Of a stretch of DNA of 37,141 nucleotides, positions 1 through 37,141 are shown piece after piece. The DNA is taken from positions 1 through 37,141 of the IMG/VR virus record IMGVR_UViG_3300032173_000017; one strand, written 5' to 3'. The translations under genes and the position numbers were made by a program. The number at the start of each line of letters is the position of its first letter. The first letter of the stretch is position 1. The notes below the pieces were generated by a model. That model saw nothing but the letters and a program-made list of their open reading frames with translations. It had not been told where the DNA came from and searched no databases. The DNA comes from a virus.

Positions 1-307
1 TCAGCGTGCCGGAGTGGATGGCGGCATACTCGATGCCGCGGGCCGCGCAGAATTCCATGATGCGGGTCGTAAACCCCACCAGGAGTTCCGTGGCGTAGCC
101 GCCGCGAAAGTGGGCCTGCTCATAGATGACGAGGTCGGGGCGAAATTGGTTGAGCTGGGATACGAACCAATTGGTGAATTGTATGAATCGAAGGCCGGGT
201 GAGTCACCGCGCTTGAGCTTAAAATCCTTGCAGCCGTAGATGATGTCTGTGTCATAAAAGGCCGCCCAGCCGCAATGCGTGCCGACGTCCAGGGCCAATA
301 TAGTCAT
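1..307 (-). CDS. RuvC-like Holliday junction resolvase / RNase H-fold nuclease (3' end outside window)
   Basis: The frame opens at ATG 307-305 and is still open at base 1, so 102 residues are visible and the C-terminus is missing. A GAGGAG Shine-Dalgarno lies 6 nt upstream. The N-terminus (ILALDVGTHCGWA) is the first strand of an RNase H fold with an Asp at residue 7, and a second acidic position follows in LVIYEQAH (Glu63). This D...E spacing fits RuvC-type resolvases, which cut branched DNA with two metal ions. A phage that recombines with a RecT-like protein would use one to resolve joints before packaging. The gene follows the MT-A70 methyltransferase by 14 nt and is the last visible gene of the operon started at 2441. 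The other catalytic acids would be past the window edge, so the subfamily is uncertain. Confidence 0.75.
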   Translation of the reverse strand, partial: MTILALDVGTHCGWAAFYDTDIIYGCKDFKLKRGDSPGLRFIQFTNWFVSQLNQFRPDLVIYEQAHFRGGYATELLVGFTTRIMEFCAARGIEYAAIHSGTL

Positions 308-321
308 GACGTTCTCCTCGT

Positions 322-867
322 TCATAAAGTTATATCGCTTTCTACTTCGTCTCCCCAGACGTCCCAGCCCTCTACTTTTTCTCTGGCAAAAAGCTCTATG
401 CGCGGAAGGTCTCCCATAAGGGCGACAATTCTTGTCCTTACTTCGTCGGGTTTCTGGCTATGCCTGGTTCTGGCTGCTTCTACCAATTGTTTGACATTTT
501 TACAAGCCCGCCGCGGCCTGCCCCTTTTGCCAAGCAGGCAAAGTTCGACGTTCCCCATCGTCCATCGCCCTAAATTATGGATTTTTTTCCCGTGGGCCGT
601 ATATTTGCTCCAGCAAAAAGCGACGGTGACATATTTGAATCCCCAGGCCTTCATGACCTCTATACCTGTCGGCAGGTGAGGAGAAGTCACCCAGAGAAAT
701 AGGACACTTTCCTTTTCGGCGATGTCTTTTACCGGCAAGGCAGCGATCCACTTTTTGCTTTGCGTTTTGTATTGAAGGTCAAGGGATAAACTGTAGCCAC
801 GCATTTTATCGTGGTATGACCACGGCGGGTCGGCATAGATTATCTGGTATTTCTTGTCGGGGCTCAC
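322..867 (-). CDS. MT-A70 family adenine-N6 DNA methyltransferase
   Basis: This 181-residue protein carries the catalytic DPPW tetrad at residues 13-16 (IIYADPPWSYHD), the signature of the MT-A70 group of S-adenosylmethionine-dependent N6-adenine methyltransferases. FLWVTSPHLPTGIEVMKAWGF and VELCLLGKRG match later conserved strands of the same fold. The length is typical for phage members. Translation probably starts at GTG 867, whose GTGA overlaps the stop of the preceding gene, with a GGAGAGGGG ribosome site upstream. No restriction endonuclease lies next to it, so the likely role is an orphan methyltransferase that protects phage DNA from host restriction or marks it for regulation. The target sequence cannot be read from the protein. 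Confidence 0.9.
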   Translation of the reverse strand: MSPDKKYQIIYADPPWSYHDKMRGYSLSLDLQYKTQSKKWIAALPVKDIAEKESVLFLWVTSPHLPTGIEVMKAWGFKYVTVAFCWSKYTAHGKKIHNLGRWTMGNVELCLLGKRGRPRRACKNVKQLVEAARTRHSQKPDEVRTRIVALMGDLPRIELFAREKVEGWDVWGDEVESDITL

Positions 868-1100
868 TTTTCCCCTCTCCTAAAGTCTATATGCGTCAGC
901 TTCGGCGCATCATATTCTTTTTCCAGGTCCTTGCGGGCCTTGTCTTCGGAATCATAGTTGCCCTCTAAATATAGGGCGCCCGCGTCCGTCCAGGCCGCCC
1001 AATACCAGCATTTCAAGGGTTTGTAGTAGTCAACTATAGCGTTTATGACCCGGTCACCACAGATATAACGGGCCCGGCGCATTTTCTTCATGCGGCTCAT
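864..1100 (-). CDS. hypothetical protein, 78 aa
   Basis: This small basic protein is rich in Trp, Tyr, Lys and Arg. Its middle (KCWYWAAWTDAGALYLEGNY) suggests a short beta-sheet domain and its end is highly charged. The ATG at 1100 has an AAGGAAGAG ribosome site and the gene is coupled to the methyltransferase by a GTGA overlap. I do not recognise a family. Its position directly before the methyltransferase gene suggests an accessory early protein, which is inference only. Confidence 0.75.
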   Translation of the reverse strand: MSRMKKMRRARYICGDRVINAIVDYYKPLKCWYWAAWTDAGALYLEGNYDSEDKARKDLEKEYDAPKLTHIDFRRGEK

Positions 1101-1119
1101 TTCTCTTCCTTAAGAATGT

Positions 1120-1266
1120 TCAGTATAGGCCCCGCCCCAGATTCTTTAAAGCCATCAGCACGCCCTTAAGGAAGAAGAGCCAGAACAGCGCAGAGAAGAG
1201 ATACAGCGGCAACCACAATAAGGCTTTCCCGATTTTCAAGAGCGTAGTCTTTTGTTTTTCAGTCAT
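1120..1266 (-). CDS. small membrane protein, 48 aa
   Basis: A 48-codon frame begins at ATG 1266, preceded by the strong ribosome site AAGGAGGTCATT, and ends at TGA 1122-1120. The start overlaps the stop of the upstream gene by 8 bases (ATGACTGA), so translation is probably coupled. The protein has a basic N-terminus (MTEKQKTTLLKIGK), one hydrophobic segment at about residues 15-40 (ALLWLPLYLFSALFWLFFL) and a short basic tail, as in a single-span membrane protein. No family is recognised. The ribosome site and the overlap make it a convincing gene despite its size. Confidence 0.75.
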   Translation of the reverse strand: MTEKQKTTLLKIGKALLWLPLYLFSALFWLFFLKGVLMALKNLGRGLY

Positions 1267-1651
1267 AATGACCTCCTTTTTCGCTTCTCTCGTAGTCTAT
1301 ACGCGTCAGCTCCGGTGGCACGGGCGGATAAATCTGGCGGCCCAAAAAGGTCCGGCGCATATAGCGGAAAAAATCTACTTCCTTGTTGTAATCCAGCACC
1401 ATCTGGTGAAATTCGGCCTCGGTGTAGGCGTCAGAAACCTCCATCGCCTCAATAGAATGTTTTGTGCCGATTAGGTGGCCGTATTTAGACAAAGCGCCCA
1501 GATGAAGACTCACCACAACAGCAAACCCAACCACCACAAAGAACATACCCCATAGCAGCATGGATTCCAGGGTCGCCCAATGCTCATCATCATGCACGCA
1601 CCAAATAAATACGCATAACAGGACGATAAAAACGATGGGTAGGATTATCAT
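1259..1651 (-). CDS. membrane protein with two N-terminal transmembrane segments, 130 aa
   Basis: Two hydrophobic helices are visible, residues 1-18 (MIILPIVFIVLLCVFIWC) and about 30-50 (MLLWGMFFVVVGFAVVVSL), followed by a soluble 75-residue tail ending in charged residues (RIDYERSEKGGHYD). The likely topology is an inner-membrane hairpin with a cytoplasmic tail. The tail motif TRIDYERSEKG resembles the end of the 78-residue protein two genes downstream (THIDFRRGEK), so the two tails may be related. The start overlaps the stop of the preceding zinc-finger gene (ATGA), with an AAGGAGGAG ribosome site. The function is unknown. Confidence 0.8.
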   Translation of the reverse strand: MIILPIVFIVLLCVFIWCVHDDEHWATLESMLLWGMFFVVVGFAVVVSLHLGALSKYGHLIGTKHSIEAMEVSDAYTEAEFHQMVLDYNKEVDFFRYMRRTFLGRQIYPPVPPELTRIDYERSEKGGHYD

Positions 1652-1821
1652 GTCTCCTCCTTGGTGGGAATATGTTTTATCTTCTTGCCTTTCTGGCTGC
1701 GTGGGGCGGCCCTCCGCCTTTTGCCGCTACAATAGCCGCATGGCTCCCAGGGCCAAAACGGGTGGAGACCATAGGCAACGCCCGTGCCATGGCAGATCGT
1801 GCAAACTTCAGTTCGCCTCAC
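1648..1821 (-). CDS. DnaJ-type zinc-finger microprotein, 57 aa
   Basis: A 57-codon frame runs from GTG 1821 to TGA 1650-1648, with an AGGGAG ribosome site 5 nt upstream. Its stop overlaps the next gene's ATG (ATGA). The first half contains CTICHGTG and, 13 residues on, CGYCSG, giving two CxxCxG-type zinc knuckles as in the DnaJ cysteine-rich domain. The second half is a strongly basic tail (KRRRAAPRSQKGKKIK). Such mini zinc fingers are frequent in phage early operons and may bind nucleic acid or a host protein. The coding case rests on four correctly spaced cysteines, the ribosome site and the overlap. A 14-codon frame at 1818-1862 ends on this start (GTGA) and could couple its translation. 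Confidence 0.8.
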   Translation of the reverse strand: MRRTEVCTICHGTGVAYGLHPFWPWEPCGYCSGKRRRAAPRSQKGKKIKHIPTKEET

Positions 1822-1870
1822 TTTTTCTCCCTGGCGGGAATATAGGCGATCTTCGCTGACATGTATAGTT

Positions 1871-2158
1871 TTACCCGCTATGTCTCTTTTTTCTCAACTT
1901 ACTATGCCGCATCCCCGGCACCGGCGTCTCCCCTCCCCCCACCTTCTCCTCCCACTCAATCAGCCAATTCAGATACACCCGCGCCTTCTTCAAGTCCTCC
2001 GTGCCGTTTTTATCCCGATACCGGTATAGATACTTGATGATGTTCCCCGCGAAATACCCCCTCACCCCATCCGGCGGAAAACTCCCCAGAATATAGTCGA
2101 TCGGCTGGATCCCCTCCCGACTGTAATGCGCCTGCCTCGCGAGCGGCTCCTCCATCAT
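1871..2158 (-). CDS. DUF3310 (SaV-like) phage protein
   Basis: This 95-residue protein contains the DUF3310 pattern: HYSREGIQPIDYI near the N-terminus, then YFAGNIIKYLYRYRDKNGTEDLKKARVYL, in which GN-IKY-RY-K-DL-KA-YL are the conserved positions. DUF3310 proteins occur throughout phages in early or nucleotide-metabolism clusters. They are sometimes called nucleotide-kinase-like, but no activity is firmly established. The ATG at 2158 overlaps the stop of the upstream gene (ATGA). A second ATG follows immediately, so the protein may start one residue later. It is the second gene of the operon driven by the promoter at 2413-2441. Confidence 0.9.
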   Translation of the reverse strand: MMEEPLARQAHYSREGIQPIDYILGSFPPDGVRGYFAGNIIKYLYRYRDKNGTEDLKKARVYLNWLIEWEEKVGGGETPVPGMRHSKLRKKRHSG

Positions 2159-2343
2159 CCCTTCTGGCTCCGCCTCGGCAGCTTCTTACCCTTACTCTGC
2201 CTCAAGTCATACTCCAAAGACGCCGTCGTCATCCCCGGCATCCTCGGCTCCTTCCCCGCCCTCCGCCTCGCCAGCTCCGCCCCAAATAACCCCCTCTGCT
2301 TCTGGCTCACAATCTTCCTGTGCTTTCCTAACAATCCAGGCAT
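2155..2343 (-). CDS. small basic phage protein, 62 aa
   Basis: First gene of the leftmost operon. It starts at ATG 2343 behind an excellent ribosome site (AAGGAGGTTTTAAG), about 60 nt downstream of the predicted transcription start. The protein is very basic. Its core (SQKQRGLFGAELARRRAGK) resembles a short motif seen in many phage hypothetical proteins in which a QRGLMGA-like stretch precedes an RAGK-rich segment. The function is unknown. Size, charge and first place in an early operon would suit a nucleic-acid- or host-factor-binding protein, but that is inference. Confidence 0.8.
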   Translation of the reverse strand: MPGLLGKHRKIVSQKQRGLFGAELARRRAGKEPRMPGMTTASLEYDLRQSKGKKLPRRSQKG

Positions 2344-2412
2344 CTTAAAACCTCCTTTTCAGGCCTTCCTCGGCAGCCAGCCCCCACCAGACCTCGCTCC
2401 CATCAGACCCGA

Positions 2413-2441
2413 ATTATACCACCACCAATCCAGCCTTTCAA
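2413..2441 (-). promoter_or_regulatory. sigma-70 promoter (TTGAAA-17-TATAAT)
   Basis: On the minus strand, TTGAAA (2441-2436) is followed after 17 bp by a perfect TATAAT (2418-2413). Transcription should start near 2406 and give a leader of about 60 nt before the AGGAGG and ATG at 2343. The match is 11 of 12 with the optimal spacer. It drives the 2343-to-1 operon. Confidence 0.85.
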
Positions 2442-2956
2442 CACTTCTGCCACTACAGAACGCGCTTTCATTTTTTTACCCAGAGGGGGATGTCATCCCA
2501 CCCTTCGGGCGGTCCCGCGGCCCGCACCCCCCCCCTTCCGTTTCCGGTTTCCGGTTTCCCCTTTCTCCCCCGCCGCGCCGCCGGCCCGCCTGCCCCGAAG
2601 GCCAGGCCAGGCACACCACGCCAGGAACCACCAGCCGCCGCGCCGCCGGCCCGATCCATTTTCCCCGCCAGCCAGGAGCAGGACGCGGCCGGAGTCGCCG
2701 CCGCCTTGACGCCCGCGGCCGGAGTCGAGATTGCTTTTAGGGGCAGGGACACGGAGAGGGCAGACGCCTCCGCCGCCTGCTCCCCTTGCTCTCCCTGCGC
2801 CTGCTTCCCTTGCGCCGCCTGCTCTCCCTGATCCTGCTGCTCCGCGCCTGCGGCTCATGGCCGCCGCCGGCCTGCCTGCCTGCGCTCTTGCCTGCTCACC
2901 TTGCCCTGGAGGGGGGCAACGTCTCTGTCTGTATCATTATGACGCCGCGAGGGGGC
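2442..2956. repeat. GC-rich low-complexity intergenic region with short direct repeats
   Basis: About 515 bp between the terminator at 2957 and the promoter at 2413. It is very GC-rich and strand-asymmetric, pyrimidine-rich on the plus strand. It holds a 17-bp direct repeat, GCCGCGCCGCCGGCCCG, at 2572-2588 and 2637-2653, a 13-bp repeat, GCGGCCGGAGTCG, at about 2686 and 2717, three TTTCCGG units near 2540-2558, and imperfect CTGCTCTCCCTGC-type units at about 2775-2850. Several frames stay open here only because stop codons are rare at this composition. None has a ribosome site or recognisable protein features, so I call no gene. Confidence 0.55.
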
Positions 2957-2991
2957 AAAAAAAAGCCCCCGACGGCGCAGCGTCGAGGGCT
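2957..2991 (-). terminator. strong intrinsic terminator of the amidoligase operon
   Basis: Read on the minus strand, 2991-2981 (AGCCCTCGACG) pairs with 2974-2964 (CGTCGGGGGCT) across a 6-nt loop. This gives an 11-bp stem with one G-U pair, followed by about eight consecutive T. It lies about 30 nt after the stop codon at 3021. It is the clearest terminator in the window and marks the end of the operon. Confidence 0.93.
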
Positions 2992-3020
2992 TGTTCGGGG
3001 CAAGCCTGGGGTTTACCGGA

Positions 3021-3482
3021 TCATTCGCTCCCCCATTCATCCAGCCGCCGCAGGCTCGCGGCCGGCACAGCCTGGGGCTCCGTCTCGCCTGCGAATAACA
3101 CCAGCGCCATCGGCTCGCTGGTTTCGAACGCCCGCTCACACAGATCCAGGAGCTCGCACATGTTGGCCTGATCGGGTTCGGGGCCGGCTCCGCGGTCGAA
3201 CCAATAATAGCGCCCGCGGCGGAGCAGCGCGAGCATCAGCGTCTGACGGCGGCGCTCGGCGCTGCGGCCAGGAACCTGAATATGCTGGAGCTCCCTTGCT
3301 TGGTCGCAGACGGCCTGTTGGCGCTCGGCGTCCAGCCAGCAATCCGTATGATCAATACAGCCGCGGCAACGCTCGAAAATGTAGGGATGGCCGCAGTCTC
3401 TCTGTCGTGCGGGCGCCTGCGATCGGCTCTCCGCCAACGCCAGCGCCGCCCACACCAGCGCCTGAACCTCGGGACTGATCAT
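3021..3482 (-). CDS. cysteine-rich hypothetical protein, 153 aa
   Basis: The start is taken at ATG 3482, whose ATGA overlaps the upstream stop and which has a GGAGGCGG ribosome site. A longer frame exists, but its extension runs back over the upstream gene. Residues at about 30-48 hold a cysteine/histidine group (CGHPYIFERCRGCIDHTDC) that could bind zinc. A basic helix (RSAERRRQTLMLALLRRG) and an acidic C-terminal half (LLDLCERAFETSEP) follow. No family is recognised. It is the last gene before the terminator, so it belongs to the amidoligase transcript, but nothing in its sequence says what it does there. Confidence 0.75.
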   Translation of the reverse strand: MISPEVQALVWAALALAESRSQAPARQRDCGHPYIFERCRGCIDHTDCWLDAERQQAVCDQARELQHIQVPGRSAERRRQTLMLALLRRGRYYWFDRGAGPEPDQANMCELLDLCERAFETSEPMALVLFAGETEPQAVPAASLRRLDEWGSE

Positions 3483-3790
3483 TTCCGCCTCCGCGGCTTG
3501 AGCAGCGCGGCCACACGATGCCATATACAGCCGGACGACAGGATCGCGACCATCAGTTCGCGCAGCTGCGCAGCCGCCTGCTCCGCAGCGCGGACGTTAT
3601 CGCACAACAGCATCAGGGCATTATAGCGCGGAGCACGCCCGCCCAGCCGCGCCCGCTCAATCTCGACTGCCTGCTCAACCGCCTCACGCAGAACCGGCCA
3701 GATATCGCGCGTCGCGCAAATGTTTTCCCAGAGCTCCCCTACGACTCGGAGGGCCTGCTGCGCGTCCCGAAAGTCTGCCCGTCGTTTCAC
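3479..3790 (-). CDS. hypothetical helical protein, 103 aa
   Basis: A mostly alpha-helical basic protein with Ala, Arg, Glu and Leu heptad-like stretches (LREAVEQAVEIERARLGG, VRAAEQAAAQLRELMVAI) and a basic end (LLKPRRRK). It starts at GTG 3790, which overlaps the stop of the JAB peptidase gene (GTGA), behind GGGGGA. No domain is recognised. Tight coupling to the JAB gene suggests it is made in step with it and could be a partner, but that is inferred from position only. Confidence 0.7.
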   Translation of the reverse strand: MKRRADFRDAQQALRVVGELWENICATRDIWPVLREAVEQAVEIERARLGGRAPRYNALMLLCDNVRAAEQAAAQLRELMVAILSSGCIWHRVAALLKPRRRK

Positions 3791-4305
3791 AGCGTCCCCC
3801 GCAAGCCGCGCACAACCGCCGCGGCTTTTTCTTTCACATGCGGCATTTCCCTGCTCTCGATGGCGCTATAAACCCGCGGCTCGCCTGTTGGGGATCGGCC
3901 GATAATCAGGTCATCTACATAATCAATGTTCATTACCTCGCAAAAAGCCGCGATCGTCGAGCGCAGGCTCCTGTCTTCATCCGACGGCTCAACCTCTCCG
4001 GAGGGATGATTATGCGCCGTTATCAGCCCCTGCGCACTCCCGAGCAGCGCGTCCCGCATAACGGATCGCGCGTCAACATACGCGCACGTCGCACCACCAG
4101 CCCGCAGCCGATAACAGATTACGTCATAGCGCGCCGACAGATACAGGCACAGATGATGTTCATCGGCCAGGTTGTCGAGGAATACGCGCGCCGCGGCCGC
4201 CGCAAGCTCCGGCCGCACGATCCGCCGAAACCGGACGTCCCCCGCGGACGGGCCTGCCCGATATGTCGCGACAAGCTCGCGCAGTGCCACCGGCTTACCC
4301 GTCAT
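3787..4305 (-). CDS. RadC-type JAB/MPN-domain metallopeptidase-like protein
   Basis: This 172-residue protein carries the JAMM zinc motif. His98 and His100 in ITAHNHPSGEVEPSDED, with Ser108 and Asp111 at the HxHP...S-x2-D spacing, are the metal ligands and catalytic residues of JAB/MPN domains. LLGSAQGLITAHNHPSG is close to the RadC subgroup. The N-terminal helix-hairpin-helix of chromosomal RadC is absent, so this is a lone JAB domain of about 130 residues with an N-terminal extension. JAB proteins hydrolyse isopeptide or amide bonds in several systems, and biochemical roles for the RadC branch are uncertain. Here it shares an operon with an amidoligase and a class II amidotransferase, where a hydrolase for the product, or for a precursor, would make sense. 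The start ATG overlaps the stop of the 44-residue membrane protein gene. Confidence 0.88.
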   Translation of the reverse strand: MTGKPVALRELVATYRAGPSAGDVRFRRIVRPELAAAAARVFLDNLADEHHLCLYLSARYDVICYRLRAGGATCAYVDARSVMRDALLGSAQGLITAHNHPSGEVEPSDEDRSLRSTIAAFCEVMNIDYVDDLIIGRSPTGEPRVYSAIESREMPHVKEKAAAVVRGLRGTL

Positions 4306-4436
4306 CGCAGCCCCCCGCGCCGCGCACGCACGGCTCGACAGACCCGATTGAGCAGCCCCAGAACGACCAGCCCGACGGCCGTTAGAATTACAGCTACGGA
4401 CAGAACTACCACCACCATCGGGAACTCACTCGGCAT
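4302..4436 (-). CDS. single-span membrane microprotein, 44 aa
   Basis: A 44-codon frame from ATG 4436 to TGA 4304-4302 fills the space between two genes exactly. It overlaps the upstream stop by 11 bases and the JAB gene start by ATGA. Residues 6-29 form one long hydrophobic helix (MVVVVLSVAVILTAVGLVVL and on), followed by an Arg-rich tail (RVCRAVRARRGGLR), so an N-out, C-in topology is expected. No recognisable family. It is encoded directly before the JAB peptidase and could bring that protein to the membrane. No ribosome site stands out, so expression probably relies on coupling. Confidence 0.7.
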   Translation of the reverse strand: MPSEFPMVVVVLSVAVILTAVGLVVLGLLNRVCRAVRARRGGLR

Positions 4437-4695
4437 CGTCAGCGTCATCATCGGGAAACGCCCTATGATCGGCGTCATACTGCGCCGCCCAGCCCGCCGT
4501 CGTCAACGATATGTCCGAGATCGGCGCGCCGCAGCCGTCGCAGCAGGGAATATAATCCCATTCATCCCCCGCGAATACGGGCGTCCAGCCCGCCAGCTTT
4601 TCATGGCGCGCCCGCGCCTCATCGCCCGCGCAGTCCGGACAAAAAAGCTCTGCGTCCGGAGTCGCGTATGCGACGACCTCAAAATCCTTTAACAT
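4426..4695 (-). CDS. zinc-ribbon-like acidic protein, 89 aa
   Basis: Two cysteine pairs, CPDC at about residues 19-22 and CCDGCG at about 51-56, are spaced like a zinc ribbon. The C-terminus is very acidic (FPDDDADDAE). It starts at ATG 4695 behind a GGGGG ribosome site and is the first gene after the promoter at 4760-4788. No family is recognised. The acidic tail and metal-binding centre could suit a protein-protein adaptor, but that is a guess. Confidence 0.75.
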   Translation of the reverse strand: MLKDFEVVAYATPDAELFCPDCAGDEARARHEKLAGWTPVFAGDEWDYIPCCDGCGAPISDISLTTAGWAAQYDADHRAFPDDDADDAE

Positions 4696-4708
4696 TTAGA
4701 CCCCCTAA

Positions 4709-4745
4709 AACGCCTGCCGGCTCTGCGCCGCCGGCCTCCAGCGTT
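4709..4745 (-). other. leader stem-loop before the 4695 gene
   Basis: On the minus strand, AACGC (4745-4741) and GCCGGC (4735-4730) pair with GCCGGC (4721-4716) and GCGTT (4713-4709), with an 8-nt loop and an asymmetric internal bulge. Only TTTTA follows before the GGGGG ribosome site, so it is a poor terminator. It sits in the leader of the promoter at 4760, close to the ribosome site, and may affect translation or mRNA stability. Confidence 0.45.
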
Positions 4746-4759
4746 AACATACATCTATA

Positions 4760-4788
4760 AATCTATATCGGCACAGGGCTCCTGTCAA
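4760..4788 (-). promoter_or_regulatory. internal sigma-70 promoter (TTGACA-17-TAGATT)
   Basis: A consensus TTGACA (4788-4783) is followed by a 17-bp spacer and TAGATT (4765-4760), 10 of 12 positions. It overlaps the last codons of the upstream gene and would start transcription near 4753, giving extra expression of the zinc-ribbon, membrane, JAB and two downstream genes. Confidence 0.65.
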
Positions 4789-5162
4789 GCACTTTTTTCC
4801 GGCCGCCGCCGGTAATGACGACGGCGCTTATAGTATGACGGGCCGCTAATCACAACGCAATTCCACGTCGGGAGATCCTGGTAGTGCCGCGCCCGCGCCG
4901 CAAGGCGGCCGCGCTCGAAGTCCCACTGCGCGGCGTCTAACTCCGGCCGCCAGGGCGCGCCCAGCCCGTCGGTAATATCTATAATCCGGCCCTTATTGTT
5001 GATAACGGCGAGCATGGGCTCTTCCAGCCGCAGTAGTTCTTCTTTAGTGCTGGGGCGCAGCGGCCGGCCCACGTATTTGGCCTGTAGTGCTCTCGCCCAG
5101 GCGCGCCACCGCTCCCGCCACTTGCGCTCCGGTTCGCTAATCCGCCGCTTCCTGTATCTCAT
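4785..5162 (-). CDS. basic hypothetical protein, 125 aa
   Basis: Very basic at both ends: MRYRKRRISEPERKWRERWR at the start and YYKRRRHYRRRPEKSA at the end, with a neutral centre (MLAVINNKGRIIDITDGLG) that looks like a small folded domain. The composition suggests nucleic-acid binding or contact with a negatively charged polymer. It starts at ATG 5162 behind GGGGGG and overlaps the end of the zincin gene by 26 bases. No family is recognised. Confidence 0.72.
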   Translation of the reverse strand: MRYRKRRISEPERKWRERWRAWARALQAKYVGRPLRPSTKEELLRLEEPMLAVINNKGRIIDITDGLGAPWRPELDAAQWDFERGRLAARARHYQDLPTWNCVVISGPSYYKRRRHYRRRPEKSA

Positions 5163-5544
5163 CGCGCCCCCCTATGATCCGCAAAATTATGCTCCCCGCA
5201 AACGCCGCGCGCTCGACATTCGCCCGACGGACGGAGGCCGGCACCGCTTTAATCCAGGCCTTGATATATAATTTGCTGTCCCCGACAGGGATCCCCAGGG
5301 CCTTACAGACGGCGGCCGCCGCCGCTTCCGCCTCCAGCTCGCGTATGGCCCGCGACGGCCGCGACGTGTATAATGCGCCTAAAACAATATGCGCGGCTTC
5401 ATGTATCAATGCCCGCAGCCGGTCGTCGTCCTGCGTCAACGTGCTCGGGATGAATATGGCGCGGCCGTCCGTCCGAGCATGGCGATAATTGCCTATATAG
5501 ACGGGCAGGCCCAGCCGCTCCGCGGCGCGTTTGAAGTTTACCAA
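5137..5544 (-). CDS. zincin metallopeptidase-like protein (HEAAH), 135 aa
   Basis: The motif LIHEAAHIVLG places HExxH at residues 48-52, and a downstream acidic helix (RELEAEAAAAAV) provides the expected third-ligand region, as in small ImmA/IrrE-like phage zincins (DUF955-like). It starts at TTG 5544 inside the last codons of the amidotransferase gene, behind a GGGGG ribosome site, so translation is probably coupled. Family members cleave proteins, often regulators. In this operon it is the second putative peptidase beside the JAB protein, which suggests processing of a peptide or protein substrate modified by the amidoligase. Catalytic residues are present, but the substrate is unknown. Confidence 0.85.
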   Translation of the reverse strand: MVNFKRAAERLGLPVYIGNYRHARTDGRAIFIPSTLTQDDDRLRALIHEAAHIVLGALYTSRPSRAIRELEAEAAAAAVCKALGIPVGDSKLYIKAWIKAVPASVRRANVERAAFAGSIILRIIGGRDEIQEAAD

Positions 5545-6209
5545 TTCATGCCCCCGTCGTCATCGCGATCGCGAAAATGCCCGCGCCATTTCGGCCCGTA
5601 GCCATATGGCCCTAACGTGTTCTCGATCATCGGCCGGTATCCCATATTAGAGAATACCACACCGCGTTCCTCGACCCAGCCCGTCCCCAGGATCGTGATC
5701 CCCGACAGCCGCATCAGCGCCCAGCGGCTTCCCGCGAAAATGGTGAGCACCGCGGGGTTGAATCCCGCATAATACGCGGCCACCGCCGAGTCGTTAACGT
5801 CGGGCCAGGGCGTTTTATCTCCGGATCGCATATAGTAATCCACCGCAAGCTGCGATCCCCCCGCGATTATCATGCCGTTATGGAAAAGCACTCCGACGTC
5901 GGTTTCGTATTTTAGTCTTTGCGCGCCCGCAGGGACTCCGAGCTCGAATGGGTGCGTATTACGCGCGCTTACGCCACCGGCCGTGGCGATCCGAAAATGG
6001 GCGACGTGCGGCCGTGTCTCGGAAACGTGCTCCGTGTAAAACTTCCAGGCCACCTCGGGCGTCATATAGCCCTTGCTCACCGCGACCTGCCGCCGTGGGC
6101 GCCGGCCGCTATACCAGGCAAATCCGGCACCATCCGGATTATTCTGATAGCAGTGCGAAAATTCCAGCTCCGTCAACGCTCTGGACTTACAAACCGCAAT
6201 GATACACAT
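5538..6209 (-). CDS. class II glutamine amidotransferase (GATase II, Ntn hydrolase)
   Basis: This 223-residue protein begins Met-Cys (MCIIAVCKSR). Removal of Met would expose Cys as the N-terminal nucleophile, as in class II glutamine amidotransferases. Other family signatures follow in order: NPDGAGFAW at about residue 24, HFRIATAGG at about 70, NTHPF at about 85 and LFHNGMI at about 108. These positions bind glutamine and form the oxyanion hole. The enzyme hydrolyses glutamine and hands ammonia to a partner. The partner is most likely the amidoligase encoded immediately before it: the stop and start overlap (TGATG), with GGGGGAGGAT as ribosome site. The Asp/Arg-rich C-terminus (RDRDDDGGMNW) is not a known domain. 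Phage copies of this type occur beside phiEco32-type ligases. Confidence 0.92.
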   Translation of the reverse strand: MCIIAVCKSRALTELEFSHCYQNNPDGAGFAWYSGRRPRRQVAVSKGYMTPEVAWKFYTEHVSETRPHVAHFRIATAGGVSARNTHPFELGVPAGAQRLKYETDVGVLFHNGMIIAGGSQLAVDYYMRSGDKTPWPDVNDSAVAAYYAGFNPAVLTIFAGSRWALMRLSGITILGTGWVEERGVVFSNMGYRPMIENTLGPYGYGPKWRGHFRDRDDDGGMNW

Positions 6210-8038
6210 CAGATCCTCCCCCGCGCGGCCGCCGCAGCCCGCGCTCCGTTAGCCAGGATTGCGACAATTTCCCGTGCCGCCTGCTCCCGACAGATCATAT
6301 AGGTTTCCCGCATGTTTCGGAATGCGTGGGGCAAGCCGAATTTGTTCCACTGAACGGGTCGTTCAGATTCCTCAAGCCAGCTTGCGCCTGGGATCGCACT
6401 CGCCCAGGAAAAAGCAAATCCGCGTTCCGCACGTAAGCCATAGAATACAGGGGCTTGAGGTTGGAAGATTATGGCCCGCTCCGCCGGTTTAAACCGCCGC
6501 CGCCGCAGCCCTGCCTTTATCAGTGTCTCGAAATCCGCCGCTATGTCAGAGTCCCACTCGTCATTAAAGATCATTTTCAACGCAGCTCGGCCGCGCCGGC
6601 GCCGGTTTGGCTTAAGGCGCCAATTTTCAACCAGGGCATCGGGAGTCAGCGCCAGGTGTTTTAGCGCCGCTTCCTTGAATCTCGCATACTGCTCCATGCT
6701 CCAGCCGCAATACGTATGATAATCCTGAAAGCCCAGATGCCGCTCATCATACTTGAACGTGCGCCCTGAATAATAACGCCGGACTAACGTCTGAATGCCG
6801 TGCGCGACGGCTTCCATCAGCTTCGGCGATTCCATTATCTCCGAGGGCAGCGTGCGATATTCCCATCCCCCGTGGCTTTTATGCCCCTCAACCGCGCCCA
6901 GCCGCCTGTAGCCACAGCGCGCTCGCGCCGCGCCCGACAGCCCCAGCAGCGGCCGCCCCAAAAAATCGTCTAACAGCATGATCAGGTCGGGCGGAGGATA
7001 TTGATCCGGCACATTAGCGACGTGAATATGACAGCCCAACGACAGGCGATCGCCTACGTGCGACAGGGTCAGGTCGGGCCAGCGCCGCGCGCACTCGCGC
7101 ATCAGCGCGGCCGTATTTTTTACCAGCCCCCGCGCCGTGCGCGCCGGAGACGGACGCAGCTCTAACTGATCGCCGCTCCCGTCGCAGCCGATCTCGGCGG
7201 ACGTGCTGGAAGCCAATGACGCCGCCGGTATCACATTCCCGCGATCGTTAAGCACGGTCAGCTCGGGGTCAGCCCCCAACGTCGGCCGCACCGCAGGCTT
7301 GCGCCGCGAGGGCGCAGGCATCTTGGCCAGCGGCCGATATTCTAATACGCGCCGCCACCAATCCGTCATGCCGCTCGACGCCGCGTATTGCTCCAGCCGC
7401 TCTATCCCCTCTTCCCGATGGGTCGCGTCATGCGTCAGGTAAAGCTCGAGCTCCGGTATATAGACGCCTGCGAAATAATACGTGTCTGATTTAATCTCCG
7501 GCCCGTCCCAGCGAATGAAAATTTGTTTCAGCCACCGCAGCATCGGCGCGTTGATATGTTCACCGCGTAAATTAGTTTCGATTAAATAGACATACACCGG
7601 CCCCAGCAAGTCCATCACCGACCGTGAGCCCGCAGCCAGATCATAATAATCAAACGACCCGTCAGTATGATCCGCAGCGCCAACGTCAACCGGCCGGCCA
7701 AATTCAACCCGTATATCCCTCGCCGCGACCTGAAGGGCAGGGATCAGCGCCGCGTAAAACGCCAGCGTCAGCCCGCGCTTATCGCCTGTTTCCTGCCATC
7801 CATAAGGAATATAAAAACCATGACGATCCCGTGCTGGAGCCGGTATTGCGCAATGCGAAACCGCGTATTGGACGCGGCCCGTCAGGCCAAACGCAGCCGC
7901 CACTCTGTCAACCAGGCGAACCCATTCCAGGTCGTCATAGCTTATCCCGCCCTCGGTTTCCGTCCAATCTTGGGCATGAACGGTTTGTAGGCCCATCAGG
8001 CGCGAGGCGGAGATCCCCGTATATTTAATGGTTTTCAT
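6209..8038 (-). CDS. phiEco32-type amidoligase (COOH-NH2 ligase, glutamine synthetase-like fold)
   Basis: A 609-residue protein. Residues from about 250 to 480 match the phage COOH-NH2 ligase (amidoligase type 2) pattern: GADPE at 255-259, CDGSGDQLELRPSP at about 284-297, and GCHIHV at about 334-339, which supply the acidic and His residues for ATP and metal binding in this glutamine synthetase-like fold. WEYRTLPSEI and FQDYHTYCGW follow. The family joins a carboxylate to an amine using ATP. The N-terminal 240 residues and the basic C-terminal 120 are not recognised and may bind the substrate. The start ATG 8038 overlaps the upstream gene by 14 bases behind a GGGGGA ribosome site. It is coupled to the glutamine amidotransferase, so ammonia from glutamine is a likely amine donor. 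The target is not known from sequence. Confidence 0.9.
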   Translation of the reverse strand: MKTIKYTGISASRLMGLQTVHAQDWTETEGGISYDDLEWVRLVDRVAAAFGLTGRVQYAVSHCAIPAPARDRHGFYIPYGWQETGDKRGLTLAFYAALIPALQVAARDIRVEFGRPVDVGAADHTDGSFDYYDLAAGSRSVMDLLGPVYVYLIETNLRGEHINAPMLRWLKQIFIRWDGPEIKSDTYYFAGVYIPELELYLTHDATHREEGIERLEQYAASSGMTDWWRRVLEYRPLAKMPAPSRRKPAVRPTLGADPELTVLNDRGNVIPAASLASSTSAEIGCDGSGDQLELRPSPARTARGLVKNTAALMRECARRWPDLTLSHVGDRLSLGCHIHVANVPDQYPPPDLIMLLDDFLGRPLLGLSGAARARCGYRRLGAVEGHKSHGGWEYRTLPSEIMESPKLMEAVAHGIQTLVRRYYSGRTFKYDERHLGFQDYHTYCGWSMEQYARFKEAALKHLALTPDALVENWRLKPNRRRRGRAALKMIFNDEWDSDIAADFETLIKAGLRRRRFKPAERAIIFQPQAPVFYGLRAERGFAFSWASAIPGASWLEESERPVQWNKFGLPHAFRNMRETYMICREQAAREIVAILANGARAAAAARGRI

Positions 8039-8198
8039 GCCGATCCCCCAGGCCCGCCGCCATCACCGCGTCAATGAATACGTGCCGCAGCGGCAGCGTA
8101 TAATGCCGCCGCGCGCGCAGCTCCCATAGCTCGATCGTGCCGCGCGCCGTGTCCACCAGGCCACATACCGGCCGCCGCGTGATAACGCCGGCAGCCAC
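8025..8198 (-). CDS. small hypothetical protein at the head of the amidoligase operon, 57 aa
   Basis: I chose GTG 8198, which has an AAAGAGGT ribosome site 5 nt upstream. An in-frame ATG at 8225 would lie at the predicted transcription start and has no ribosome site; if used, it adds nine residues (MEKHKKRFR). The visible protein (AAGVITRRPVCGLVDTARG, then HYTLPLRHVFIDAVMAAG) looks like a small beta-rich domain. No family is recognised. Its last 14 bases overlap the amidoligase gene, so translation of the two is probably coupled. Confidence 0.68.
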   Translation of the reverse strand: MAAGVITRRPVCGLVDTARGTIELWELRARRHYTLPLRHVFIDAVMAAGLGDRHENH

Positions 8199-8231
8199 CC
8201 GAAACCTCTTTTTATGTTTTTCCATAATTCT

Positions 8232-8240
8232 ATTATATCA
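8232..8240 (-). promoter_or_regulatory. extended -10 promoter of the amidoligase operon
   Basis: TGATATAAT (8240-8232) fits an extended -10 element (TGnTATAAT), lying in a short AT-rich island between genes. No good -35 lies at 17 bp; a TTGACA at 8250-8245 is only 7 bp upstream, so it cannot act as the -35 for this box. Transcription would start near 8225, giving a leader of about 27 nt that contains the GAGGT ribosome site. Confidence 0.55.
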
Positions 8241-8262
8241 TACTTGTCAAGTCCTTATTTAT

Positions 8263-8733
8263 TTAATCGCCTGTTTTAGCGTCTTCCACGGCTTCGGCCG
8301 CCGCATTGATCATATGTTCGCGTTCCCATTCCTCCAGCGCCCGCAGCAGCTCCGCGCGTTCCCGCGAGACATCCTCAAACGTGATCGTCGGCAATCCTTG
8401 TTCCAGCCGGCCCGCGTTATGGATCTGGGTATAGGCATAGGCCAGGTTTGCCAGGGTCGCCCGTTTCGCTTTATTTGGGTCGGTCATATGGTCGAGCAGG
8501 TATTTCTCCATCGCTTCGAGCAGCTCGACCTTCCGCTTTCGGAACGTTTCCAGGTCGGTGTCTAAAAGCTCCAGCACTCCGCTTATCCGCCGCTCGACGG
8601 CCTTGGCGGATACGCCCAACGCCTCTCCGATTTCGCGATATGTCGCTCCCGCCATCCGCATTTTGAGCATCTGGCCGGTCATCGCTTGAGTTTCCAATTT
8701 CTTGGACAATTGAACCAGCTTATTCTCTTTCAT
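8263..8733 (-). CDS. helix-turn-helix protein, possible small terminase or regulator, 156 aa
   Basis: Start at ATG 8733 (ATGA overlap with the upstream membrane protein gene). Residues at about 25-55 (MRMAGATYREIGEALGVSAK and on) form a typical helix-turn-helix, resembling sigma-70 region 4 or terminase small-subunit HTHs. A helical region follows, containing KAKRATLANLAYAYTQIHNA and EQGLPT, then an acidic tail. The HTH-plus-helices arrangement and the A-GRLEQGLPT stretch recall terminase small subunits and related phage HTH proteins. It lies in the early replication region, not next to the portal, so a regulator is equally possible. Confidence 0.75.
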   Translation of the reverse strand: MKENKLVQLSKKLETQAMTGQMLKMRMAGATYREIGEALGVSAKAVERRISGVLELLDTDLETFRKRKVELLEAMEKYLLDHMTDPNKAKRATLANLAYAYTQIHNAGRLEQGLPTITFEDVSRERAELLRALEEWEREHMINAAAEAVEDAKTGD

Positions 8734-8831
8734 TTCGCTTTCCAAACAAGGATGATTAGCGATAAGTATATGATAATACCCAGGATAAATGAAAGCAACA
8801 TAGTCCTGATCCGGTTTTGTCTCGTCATCAT
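8730..8831 (-). CDS. single-span membrane microprotein, 33 aa
   Basis: A 33-codon frame sits exactly between two genes. ATG 8831 overlaps the nuclease stop (ATGA, with GAGGGA as ribosome site) and its own stop overlaps the next ATG (ATGA). The sequence is a basic head (MMTRQNRIRT) and one long hydrophobic helix (MLLSFILGIIIYLSLIILVW) ending in KAK. This is the layout of a single-span membrane peptide with its N-terminus inside. Coupling on both sides argues that it is translated. The function is unknown. Confidence 0.75.
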   Translation of the reverse strand: MMTRQNRIRTMLLSFILGIIIYLSLIILVWKAK

Positions 8832-9406
8832 TGTCCCTCTGCCCAGGCATATATCCGGCGCATCGCCGGCCACATCGTAGAGGCGTCGGCCAGCTCTTCG
8901 GGCCGCAGTGTTATCAACCGGTGAGAGTCGGCCGTCAGGTAAAGTAGGGCCGCACCCTCCGCTTCGAGGCCGTGAGCTTTCAGTAAAAGGGCGTAGGCCG
9001 CAACTTGAAGATGGTGCCATTTCGCTATACCGCCGGTCTTGATATCAATTACGAAACGGCGGTCGTTGAGGATCCCCCAGAGGTCGGGCGTTCCCGCATA
9101 CCGCAGCTCGGCGTGATAAAACGGGATGTCATGGCCCTCGATCTTGAAGCCGGTTGTCATGATAAATTCGTGAAACTGCCGCAAGTATCCGGTGAGCAGC
9201 GGGTCCAGGCGCTCCATGTTCAGATTATCGTCGAGATAAAGCCGGATTGTGTCATGGACATATGTTCCCAGCTCCATCCCGTTCTTGCTTCCGGGCGGTG
9301 AAAAAAACCGCTTTATGACGGCCGAAACCGACGGGACGATGATGCCGTTATGCCGATAAACGTGCGTTTCCGGGGTAAAAGTCAGCTCTTCAGCTTGAAG
9401 CTCCAA
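8828..9406 (-). CDS. PD-(D/E)XK exonuclease, RecB/Cas4-like
   Basis: The start is TTG 9406, with AGGAG 7 nt upstream; a longer open frame reads back through the previous gene and is rejected. In the resulting 192-residue protein, GTYVHDTI (His51) is the motif-I helix, Asp108 in AGTPDLWG and Asp121-x-Lys123 in FVIDIKTG are the catalytic core, and Gln134 in QVAAYALLL is the RecB-family QxxxY motif. Such nucleases resect double-stranded ends 5' to 3' to produce single strands for a RecT/Bet annealing protein. One is encoded about 4 kb upstream in the same module, so the two probably form a phage two-component recombinase. Confidence 0.88.
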   Translation of the reverse strand: MELQAEELTFTPETHVYRHNGIIVPSVSAVIKRFFSPPGSKNGMELGTYVHDTIRLYLDDNLNMERLDPLLTGYLRQFHEFIMTTGFKIEGHDIPFYHAELRYAGTPDLWGILNDRRFVIDIKTGGIAKWHHLQVAAYALLLKAHGLEAEGAALLYLTADSHRLITLRPEELADASTMWPAMRRIYAWAEGQ

Positions 9407-9420
9407 TGGTATACTCCTCA

Positions 9421-9720
9421 CTAATTGATTGCGTCCCTGATCGCGCGCTTGCGGGCGGATTCGATTAGGGGCCGCAACTTGATCAGGCAAAGGGTGCGGA
9501 AGCCGTCTTTCCTGATCCTGTCGTCGCGCCGTGCGCAATAATTCCACTTGTCGTTGTAGGATTCGATGACGCCGTTGAGCGAGCCTTCGGTGATGCTGAT
9601 TTTGGGTAGGCGACTGCTCATCTCTTTCACCATGGCCAGATACAGGCTATATACGGCGTCGGTCGGGGTTTGTGTCTTAAGCAGGTCTTGATAAAGCTTA
9701 AAGAATCTCTGCGCTCGCAT
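9421..9720 (-). CDS. hypothetical protein, 99 aa
   Basis: I chose ATG 9720, with GAGAG 5 nt upstream, over GTG 9726 in the same frame. It is a basic helical protein with a Tyr/Leu-rich first half (FFKLYQDLLKTQTPTDAVYS) and an Arg-rich second half (RRDDRIRKDG, ESARKRAIRD). No domain is recognised. It overlaps the upstream gene by 23 bases and is followed by the PD-(D/E)XK nuclease gene after a 14-nt gap, so it belongs to the same transcript. The composition would allow nucleic-acid binding. Confidence 0.7.
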   Translation of the reverse strand: MRAQRFFKLYQDLLKTQTPTDAVYSLYLAMVKEMSSRLPKISITEGSLNGVIESYNDKWNYCARRDDRIRKDGFRTLCLIKLRPLIESARKRAIRDAIN

Positions 9721-10006
9721 TTTCACTCTCTTGTTTTCGTTCCTGGATCGCCCGGCGCGTCCTTATGGGGCATAAGTCGAGAATGGTGCAAACGGACTTG
9801 AATCCAAAAACATAATTCGATGAGGCCGGGGTGTCGTCAAATATCCAGGCGCGCGCACTTTCTTGATCTTCGGCGCTGGTGTGAGGGCTTGTCCCCAGAT
9901 ACTCCTGGACGATTGCCAGCATCATCGAGGCCATCATCTTTCTAATGGAATCGTCCGGGCTGTTCCTGAATTTCTCGGGATGGGGTCGGTGGGCAAAATA
10001 TTTCAT
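9698..10006 (-). CDS. hypothetical protein, 102 aa
   Basis: ATG 10006 overlaps the stop of the upstream gene (ATGA). The protein has a helical, Met-rich part (DSIRKMMASMMLAIVQEYLG) followed by ARAWIFDDTPASSNYVFGF, which looks like a small folded domain, and a charged tail (RAIQERKQESENASAEIL). I recognise no family. It sits in the string of small genes between the promoter at 10581 and the nuclease. Confidence 0.7.
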   Translation of the reverse strand: MKYFAHRPHPEKFRNSPDDSIRKMMASMMLAIVQEYLGTSPHTSAEDQESARAWIFDDTPASSNYVFGFKSVCTILDLCPIRTRRAIQERKQESENASAEIL

Positions 10007-10296
10007 CCATCATCCTTCGCCCGTGCGTTGGCCTCTCCCCGCGCGCCGGCGTTCTCCCGTTCCTGCCGCTCATATTCGCGGACTTTTGCTTCCTGGTATT
10101 CGGCCTCCCCCCGCTCGATGGCGTTGTCGAGCCGGATCTCGCGCGCGGTTCGGGGGTCCTCATCTGCGCTTTCGTGGGACATGATCCCGCGATCTACCGC
10201 GATCTCCAGCAATGTGTCCGCGATGTCTTCCAGGGTCGCATTGATGTCGATCAGGGCGTCGCAAACAGCTTTCAGCTCATCTTCTACGCTGCTCAT
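10003..10296 (-). CDS. acidic coiled-coil-like hypothetical protein, 97 aa
   Basis: ATG 10296 lies inside the end of the upstream membrane protein gene, behind AGGGGA. Residues 1-35 (VEDELKAVCDALIDINATLE and on) have regular hydrophobic spacing that suggests a coiled coil, followed by a Glu/Arg-rich helix (EAEYQEAKVREYERQERENA). It is very acidic overall and probably oligomeric. No family is recognised. Confidence 0.7.
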   Translation of the reverse strand: MSSVEDELKAVCDALIDINATLEDIADTLLEIAVDRGIMSHESADEDPRTAREIRLDNAIERGEAEYQEAKVREYERQERENAGARGEANARAKDDG

Positions 10297-10474
10297 CGTT
10301 TTCCCCTGTGATCTTCGCGATGACCCAGACAAGTGCGAAGTAGATGACCGTCAACCCCGCGAACGGCCACATCTCCTTCAGGTGCCCCCACCCGAAGATG
10401 ACCATGACCGCAACCCAGCCCAGCCCCAGGAGCAAATACTGCTGCCAGAGCTTCAACCTGTCAAGAAAAGACAT
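10277..10474 (-). CDS. two-span membrane protein, 65 aa
   Basis: ATG 10474 has a GGGAGG ribosome site and was chosen over the longer frame, whose extension would begin inside the leader hairpin. Two hydrophobic helices (QYLLLGLGWVAVMVIFGWG and MWPFAGLTVIYFALVWVIA) flank a short HLKE turn, and a charged tail follows (KITGENDEQRRR). This is the first coding region after the promoter at 10581-10609. Size and topology would be compatible with a holin-like or superinfection-exclusion protein, but the location far from the lysozyme argues against a lysis role. Confidence 0.75.
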   Translation of the reverse strand: MSFLDRLKLWQQYLLLGLGWVAVMVIFGWGHLKEMWPFAGLTVIYFALVWVIAKITGENDEQRRR

Positions 10475-10503
10475 TGGAAACCTCCCGTGTAGATTTAAGG
10501 GCG

Positions 10504-10537
10504 AGTTGGGGGACAAACCCGCGGGAGCCCCCCAACT
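10504..10537 (-). promoter_or_regulatory. 9-bp leader stem-loop in front of the 10474 gene
   Basis: AGTTGGGGG (10537-10529, minus strand) pairs with CCCCCAACT (10512-10504), enclosing a 16-nt loop that itself contains the palindrome CCCGCGGG. It lies between the promoter at 10581-10609 and the GGGAGG ribosome site, with about 18 nt to spare. There is no T-run, so it is more likely an mRNA stability or translational element than a terminator. Confidence 0.6.
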
Positions 10538-10580
10538 GCGTAATTGCCGCTCGGTCGCCCTTATTTTTCATCGTGCCGCC

Positions 10581-10609
10581 ATTATACACTTGTTCTGTTA
10601 TTCTGTCAA
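10581..10609 (-). promoter_or_regulatory. consensus sigma-70 promoter (TTGACA-17-TATAAT)
   Basis: A perfect 12/12 promoter: TTGACA (10609-10604), 17 bp, TATAAT (10586-10581) on the minus strand. Transcription should start near 10574. The -35 overlaps the stop codon of the replisome organizer gene. It drives the string of small genes and the nuclease down to about 8263. Confidence 0.93.
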
Positions 10610-11439
10610 GCCTTTTTATGTTCTTTTTCCCACTGTTCCATTTTCGCCGATATCTCCAGGCCGTGTATGCCCAGGTTGTTCAGGCGTTGGACCTCTGCCC
10701 AATACTCGGGCGGCTTGTGTATCGTTGTGTTTTTACCGATCATGCTCGGCCGATATTCCGTGTTATTCGGGCCCTGCCTTGTGCCGCCTCTGTCCTGCGT
10801 CCTTGAAAGCCAATTCGTCAGGAACCTGCCGTAGTTTGAACGCGGCCGCTTTGTGGGATTCGCCACAAGCCAGGCTGCGGCCTTGGCCAACTCAACTTCT
10901 ATGTCGCAGGCGGGGTAGGCTTTCTTCCATAACGCCATTCGCTCTTCGGTGATCCCTTCCCACATAGTGGTGTCGCTAAAGGTTATCTTCTCTTCTCTTT
11001 TCTTTATCTTCTCTTCTCTTCTCTTCTCTTCTCTTGGGTCCGGATTTTCGGACATGGCGTCCGGATTTTCGGACATGGCGTCCGGATTTTCGGACATGAT
11101 TCGTCTTTTATGCCTGTCGGAGAGCTCATACTTTTCCCAATTATTGATTTTCAGGGTGCCGTCTGAATTTTTTGCTAATTTGGCTATTTTAGGATCCAGA
11201 CATTTTTGTATGGTTCTTTCTAATAGCTCTTTGGGTATCACTAACATACCGGCAAGCTGTTCGAGCCCATAAGGGCATCCCTCGTTGGCCCGAATATAGC
11301 CGTCGTCTTTTGAGCCCAGGGCCAGCAAATCTATCCAGACGCTGCGCTCTTCCGGCGTCAGCTCAATTCTCGTTGAGCCAAAAAGCCACTTATCCACCCA
11401 GAGGGGCAACCATTGACTATCAGAATATCGCTTTTTCAT
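10606..11439 (-). CDS. replication protein O / replisome-organizer-like helicase loader
   Basis: The 277-residue protein starts at ATG 11439, overlapping the upstream stop (ATGA). The N-terminal 90 residues (MKKRYSDSQWLPLWVDKWLF and on) match the winged-helix replisome organizer domain that recognises the origin. The middle is a repetitive spacer: MSENPDA three times, then REEKRREEKIKKREEKI. Residues from about 170 (AYPACDIEVELAKAAAWLVA, YGRFLTNWL) resemble the C-terminal domain of phage O/DnaD-like proteins, which bring the host replicative helicase to the origin. The spacer is encoded by three 21-bp repeats and a pyrimidine tract, the layout of an origin inside the initiator gene as in lambda O. 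No polymerase is seen in the window, so host replication machinery is probably used. Confidence 0.85.
   Translation of the reverse strand: MKKRYSDSQWLPLWVDKWLFGSTRIELTPEERSVWIDLLALGSKDDGYIRANEGCPYGLEQLAGMLVIPKELLERTIQKCLDPKIAKLAKNSDGTLKINNWEKYELSDRHKRRIMSENPDAMSENPDAMSENPDPREEKRREEKIKKREEKITFSDTTMWEGITEERMALWKKAYPACDIEVELAKAAAWLVANPTKRPRSNYGRFLTNWLSRTQDRGGTRQGPNNTEYRPSMIGKNTTIHKPPEYWAEVQRLNNLGIHGLEISAKMEQWEKEHKKA
10986..11035. repeat. homopyrimidine/homopurine tract next to the iterons
   Basis: About 50 nearly pure C/T bases on the plus strand (A/G on the minus strand), built from repeated CTTCT units, interrupted by a single A at 11006. It encodes the REEKRREEKI-rich stretch of the initiator and lies 3 bp from the three iterons. 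Such tracts adopt unusual helical structures, and the lambda origin likewise has an easily melted strand-biased segment beside its iterons. Confidence 0.8.
11039..11101. repeat. three 21-bp tandem iterons, candidate replication origin
   Basis: Units at 11039-11059, 11060-11080 and 11081-11101 share TCCGGATTTTCGGACATG. The first two are identical over 21 bp and the third differs only in its last three bases. With its upstream base each unit contains an inverted repeat, GTCCG-gatttt-CGGAC, suitable for binding a dimer of the initiator. They lie inside the initiator gene itself, next to the pyrimidine tract, which matches the layout of lambda ori. Confidence 0.78.
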
Positions 11440-11654
11440 CGGCCTTCTCCTGGTTTGATCCCAAAATGCTCGGCTTCCTTGTCCAGATACCATTGGTTGG
11501 TGAGCAGGTCGATGACATAGGAAAGACAGTTTACTTTATAGGTGCGCTCTTCACACCTGATCCAATTTCCATGCTCGTGGTCGCGCCTTGCCAGCAATAT
11601 CTCTTCCTGCCGAGCTGCCTTAAGGACTTCCAAGACTGTCGCCACATTGTCCAT
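11436..11654 (-). CDS. hypothetical protein, 72 aa
   Basis: A small soluble protein (VLEVLKAARQEEILLARRDH, then CLSYVIDLLTNQWYLDKEAE) with charged helices and two cysteines. ATG 11654 lies behind AGGGGA. Its stop overlaps the replisome organizer start (ATGA), and the upstream membrane protein gene ends 4 nt before it. No family is recognised. Its place just before the replication initiator hints at a replication accessory role, which is inference. Confidence 0.7.
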   Translation of the reverse strand: MDNVATVLEVLKAARQEEILLARRDHEHGNWIRCEERTYKVNCLSYVIDLLTNQWYLDKEAEHFGIKPGEGR

Positions 11655-11657
11655 TGT

Positions 11658-11942
11658 TCAGTTTTCCCCTGATAATTTTATCACGACTTCGCCTTCTTCC
11701 TTCGGCACTTCGACCAACGTTGAATGGCTATCGGTCCAACCATAATACCGCACCTGCACCTTGTCAAACCGCTTCTCCATGATGAGGAGCATCGCCCACA
11801 TGGCCAGCACCATTACGACCGCAAAGCCCAGGGCGATGAGCATATCGCGGAGCCTGAACCTGAAGATGGGCGGGAAGCCCGCCATACCCAGGACAAAGAT
11901 GGCCATCCAGAGCAGCAAAACAATTATAGCTGCGAATCCCAT
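11658..11942 (-). CDS. two-span membrane protein with soluble C-terminal domain, 94 aa
   Basis: Residues 1-22 (MGFAAIIVLLLWMAIFVLGM) and about 35-54 (LIALGFAVVMVLAMWAMLLI) are hydrophobic helices separated by a basic loop (PPIFRFRLRD), followed by a 40-residue tail with short beta-strand-like stretches (VQVRYYGWTD, GEVVIKLSGEN). ATG 11942 has AAGGAGA upstream. It is the first gene of the transcript from the promoter at 12068-12095. No family is recognised. Confidence 0.75.
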   Translation of the reverse strand: MGFAAIIVLLLWMAIFVLGMAGFPPIFRFRLRDMLIALGFAVVMVLAMWAMLLIMEKRFDKVQVRYYGWTDSHSTLVEVPKEEGEVVIKLSGEN

Positions 11943-11974
11943 GGTTATTTCTCCTTTCAGTGGTGGGAAAAAGA

Positions 11975-12056
11975 GGGGCCGCCAGGGAAGGTTTCGGGTT
12001 TGTCCGCTGCCGCCAAGAGGGGGAGGCTTGACGGGCGATTGTCTCGCGGCGGCCCC
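11975..12056 (-). promoter_or_regulatory. possible attenuator in the leader of the replication operon
   Basis: GGGGCCGCC (12056-12048, minus strand) is exactly complementary to GGCGGCCCC (11983-11975), and the second arm is followed by TCTTTTTC, a terminator-like layout with a 64-nt loop. Inside the loop GGCGGC (12014-12009) can also pair with the GCCGCC of the first arm, so two exclusive foldings are possible. It lies just after the transcription start near 12061 and before the first gene. The long loop weakens the terminator reading. Confidence 0.45.
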
Positions 12057-12067
12057 ATGATGAGCAT

Positions 12068-12095
12068 ATTATATCACCCTATCCGACCTTTACAA
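12068..12095 (-). promoter_or_regulatory. sigma-70 promoter (TTGTAA-16-TATAAT)
   Basis: TTGTAA (12095-12090) precedes a perfect TATAAT (12073-12068) by 16 bp on the minus strand, 10 of 12 positions. It overlaps the end of the upstream gene and would begin a transcript near 12061 with a leader of about 120 nt, reading into the membrane protein, 72-residue protein and replisome organizer genes. Confidence 0.7.
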
Positions 12096-12636
12096 GTCTT
12101 TCGACGCGAAACACCCGCACGCCGGGGATGTTGGACTCGGACTGATATCGCTTGACATGCTTGCGGATTTTGGCCTCGTCAGGGCACAGGAATTCGCGCG
12201 GGATCGCCTTCTCGTCCACGATCTCGAAACTCCAGTCCGAGCGGGCGGTGATCCCCTCGATCTTCGGGGCTACGGGGGCGGCTTCGATGACGACCCGCGT
12301 CGTTTCGTCGGCGGCCTTGAGTGCCTCTTGCCGCTTGCGTTCCTGTTCGGACTTCCAGGCCTGCATCCTCGGCCAGAGCAGGGTGATGGCGGCATCAACC
12401 TTGTCCAATTCATTGGACTCGACGCTGCAGATCTCCTTCCAGGTCTTGTAGGCCGACGCCTTCATCGGGGCGAAGTAATTCTTGATCTTGGCCGCCAACT
12501 CCTTCAACCCCGCTACGAGCTGGCCGCAGCGGACGAAGCTCGCCTCGTCCACGACATCGATCTCGGTGGCCGCCTTGACCAGGCTTTGCCGTTCCTCTTC
12601 AAGCTCGTTGGTGTCAAGTTGATAAAGGGCGTTCAT
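12079..12636 (-). CDS. conserved RecT-associated phage protein, 185 aa
   Basis: The N-terminal two-thirds is an extended charged helix (ELEEERQSLVKAATEIDVVD, WKSEQERKRQEALKAADETT), probably coiled coil. The last 60 residues (GITARSDWSFEIVDEKAIPREFLCPDEAKI, IPGVRVF) form a conserved small domain I have seen in phage proteins encoded beside RecT/Bet. Proteins with this ending usually lie between the recombinase and replication genes and have no confirmed activity. ATG 12636 overlaps the RecT stop (ATGA) behind GGAG, so the two proteins are probably made together. A regulatory or recombination-mediator role is an inference from position. Confidence 0.8.
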   Translation of the reverse strand: MNALYQLDTNELEEERQSLVKAATEIDVVDEASFVRCGQLVAGLKELAAKIKNYFAPMKASAYKTWKEICSVESNELDKVDAAITLLWPRMQAWKSEQERKRQEALKAADETTRVVIEAAPVAPKIEGITARSDWSFEIVDEKAIPREFLCPDEAKIRKHVKRYQSESNIPGVRVFRVERLVKVG

Positions 12637-13769
12637 ATCTTCATCTCCTCAAAGTCCGGGCAGGTGTTGTCTGCCCCGGGGTTCTTTGAGCATTCCCCGA
12701 GCCTGGCGCAGGAAAAACATATCTCCTCGACCTGGGTTGTTGGCGTGCCGTCTTCGAGCCTGCCCTGCTTTTTCTCGTCCAATTCGCGTTCGAGTTTGTG
12801 GCGGATAATGTCGCACGACACGTCCTTGACCCACAGGATATTGCGCTTGCCCTTATAGACGACCCCGTTCTTGGTGAAAGTTGTTTCGTGCTGCAACCGG
12901 TTGCCCATGGCTACCAGGTCGCCGTCATAGGCTTGCTTGAGCGTCTCCCAGAGTTTGGCCTGGGCCTCTGTCATCTTGGACGCATCCGGCGACTTCACAA
13001 CGGGTTTGGGCTTGACGTCTGGTTCGGCCTCGCGGGACGCGTGCTCTTCGGCGGCTGACCCTTCCGGGTGAGAGGCGCTTGAGGTGTAGGCGGGGATGCT
13101 TTCGGTTTCGGTCGGCGTCAGCGGCTCCGGCGGGACCACAATCTCAATGGGCTTGCCCATCTCATACTTGGGCAGCTCTTCGGTATTCGGCATTTCTTCC
13201 GGGCTATACATCCCGGCGAACCTCTCCGGGAACGTCTCGCGCAGGGCCTGGACGAGCGGCACCTTGCGGATCATCGTCGCGGGCATCTCGGCCCACGGCC
13301 TCTGCGGAGAGCCGTCCCGGCGCCGCCGCAGGTATTCCTGGAGTGATACTTCGGCGCGGGTCGCATAGGAGCGGGCCTTCCGATACACTTCGGCCCAGCC
13401 GCCGAGCAGGGTTTCACCCGGGCCGACGAACGCGCCGTCGCGATACACCATGTTATTGCCCGCCTTGAGAATGACCCCGGCCCTGAAGCCGTCGAAATCG
13501 GGGCAGGCCTGCGCCCGCTTGAGGAAGGTGTCCTTGCCCACCACGATCGTCGCCGGTTCGCTGGGCGAGTATTTGATGAGATAGGCCTCCCGCAAAAACG
13601 GGTTCAACTGCTGGCTCTGGCACAGCCGCAGGAACATATAGGCTTCCTGCTCGGTCGCCAGCGGGTTGATATATTTGCGGATGATCTCTACCGTCAGCTC
13701 CGGCACAGAGGATCGCTCCTTCTCGATGTCGTCTTTCTCGACGATCATTACCCCCTTTTCGTCAGTCAT
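12633..13769 (-). CDS. RecT/Bet-family single-strand annealing protein
   Basis: I chose ATG 13769 (7 nt after GGAG, overlapping the upstream stop), giving 378 residues. The region from about residue 40 to 200 holds the Bet/RecT hallmarks: LCQSQQLNPFLREAYLIKY, VVGKDTFLKRAQ, then WAEMPATMIRKVPLVQALRETFPE and GMYSPEEMPN. These proteins anneal complementary single strands and work with a 5'-3' exonuclease; the PD-(D/E)XK nuclease at 8828-9406 is the likely partner. After a Pro/Glu-rich linker, the C-terminus adds an unusual cysteine group, Cys351-x2-Cys354-x5-Cys360-x9-Cys370 in EEICFSCARLGECSKNPGAD and what follows, which may bind zinc or an iron-sulfur cluster. Typical Bet proteins lack it. Confidence 0.9.
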   Translation of the reverse strand: MTDEKGVMIVEKDDIEKERSSVPELTVEIIRKYINPLATEQEAYMFLRLCQSQQLNPFLREAYLIKYSPSEPATIVVGKDTFLKRAQACPDFDGFRAGVILKAGNNMVYRDGAFVGPGETLLGGWAEVYRKARSYATRAEVSLQEYLRRRRDGSPQRPWAEMPATMIRKVPLVQALRETFPERFAGMYSPEEMPNTEELPKYEMGKPIEIVVPPEPLTPTETESIPAYTSSASHPEGSAAEEHASREAEPDVKPKPVVKSPDASKMTEAQAKLWETLKQAYDGDLVAMGNRLQHETTFTKNGVVYKGKRNILWVKDVSCDIIRHKLERELDEKKQGRLEDGTPTTQVEEICFSCARLGECSKNPGADNTCPDFEEMKI

Positions 13770-13959
13770 GGGCATTCTCCGTATCCTGAACCTTCTTTGA
13801 GGCTCGGGCAACTTCAGGATAAGTTTGCTCGATCGCCTTGATGATGAGTCCCTGGATGCTTTCGCCGTTCATCACCGCCCGCAGCTTCAGGCCGCGATGC
13901 AGTTTGGCGGGAAGGGCGAAACACATCCGCGCCACACTGTTTGTCGTTGATCTTTTCAT
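13762..13959 (-). CDS. ribbon-helix-helix DNA-binding protein, 65 aa
   Basis: The start of this small protein (RMCFALPAKLHRGLKLRAVM) reads as a beta-strand followed by two helices (NGESIQGLIIKAIEQTY), the layout of CopG/Arc-type ribbon-helix-helix repressors, which bind DNA as dimers through paired strands. It starts at ATG 13959 behind GGAGG, right after a perfect promoter whose leader is only about 11 nt. Autoregulation of that promoter is a natural possibility. The stop overlaps the RecT gene start. Confidence 0.82.
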   Translation of the reverse strand: MKRSTTNSVARMCFALPAKLHRGLKLRAVMNGESIQGLIIKAIEQTYPEVARASKKVQDTENAHD

Positions 13960-13976
13960 CTTTAACCTCCGAAGGC

Positions 13977-14004
13977 ATTATACACCTTTCTATATTAATG
14001 TCAA
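13977..14004 (-). promoter_or_regulatory. consensus sigma-70 promoter (TTGACA-16-TATAAT)
   Basis: TTGACA (14004-13999) and TATAAT (13982-13977) are both perfect, with a 16-bp spacer, on the minus strand. Transcription would start near 13970, leaving about 11 nt before ATG 13959 with the GGAGG site inside. It begins the RHH-RecT-associated transcript. Confidence 0.93.
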
Positions 14005-14139
14005 GACAGACAAGAAATTATTTTGGAAAAGTAAAAATCATATGGGGGAAATCTGTGGAAATCTCGCCTACGGGCCTCTGGCGGGCCAAAAACGGCAAAT
14101 TCATCCCAACATCAGGGTAGCCCAATGCTGGACAGTCTG

Positions 14140-14151
14140 GGACACGTGTCC
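14140..14151. promoter_or_regulatory. 12-bp perfect palindrome GGACACGTGTCC, possible operator
   Basis: It lies in the 237-bp gene-free stretch 13960-14196, upstream of the promoter at 13977-14004. A perfect palindrome of this length is suited to a dimeric DNA-binding protein, and an RHH protein is encoded immediately downstream. Nearby, GGAAATCT occurs twice (about 14046-14063). I see no gene in this stretch. Confidence 0.35.
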
Positions 14152-14180
14152 GCCTGTGTTTTCGCGCCCAGCAACGAGCG

Positions 14181-14198
14181 AGCCCGGGAATCCGGGCT
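14181..14198 (-). terminator. stem-loop AGCCCGG-ATTC-CCGGGCT at the end of the late genes
   Basis: A 7-bp perfect stem with a 4-nt loop contains the stop codon of the 14197 gene. No T-run follows on the minus strand, so if it terminates the late transcript it does so weakly, or with Rho. It lies at the junction between the lysis module and the early promoter. Confidence 0.35.
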
Positions 14199-14727
14199 AT
14201 TCTTCAATTATCCGCAGGCCGCATATGCGGCAAACCTTAATGATCTTCCAATCGTGCTCCGTGCACTTGTCGCTTGGTATCTTGCCGCGCAGTTCCCGCA
14301 CTTCATCGGTGAACGCCTGCGGCGGCAACTCAACGGCCTTTTCGATGAGCAGGGCCCTGCCGTCATTGTTGGCGATGCGGGCCATCGGCAGCAACTGCAC
14401 GAGCCGCGTGTATCCCGCCGCCGCCAATTTGTCCGCGTCCTGGCCGTCATAGACTTTCCACAATGATATGAGGTTGTGGGCGGTGCTGTGCTTCAGCCCG
14501 AATTCCGAGGCGAAGTAATCGGCTTCGCGCTCGTAGCCCAGGATCCTATAGTCGCGCTTCTGGACGGCCAGGGCCAGCAGCCGCCCGGCCTCGAAGAACC
14601 AAAGCGTGGCCGCGCCGAAGGCGCGTTTGATTTGCTCGCGCCTTTCGTGGGCCTCCTCCACCTCGCTTTTCTTCATCTGCACGTCATAGGGAGCCAAGTC
14701 TTCCGTCAAGGAACACCATCCTTTCAT
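14197..14727 (-). CDS. HTH/zinc-ribbon regulator-like protein, about 176 aa
   Basis: The start is uncertain. I give ATG 14727, which overlaps the lysozyme gene end by 44 bases; TTG 14709 with AAGGATGG upstream, or ATG 14676, are alternatives. A charged helix (EEAHERREQIKRAFGAATLW) leads to EADYFASEFGLKHSTAHNLI, an HTH-like motif related to those of DUF3102/ParB-like phage proteins, and the C-terminus CTEHDWKIIKVCRICGLRII contains two cysteine/histidine pairs (Cys-x4-His... Cys-x2-Cys), a possible zinc ribbon. A DNA-binding regulator is likely, but the family is not certain. It is the last gene before the gene-free gap. Confidence 0.7.
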   Translation of the reverse strand: MKGWCSLTEDLAPYDVQMKKSEVEEAHERREQIKRAFGAATLWFFEAGRLLALAVQKRDYRILGYEREADYFASEFGLKHSTAHNLISLWKVYDGQDADKLAAAGYTRLVQLLPMARIANNDGRALLIEKAVELPPQAFTDEVRELRGKIPSDKCTEHDWKIIKVCRICGLRIIEE

Positions 14728-15136
14728 TGTGTCTGCGCCGGACAAGTCCCGGCAGTTTCCGCCCGCCCGCGAATACCCATCGCAGGAATTGGCCTCCGAC
14801 CTCTTCGCGGTCTTCATCCCTGTTCAGCATCTGCCGGAGCGTGCTGCACTGAAGCGCCCCGCTGCCCAGGTTGAACGTGAACGAGATGAGCGCTGCCCGC
14901 TCGTTCTCCGTGAGCGGTATCCAAATCAGTCTGCTCACGGCGCGGTCGGCCCGCTCTGCGTCTTTGAGGAGCAAAAGCTCCGCCTCATTAGGAGAGATTT
15001 CCTGGTATTTATCCTTTTCCAAAGGAGAGATCACGTGCCCATAGCCGACGGTCAGATAGCCCGCCGGGCATATATAGGGCTTCAGCCGAAGCCCCTCGAA
15101 CGCCTTGATGAGCGTGAGCGCCGCTTCTGGGAGCAT
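14684..15136 (-). CDS. endolysin, phage lysozyme (GH24-like, E-C-T type)
   Basis: The 150-residue protein begins at ATG 15136, coupled to the holin gene (TAATG); a longer frame reads through the holin gene and is not used. Catalytic Glu14 (AFEGLRLKPY), then Cys23 and Thr29 (CPAGYLTVGYGH) reproduce the E-x8-C-x5-T triad of a subset of phage lysozymes that have Cys in place of the T4 lysozyme Asp20. LTENERAALISFTFNLG and GLVRRRHNERMVF are the usual second-domain motifs. The enzyme cuts the peptidoglycan glycan chain. No signal peptide or SAR sequence is present, so export should depend on the holin encoded just before it. Confidence 0.95.
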   Translation of the reverse strand: MLPEAALTLIKAFEGLRLKPYICPAGYLTVGYGHVISPLEKDKYQEISPNEAELLLLKDAERADRAVSRLIWIPLTENERAALISFTFNLGSGALQCSTLRQMLNRDEDREEVGGQFLRWVFAGGRKLPGLVRRRHNERMVFLDGRLGSL

Positions 15137-15630
15137 TACTTCAACTTGTTGTTGGCCCGCAGGATCTGTCGGCCGCCGAACCAGAACACGATGACCATCG
15201 AAACGAAGCCGGCGTCCGTTTCCGTCCATACCTTGACGATGGCCTGATACAGGTCGCCGCCTGCCGCCATCGCCAACTTCACCTGCGCCTTCTTGACGAA
15301 CAAGTAGGCGAAGATGAGCAAATAGGTGATGGTCGGCCGGACGGTGGAGTTGTAGGCGTAGACGAGGTTCGTGAGCAGAACTGCCCACCACTTGCCCTCG
15401 GTCTTCGGCTCAAGAACGGGTGCGAAAGCGTAGGCCCCGACGTCGGCCGTGGCCGCGCCGGACGCCTCGATCGCCTGCAACTGCTGCGCCGACATCTCTT
15501 TCTGGGCCTCCATCTGCAGTTTAGCCATCTCAAGTTCGTGCTTTTGGTCTTGTTTGCTCTTTTTGACTTTGAGCAATTCCGGCAGGAAAGCTCCCGCCAA
15601 ACCGATAAGCGCTCCTATGACTTGAAGCAT
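15136..15630 (-). CDS. holin, 3TM family (GTA-type)
   Basis: ATG 15630 sits 4 nt after AGGAGG, and a longer frame lacks support, so the protein is 164 residues. A hydrophobic N-terminus (MLQVIGALIGLAGAFLPELL) is followed by a charged helix (KSKQDQKHELEMAKLQMEAQ), then a hydrophobic core (WWAVLLTNLVYAYNS, TVRPTITYLLIFAYLFV, FVSMVIVFWFGG), matching the 3TM holin family, where the RP motif precedes the second helix. It makes pores through which the lysozyme escapes. The overlap with the lysozyme gene (TAATG) makes the lysis cassette. Confidence 0.85.
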   Translation of the reverse strand: MLQVIGALIGLAGAFLPELLKVKKSKQDQKHELEMAKLQMEAQKEMSAQQLQAIEASGAATADVGAYAFAPVLEPKTEGKWWAVLLTNLVYAYNSTVRPTITYLLIFAYLFVKKAQVKLAMAAGGDLYQAIVKVWTETDAGFVSMVIVFWFGGRQILRANNKLK

Positions 15631-15647
15631 AACGCCTCCTTGAGGGT

Positions 15648-18600
15648 TTATTTTTCCGGCAGGTTCTCGAATCTGACCTTGCCTTTGATCTCGTCCTGCA
15701 CCCACCGCAGGGTGTCGGCAGGACTGATAGTGTATTGCTTGTAGTTCTTCATTGCAACGCTCTCGGGTATCGGAGAAGCGCTGGTCATATAGGCGATGGT
15801 CAGGGCCTCATGAACCTCGGCGTTGTGGCGGGCGATCCGCTTGATGAGGGGGTCGCCCAGGGCTTTATACAGGGCAGGCACGTCGCCGCGCGCAGCGGCC
15901 ATGAGCAGCAGGCGGCCCTCCGTCGTGTCCATGTTCCTGCGGATCTCCCCGTAGGCCCGCTGCTGCAAGTCCTCATACCGGCCCACGATCTGCTTCTGCA
16001 TGTTCCGGATCTCATACTGCTCCTTGAGTCGGGCAGGCGTGAAGCCTAACCGCTTGCCCCGTATCTCGGCGTCGGTGAACTTAATGTAAAGGTCTTTTTG
16101 AACTTCCTTGCCTTCCTTGCGCCACAATTCTGCGGTCAGGTAGTTGCTCAAGGGCCGGATCGGGATCTGGGCAAATGCCTCGGCGAACCGTTTCCGCTGG
16201 ATGAGTTTCTGGGCGGTCGCCAGCCGTTCGCCCATGCCGTAGGCCGGACCCGCAAGCTGGCCGAGCGGGTCGAAGCCGGGCGACATTATCGTTCCCAGGT
16301 CGAGCATATCGGTCAGGTCGAGCTTGGCCCAGCCGCCGACGCCGTAGGATAAGAACTGCGCCATCGCTTCGGCCATCGGGTTTTCGGATGCCCGGCCTTT
16401 CATCAGTTCATATTCCGGGTCTTTCTTGAAGAGCGCCCTGGCAACGGCGCGCACGAGCGGCCACATCAATACACCCATCGGCACGAGTCTTTTCACTCCG
16501 AGAAACAGGGCCCTGCTCGTCATCATCCGTATTTTCGCCTTTGGTGTGCCCCGGGCCATTATGTCGGCAAATTCGTGCAAATAATTGAGATGCGTGGCCT
16601 TGAACAGGTAGGCGACCTTCACCAACCCACGAACCGAACCGGCCTGTGCTACCAACTCCGGGATGTTCGTCTTGCCGTAGGTGTAGGTTGAATACTCGAC
16701 GGCGTCCTTCATAGACTCATAAATATCAAGCGGCGAAGTCAGTTTGTCAAACCGGGTCGCCAGGATGTATCCGGCACAGGCGGCATGGAGCTTGTTCCAG
16801 AACTCCGTGCCGATGGCTACGAAGTGGAGCGCATCCAATATATTGCGGGCCCGGTCGCGCCCAGGGCCCAGCAGGGACTGCATGTATTGCCCGCTGACAA
16901 CCTTCTCGGTGATGGCCTTATCCAGCAGCATGGCCAGGGTCGGGTCAATCGTGGCGTGCTGGCCCTTAACCCGGGTGGCCAGATATCTGAAGGCATCCAT
17001 CATAGACTTGCTATACACAAAGTCCATAAATTGTTTACCTACATGATTTCCGATATACGGCCAGAGTGTGAACACGTTCTGCAGCACCTGCTGCAGGGCG
17101 AAGGTCGCGGACAGGGCCAGGGTCGCAAGCGAGATGCCCTGCCGGACGTGGACAAAATCCTTGCTGGAGCCGTAGATCGAATTCTCCAGGAAGTGGTTGT
17201 AATAGATACTCGCCTCCGGGTTTTTCTTGACGTCTATCTGGGCGATCCAGGGATTCGCTTGGTAGCGGGCGCGGGCCGAAGCGAGGCGGCGGGTGGTGGC
17301 CTCGACAAACGATTCGAGGCTTAACATCATGTCGTCGAAATCCACCTTGTAGCCCGGGACCCAGCGACGCTGCATGAAGTGCTTGTCCAGCGGCGAGCGC
17401 ATTTTGAGGAGCTTTATCATCATCTGGACATTCGGGTCTCCACGGTCGGCGCCGGCCTGCTCCACCAGATTCTCCAGGTCCCATGTGGACATCCTGTGGA
17501 AGCGATCCCAGAAGCCGGGCGGCAGCGTCTCGCGCCTGTAAACCTGCGCGTCCTTGTAGCCCATCTTCCGTATCAATTCAGCCACCTTGTTGGCTTCGGT
17601 GACGCTGGTGAACGCCGAGTAGAACGACTCATGTGCCACGCCCAGCCCCGCCCTCGGCTCGATCAGGGCCACCTCACCCGGCGACATCTCCTCTTTGGTG
17701 GCCCAAACGATCCAGGGGCCGTGGCGCTCAATGGGGAAATAGCCGCCCAGCTTTTCAAGGGCTTCGTCAATCCTGGCGTCTATTGCCTGTTTCGTAGGCT
17801 CGTCGGAACGATAGTAGTCAGACTGAAGCCGTAGCCGCTCGCGGATACGCTCCTTCGAGGCGTTGATGGCGTCCACGATCCTCTGGTAAACCTCAATCTC
17901 TTGAGGCGCCAGGCCGAAATTAGTTCGAAGCTGATCGGCACTCAAATACTTCTGGACTTCTTGCCTGTTGCCGTGGTCGAGGGCGTGGGCGATCTTATTC
18001 TTGGAGTCCCGAGGCAGGGAGTGAAGCTCCCGCAGGTTCAGGTTTTCCAGTGCCCCTGCGAGCGCGCCGTTGTAGAAGTAGATGAGATTGTCCTGAACGG
18101 CCCGGAATATCTTCCTGCCAGCGGGGTTCTTCATGAACAGGCCGCTCCACTGCGGCAGGAGGAAGGTATTCGTGGCGGCCCGCCGGATCTTCGTCGCCCA
18201 TAGCCTGCGGCCCGACTTCCCGGCTTCCCCCGGCAGCGGGACGAGATGTGTGACCCTGGCCGCCGCCTCTACGAACGGGTCAAAGAACTCATAAACCGGG
18301 TTGGGGCTCAAGTCTTCCGGCTTGATCTGGAGCTTTGCCGTGACGTCTTGGAGTTGCGGGAACCTGTTCCGCATCGCGTCCGTGAAGTTCGGAGCCAGCT
18401 GCTCGACGGCTTCCGGGTGCAGGGCGTTTGCGGCGAACCACATGGCGAATAGTTCGACCGGCGTCCAGCGATAATTCCGCACATAATCCGGCTGCGCCTG
18501 TATCAATTCGGGTGTTATCTCGCGGAAGAAGCTCGTGACTTCTTTAAGTTCGGCCAGGAAACCGGCCTCCATCTCCGTTCGGTAAGGGATGCCAGCCCGC

Positions 18601-21600
18601 TCGCACAACGTGTTCAGAGACTTTCCCCTGCCAATCTGTAAGATGTCAAAGGCGTGGCCGACCTCATGCGCGAAGGTGGCGACGCTGTTGATCGTGCCGA
18701 GCATGATTTGCGCGCCGCCGGTCAGCAGGCCGTAAACAAACGCGCCGTTGGCTTCCATTCTGGCGTTGATACTGAAATCGGTGCAGCCCAAAGATCTGGC
18801 GAAATCAATGAGATAGCCCTGAACCTTGGACGGGTCGAGGATGAGCCGGCCCATGCTTTCAAGGCCCCCGGCTATGATGTCTCCGAACTTCTTTCCGGTC
18901 TTCCAGACGGTTGTGCCCTTGCCCGCTTTTTCCTGCTTGTAGCGGTCGAGCGAGATGCGGCTCATAAATTCATCAGGAAGAATGACTTGGCCGTTTTCGA
19001 CATATTCGATTACGGCGGCGTGCTCGGCGTCATCCAGCTTGTCCCAATCCAGCCCGTAGAACTCGGCGACTTCCATCGCCCCGATTGTGGGCGGCGTCGG
19101 GTGGTCGCGCGAAGACATCACGCGCTCGAAGTCGGCTTCCTCGGCAGGCGTCCGCTTCTTGACCCGTTTCTTTTTGGTTGTTGGCTCGGCGGCGGGCTTG
19201 CCTTCCTCGGCGGGTGGAGCAATTTCTTTGCCCGATACCGGAATTTGCGGCTCAATGTCTATCTGGTCGTTAGGATAGGCCTGGTTGTAAGCCCTGATTG
19301 ATACGGGCAGGCCGTTCCAGTCCCGGATTTCGTATTTTGCGCCCATCATTATCGCTATGGGTTCTTCTTTCCCGCCTCTTACTTTTTGTCGTATAGTCAT
19401 TCCCTCGCCGTCTGCGGCCGTATAAAACCGCAGGGGTTCTTCCCCGTAGGCCCGGAGAAACGGAATCACGAAGTCGGCCCGCATCACGAAAGGTTGGCCG
19501 GTTGATTTTATCTTGAAGAGGGCGAATTGTTTAGGCACGTTGGTTTCTAATATGGTCGCCTGCCAAGCGTAATGGAACGGATTTTTGGAGATAGTCCAAA
19601 AATCTTCATCCCGTAGGCGGCCAACCCAACCGACGAGTTCCAACTCGTGTTCGGGCTTCATGCGTTCAACGAGACCGACTATGGACTTTTGCTTTATTTC
19701 TTTCTTGTAATTTTCATAGGTAAACTTAATATTATCATGGAGTTTGAATGCTATGTGCCCATCAGTGGCCCAGCCGACATTGCCCTGGGCTTGGTCTTCT
19801 GGGTCTGGGCTAATCATATCCTTGAGCGTAATTTGAGGATATAGTTTTGACAGTAGTTTGCGGCGGATGAAATATCTCAAGAACGAGATCCAGGGCTTCA
19901 TTTTGTGCCCAATGGTCATCGGCCCCCCATAGGGATTCAGCATCAAAAAGACGGCGCCATCAACCGCCATCGCCTTGGCCGTGGTGGGGGGTATTTCATC
20001 GGAGTCTTCCGTCGAGTTGGTGAGGTTAGCGATGGTGCCATTCCTGTCTGCGGCGGGCTTTACTTGATTGACGGTGACGCTGAAATCGGGCATTGACTCA
20101 CGTTCAATTTTTTTGATATTCGCGTCAAATCTCTCTTGCAGGCCATTGAGTATTTTCTTGTTGAGATCAACCAAGGGCCACCGGGCCGGGCCAAGCCACT
20201 CTGTCATGGATAGGAATCCATTGCGGAGCGACCCCAAGTAAGACTCGAATCTTGATGCTTGGGCGCCTTCATAAGCAAGCCCGAGGTTAATGACGGCCTC
20301 GTCGCGCAGGCCCAGCTTGTCGTATAGATACTCGATCTCCTTGGGCGTCAATTTTTCCAGCGGCCCATTTTCACGCTGTTCCTCTGCGAAGAATTCCGGC
20401 AGTAGTTGGAATATGCTTTTCAGGTAGCTTCTGATTTCGTCTTTGATGTCTAACGGGGCGCTCGTCAGCAGGCCTGCCATCTCGTCGATATCTCGGCCAA
20501 ATCGAATGACTGCGTAGAGTTGACCCATCCGGCTTGTAGAAGTCCCTTCCTTAAACGCAGGCGAAAACATTATCCTCTCAAGCACGTCCAGCATGGGGCG
20601 GACAGGCATCGCCGGCATTTCCTTGACCATGTATTGCATCAAGTCGTGCGAGAGACTTTGGAAAAGAGCGCGGCGGTCGTTTAAGCCGGGGGCCACGGTC
20701 TTGACTTCCGGCGGCGTTGCGGGAGAGGACGGTTCCGGCGGCGCTCCGGTCTCCGGCGGCACGGGTTCCGTCCCGGGTTCGGGTTTGGTTTCCGGTTCCG
20801 GCTCCGCTGAAATCTCAATCGGCTCTACGCGCGGTGCGGGCTCTGTCTGCGGTTCGGGAGCTTGCGGTATCGCCGCAGCCGCCGTAGGTTCAGTTGTGGG
20901 TTCAGCGGCCGTGGTCGGCTCCGTGCCTTTTTTGGCCTTTGTCTTCTTCCCGCCTTTCTTTTCAGCGGGCGGCAAGGTATAAATCGTCGTCGAGTCAACG
21001 TCGGGGTTAATTCCGGCCATCCGAACCAGCGTGTCAAGCGGGGCTGGCGAATAAACCGCAGGCGCTCCACGGCTCGTGCGGTAGGGCAGAAGAACCGCCT
21101 TCAGTTCGCCGTTGACTTTTGCAAGAAGTGCAGGATGCGCGGTATTTGTGATGGCCACGCTGAATTCGGCGTCAGGGAACATTCTTTTGATGCCCTGGAC
21201 GCGGAACTGCTCGTAGCCCGTGAAATATACCTTCCCGTCATGCATCGTCCTGAAAATAACTACATTGGGGGCAGCGACTTTTCTGGCCGCCGGAGTTTCC
21301 GGCCGGTATGCTGGCAGCGGATCCTTTGAGACGAGATAGAAACCACCCTGCATGTTGAGATAATAAACGGGGACAGCGGGTTCGCCTGTCATTTTCGAGA
21401 TCGTGGCGATAGCTTCTGCCGTAGGTGCAGATAGTGTCCTGGACGGTCGTGCCCACTTCGGCGGCTCGCCCTTGACATACAATTGCTTATCGGTGAACCA
21501 GGCCCCGTCGGCCGAAAGGGCATAGTTTCCCATCGCGGAGATGTTCCGACTCGAAAAGCCGAATGGGTCGCGCTTTAGCGTGTTGAACAGCCTGACAATG

Positions 21601-23345
21601 GAAGTGCGAACGGCCGCAGCCAGGCCGAGGGCATTCGGCGCCTTGATCAGCACGGTATTGGCGTGGCTTTGAGGCACGCCGCGGAAGGAGCTGGCGGCAT
21701 TGTCGGCCCGCGTCTTGAAGTCTTCCTCATTCAGGGCGTCGGATAAGTCAATGTCCGGGGCAGTCGGTATCTGGGGCTCTGAAACCGATGCGATGGGGAT
21801 CCCGACTTGAGCCGCCGGTTCCGGCGAAGGAACGGCTATGGGCGGGGCTTCCGGCGGCAGGGCAGTAGCAGGTTGCGCCTTCTTGGCCTGCAGGTCTTTT
21901 ACATAATCTTCGTGCGCTGCCCTGATTTTCTCCCCCATAATCTCGCCCATTTGAGCGAACCCTGAAAACAGGCCGCCCATAGAGAAACCCCAGAACATGC
22001 CTTCCTTCATCTCATCGTTGAACGCTACTTTATCGCCGCGAGCGCTTTGCTGGATCACGGCCTGAACGCCCTCCTCGCCCGCTTGCCATCCGCCTTCTAC
22101 TACCGCCACTCCCGCGAATTTCAGAAGTTTCACAATGGCGTTTGATTGTTGCTTCGAGATCTTGCCCGCCGAGACCAGGGCCAACAGGGCCTGACCAAAA
22201 TCAGAGCCGGTCAGAATCATGTTATTTTTGAACACTTTATCTGCGATGACCGCCGCCTCTTGAGGCGTTTTCCCTTTTTGTATGGCCGAATCATAGGCGT
22301 CGCCGCCTTCCATCGCCGATTCCTGAAGGCGGTTGATAACCCCGATCATCAATGATGTCACGGAGGGTGGCACGCCAGCGGAAGTCCCCGCAGCCGCCGC
22401 GATTGACGACAAAGCAAGCGACGGGGCCTGCAAGCCCAACTGTGAGCCTCCAGCCTCCATCAGATAGACGGGGTCGAATGCGCTTTTCAGGCCCTGCCAC
22501 TGCGTTTGAAAATCGGGAGCCGTGGCCCGCTCTATGGACTCGCCGAAGTGCTTGAAGGTGGTGCCTATGTTGCTCTTGGCTACGACTTCTTTTGTTTTCT
22601 GCTCTTCCGGCGTAGCCGGCACGTCTTCTGCGGCTGATAGTTTATCGCCGACGGTTTTCAGGTTGTCAGCAAGTTTCGCACCTTCGGGAGGTAGGTTCGC
22701 CTGGGATTCAATGAAGGCCCCCGTGAGCTGGAACATGGAGCCCAAGCCGCGGACAAAACTGCGGACGAACATTTTTGCTGCAAGGCCGCCGTATATGTCC
22801 GTTGGGGTAGCCCCCGCTGGCGTCCAGACGAACTCGCGCCATAGTTGGCCGGGCCGCTTCGTGACCGTAATGCCGGCCTTTTCTGCCAACGCTTCCAGCT
22901 CGGCATCGGATAATTTCGTAAACTCCGGCAGTTTGTCAGTTTCAGCCACGGCCTGCGTTTCATCGGCCAGGTCTTCTTGATACTTGGTCGTGTCAATTCC
23001 ATCCACATACCTATTGGGATGGTCAATCCCTTGAAGTTCGGCGCGATATTTGAACTGCGACGGCCAGTGCCATTGGTTGTCTTGCGGCGAGATGCCGGGC
23101 TTCTCCCCGGCCAGGAACGCGAGCCGATAATCGTAAAGGTGCAGGTCAGGGTCGGGGTCGGCGGCTATGCCTGTCTTTTTGGCCCAATCCTGATACCACT
23201 TCTGAAACTCCGGCTCTTTCTCGCCGAGGTCGTAAACGACTCCCCGTGCGTCAACCCGCGAGTCCTTCGGATATTTTATGAGCCGAATGCCTGCGAGTTT
23301 CGCGAGCTCTTCGTCGGAGAGCCTGGAGAGGTCCTGGTCGTTCAA
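15648..23345 (-). CDS. giant internal virion / polyvalent protein with zincin domain, 2,565 aa
   Basis: The largest gene, one-fifth of the window, starts at TTG 23345 behind AAGGTG. Two copies of an LSDxELxxLAxxAGI motif occur at about residues 7-18 and 142-157. Hydrophobic stretches lie at about 295-335 and again in the last quarter (SLATLALSATFALQQVLQNV, KRLVPMGVLMWPLVRAVARA). Pro/Glu/Thr linkers at about 796-886 and 1370-1400 divide it into parts. HEVGH at 1560-1564 (VATFAHEVGHAFDI) with ELFAMWFAA downstream is a zincin active site. This layout, at the end of the virion module between other Gln/Ala-rich proteins and the lysis genes, fits a large ejected protein of the T7 gp16 or polyvalent-protein type, which enters the host with the DNA. 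The metallopeptidase could cut envelope or host defence proteins. Close homologues are needed to assign subdomains. Confidence 0.9.
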   Translation of the reverse strand: MNDQDLSRLSDEELAKLAGIRLIKYPKDSRVDARGVVYDLGEKEPEFQKWYQDWAKKTGIAADPDPDLHLYDYRLAFLAGEKPGISPQDNQWHWPSQFKYRAELQGIDHPNRYVDGIDTTKYQEDLADETQAVAETDKLPEFTKLSDAELEALAEKAGITVTKRPGQLWREFVWTPAGATPTDIYGGLAAKMFVRSFVRGLGSMFQLTGAFIESQANLPPEGAKLADNLKTVGDKLSAAEDVPATPEEQKTKEVVAKSNIGTTFKHFGESIERATAPDFQTQWQGLKSAFDPVYLMEAGGSQLGLQAPSLALSSIAAAAGTSAGVPPSVTSLMIGVINRLQESAMEGGDAYDSAIQKGKTPQEAAVIADKVFKNNMILTGSDFGQALLALVSAGKISKQQSNAIVKLLKFAGVAVVEGGWQAGEEGVQAVIQQSARGDKVAFNDEMKEGMFWGFSMGGLFSGFAQMGEIMGEKIRAAHEDYVKDLQAKKAQPATALPPEAPPIAVPSPEPAAQVGIPIASVSEPQIPTAPDIDLSDALNEEDFKTRADNAASSFRGVPQSHANTVLIKAPNALGLAAAVRTSIVRLFNTLKRDPFGFSSRNISAMGNYALSADGAWFTDKQLYVKGEPPKWARPSRTLSAPTAEAIATISKMTGEPAVPVYYLNMQGGFYLVSKDPLPAYRPETPAARKVAAPNVVIFRTMHDGKVYFTGYEQFRVQGIKRMFPDAEFSVAITNTAHPALLAKVNGELKAVLLPYRTSRGAPAVYSPAPLDTLVRMAGINPDVDSTTIYTLPPAEKKGGKKTKAKKGTEPTTAAEPTTEPTAAAAIPQAPEPQTEPAPRVEPIEISAEPEPETKPEPGTEPVPPETGAPPEPSSPATPPEVKTVAPGLNDRRALFQSLSHDLMQYMVKEMPAMPVRPMLDVLERIMFSPAFKEGTSTSRMGQLYAVIRFGRDIDEMAGLLTSAPLDIKDEIRSYLKSIFQLLPEFFAEEQRENGPLEKLTPKEIEYLYDKLGLRDEAVINLGLAYEGAQASRFESYLGSLRNGFLSMTEWLGPARWPLVDLNKKILNGLQERFDANIKKIERESMPDFSVTVNQVKPAADRNGTIANLTNSTEDSDEIPPTTAKAMAVDGAVFLMLNPYGGPMTIGHKMKPWISFLRYFIRRKLLSKLYPQITLKDMISPDPEDQAQGNVGWATDGHIAFKLHDNIKFTYENYKKEIKQKSIVGLVERMKPEHELELVGWVGRLRDEDFWTISKNPFHYAWQATILETNVPKQFALFKIKSTGQPFVMRADFVIPFLRAYGEEPLRFYTAADGEGMTIRQKVRGGKEEPIAIMMGAKYEIRDWNGLPVSIRAYNQAYPNDQIDIEPQIPVSGKEIAPPAEEGKPAAEPTTKKKRVKKRTPAEEADFERVMSSRDHPTPPTIGAMEVAEFYGLDWDKLDDAEHAAVIEYVENGQVILPDEFMSRISLDRYKQEKAGKGTTVWKTGKKFGDIIAGGLESMGRLILDPSKVQGYLIDFARSLGCTDFSINARMEANGAFVYGLLTGGAQIMLGTINSVATFAHEVGHAFDILQIGRGKSLNTLCERAGIPYRTEMEAGFLAELKEVTSFFREITPELIQAQPDYVRNYRWTPVELFAMWFAANALHPEAVEQLAPNFTDAMRNRFPQLQDVTAKLQIKPEDLSPNPVYEFFDPFVEAAARVTHLVPLPGEAGKSGRRLWATKIRRAATNTFLLPQWSGLFMKNPAGRKIFRAVQDNLIYFYNGALAGALENLNLRELHSLPRDSKNKIAHALDHGNRQEVQKYLSADQLRTNFGLAPQEIEVYQRIVDAINASKERIRERLRLQSDYYRSDEPTKQAIDARIDEALEKLGGYFPIERHGPWIVWATKEEMSPGEVALIEPRAGLGVAHESFYSAFTSVTEANKVAELIRKMGYKDAQVYRRETLPPGFWDRFHRMSTWDLENLVEQAGADRGDPNVQMMIKLLKMRSPLDKHFMQRRWVPGYKVDFDDMMLSLESFVEATTRRLASARARYQANPWIAQIDVKKNPEASIYYNHFLENSIYGSSKDFVHVRQGISLATLALSATFALQQVLQNVFTLWPYIGNHVGKQFMDFVYSKSMMDAFRYLATRVKGQHATIDPTLAMLLDKAITEKVVSGQYMQSLLGPGRDRARNILDALHFVAIGTEFWNKLHAACAGYILATRFDKLTSPLDIYESMKDAVEYSTYTYGKTNIPELVAQAGSVRGLVKVAYLFKATHLNYLHEFADIMARGTPKAKIRMMTSRALFLGVKRLVPMGVLMWPLVRAVARALFKKDPEYELMKGRASENPMAEAMAQFLSYGVGGWAKLDLTDMLDLGTIMSPGFDPLGQLAGPAYGMGERLATAQKLIQRKRFAEAFAQIPIRPLSNYLTAELWRKEGKEVQKDLYIKFTDAEIRGKRLGFTPARLKEQYEIRNMQKQIVGRYEDLQQRAYGEIRRNMDTTEGRLLLMAAARGDVPALYKALGDPLIKRIARHNAEVHEALTIAYMTSASPIPESVAMKNYKQYTISPADTLRWVQDEIKGKVRFENLPEK

Positions 23346-23354
23346 TTCCGCACC

Positions 23355-24380
23355 TTACCTGAATCTATAGCCGCGATCCTTCAACGCTTTCTCGATGGCC
23401 TCTTTATTTGCTTTCGCCGCAGCCTCTTGTGCTGGCGTTATCTGCACGGTTCTCGTGTTCGTGCCCGCGCCGCCCGCTGCGCCCGGGTTGCCCGCAAAGG
23501 AGAGCAGGCTCGATGTGATCTGCGGAACGGTTTCAAGATAACCCCTCGGCAGTTCGCTGCGCTTCACCGAAGCGGCGGTCATGTTGTAGTAGTTGGACGC
23601 GAAGGTCTGCAGCAGTTCCCTGTAGGCGTCGGCCTGGATGTTGCTCTTGGTCGTGCTCGCGATCTCTTCCGGCTTCTTCTGCCAGATGAACATGTTCGAC
23701 AGCGCGTCCAGGTTGCCGCTCGTCTGCGGATACTTGATCTTGATGGCGTCCACCGCTCTCTGCCAGGCGAATTCGCGGTTCTTGGAGTCTATGGTGTTGA
23801 AGCGTTCCTGCTCGGTCTTGCCGCCCCCGGCGCCAGCTCCGGGCGCGGGCGCTCCCCTGGCTATGATCTCGCCGCGGTTCGAGACATAACTCCAGCCGGT
23901 GGAGCTGTTCGGGTCTCGGACGATGTTCCCCGTCACGGTGGATTCCGGCCTGGCGAAGGCCGACAATACGGATTCGGGGGAAGCTCCAGCCGCGAGGGCC
24001 TGCGCCAGAAGCGGACTTTCCTGCTCCAGGGTGGTGCCAAGGTTTTGCCGGCCCAGCTCTTCGCCCATAAGTTTCTGGAGCGTCAGTTCTTTACCGGCCA
24101 TCTCGACCGGGAAGGATTCGGCCTCCCGCTCGCCACGGGCCTTCTCCAGCTCCAGCAATTCCATGATCCGCTGGCGCTCCAACTCGGCCTGCTTCTGGTT
24201 GTAGAGCTGATTCAGGCCGCCGGCATAGGCCGCGCCCAGGCCGGAGATACCCTGCGTGAGAACGCCGCCGATGTTCCGGCCGCGCGCGGCGGCCAGACCT
24301 GCGGCGATAAGGCTGCCGTAGAGCAACCCTTTGCGTTCATCATCGGAAATGAAATCCTTGGCCGACTTCACGTCTATCAT
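23355..24380 (-). CDS. putative internal virion protein, 341 aa
   Basis: A Gly/Ala-rich hydrophobic N-terminus (LLYGSLIAAGLAAARGRNIG) and a long charged helical region (LYNQKQAELERQRIMELLELEKARGEREA) suggest a coiled coil with membrane-active ends, typical of phage ejection proteins. Downstream there are Thr/Ser-rich stretches and a small domain ending KANKEAIEKALKDRGYRFR. Its ATG overlaps the upstream stop (ATGA). It immediately precedes the giant protein, so it probably forms part of the same ejected channel. No sequence family is recognised, so the role is inferred from neighbours and composition. Confidence 0.75.
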   Translation of the reverse strand: MIDVKSAKDFISDDERKGLLYGSLIAAGLAAARGRNIGGVLTQGISGLGAAYAGGLNQLYNQKQAELERQRIMELLELEKARGEREAESFPVEMAGKELTLQKLMGEELGRQNLGTTLEQESPLLAQALAAGASPESVLSAFARPESTVTGNIVRDPNSSTGWSYVSNRGEIIARGAPAPGAGAGGGKTEQERFNTIDSKNREFAWQRAVDAIKIKYPQTSGNLDALSNMFIWQKKPEEIASTTKSNIQADAYRELLQTFASNYYNMTAASVKRSELPRGYLETVPQITSSLLSFAGNPGAAGGAGTNTRTVQITPAQEAAAKANKEAIEKALKDRGYRFR

Positions 24381-24733
24381 TTTCCACCTCCGAGCAACGA
24401 CCTGAACGAGGCCCGCTGACCGAAGGGGAACTGCGGCTGCACCGGATATTTCTGGCCGAGCGAAACCGCCGGAGCGAACCCCTTGGGTTCCTGGAACATG
24501 CCAGCCACGGACGCCAGGGCGGCAGCCGCTCCGACCAGCATGTCCTCGTAATTGACCTTTTTCTTCCCGGCCTTGCCGCCGCCGAGCAGGCTCGATGTCT
24601 TCTGTTCGGCCAGGCTGAACTCGTTCGGGCCCGGCTTCGGCGCGAGGCTGAAGCCCGAGGCCATTTGCTTCATCCTGGCCTGCTCCAGAAGCATCTGGAT
24701 TATTTGCCGCAAATCAGGCTGTGCTTGTATCAT
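24377..24733 (-). CDS. small virion-module protein, 118 aa
   Basis: A Met/Gln-rich N-terminus (MIQAQPDLRQIIQMLLEQAR) and a Gly/Lys middle (KTSSLLGGGKAGKKKVNYED) lead to a small Ala-rich hydrophobic segment (MLVGAAAALASVAGMF) and a C-terminal repeat of SLLGGGK. It is coupled by ATGA to the genes on both sides. No family is recognised. Being short and surrounded by internal virion candidates, it is probably a minor structural component. Confidence 0.75.
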   Translation of the reverse strand: MIQAQPDLRQIIQMLLEQARMKQMASGFSLAPKPGPNEFSLAEQKTSSLLGGGKAGKKKVNYEDMLVGAAAALASVAGMFQEPKGFAPAVSLGQKYPVQPQFPFGQRASFRSLLGGGK

Positions 24734-24969
24734 TTTCCCCTCCTGGCCCCTGTTGAAGTATTATAGACATCCAATAAATTGGAACCGAGAAGCGGTCTGG
24801 AATAAGGGTTGGAGAGTGCTATGGGCTGCCGCCCGGTCTGGCCCTGGCTGCCGTAGGCCGGGGCAAACGTTTTTTGTTTGTGCAGTGAATCCGAGACATT
24901 TTTGCCCATCGCGCTGGCTGACGCGCCAATATCGGCGATTGTTGCGATTGTGGATAGTGCGTGTCCCAT
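24730..24969 (-). CDS. small hypothetical virion-module protein, 79 aa
   Basis: It begins at ATG 24969 behind TAGGAGG. The sequence (HALSTIATIADIGASASAMG, then LSNPYSRPLLGSNLLDVYNT) is Ala/Ser-rich and could adopt a short helix followed by an unstructured Pro-rich end. It is followed at once by the 118-residue gene (ATGA). No recognised domain. Confidence 0.75.
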   Translation of the reverse strand: MGHALSTIATIADIGASASAMGKNVSDSLHKQKTFAPAYGSQGQTGRQPIALSNPYSRPLLGSNLLDVYNTSTGARRGK

Positions 24970-24978
24970 GGTGGCCTC

Positions 24979-25662
24979 CTATTTGCCCCGTGCGACCGCC
25001 GTGCTTACTCCGCCGTAGTCGCCGGATACAAGATTTATAAGATTGGTCAGGCGCTGCCAGGGCTCCATCTGGCCGAACTCCCATCGGTTCATCGCCTCAT
25101 CTATCTTGGCCTGTTCCATCGCCTGCTCTTCCGAACCGACGGCTCCGAGCCGGAGCAGGTCCGAGACGTCCATCTCGGCGATGCCGGGAGCCAACTGCAG
25201 CGCCCCGGCCTGCCGATTCCTTTCCGACTCGTAGGCCTGGCCATAAATGTTCGAGGCTACGTCTGCGGCCGCCCTTCCACGCATCTGGCCCCAGGCACCA
25301 CTGCCGTAGCGACCGGCGGCGACCGCGGACGTGTCAAGCGAGGGCAGGACGCTTTCGAGGCCCTTCTGGACATAGCCAGCCAGGTAGGGGTTCGACTCGG
25401 GAGACAGATAGCCGCCGGATAAGGTCCTGGCCAGCTCCGACTGCGCGGCCACCGTGACGGGCGAACCGCCGAGCGAGCGGGCCTTCAGCAGCCCCTGGGC
25501 CTGAAGCTGCGTCGGCGTGAAACCCGCGATCGTTGAGCCCGGATAATAGAGCAGGGGCCGCCCATACAGTTTCTGGGCTTCGGATGCCCCGTAAGAAAGA
25601 TAGGGCATCTGCCATTCGGCCGGCTTCGTCGTTGTCGTTGAAGTCTGTGTTGATTTAGCCAT
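24979..25662 (-). CDS. putative internal virion / DNA ejection protein, 227 aa
   Basis: This Gln/Ala/Gly-rich protein resembles the class of short podoviral ejection-type proteins: a Thr-rich start (MAKSTQTSTTTTKPAEW), P-YLSYGASEAQKLYGRPLLYYPGST and GFTPTQLQAQGLLKARSL, then SNPYLAGYVQKGLESVLPSL and a helical end (SERNRQAGALQLAPGI). It starts at ATG 25662 behind GGGAGG and overlaps the GNAT-like gene by 8 bases. A structural role in the virion is very likely from position. The specific label is an inference from family resemblance. Confidence 0.75.
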   Translation of the reverse strand: MAKSTQTSTTTTKPAEWQMPYLSYGASEAQKLYGRPLLYYPGSTIAGFTPTQLQAQGLLKARSLGGSPVTVAAQSELARTLSGGYLSPESNPYLAGYVQKGLESVLPSLDTSAVAAGRYGSGAWGQMRGRAAADVASNIYGQAYESERNRQAGALQLAPGIAEMDVSDLLRLGAVGSEEQAMEQAKIDEAMNRWEFGQMEPWQRLTNLINLVSGDYGGVSTAVARGK

Positions 25663-26098
25663 CTTTTACCTCCCGGATAAACTCCTGGTATCCCCTCTTG
25701 AACCCCAGGGGGCCGAGCTTTCGCTCAAAGGCCTCGTCCCTTTGGGTATAGAACCGGATTGTTTTACATTTCATGAACCTGCCATATTTGTCCAGCATCT
25801 TCAATCCTTCGCTGAACATGTCGAGATTTGCCCCTTTGCTGAACATGTGAACAACCCACAGGCTCCGCTCCCCGAAGGGGACTTCCTCGACCTTGGTCGT
25901 AAAGAACCCGCCGTATTGGCCGTTGACGAACCATACCCAGAGCAGAGCCTCACCTGCCATCAGTTCGTTGAAGATCTTCTCCAGGTTGGCGTCCTGGTAA
26001 GTGTGAACCAGGACCTTCTCCATCCCCTCGCAGATCATCTTCCAATTACGGATGATAGCTTTCGTGTTGTAAATAGGCAGGATTTGAAAATTATCCAT
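25655..26098 (-). CDS. GNAT-like protein, 147 aa
   Basis: I chose ATG 26098, with AGGGAG 6 nt upstream; ATG 26101 is just as possible. The sequence (EGMEKVLVHTYQDANLEKIF, ALLWVWFVNGQYGGFFTTKV, VVHMFSKGANLDM) fits an N-acetyltransferase-like fold with LGPLGFKRGYQEFIREV at the end, a layout common in GNAT proteins. I do not see a clear acetyl-CoA loop (Q/RxxGxG/A), so activity is doubtful. Similar proteins are encoded in the virion regions of other podovirus-like phages and may be structural or modify a virion protein. Confidence 0.72.
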   Translation of the reverse strand: MDNFQILPIYNTKAIIRNWKMICEGMEKVLVHTYQDANLEKIFNELMAGEALLWVWFVNGQYGGFFTTKVEEVPFGERSLWVVHMFSKGANLDMFSEGLKMLDKYGRFMKCKTIRFYTQRDEAFERKLGPLGFKRGYQEFIREVKDG

Positions 26099-26117
26099 CA
26101 TCAACTCCCTCAAAAGT

Positions 26118-26387
26118 TTACTTCGTCTCCATCCGCTTTTCAAGTTTGTCAAGGCTCTTTTGTAAGTCCTCTATGGCGACCTTGATGCCCGCCACGTCCT
26201 GCGGCAGGGGGCGGAGAGAAAGGATGCATTCCTCGATCCTCGCCACCCGTTCGTTTAGGCCATTGGCGGCATTGACCACCCGGGTTTTGCTCAATTCGCT
26301 TACGGCGATATACGCGACGAGGCTCAAAAGAGCGATGATGTTCACGATCATCTTCATCGTGCCGTTTTTGAACATGCCGTCCATCAT
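26118..26387 (-). CDS. membrane-anchored coiled-coil protein, possible spanin or lysis regulator, 89 aa
   Basis: ATG 26387 is preceded by AGGAGG. A single transmembrane segment at about residues 12-30 (MIVNIIALLSLVAYIAVSEL) is followed by a soluble coiled coil (NGLNERVARIEECILS and VAIEDLQKSLDKLEKRM). This is the topology of an inner-membrane spanin subunit, although no outer-membrane partner with a lipobox was found. It follows the next membrane protein gene by 19 nt. A simple anchoring role is equally possible. Confidence 0.75.
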   Translation of the reverse strand: MMDGMFKNGTMKMIVNIIALLSLVAYIAVSELSKTRVVNAANGLNERVARIEECILSLRPLPQDVAGIKVAIEDLQKSLDKLEKRMETK

Positions 26388-26406
26388 GGTTAAAACCTCC
26401 TGTGAA

Positions 26407-26652
26407 TTATCTCATCAAACCTGAAAACGTCCCGGCTCCCGTCCCGAGAGCGTAGGCCAACATCAGCCAGAAATTGCGCTCGACGACCAGGGTCGCTATC
26501 ACCAGCACCGAAAACATCGTAATGGCGAACGCCAAGGACGATGCCTCGTAAACCCGCCGGTGGGAAATCGCCAGATAATAGCGGGAGATGAGATAATCTC
26601 CCACCACGCCGGCGGCGAAGTATCCCGCGAGTTTTATGAGCAGGCCAGCCAT
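26407..26652 (-). CDS. three-span membrane protein, 81 aa
   Basis: Three hydrophobic stretches (LLIKLAGYFAAGVVGDYLI, LAFAITMFSVLVIATLVV, FWLMLAYALGTGAGTF) with few charges between them fit a small three-span protein. A GGAG sits 8 nt before ATG 26652. An overlapping frame of 94 codons (26390-26674) is a shadow with no such features. Together with the following anchored coiled-coil protein it could be a second, spanin- or holin-like lysis pair placed in the virion module, but no homologue is recognised. Confidence 0.8.
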   Translation of the reverse strand: MAGLLIKLAGYFAAGVVGDYLISRYYLAISHRRVYEASSLAFAITMFSVLVIATLVVERNFWLMLAYALGTGAGTFSGLMR

Positions 26653-26674
26653 CGTCTTGCTCCATTTTCTTCAC

Positions 26675-27541
26675 CTATTCAATATAAACCGAGCCGCTGA
26701 ATCTGCCGTTGGCCGGGTTCGTGACCCACGTCGGGCAAACTACTTTGATTTCAAAATAGTCGCCTGCCGCCATGGAGATATTCAGGGCGCCGTTCTGCCA
26801 GAGGCCCAGGCTGGCATCAAGCCCGACCGACTGGATTAAATAATCCGTTGTCGCGTTCTTCCTGATATAAACGCTGACAGCCTCGTCGCTTCCGGCGGTG
26901 CTAAAATAACCCTCTATAGAAGCCGCTTTTATTGTCCCGGCCTTCGGGACATAGACGCGTGCCTGACCCTGCGAAGTTGCGGGCGCGGCGGCGGCCTTAT
27001 TGCCGAAATAGTAGGTGGCCGCGTCTGTTAGCGTCGCCAGGTTGGCCGCCGTAAGGCTCAATGCGTAACCGAGGCTCGAACCAGCGGCTGGCGCCGCCCA
27101 GGTGCCGTCAGCCCGTAAGAAGTTGGTTGTGCCGCCGCCGAGTTTCGGAAGCAGGCCGTGGTGCACGGTCGTCGCATCAAGGTCGGTATTGTCGTCCGGC
27201 GAGGCCAGGTCATCTAATTTTATCGCATCCCCGCCGCCGCTTTGGTGCGTCACGGCATGTGCCGGTGCTGTCGCCGTGTTCCAAACCGACCCGTCAAAAA
27301 CCTTATCAGCGTTGGCCGTCGCGTCCCAGGCCCGCCAGCCCTCGTCCGGCATGATGAAACTCCAGCCCGTGCCGTTGTAAACCGCTATCCGCTGGGCATA
27401 GCCCGTCCAGGCCCCTGTCGGGCTTGAACCGACAATATACCTGTCGCCCTTCACCGGCGAGGTAGGTGGGTCGTTCTGCGTAGCCAATACCGGCGGCTGC
27501 CAGGAGAACGCCCCCAGGACAGGCACCTGATGTTGTGTCAA
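26675..27541 (-). CDS. tail fibre-like protein with DUF2793 N-terminus, 288 aa
   Basis: Residues 1-95 carry the DUF2793 pattern: FSWQPPVLATQNDPP, GDRYIVGSSPTGAWTGYA and EGWRAWDATANADKVFDGSVW. This domain occurs in phage tail proteins. A collagen-free linker, HAVTHQSGGGDAIKLDDLAS and FLRADGTWAAP, follows and is shared with the proteins at 27554 and 30466. The last 140 residues (LSLTAANLATLTDAATYYFG and on) are a beta-rich domain ending in FEIKVVCPTWVTNPANGRFS. Such C-terminal ends carry receptor binding in fibres. It starts behind GGAGG and is the last fibre gene of the module. It is probably a trimeric side or tail fibre. Confidence 0.82.
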   Translation of the reverse strand: MTQHQVPVLGAFSWQPPVLATQNDPPTSPVKGDRYIVGSSPTGAWTGYAQRIAVYNGTGWSFIMPDEGWRAWDATANADKVFDGSVWNTATAPAHAVTHQSGGGDAIKLDDLASPDDNTDLDATTVHHGLLPKLGGGTTNFLRADGTWAAPAAGSSLGYALSLTAANLATLTDAATYYFGNKAAAAPATSQGQARVYVPKAGTIKAASIEGYFSTAGSDEAVSVYIRKNATTDYLIQSVGLDASLGLWQNGALNISMAAGDYFEIKVVCPTWVTNPANGRFSGSVYIE

Positions 27542-27553
27542 GGCGGCCTCCTA

Positions 27554-28189
27554 TCAGATGTTGATTAAGATGCAGTCGTAATCAGAGTCGTAGCTTGCCC
27601 TCCGGTCATAGGCCTCTTTCGCCTGGGCTGTCGTGACATTGTTTGTGCCGTCGTTCAGTGCTTCGGCCTTGTCAACGATGGAGTCGTTGTCGGTATCATA
27701 GACCGACTTGGACATGTCGCCGCCGCCGGTCGGAACCGCCCAGGTGCCGTCGCCCCGCAGGAATTTTGCGGTATCATTCGGCGCCTTGGGGGCGAGGCCG
27801 TGGGCCGACGTGCTGACGTTCAGGTTGGTGTTGTCGGTCGGCGACGCCAATTCATCGAGCTTGATTGAATCGGCTCCGCCCGACTTGTGGCTCGTGGCGT
27901 GGGCCTCGGCCACGGCTTTTGTTTCCGTCCAGTTTGTGCCGTCAAACACATAGTCCACATTTGCCGTCGCATCATACACGCGCCAGCCCTCGGCGGCGAC
28001 GTCAAATAGCCAGCCCGTGCCGTTATAGGTCGCTATCGTTTTAGCGTGACCTACCCAGGCTCCTGTCGGACTTGAGCCGACGACATACCTGTCACCCTTC
28101 GCCGGCGTGGCAGGCGGGTCGTTCTGCGTGGCCAGCACTGGCGGCTGCCACGAGAACTGTTCCAGGACAGGGATGCGATACTGTGACAT
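27554..28189 (-). CDS. tail fibre-like protein with DUF2793 N-terminus, 211 aa
   Basis: A paralogue of the 26675 gene: FSWQPPVLATQNDPPA, GDRYVVGSSPTGAWVGHA and EGWRVYDATANVDYVFDG repeat its DUF2793 part, then HATSHKSGGADSIKLDELAS and FLRGDGTWAVP repeat its linker. Its C-terminal 55 residues (MSKSVYDTDNDSIVDKAEAL, then RRASYDSDYDC) match the C-terminus of the 28205 protein. The DxDNDxxxDxxE loop recalls calcium-binding repeats. ATG 28189 lies behind AGGAGG. The gene seems to be a mosaic of two neighbours. It is probably a tail fibre or fibre-attachment protein. Confidence 0.82.
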   Translation of the reverse strand: MSQYRIPVLEQFSWQPPVLATQNDPPATPAKGDRYVVGSSPTGAWVGHAKTIATYNGTGWLFDVAAEGWRVYDATANVDYVFDGTNWTETKAVAEAHATSHKSGGADSIKLDELASPTDNTNLNVSTSAHGLAPKAPNDTAKFLRGDGTWAVPTGGGDMSKSVYDTDNDSIVDKAEALNDGTNNVTTAQAKEAYDRRASYDSDYDCILINI

Positions 28190-28204
28190 TTTAAGCCTCC
28201 TTGC

Positions 28205-29818
28205 TTAACCTGTTGTGGTCAAGCATTTGAAATCACTATCATATATCGGCCGGCCGTCAACGGCTTGTCTAACCTCGGCGGCCGTGCTTGTATATGTTCC
28301 ATCTGAAACGGATTCTGACGTGTCCACCCGGCCATCATTATCCGTATCATAAACCGATTTAAGCATATCACCCGAACCGCCTCCGCCCCCGAGCGGCACC
28401 CACGAAGAGGTCGGCCCATCCCACCGGTAGTAGCCCTTGCCGCTTCCGGGATCCCAATTTGTGCCGTCGGCGTAGGCGAGGAGCCCGTCGAACCTGATGT
28501 CGTCAGGCGGTTCGGATTTACCGGCTTCCGGCCAGACGGCAGGCAGCGACCAACGCAATATCTCGAAAAGGTCGCGTTGGTCAACCGGTTTGGGATATCC
28601 CCTTGTTTCGCCTTTTCTTACGATATCAACCCATTCGCTGCCGGCCCCAGAATCGGATATTTCCTTGTATGGGGACGAAGGGTCAGCGATGGACACGCTG
28701 TCAACGCCGGAACCGGAATCCGCGAGATTGACCTGAATCAATAAGCCAATCTCATCCGCGCCAGCCCCGACGTCTGCCAGGGAAGCCGCCGCTAATATGG
28801 AAACCAGGTCAGAACCGGTTCCGGAGTCGCTCACGGCGCCTTGCCAAAGGATGCTAATGGCGTCTGAACCTGCCCCGACGTCTGCCAGGGAAGCCGCCAC
28901 TAATATGGAAACCAGGTCAGAACCGGTTCCGGAGTCGCTCACGGCGCCTTGCCAAAGGATGCTAATGGCGATAGATTCCGAACCCGCACCAGAATCGGAG
29001 GCCGTAAGCAAGGCCAGAATGTCCGCGACGATGTCGGACCCCGTCGCCACGTCTTGAACGGAGAGTGCGGCGAGTAGGGAGGCAATGGAATCGGAGCCCG
29101 CGCCAGAATCGGAAAGCGCAAGCGTAGCACTAACTCCGGCTATCGCGTCCGCTCCCGTGCCGGAGTCCGAGACGCTGATAGGCGTAATCGCTATATATTG
29201 CTTTAGCTCGACCAGGGAAGCCACATAATAGTCGGTATTGACTGCCGTCGCCGCAATATCGCCCGTGGCCCCTGCCGCCGTGTATTCCTTCGTCGCCACC
29301 GTCGCGGAAATGTTGCTATTGCTCGTGCCTGTCTGCGTATCCGCCCGTTCGTCATATCCCGACGGCGGTGTGTAAGTAGTGCCGTAGGCATTCCCGGCCA
29401 AAAACACGGCCCAATTGTTGGCCGTCTGGATGTTAATGCCCGGAGCTGTCGGCTGACCCGACGCCGTTGATGTTGATGTGTTTTTGTTTCCGATCGGGCT
29501 GGTCTGGTCAACACCTCTGAATGTCGCAATCTGACCGATTATCTCATGACTGGAGCTCATGCCCCACTGGTAGGAGGACGGCTCGCTGGCTCCCGCGATT
29601 TTCCAGTAAACATACTCGCGTATCGCCCGCGCCCCGGCCGAGGCGTTGATGATATTCGTCCAGCCGTCTGGGACACTATTTATGAGGTCGGAGGTGTTTT
29701 CGATGAAGATATGGGCAACCATCAGGTCGCCCTCGGCCGTGTTTGTGGGCTTATTAACAGTTATAGAGACCGCAGCGGCCGAGGCTGCAGTCTCCGCATT
29801 AATGAAAGTTATCGCCAT
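28205..29818 (-). CDS. tail protein with ten DSG-type repeats, 537 aa
   Basis: Residues from about 1 to 200 form a beta-rich domain (MAITFINAETAASAAAVSIT, NWAVFLAGNAYGTTYTPPSG), similar to virion carbohydrate-binding or hydrolase-linked domains. Residues 215-395 hold about ten units of the type SDSGTGADSI, several in long repeats of about 36 residues (SILWQGAVSDSGTGSDLVSI). A linker with YPKPVDQRDLFEIL leads to a C-terminal module (MLKSVYDTDNDGRVDTSESV, DSDFKCL) shared with the 27554 protein. The DNA of two units is almost identical (28764-28970). It is a candidate receptor-binding or adhesin-like tail component. Confidence 0.82.
   Translation of the reverse strand: MAITFINAETAASAAAVSITVNKPTNTAEGDLMVAHIFIENTSDLINSVPDGWTNIINASAGARAIREYVYWKIAGASEPSSYQWGMSSSHEIIGQIATFRGVDQTSPIGNKNTSTSTASGQPTAPGINIQTANNWAVFLAGNAYGTTYTPPSGYDERADTQTGTSNSNISATVATKEYTAAGATGDIAATAVNTDYYVASLVELKQYIAITPISVSDSGTGADAIAGVSATLALSDSGAGSDSIASLLAALSVQDVATGSDIVADILALLTASDSGAGSESIAISILWQGAVSDSGTGSDLVSILVAASLADVGAGSDAISILWQGAVSDSGTGSDLVSILAAASLADVGAGADEIGLLIQVNLADSGSGVDSVSIADPSSPYKEISDSGAGSEWVDIVRKGETRGYPKPVDQRDLFEILRWSLPAVWPEAGKSEPPDDIRFDGLLAYADGTNWDPGSGKGYYRWDGPTSSWVPLGGGGGSGDMLKSVYDTDNDGRVDTSESVSDGTYTSTAAEVRQAVDGRPIYDSDFKCLTTTG
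28764..28970. repeat. 99-bp direct repeat (108-bp period) in the DSG-repeat gene
   Basis: Bases 28764-28862 and 28872-28970 are identical except for one G/A difference, and are offset by 108 bp (36 codons). They encode ILWQGAVSDSGTGSDLVSI plus the following ADVGAGSD unit twice. The near-identity at DNA level points to recent tandem duplication, so repeat number may vary between related phages. Confidence 0.92.
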
Positions 29819-29923
29819 CGTCCCTGCCCTATACCAATATCCTTCGATACCGGTTCAGCATCGTCCTCCTTATGCCACTGTCATCTTCGGGCAAACATAA
29901 GTCGTGCCGGACTCGCACACGTC

Positions 29924-30451
29924 TTACGCGAGCGAGATTTCTAATGTCAACTGCCAGGTCTGCCCACTTACCTTCGTGCCCTGCGCCGAAACTTTCCGGT
30001 TCAGGTTAGTGGCCGAGTCGGAATTGCCGTTTGCTACGGTAAACTCGTTCCAGCCGTGGTTGCCGTCGGAACTACCGAACGTGGCCCGCCAGGTCGCCTT
30101 CTGGCTCGTGCCGTAGGTCGGGAAGCCCGTGTCCATCCCTTTGTAGGTCTTGTTCGTGCCCTGAAGGCCGGTCTGGCTCGCACTCTCCGCGGCGCTTGAG
30201 TCGCCCACGCCCAGATAGGCGTTGGTATTGTCAAACTTCGTCCCGCCGCTGGAACAGAGTATCGTCCAGAGGGCGTTGATGCCCTCGTTCAGGAGCAGGT
30301 TGCCCTCAACCTCGCTCACTTGCGGCGCACCGAATAGCCGAAGAGCCTCTTCCTCGGCATAAAGGCGCCTCAACCGGACGTCTTCTTCGTTGGCGTAGCG
30401 AACGATGCGCCACTTCGTTTTGTAAGACACCTTTTCTTTGATGTTGGTCAT
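29924..30451 (-). CDS. tail module protein, 175 aa
   Basis: ATG 30451 is chosen because GGAGG lies 6 nt upstream; the frame extends six codons further but lacks one. A charged start (MTNIKEKVSYKTKWRIVRYA) precedes a beta-rich part, including NEGINALWTILCSSGGTKFD and VGDSSAAESASQTGLQGTNK, and an end (SGQTWQLTLEISLA) of alternating hydrophobic residues, as in the terminal strand of a jelly-roll-like fold. Similar proteins are common in the tail regions of podovirus-like phages. The role is probably structural. There is an in-frame open stretch of 17 codons after its TAA stop. Confidence 0.75.
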   Translation of the reverse strand: MTNIKEKVSYKTKWRIVRYANEEDVRLRRLYAEEEALRLFGAPQVSEVEGNLLLNEGINALWTILCSSGGTKFDNTNAYLGVGDSSAAESASQTGLQGTNKTYKGMDTGFPTYGTSQKATWRATFGSSDGNHGWNEFTVANGNSDSATNLNRKVSAQGTKVSGQTWQLTLEISLA

Positions 30452-30465
30452 GTTAAGCCTCCTAT

Positions 30466-31593
30466 TCAAATCTCAAAAAATGCCTCCGGCTGGCCTGACG
30501 CAGAGTTGTTGAACGTATAGCCGCTGGCATCGGACGGCAGGCCGCCGCTTATATTATCCACATACAGGCCGGTCAGTTTGGAAGACGACTCAAGGGCGTG
30601 GCCAAGGATATTGGGAATATTGCCGGCGTCCACAGAACGCACGCTCGGGGCACCGTCGCTCCACGCGGCGAGATAATAGACTTTGCCGGCCGTGAGCTCC
30701 TCGGTCGCCAAATCTATCGCCCCTCCTACATAATCGGCTTCCAGGTTTACATATTTGAGTCGGGAATTAGGCTTGCCCGCCGCCGTGGCGTCGTAGATGC
30801 CGACCTGGATATGTTTCGCCGAAGCGCCCGTCGTGATATAAACCCCCAGCGCCGCGATGGAGAAGGTGAACTTCGGGATGAAGGGGATCCAATATGCACG
30901 GTTCGCGGTCAGAGCCTGGGTGGCCGATATCGTCCCGGCGTGCGCGTCATAAGGGCAGAAAACGGGGTCGGTCACGAAGGCGTGATCTACATAGTTGTTG
31001 CCCGTCGGGGTCGAGGGTGGGGCGGCCCAGGTCCCGTCTCCGCGCAGGAACTTGCCGGTATCGTTCGGGGCCTTCGGACACAGCCCGTGAGCGGAGGTGG
31101 AAATGTTCAGATCCGTGTTGTCGTCCGGCGCGGCCAGGTCGTCCAATTTGATGGAATCAGAACCGCCCGAGACATGCGAAGAGGCATGGGCGATCGGGGC
31201 TTCTTTCCCCAGGATGCCCTTATACCAGGCGCTCCCGTCGCTGAAGATGTGCATGGCAGCCCCGGCCGAGATGGTCGGGTTCGATTCTCCATCTACCGAG
31301 CCGACGACCGTCACGGTCGAGGAGCTGCTGTTCTTGATCCAATAATGCTTGGTCGAGCCCGATCCGGCCACCGAGCCCGCAGAGGGCAGGGTGATCTGGA
31401 TTCCGGCCGTGCAGATGACCACGGATTCCGCAGACGTCAGGGTGTAATTGGCGGATTTGCTGACGACGGCGAACTGATTCTTGATGACACGCTTTATCTC
31501 GCGGTCGGAGTTGTTCAACTCCGGGATGTAGGACGAGCCTTCCGTCGGCGTCGTGACGTCCAATTCCTTTACGTTTTCAGCGTCATAAGCCAT
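30466..31593 (-). CDS. tail fibre-like protein, 375 aa
   Basis: The start is ATG 31593, which overlaps the stop of the upstream gene (TAATG) behind AAGGAG. The N-terminal 100 residues (MAYDAENVKELDVTTPTEGS, YTLTSAESVVICTAGIQITL) form a beta-rich attachment domain like that of podovirus fibres. The linker HASSHVSGGSDSIKLDDLAA...FLRGDGTWAAP is shared with the 26675 and 27554 proteins. The C-terminal 150 residues (KFTFSIAALGVYITTGASAK, YYLAAWSDGAPSVRSVDAGN) form a sandwich-like domain that could bind carbohydrate. It is encoded right after the nozzle-like protein, the usual site for the main fibre gene. Confidence 0.85.
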   Translation of the reverse strand: MAYDAENVKELDVTTPTEGSSYIPELNNSDREIKRVIKNQFAVVSKSANYTLTSAESVVICTAGIQITLPSAGSVAGSGSTKHYWIKNSSSSTVTVVGSVDGESNPTISAGAAMHIFSDGSAWYKGILGKEAPIAHASSHVSGGSDSIKLDDLAAPDDNTDLNISTSAHGLCPKAPNDTGKFLRGDGTWAAPPSTPTGNNYVDHAFVTDPVFCPYDAHAGTISATQALTANRAYWIPFIPKFTFSIAALGVYITTGASAKHIQVGIYDATAAGKPNSRLKYVNLEADYVGGAIDLATEELTAGKVYYLAAWSDGAPSVRSVDAGNIPNILGHALESSSKLTGLYVDNISGGLPSDASGYTFNNSASGQPEAFFEI

Positions 31594-33059
31594 TATCGTT
31601 CTCCTTCGGGAGCCGCGTCAACGTAAACGGCCCCTGATAGTTTTGTGAAGTCGTCCAGATAAAAGGCGAGGCTCATGAACCGGTTGGAGCACCGCACGTC
31701 GGCGCTCCCGTCGCTTTTGATTTCGGCCCCCTGCGTGGCCAAAAAGGCGTCCATCGGACTGTATCTGTGATTTACTCGCACCGTGCCCGACACAAGCCCC
31801 TCGGCCGGGACGAAAACTTTCCTGACCATTCCGAGCTTCGGATATACGTTGAACTCTCCGGTCTTGAGTTCCGACGCCATCGCAGCGCCCGTGAACTGCT
31901 GGAAATAGCCGTTGCTGTCCACGGCCATCGGTATCACGAGCCCTGTATCGGTATTGAGTAGGTCAATGATGGTGTTGGCGTCATCAATCAGCGTGGTCGT
32001 GAGAGTGTCAAGGGCCACCTCGCCGTAGGGCGTCAGGTTGGCCAGCAGCGACACCGAAAGGTCTATCAGCGTAAACTTGTCTTCGTGGTAATTGTAAACG
32101 AGGATCTTATCCGGCTCGCCGGTGGAGTTCGCCGAGGGATATGCCCACATTATCAGGCCGTTGGCGTAGTCGTGGACGGCTGATATGCGGTGAGCGTATT
32201 CGTCGTTGACGTCCTCCAGCACCGTCTTCTTGACCCGACCCGTTGATATATCCTTGAGCGCGCCGTCCTGCTGAAGGGAATAGATCGCGTTCCGGCCCCA
32301 GAAGAAAACGGCCGACCCGATGGAGATGATGCTCCCCGGGTAGCGACAGCCGACTCCGGCGTAGGCGTTCACTCTGAAGGCAAAAACATACACGCTGGAA
32401 TACTCGGCCACTGTCAGGCTGTCGTGAGAGAAGATGACAAAATCATCTCCCAGGGCGCCCAGGCCTGTGATATCCCCGAGCATTTCAGGGAAGTCCTGGT
32501 AGTCGGCTCCGGTCGTGAGGCTTGACGCCCAATCTTCCGGGTTCTCCCTCGCAGACCACTGAATCCGCTTGGGATAACTCGTCCCGCCGTCATTTATGTT
32601 GGCGAGAACGAGGTGGCCGCGGCGCAAAAGCATGTATTTCGCTTTAGGCGGGGAGCCGCCGAGGTTTGATACTCCGGTCCCGCTCGGATTTTTCAGGGCT
32701 TTGATGTTATCTATGCCGTTCGTGGCGATGAGCCAATCCCCATAGTTCTGGAACCGCCAGGATGTGCAGTTGTAGGCGGCATCGCTTATATCTACGGCCG
32801 AACCGCTTTCAACGCGATATAATTTTGTGGTAGTGCCGACGAAGTTTCTCCAGATACCGTCGGACGCCCCGTGGGCGATGGCGGCCAGTGGCACTCCCGC
32901 GACTTGCGCACTTCCCCATCTATAAAGTCCCTTCATGGGGCGGTAGCCGCCATCTTTCGGGATCAGGTTCTTGGCGGTCTGAAGCCCACCAACGGCCCCA
33001 ACTTCGGAAGGCGACAGGTCGGGCAGCCAACCAGCCCCGATCTTGATCGGCATTAGCAT
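31593..33059 (-). CDS. nozzle-like / tail hub protein of the P22 gp10 type, 488 aa
   Basis: ATG 33059 has GGGAGG 8 nt upstream. Four to five beta-rich motifs with conserved Trp and Gly suggest a propeller: LIPKDGGYRPMKGLYRWG at the start, RIQWSARENPEDWASSLTTG, DFVIFSHDSLTVAEYSSVYV, CRYPGSIISIGSAVFFWGRN. W-SA-...-DW with a following F-S-x-S and PGSI-G pattern is characteristic of podovirus proteins that follow the adaptor and form the tail tube or plug (similar to P22 gp10). It should bind beneath the adaptor and close the tail. The label nozzle rests on this pattern and on gene order. Confidence 0.78.
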   Translation of the reverse strand: MLMPIKIGAGWLPDLSPSEVGAVGGLQTAKNLIPKDGGYRPMKGLYRWGSAQVAGVPLAAIAHGASDGIWRNFVGTTTKLYRVESGSAVDISDAAYNCTSWRFQNYGDWLIATNGIDNIKALKNPSGTGVSNLGGSPPKAKYMLLRRGHLVLANINDGGTSYPKRIQWSARENPEDWASSLTTGADYQDFPEMLGDITGLGALGDDFVIFSHDSLTVAEYSSVYVFAFRVNAYAGVGCRYPGSIISIGSAVFFWGRNAIYSLQQDGALKDISTGRVKKTVLEDVNDEYAHRISAVHDYANGLIMWAYPSANSTGEPDKILVYNYHEDKFTLIDLSVSLLANLTPYGEVALDTLTTTLIDDANTIIDLLNTDTGLVIPMAVDSNGYFQQFTGAAMASELKTGEFNVYPKLGMVRKVFVPAEGLVSGTVRVNHRYSPMDAFLATQGAEIKSDGSADVRCSNRFMSLAFYLDDFTKLSGAVYVDAAPEGER

Positions 33060-33074
33060 TGGACGCCCTCCCTG

Positions 33075-33701
33075 CTATACCACTGGCTGACCTCCCCTAA
33101 TGTTCTGATAACCTGAAAACTCAATAGAGCTTTTGACGAATTTAAGCCTGGCCATCGCCTCCTGATACATGCCGAGCCAGATCTGAAGGCGGGCGTCATC
33201 GAGCAGGAAAGGCTGGGCTTCGAGCAGGGCGCCGTAGAGCAGGACGTTCCAGTGGTCATCCGTCCAGGTGTTGTGGTTATTGGATTCGCTCAAGTCAGCC
33301 GAATAGGGGATGTAGCGCAGTTCGTAATCGTAGTCCTGGTCGGGTTCCGGGGCGAACCTGATGACCGAGTTGGCCCAATCAACGGCGAAATACCTGGGCC
33401 TACCCGTGGCGCCGAACGAGGATTGGAGCAGCGTCAGGTCTTCGATGCTGGTCTGCCTGCAGTCATAGGTATAGTCGGAATACGTGATCCGCAGGCATTT
33501 TAACTTCCGCAGCGAAGACGGCACCGCGATAGTGGCCTCGGTCTCCAGGATCGTCCCGGACTGAACCTTTTCCAGCCACGGCCAATCGTCGGATTCTTCG
33601 ATCCGGCGCTGTGCCAGGTTGATGAAATCGGTAATGTAGGCTGATAAGTCTGACCGATTCAGATAAGCCGCAACCTTGTCCTTAAGCTCATTCAGATACA
33701 T
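33075..33701 (-). CDS. head-tail adaptor protein (SU10/P22 gp4-like)
   Basis: The 208-residue protein has the adaptor layout: an N-terminal helix pair (YLNELKDKVAAYLNRSDLSA, YITDFINLAQRRIEESDDWP), a central beta domain (VPSSLRKLKCLRITYSDYTY, YFAVDWANSVIRFAPEPDQD) and helical C-terminal segments (DDHWNVLLYGALLEAQPFLL). AQRRIE...W is the most constant feature. Twelve copies should dock to the portal and connect it to the tail. It overlaps the upstream gene (TAATG). Confidence 0.85.
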   Translation of the reverse strand: MYLNELKDKVAAYLNRSDLSAYITDFINLAQRRIEESDDWPWLEKVQSGTILETEATIAVPSSLRKLKCLRITYSDYTYDCRQTSIEDLTLLQSSFGATGRPRYFAVDWANSVIRFAPEPDQDYDYELRYIPYSADLSESNNHNTWTDDHWNVLLYGALLEAQPFLLDDARLQIWLGMYQEAMARLKFVKSSIEFSGYQNIRGGQPVV

Positions 33702-34036
33702 TAGCAGGGGGTCCTCTTGTGTCCGGCAAGGGCGAACCGGTTAGGGAACTCCTTGCCGCACTTGTCACAGATAAACCTCTGCTCTGCGGCAGGCTCTGCC
33801 TCGGCTTTTGTTCCTAACACCATGACCCGATAGCGGGGGCGGGGGACGAAAACGACATTGCCCGTTTTCTTGTCCTTCTCCCAGGTTTCAATGACGGCGT
33901 GTTCGAGGGCTTCAATATACTCATCCTTGAGTTCTATTTCCGCTCCGCACACCCCCTGGACGTTCACTCCATTGACGCTCAAGTAGAAATCCCGCTGTTC
34001 GGGGTTCTCGATGTTGTAAACAATCGCTTTAGGCAT
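33701..34036 (-). CDS. C2HC zinc-finger protein in the head module, 111 aa
   Basis: The C-terminus (FICDKCGKEFPNRFALAGHK plus RTPC) gives a Cys-x2-Cys-x12-His-x4-Cys zinc finger. The first 85 residues are a small alpha/beta domain (IVYNIENPEQRDFYLSVNGV, VMVLGTKAEAEP). ATG 34036 has AGGAGG. A zinc-finger protein between capsid and adaptor genes is unusual. It could bind packaged DNA or be a minor capsid or connector component, but neither is shown by the sequence. Confidence 0.78.
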   Translation of the reverse strand: MPKAIVYNIENPEQRDFYLSVNGVNVQGVCGAEIELKDEYIEALEHAVIETWEKDKKTGNVVFVPRPRYRVMVLGTKAEAEPAAEQRFICDKCGKEFPNRFALAGHKRTPC

Positions 34037-34069
34037 AGTGTTTTCCTCCTGCCTTATATTCGGGTGTCG

Positions 34070-34094
34070 GGGGGAGGAGCCAGGCCCCTCCCCC
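34070..34094 (-). other. strong hairpin after the major capsid gene
   Basis: The minus strand folds GGGGGAGGGG (34094-34085) with CTCCTCCCCC (34079-34070) around the loop CCTGG, a 10-bp stem with one G-U pair, 14 nt after the capsid stop. No T-run follows (CGACACCC), so it does not look like an ordinary terminator. It may stabilise the 3' end of capsid mRNA, or partly attenuate transcription so that capsid is made in excess. Confidence 0.6.
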
Positions 34095-34108
34095 TAACAC
34101 TCCATCAA

Positions 34109-35095
34109 TTACAGAGCAGCAGCGCTTTCGATTCTCACCATGAACGAATCGTTGAGGATCTTGCAGACAGTCGTGGCCTTCCAGCCGGACGTGCAGCGCT
34201 GATCAAGAGGATCGGCGGTGCCGGCCGAGCCGAGCTGCTTCACGATGTTGCGCAGACCTTCGCCGCGCAGTTCGGTGATGCCATAGGCGTCCTTGGCGAA
34301 GATTAGCGTGGCGTAAACGTCAGCATTCCCGGCCGTGTTCTTGACCGAGGTGCTTGCGGCGCCAGCGCCCGTCCAGATCTTCGCGTTGGTCGAAGCCACA
34401 AACCTGATGTTCTTATAAGCTCCGATCTCGCCCTCGACCGCGGGGCCCTGCGAGGCATATTTGTCAACCGAGGTATATCCGGTCAGGCCTTCGAGCGTGT
34501 ATTCGACGTCCGGGTGGACGATCGCGAAGAAAGCCGCACGGATGGGCTGCGTGCCGATGCCGGTTCCGGCTTTGATGATGGATGTGTGCATCGTGGCGTT
34601 GTTGTTCTTGAGGAGCCGGATCGCCTTGTCCAGGTCGGTCGTGCTGATGAGATCAACGACGGCGTTTCTGGCCGACTTGCCGTTAGCGTAGATGACCGAG
34701 GTTCCGGCCACGAGAACATCGCGGTAGACCTGGTCAAGCGTGTTGCCCGCCTGCTCGCCGAGCAGTTCCGCGGCTTCGACCAAAGGCGACTCAACGTTGA
34801 CCAGTGTCACCATGTCGGTCAAGGTCACGACGTCGCCATACTGCGCGATCGTGGCCGTGATGTCGGACACGGAGAGCTGGCTTCCGGTCGGGGTCGTGCC
34901 TTCGGTCAGTGGCGTGGTAGCCGGAGCGAGCGAGGCATATTTGCGGAATTTGATTACTTTGCTGTTGTTTTTCGGCAGGGGCCTCCGCTGTCCGAACTTG
35001 TCGTGCGCGAGGTAAGGAAGAGCCCTCACCAGGAGCGTTCGATCATAGAATTCGGATACTGCAGAAGGGACCTGCGTGGTGGTCGTATTGGCCAT
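34109..35095 (-). CDS. major capsid protein, N4-gp56 family
   Basis: The 328-residue protein has the N4-gp56 signatures in order: the Thr-rich start (MANTTTTQVPSAVSEFYDRT), RALPYLAHDKFGQRRPLPKN followed by IKFRKYASLAP, VTLTDMVTLVNVESPLVEAA, and the central TDLDKAIRLLKNNNATMHTS. AFFAIVHPDVEYTLEG is the conserved P-domain segment. It forms the HK97-fold icosahedral shell. ATG 35095 is preceded by GGGAGAT. The upstream scaffold gene and downstream adaptor and nozzle genes confirm the context. Confidence 0.95.
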   Translation of the reverse strand: MANTTTTQVPSAVSEFYDRTLLVRALPYLAHDKFGQRRPLPKNNSKVIKFRKYASLAPATTPLTEGTTPTGSQLSVSDITATIAQYGDVVTLTDMVTLVNVESPLVEAAELLGEQAGNTLDQVYRDVLVAGTSVIYANGKSARNAVVDLISTTDLDKAIRLLKNNNATMHTSIIKAGTGIGTQPIRAAFFAIVHPDVEYTLEGLTGYTSVDKYASQGPAVEGEIGAYKNIRFVASTNAKIWTGAGAASTSVKNTAGNADVYATLIFAKDAYGITELRGEGLRNIVKQLGSAGTADPLDQRCTSGWKATTVCKILNDSFMVRIESAAAL

Positions 35096-35098
35096 TTT

Positions 35099-36004
35099 TT
35101 ATCTCCCGAATTTGTGTTTTGCGATCAGTTCTTCAAACTGATCATCCGTCAGCGATCGGATAGAGCTGGCCCTCTTCGCGGCTTCAAGCCCGGACGACCC
35201 GGGCTTGTTGAGCAGAGGCGGCTGGGGTTTGACCTGCTTCTGTTCTGCCCGCTTACCGGCATTCACCCGGTTATACAAGCGATTGATGGCGATGGTGACT
35301 TTGGCCGCAGTGTCGCCCATGATGGCCGGGTCGGTGAGGCGGCTTACTTCTTCCTCGGTTAGGCCCAACTCCTTCACGGCGAATTCGGTCAGTATCGGCG
35401 CTCGGGCGTCAAAGTCGGGGATTTCTCTCCTGACCGCGCTGACCGCCTCGCCCGTCCGCTGCGTGCTGCGAGCCATATTTTCTATCTCCATCTGCCTGCG
35501 GAAGATGAGGTTTGTCTTGAGGTCGCGCAGTTCAAGCGCTTCCTCCATCATCCCGTCTTTCGTAAGCTTTGAGATCTGCGCGTCAATGTGCGTCAGCACG
35601 CCCTGTGGGTCCTGGGAGAAGGCTTCATAGATATCCCGAGGCTTTTTTTCAGCCGGCTGTTCCTTGAGGGCCATCATTTTCTTGGTGTAGTCGGCCTGCA
35701 TTCTGCGATAGGCCGCCACCGCCGCGTCGTATGCGGGACGTAAATTTTCCGGCACCCGTTCGGGGTCAATGTGAACGGGGCTTTTTAGAAGCAGAGTCTG
35801 GAACTCCTCCGTAGAATAATAATTCTGGGATGGTCCGCCCTTCTGCGGTTCGCCGCCTTCACCAGGCAGCGCCTCGCCAGGCGCGGGTTCCTCACCGCCT
35901 TGCTCTGGCTCGATGGTTTCATCCTGATCGGCCAAAGCCGCGTCGTCTTCCAGCAGGAAATTGTCCTGTGCGGATTCTCCTGCTTCATTTTCGGGGTCAG
36001 GCAT
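35099..36004 (-). CDS. scaffolding protein, 301 aa
   Basis: I chose ATG 36004, with GAGGAGG 6 nt upstream; the frame opens 16 codons earlier without such a site. The sequence is acidic and low-complexity at the start (MPDPENEAGESAQDNFLLED), helical and charged in the middle (LKEQPAEKKPRDIYEAFSQD, KDGMMEEALELRDLKTNLIF), and basic at the C-terminus (AKRASSIRSLTDDQFEELIA). This order is what scaffolding proteins show, with the basic end contacting capsid. It lies immediately before the capsid gene, as usual. Confidence 0.85.
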   Translation of the reverse strand: MPDPENEAGESAQDNFLLEDDAALADQDETIEPEQGGEEPAPGEALPGEGGEPQKGGPSQNYYSTEEFQTLLLKSPVHIDPERVPENLRPAYDAAVAAYRRMQADYTKKMMALKEQPAEKKPRDIYEAFSQDPQGVLTHIDAQISKLTKDGMMEEALELRDLKTNLIFRRQMEIENMARSTQRTGEAVSAVRREIPDFDARAPILTEFAVKELGLTEEEVSRLTDPAIMGDTAAKVTIAINRLYNRVNAGKRAEQKQVKPQPPLLNKPGSSGLEAAKRASSIRSLTDDQFEELIAKHKFGR

Positions 36005-36335
36005 TGTTCCTCCTCGCTGATTCGAGTTTTTGCTCATATACTTTAGCGTCATAAATGGCGCTTGTCAACTCTGCGTTTATGGCCTGCTCAACGGCGATGA
36101 CGCCCTGTAAGAGCAGCCAATCCCATTCTCTCTGCGAGAGGTTGTCCATCCGGTCGCAGTTGAGCCAGTGCTGGATGAGTCTTGCCTTGATGTTGTTGAT
36201 GACCTCGCCATAGAGCTTGTTCTCGATGATGGCCTTGGCAAGTTCCAGTCTCTCGAATGGGTCATTTACCACGCGATGTTCAACCGGTATGTCCGGCATG
36301 GCGGGTATTTTCTTCTTTTTCTTGAAGATACTCAT
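35997..36335 (-). CDS. small head-module protein, 112 aa
   Basis: A Lys-rich N-terminus (MSIFKKKKKIPAMPDIPVEH) precedes helical segments (FERLELAKAIIENKLYGEVI, LLQGVIAVEQAINAELTSAI). The start overlaps the portal stop (ATGA) and its end overlaps the scaffold start. Genes of this size between portal and scaffold occur in many podovirus-like phages and encode minor head components or chaperones, so I call it a head-module protein without further claim. Confidence 0.8.
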   Translation of the reverse strand: MSIFKKKKKIPAMPDIPVEHRVVNDPFERLELAKAIIENKLYGEVINNIKARLIQHWLNCDRMDNLSQREWDWLLLQGVIAVEQAINAELTSAIYDAKVYEQKLESARRNNA

Positions 36336-37141
36336 GGCATAAACCCTCTACCAGTGGATTGCAGGACAGGATTCACTCCCTGCGCGGGCTGGGCTGGAAG
36401 TTCCGGCGCCTCATAGGCCCCGCCAGGGAGCTGTTCCGGAGTCGGAACGCCTGGAGCGGGCATCAATTCCTGCGGATTGATACCGGCCAGCTGCGCGACC
36501 TGCGCCACGACGGGCATAAGTTGCGGCATTTGCGTAAGCATGGGCAATATGGCCGAGAGCAGGGCCTTGAGTGCGTCCGCGAACTTCGGGTCGCTCACGA
36601 AATCGGACGTGTTCTTGTAGCCCATCGCTTCCAGCATTTCTTTCAGGACGTTATAGACGTTCTGGGCATTTACGACAGGCACTCCGAGCCTGAATATCTG
36701 GGCGAAGATGCCGAGCAACTGCTGCATCTGGATCACGATATTGTCCTTGTTGCGCGTGCCCAGCCCGACATTGACCGAAACATCATACTTCCCGACGATG
36801 TTGTCCGGCGTTATCTCAACCCACTCGTTGAGGTAGCGAATCGAGACCTTTTTCGTGAGGAACATGATGTTGAGGTTCACAATCTCGTTTACAAGAGGCC
36901 CGATGGCCATCTCGGCTATGATCCTGGCCAGGTGCTGGATGCGCTGGCTGGCCAGTTCGACCTGCTGCGATTGGCCGCGGAACGTGCGGTGCTGCGTGGC
37001 CGGCAGGACGCCCTGGTAGCTGCGGGGCACGCCGCTGTGGTAGTCGCGCTCGGTGAGCAGCGTTTCCATCAGGCCGAACACTTCCGGCGGGAGCGGGGCT
37101 TTCAATTCCGGGAAGATGGCGGCTCTCGGGTCGCCCGTGAC
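36332..37141 (-). CDS. portal (head-tail connector) protein, C-terminal part
   Basis: The frame is open to the window edge (reading VTGDPRAAIFPELKAPLPPE before the TTG at 37105), so the 5' end lies outside and 269 residues are visible. VELASQRIQHLARIIAEMAI and EIVNLNIMFLTKKVSIRYLN, then GKYDVSVNVGLGTRNKDNIV, are the wing/stem helical and beta segments conserved in podovirus portals. The last 60 residues are Pro/Gln-rich (PTPEQLPGGAYEAPELPAQP) and may be disordered. Twelve copies form the ring through which DNA is packaged. The terminase would be expected upstream, beyond the window. Confidence 0.87.
   Translation of the reverse strand, partial: VTGDPRAAIFPELKAPLPPEVFGLMETLLTERDYHSGVPRSYQGVLPATQHRTFRGQSQQVELASQRIQHLARIIAEMAIGPLVNEIVNLNIMFLTKKVSIRYLNEWVEITPDNIVGKYDVSVNVGLGTRNKDNIVIQMQQLLGIFAQIFRLGVPVVNAQNVYNVLKEMLEAMGYKNTSDFVSDPKFADALKALLSAILPMLTQMPQLMPVVAQVAQLAGINPQELMPAPGVPTPEQLPGGAYEAPELPAQPAQGVNPVLQSTGRGFMP

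Follow-up and report, generated by a model that had tools for sequence, protein, structure and literature searches.

Introduction

The closest described counterparts of the locus reported here are the predicted phage amidoligase systems, reportedly delineated by Iyer et al. in 2009, in which a phiEco32-type COOH-NH2 ligase is accompanied by a class II amidotransferase, an ATP-grasp protein and a gamma-glutamyl cyclotransferase. In such cassettes an ATP-grasp and/or a gamma-glutamyl cyclotransferase partner is said to be frequent and typical. The chemistry of a class II amidotransferase working with a glutamine synthetase (GS)-type ligase consists of glutamine hydrolysis, ammonia transfer, acyl-phosphate formation and formation of the amide. 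In the phiEco32-like phage SU10, an ATP-grasp protein and a glutamine amidotransferase were among the early products detected by mass spectrometry (PMC4281155), and for relatives of these genes both cell-wall modification against superinfection and metabolite synthesis have been proposed (PMC10580990).

In this work, one IMG/VR virus record of an uncultured bacterial virus (IMGVR_UViG_3300032173_000017, 37,141 bases, hereafter the window) was analysed, following an earlier note on a gene cassette in it.

Genomic setting of the cassette

The apparent genes of the window were on the minus strand. Those for portal, scaffold, capsid and tail occupied the right-hand part, and the middle encoded a 2,565-aa protein and a lysozyme-like one; the structural and lysozyme genes were named from gene order and sequence, without profiles. 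After the middle, and upstream of the cassette, came RecT, a phage replisome organiser N-terminal domain and a PD-(D/E)XK nuclease, then the cassette itself, and last an MT-A70-type methylase, which was the sole defence-system match of note obtained with PADLOC. In the close relative G001, homologues of the window genes at 1871-2343 were placed beyond the portal homologue, and for this reason the genome is probably circularly permuted, its ends joining through a missing stretch expected to carry the terminase. A few kb of the genome fall outside the window. The scan with the major capsid protein gave 80 relatives; beyond the capsid gene only L018/G001 shared the genome in the record sets checked, and a few others gave an isolated weak match. 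G001 is a 30-kb contig from which the cassette region is missing, and is therefore uninformative on cassette conservation. Among 36 capsid relatives searched there was no ligase or RadC match, in a search whose PF14395 positive control gave no signal.

All the open reading frames (ORFs) named in the earlier note were present at the positions given there, and all were on the minus strand. The run was headed by a 66-aa ORF (8025..8225) without family match, lying directly before the ligase gene (6209..8038) and overlapping it, and was continued by genes for the class II amidotransferase (5538..6209) and the zincin candidate (5137..5544). A basic protein of 125 aa (4785..5162), whose gene overlaps the zincin end, had no Pfam match above cut-off. 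The labels 'zinc ribbon' for an 89-aa protein (4426..4695) and 'membrane' for a 58-aa single-helix microprotein (4302..4478) were drawn from two CxxC pairs and from hydrophobicity respectively, and neither protein had a Pfam match above cut-off, and the microprotein had no curated match. A RadC-type JAB protein (172 aa, 3787..4305; HNHPSGEVEPSDED) and two small ORFs of 103 and 167 aa without family match (3021..3790) ended the run.

The strong terminator proposed for the 3' side of the last ORF was borne out (2963..2992): a 12-pair stem with 8 G-C pairs, read from 2992 to 2963 and followed by T8, was the longest stem found and was convincing by eye. Terminator-like sites over the whole region were in no excess (5 versus 5.7 in shuffles). 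The promoter proposed at the other end was not upheld, as TTGACA and TATAAT before 8225 were only 7 nt apart, the scan listed no site there, and at most an extended -10 abutting the ATG could be seen. The cassette may be transcribed from further upstream.

Ligase and amidotransferase

The 609-aa product of 6209..8038 was matched by PF14395 at 62.8 bits against a cut-off of 25 (E 3.8e-17), in agreement with its identification as a phiEco32-type COOH-NH2 ligase. The core of GS/GCS fold at about residues 250-430 contained GADPE, DGSGDQLELRP, GCHIH and WEYRT, and was flanked by N-terminal (1-240) and C-terminal (430-609) regions that are missing from the classical small ligases. GxDPE, E293, HxH and EYR were kept in at least 90% of 13 aligned ligases. 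In the AF2 model, confidence was limited to some parts, chiefly residues 250-430, with pLDDT of 65-94 in the core and below 50 in the N-terminal 240 residues. In Foldseek its best PDB matches were glutamine synthetases, gshA/gshF (glutathione and gamma-glutamylcysteine synthetases), GmaS and the Pup ligase PafA, with low TM-scores, about 0.2 by query, because the N-terminus was unmodelled. The core fold in the model is glutamine-synthetase-like, which is the expected superfamily, and with its conserved motifs the protein is probably an ATP-dependent former of amide bonds.

No relatives were detected in IMG/VR by single-protein scans with the window's ligase, amidotransferase or RadC, or in GTDB genomes by such a scan with the ligase, and tblastn searches of INPHARED with the complete ligase and with the zincin gave no match. 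Scans with ligase alignments revealed further phage ligases of the same type in IMG/VR and GTDB contigs. In the tree, 7 enlarged phage ligases, including all three zincin-linked ones described below, formed one clade (support 100/99) apart from 12 classical small phiEco32-type ligases; the order inside the clade was unresolved and its branches were long.

The gene at 5538..6209 encodes a small class II glutamine amidotransferase of 223 aa beginning with MCIIA. It overlaps the ligase gene as claimed, the ligase stop and the amidotransferase start sharing TGATG, with a GGAGG ribosome site ahead of it. The assignment to PF13230 was borderline (23.8 bits against a cut-off of 23), and a profile of the protein retrieved 1te5, which is amidotransferase-like, from the PDB. 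C2, HFR71-73, HPF86-88 and HNG110-112 were invariant across six aligned members, so that the N-terminal Cys after Met and the glutamine-binding motifs were intact. In essentially every related locus inspected, a class II amidotransferase was found one to a few genes from the ligase; the motif-based test missed longer MCG-type enzymes and was applied to small ones only. Judged by gene order in relatives and by conserved active-site residues, the ligase is paired with a predicted glutamine-hydrolysing partner, as had been proposed.

Comparison with known systems

By the combination of a PF14395/PF12224 ligase with a class II amidotransferase, here encoded by overlapping genes, the locus belongs among the known amidoligase cassettes. 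As in the Iyer systems, the PF14395 ligase adjoins a class II amidotransferase, the overlapping genes are on the same strand, and the locus is in what is probably a phage early region. Unlike in those systems, the ligase comes from the enlarged clade and is extended at both termini, the amidotransferase is a short single domain followed by a zincin, and neither an ATP-grasp nor a cyclotransferase gene adjoins the pair. None of the ten cassette genes had an ATP-grasp or gamma-glutamyl cyclotransferase family match, and no cyclotransferase motif was found within 5 kb. An ATP-grasp partner, as in the Iyer systems, was present in two of the three zincin-containing triads.

The OM43 phages MEP401 and MEP402 ('amidoligase' and glutamine amidotransferase) resemble the window in that a large ligase-like protein and a small class II amidotransferase are encoded by overlapping genes, the amidotransferase being 31% identical to that of the window over 124 aa. 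Their ligase-like protein is in or near PF12224 at a sub-cut-off score and not detectably PF14395, whereas that of the window is PF14395, and neither zincin nor RadC was found nearby. The polyvalent or ArdC-type MPTase zincins and mobile-element RadC proteins (PMC5512222) are another likeness, since the window zincin matched MPTase-PolyVal best, if weakly, and its RadC is a solo JAB protein of the RadC clade; here, though, both are small and stand alone next to a ligase instead of forming domains of a large injected protein. CmoY of Synechococcus phage S-B43 shares with the window phage-encoded ATP-dependent amide formation, which is predicted here, and CmoY relatives hydrolyse glutamine. CmoY has an asparagine-synthetase fold and a DNA substrate, and its CmoA/CmoX partner was not found in the window.

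Recurrence of the zincin beside the pair

The third gene, at 5137..5544, overlaps the amidotransferase gene by 7 nt and encodes a 135-aa zincin-like metallopeptidase candidate. Its HEAAH motif was present as claimed, but it matched no named family above cut-off, the scores being 22.7 bits against 27.5 for MPTase-PolyVal (E 1.1e-4) and 19.3 bits against 22 for M78 (E 0.001). The AlphaFold model, with pLDDT of 42, was too poor for use.

Besides the window, two distant sequences of viral or virus-like nature carried the order ligase-amidotransferase-zincin. In a contig of a Victivallales metagenome-assembled genome (L136; contig C341, genome G037), ligase, amidotransferase, SprT-like zincin and ATP-grasp protein stood in a row; in the 179-kb virus IMG/VR 3300044712_002690 (L154), ligase and amidotransferase were followed by an HEAAH zincin and an ATP-grasp-like protein. 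The ATP-grasp gene that comes next in both is lacking from the window's cassette. Identity to the window was 24-28% for the ligases and 32-37% for the amidotransferases of these two triads, the Victivallales amidotransferase giving 33% over its full length. The ligase profile matched only 1 of 388 genomes of the Victivallales phylum, so the ligase is mobile there and not a housekeeping gene.

HExxH proteins made up 11 of 833 called genes (1.3%) of 70-250 aa in the phage loci compared. With independence assumed, the probability of finding an HExxH gene directly after the amidotransferase by chance was about 0.001 for two such cases among the four closest ligase loci, and about 0.009 over eleven small-amidotransferase loci. 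Among the HExxH ORFs of all compared loci, the two best matches of the window zincin were the zincins of the other two triads, and a profile of those two ranked it first among 8,315 ORFs (query-contig copy aside; E 0.031). Pairwise similarity was 26-31% over 57-74 aa, with E of 1e-4 in single-pair comparison. Zincin homology across the triads is thus weak, and because by Pfam the window zincin was nearest to PolyVal/M78 and that of Victivallales was SprT-like, different zincin families may occupy the same slot, which would have been refilled. A second, divergent ligase-amidotransferase pair 6 kb away on the Victivallales contig (C341B) and the pair of phage G039/L140 had no zincin, and the zincin is therefore optional.

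RadC

The RadC-type JAB identity was sound: PF04002 scored 81.2 bits against 22.1 (E 7.7e-23), the motif HxHx7SxxD was present as HNH-x7-S-x2-D, and the protein matched PDB 2qlc with E of 5e-12. Its gene sits 0.8 kb past the zincin. No RadC gene was found in any of 22 other phage records with amidoligase genes or this amidotransferase, the controls being positive, and in the Victivallales genome both RadC genes were on contigs other than that of the triad. The upstream Glu aligned in 2qlc was not conserved in the window's RadC, a position that was variable in other RadC proteins too. For the RadC clade of JAB proteins, it has been argued that the ubiquitin-tail groove is absent and that nucleic acids are the substrates (PMC5512222). 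Because of its absence from the 22 records and from the Victivallales triad contig, and of the substrates argued for its clade, RadC is not counted as a second peptidase here, and is probably a separate neighbour outside the amide-forming module. Of the two peptidases of the earlier note, then, the zincin, which holds the same slot in two distant relatives, is kept and RadC is not; likewise, three of the four genes recur together, and by the criterion that the earlier note set for its own refutation the four do not form a unit.

The same data bear on a wider alternative, in which zincin and RadC are independent counter-defence genes of one gene run and only ligase and amidotransferase cooperate. 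Both kinds of protein are common as single genes or domains in conflict proteins of mobile elements (PMC5512222), and the missing RadC and the zincin-free pairs C341B and L140 agree with this reading, while two observations argue against it: the zincin occupies one position in a shared gene order in three distant contexts, and these zincins have the best mutual similarity among HExxH ORFs; taken as a whole we consider it unlikely. For an independent RadC there was no counter-evidence.

Discussion

The module is real and is new in its composition of ligase, amidotransferase and zincin; it lies within a known, predicted kind of system and is not a new kind. Our main reading, to which we give a probability of roughly 0.4, is a glutamine-fed phage module that amidates carboxylates and includes a metallopeptidase directed at the same substrate, a peptide or a protein. 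The amidotransferase would hydrolyse glutamine via its N-terminal Cys, and the ammonia would pass to the ligase encoded by the overlapping gene, which would activate a carboxylate with ATP in its glutamine-synthetase-like site and then amidate it. The zincin would trim the substrate, probably peptidic, before amidation, or cut the product. In the two other triads, the ATP-grasp ligase may add a further amino acid or peptide unit, a step that the window's cassette would do without. The module probably acts early, because it lies among replication and recombination genes, and its target would be a host envelope peptide or a host protein. That the window has a zincin where other amidotransferase loci have a gamma-glutamyl cyclotransferase hints at a peptidic substrate.

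The same difference can be read in another way, with a gamma-glutamyl-type amide or amidated metabolite being made and a hydrolytic partner, the cyclotransferase in kin and the zincin here, releasing the product, so that no protein or peptide is modified. PF14395 groups with GS/GCS-type enzymes, and a gamma-glutamyl cyclotransferase is fused to or near the amidotransferase in ctfjg026, C75C1, StenR_269, T4S1-k141_470236 and L013 and was not found near any of the three zincin triads. A zincin, normally a peptidase, better suits a peptide, the window's neighbourhood has no cyclotransferase, and no biosynthetic partner genes were close by; such a small-molecule pathway therefore appears doubtful. 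Amidation of a carboxyl on phage DNA bases, after the model of CmoY on 5-carboxymethylcytosine, is very improbable. In its favour, the amide ligase activity of S-B43 CmoY on DNA has been shown by experiment, a cluster related to it carries a glutamine-hydrolysing domain (PMC12783734), and the window encodes an MT-A70-type methylase. Against it, CmoY is asparagine-synthetase-like and not GS-like, and the family matches of the scanned window genes included neither a cytosine-C5 methylase nor a Cx-SAM synthase.

A stronger form of the peptide-amidating reading would be a distinct viral trim-and-amidate module that has spread between unrelated viruses. In it the metallopeptidase would expose or remove a peptide terminus for the ligase to amidate, and the target, in the host envelope or a host protein, would be one for which such modification is known from no other phage system; this we hold to be rather unlikely. 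Phage amidoligase/amidotransferase pairs are widespread and have long been predicted to modify peptides or cell walls, and no proven substrate for them was found in the literature consulted. The zincin suggests a peptidic substrate and thereby narrows the search for it, and the three-gene set, with its overlapping starts and dedicated metallopeptidase, is compact enough for reconstitution.

Ligase-amidotransferase pairs on a Victivallales contig

Two ligase-amidotransferase pairs in opposite orientations were located on the single Victivallales contig C341 of genome G037 (56294-58779 and 64779-66979), separated by about 6 kb. The ligases of these divergent pairs shared 44% identity; one of the two pairs was accompanied by the zincin and ATP-grasp genes, and the other lacked both. 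An ArdC-type antirestriction gene was also present near the pairs.

Other features of the viral genome

Directly past the cassette terminator and ahead of the next gene, a near-consensus promoter (TTGAAA-17-TATAAT with a TG extension, 11/12) was detected on the minus strand at 2413-2441. A stretch between terminator and promoter (2480-2930) was G+C-rich and of low complexity with short degenerate repeats, and no convincing gene was found in it. As regards the window ends (1-2343 and 36332-37141), the homologues of window genes 1871-2343 were placed past the portal homologue in the 30-kb sister contig G001, which suggests that the viral genome is circularly permuted and that the terminase region is absent from the window.

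Within the replisome-organiser-like gene, a perfect 21-bp tandem repeat (2.9 copies, 11038-11098) was in frame and encoded (D/S)ENPDAM repeats, adjoined by a charged REEK-rich stretch. The minus-strand tail proteins at 26675-31593 had common repeated modules (HxSGGxDxIKLDxLAxPxDNT...FLRxDGTWA) and included a 108-bp tandem duplication (28764-28970); these are possibly recombining tail-fibre segments. A second zincin-like motif in the window, TFAHEVGHAFD, was carried by a 2,565-aa minus-strand protein (15648-23345), for which a Pfam search across its entire length returned zero matches. This protein is probably virion-associated and may be a polyvalent injected protein.

Follow-up and report, generated by a model that had tools for sequence, protein, structure and literature searches.

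Iterons and a pyrimidine tract within an initiator gene

The window (the whole 37,141-nucleotide stretch of IMG/VR virus record IMGVR_UViG_3300032173_000017 analysed here) contains a gene for a replisome-organizer-type initiator, in which three tandem 21-bp iterons and a tract with a five-base period lie between the parts encoding the N-terminal winged-helix domain and the C-terminal domain (Table 1). An alternative in-frame ATG at 11493 would extend the initiator to 295 residues. The N terminus matches Phage_rep_org_N (PF09681) with 25.2 bits (E 1.8e-5), over the gathering score of 23.3, which upholds the preliminary description's placement of the repeats inside a replisome-organizer-like gene. 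Against TIGR01714 the protein scores 30.8 bits, under the NCBIfam cut-off of 49.8, and its relatives L004, L023 and L002 score 40–45 bits against PF09681. On sequence grounds, the window protein is a divergent member of the Phage_rep_org_N replisome organizers.

Table 1 Coordinates of the initiator gene, its domains and its embedded repeats in the window
Feature	Position	Strand	Detail
Initiator (replisome-organizer) gene	10606-11439	-	277 aa from start at 11439; PF09681 match
Winged-helix core, residues ~29-98	11146-11355	-	AlphaFold2 pLDDT mostly 94-98
Short basic helix DRHKRRIMSE, residues 108-117	11089-11118	-	AlphaFold2 model; proposed iteron-reading helix
Iteron 1 in coding order	11080-11100	.	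ATGTCCGAAAATCCGGAC plus flank
Iteron 2	11059-11079	.	21-bp unit
Iteron 3	11038-11058	.	21-bp unit
Period-5 tract, candidate DNA-unwinding element	10986-11035	.	Coding strand AAGAG, 49/50 purines
C-terminal domain	10789-10971	-	W...YPACDIEVEL...NWLSR.QD.GGT type; shared with relatives

The repeat and dyad scans recovered the three 21-bp tandem units, each with a GTCCG/CGGAC dyad, that had been described at this place, and put them at 11038–11100. In order of position, the head-to-tail copies are 100%, 100% and 90% identical to the reference, and an 18-bp core (TCCGGATTTTCGGACATG) is identical in three of three units; the period-21 array scores 122 and the period-5 array 77 (TRF). Across the window, the mismatch-free GTCCG-N6-CGGAC dyad occurs at the three iterons only and CGGAC-N5-GTCCG at the two iteron junctions only, and the dyad-pattern scan found no second array of the iteron elsewhere in the window. 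Two adjacent window units have no exact-DNA match in IMG/VR. The repeated peptide MSENPDA reported earlier is encoded by units 1 and 2, whereas unit 3 reads MSENPDP. Because 15% of random synonymous codings of MSENPDA reach a 5-bp dyad arm, the window dyad alone was dropped as evidence, and it is the relatives, rather than the window, that make the dyad significant.

The neighbouring stretch, previously given as a 50-base pyrimidine tract, has the position and composition then described except for a single A at 11006, so that 49 of its 50 bases are pyrimidines on the plus strand. The resulting runs of 20 and 29 bases are longer than any other one-type run in the window. With 66% A+T versus ~42% genome-wide, the tract is moderately rather than extremely A+T-rich.

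In the AlphaFold2 model, a low-confidence stretch between the domains of the window protein (residues 122–133) is encoded by the repeats. The model of a relative, L044, has a single helix (residues 107–134, with the key residue at 121) followed by a disordered segment (142–176). With VIA-align, a relative's winged-helix model matches winged helices with Z 8–9, including the solved plasmid initiators 4pql, 4pt7, 5kbj and 4pta (Z 8.0–8.8 over 83–89 residues), which we take to be RepA_N-type initiators; as these tie in Z with the CRP and NtcA winged helices, we claim no kinship. Membership in RepA_N (PF06970) was rejected, with no match at E up to 1, the resemblance being confined to the fold of the winged helix. 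The protein is likewise not recognisable as a lambda O homologue, since Pfam at the same E limit lists PF09681 and one irrelevant weak match only. Foldseek gave no match at E ≤ 0.001 for either model, a PDB sequence search with the window protein gave nothing useful, and the relatives' profile gave a weak DnaD match in the PDB that lies outside the DNA-binding part. The window-type C-terminal domain is common to L004, L017 and L023, and is presumed to contact a helicase or helicase loader.

Conservation of the layout in relatives of the window

Profile searches identified five members of the window subfamily in IMG/VR (L004, L002, L017, L018 and L019) and one in a Deltaproteobacteria MAG contig (L023). 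A further member, L279, was added through a blind search of IMG/VR for window-like iteron DNA patterns, which led to three places: L004's own contig, L279 and the contig L277. In seven of the seven further relatives, dyad iterons followed by a short-repeat tract occupy the same place, while the sequences, the encoded peptides and the tracts differ. The winged-helix domain and a short basic segment are immediately followed by the iterons, mostly at 21-bp spacing. They comprise three units encoding MAEKADT in L004, two to three encoding MATQPDI in L019 and five encoding SVTSETE in L023; L002 has four units with a CAAACG-N5-CGTTTG dyad, and the dyads of L017 and L018 are TGTAACG-N5-CGTTACA and TTCCG-N7-CGGAA, respectively. 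The lambda-like layout suggested at the outset, with iterons and an unwinding-type tract inside the initiator gene that together encode an interdomain linker, is thus borne out by relatives that keep its position and parts while its sequence changes.

The tract has period 5 in six of the seven scored members, the window included, and the unit differs by member (AAGAG, AAATC, ATCAC/ATATC, AGAAG/AGAAT, AGTAG and AAATC). In these six the lag-5 match is 0.74–0.97, versus codon-shuffle maxima of 0.57–0.69; the exception is L002, whose A+T-rich tract lacks this period. In L279, the iterons are present and the period of five in the tract is weak (0.60). In the window, the ten AAGAG copies are out of step with the codons and all three frames are open, as would suit a phase-variable contingency locus in which slippage of the pentamer tract shifts the frame and toggles the initiator. 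However, L018, L019 and L279 keep period 5 with imperfect, divergent units in which little slippage is expected, and an initiator gene is expected to be essential; we regard phase variation as extremely improbable. As the unwinding tract of an embedded origin, which is how we read it, the element is conserved in the window clade in its period of five and not in its sequence.

Two related arrangements were noted. In the Ruminococcus phage phiRgIBDN1 (L015, 958–1776), a different N-terminal domain precedes the window-type C terminus, the direct repeats are GTCAACC and the tract has period 5 (0.69), the same layout with another initiator head. In L277 (IMGVR_UViG_3300049472_000168, 138 kb, unrelated), six or more CGGACATNATGTCC-type dyads, some at 21-bp spacing, form an intergenic array at ~3537–3800, outside any initiator gene, with a purine-rich pentamer-like stretch adjoining and a GroEL-like gene downstream. 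It is possibly a separate origin or operator with the same half-site.

The comparison was extended to 76 non-redundant Firmicute-phage relatives, whose half-sites occupy two or three codon phases and whose iteron-encoded peptides differ in 73 of 76. Codon choice within the iterons is skewed relative to the winged-helix part: AAC makes up 94% versus 41% of Asn codons (p 9e-32), CAC 86% versus 33% of His codons and ACT 4% versus 32% of Thr codons. Together, the phases, peptides and codon skew point to a protein-binding DNA site within the coding region, not a peptide repeat. Among the Firmicute relatives, the tract repeats with period 6 in 74 of 86; in this group its A+T content is 76%, and purines make up 78% of its coding strand.

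These features bear on the alternative that the repeats act as a peptide-level linker only, being slippage products that matter for the flexible, acidic and basic linker they encode and not as DNA. The repeats do encode the low-confidence interdomain stretch, and a 21-bp unit stays in frame in an array of a kind that readily expands by slippage. Yet the relatives' codon bias, their multiple codon phases and their different peptides for the same DNA half-sites, the retention of period 5 out of step with the codons and the covariation of the half-site with a distant residue (below) all speak against it, and we consider this explanation very unlikely.

Two loci depart from the common order. A K-type initiator (L039, 1498–2619) lacks iterons and has an HNH-like sequence (GTCTYCGNAAKTLDHLIPKSHGG) in their place, which raises the question of whether a homing-endonuclease-like element inserted into the origin segment. 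In L046, the short-repeat tract precedes the GTAACGTTAC iteron, the reverse of the usual order.

A helix residue and the iteron half-site

Numbering in the basic helix starts from the W conserved in the NWEKHQ motif, and position W+20 lies between two near-invariant arginines, R(W+19) and R(W+24). With the first 40 relatives in hand, we wrote down a rule in which K or N at W+20 goes with GTCAC/GTGAC and V, Q, L or I with GTAAC/GTTAC; 42 of the 76 relatives came from loci fetched afterwards. The W+20 residue predicts the majority half-site class in 76 of the 76 Firmicute relatives, one of which has M, a residue unnamed in the rule, and falls with GTAAC. Twelve phages have mixed iterons, and in these the majority iteron follows the rule. 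W+20 carries 0.975 of the 0.975 bits of information on half-site class, followed in the same helix by W+23 (0.77), W+21 (0.57) and W+16 (0.38), whereas positions of the winged-helix domain have an excess of at most ~0.09 bits each.

Half-site class changes 24 times on the winged-helix tree, nearly as many as the 25–28 changes in the three label shuffles listed. Of the independent contrasts on this tree, 11 have branch support, and residue matches half-site in 11 of these 11; counting unsupported branches as well gives 24 contrasts. Natural swaps, in which the winged-helix domains are 96–100% identical while helix and iterons both differ, are found in CRBO14221 and L093, phages 71 and 187, StB20 and S-CoN_Ph24, and L044 and L063. 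The covariation would tie specificity to the helix that follows the winged-helix domain, not to the winged-helix domain itself.

The correspondence recurs beyond this set. At the aligned position in the ul36/IPP63-like clade, in which four members were left unscored, K goes with GGACA/TGTCC in ten of ten and I or M with A:T in six of six, 16 of 16 in total. In the window subfamily, read by eye, R occurs with the CGGAC half-site (G:C) in the window, L004, L019 and L279, and I, V or W with AAC (A:T) in L023, L017 and L002; L018 is ambiguous. The equivalent residue of the window protein is R113 (encoded at 11101–11103), an assignment that could be off by one because R112 and R113 are both arginine. 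Across about 100 relatives, this pattern suggests that one amino acid of the initiator predicts one base pair of its site.

The main caveat to the rule is that the helix adjoins the iterons, so that co-transfer could keep both matched without contact. Against linkage alone, different W+20 residues give the same half-site class, and flips occur within similar helix backgrounds, as in TRLRN (L244) and TRLRV (L254), or NAERN (L057) and NAERV (L060). The rule is also not complete, since a replacement of R by A at W+19 goes with other half-sites: L203, L204, L205 and L218, and likewise L200, L225 and L231, have TCTACTGTAGA or GTCAATGAC iterons, which suggests further rules. The N-x7-R spacing and the CRE/G-box-like sites resemble those of bZIP proteins; this is a resemblance only, and homology of the basic helix was rejected after six helix segments gave no bZIP match in Pfam.

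On balance, we lean towards the view that helix, iterons and tract form an exchangeable specificity cassette. In such a cassette, a basic or amide residue (K, N or R) at one helix position would pair with G:C of the half-site and Q or a hydrophobic residue (V, I, L, M or W) with A:T, phages would swap the whole between near-identical initiators, and in the window clade a five-base period, not a sequence, would mark the tract.

A candidate origin and its known counterparts

The repeats are, with high likelihood, the replication origin of the phage embedded in its own initiator gene. The analysis covers the anatomy of the locus, its conservation despite sequence change, the constraint at the DNA rather than the peptide level and the helix–iteron covariation in relatives; binding, melting, helicase recruitment and origin activity are inferred. 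In the proposed mechanism, the N-terminal winged-helix domain and the basic helix would bind the three dyad iterons, whose 21-bp spacing, equal to two helical turns, would align the bound proteins on one face of the DNA and build a complex. The complex would open the adjoining purine/pyrimidine tract of period 5, with the C-terminal domain recruiting the helicase or its loader. The linker peptide itself would be of little importance, because the iterons and the tract double as code for a flexible linker.

Origins inside initiator genes are known from lambda, SPP1, pSK41 and 80alpha, and the architecture of the window is therefore of a known kind. Lambda-type gene O has mid-gene iterons with imperfect inverted-repeat symmetry and an A+T-rich flank, and additional iterons lengthen the protein (PMC7466680). 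The window resembles gene O of lambda and Stx phages in having iterons inside the initiator gene beside such a region, but differs in its Phage_rep_org_N domain, its 21-bp units, its period-5 tract and the lack of a recognised P-like loader nearby. In SPP1, oriL lies in gene 38, the initiator gene, and combines direct repeats with an unwinding element that is A+T-rich (PMC6316719); SPP1 also has an oriR ~13 kb away, whereas the scan of the window found no second array of its iteron. In the RepA_N plasmid pSK41, an N-terminal winged helix binds Rep boxes in rep, and the origin, central in rep, encodes a linker that is dispensable in the protein, since a linker deletion still rescues replication; in pPR9, the N-terminal domain and the origin are exchangeable together (PMC5703833). 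The window shares the N-terminal winged helix and a linker encoded by the candidate origin, but has no RepA_N Pfam match.

Genetic support for an embedded origin comes from the initiator gene ORF20 of Staphylococcus phage 80alpha, which is not complementable in trans and which, with ORF21, is sufficient for plasmid replication (PMC5499656). Its annotated rep_origin lies within ORF20 and has the same order of iterons and then a short-repeat A+T-rich tract. We rejected placing ORF20 in the N-terminal family of the window, as it has a weak HTH_36 match and no Phage_rep_org_N; its C terminus, unlike that of the window protein, is Phg_2220_C.

The same data weigh on the possibility that the repeats are an operator rather than an origin, to which the initiator binds to regulate its own or downstream transcription. 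Iteron binding and autoregulation often coincide, and the similar dyad array in the unrelated L277 is intergenic, but in the window and its relatives the position deep in the coding region beside a short-repeat tract is conserved, and the 80alpha data indicate origin function for this layout. We judge a purely regulatory role to be very unlikely, and note that operator and origin functions are not mutually exclusive. New in the embedded-origin reading are three things: the tract of pentamers, the clade outside the Firmicutes and the rule linking residue to base. In the open-access literature searched, outside which most subscription papers lie, we found no account of the helix–iteron covariation, the pentamer tract or the clade.

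To our knowledge, few origins have been mapped so far in this large phage initiator family. If the rule holds, the position of the origin and the specificity of the initiator for it would be readable from sequence alone, and a single K-to-V change would be predicted, testably, to shift specificity from GTCAC to GTAAC. The frequent swaps of helix and iterons among near-identical initiators suggest that prophages and satellites sharing a host are selected for origins that do not cross-react. The five-base period and its conservation offer an entry point for studying how initiators of this type open DNA.

GC skew had been put forward as a check for an origin at the repeats, and its outcome went against that position. 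The change point of third-codon-position skew, well above the block-permutation null, falls at 8671–9452 (left −0.19, right +0.05), ~2 kb from the repeats rather than at 11 kb; its sign fits forks that leave a point near 8.7–9.5 kb. As the change point lies away from 11 kb, we did not use it as support for the origin. Among the neighbouring genes scanned, no helicase or helicase-loader gene was recognised, and small ORFs of no assigned function remain; the window has no tRNA or Rfam feature. Elsewhere in the window, a near-perfect 108-bp tandem duplication (28764–28970) lies in a 537-aa ORF on the minus strand (28205–29818), and a 2565-aa ORF (15648–23345), about one-fifth of the contig, resembles by eye a large phage internal or polyvalent protein.
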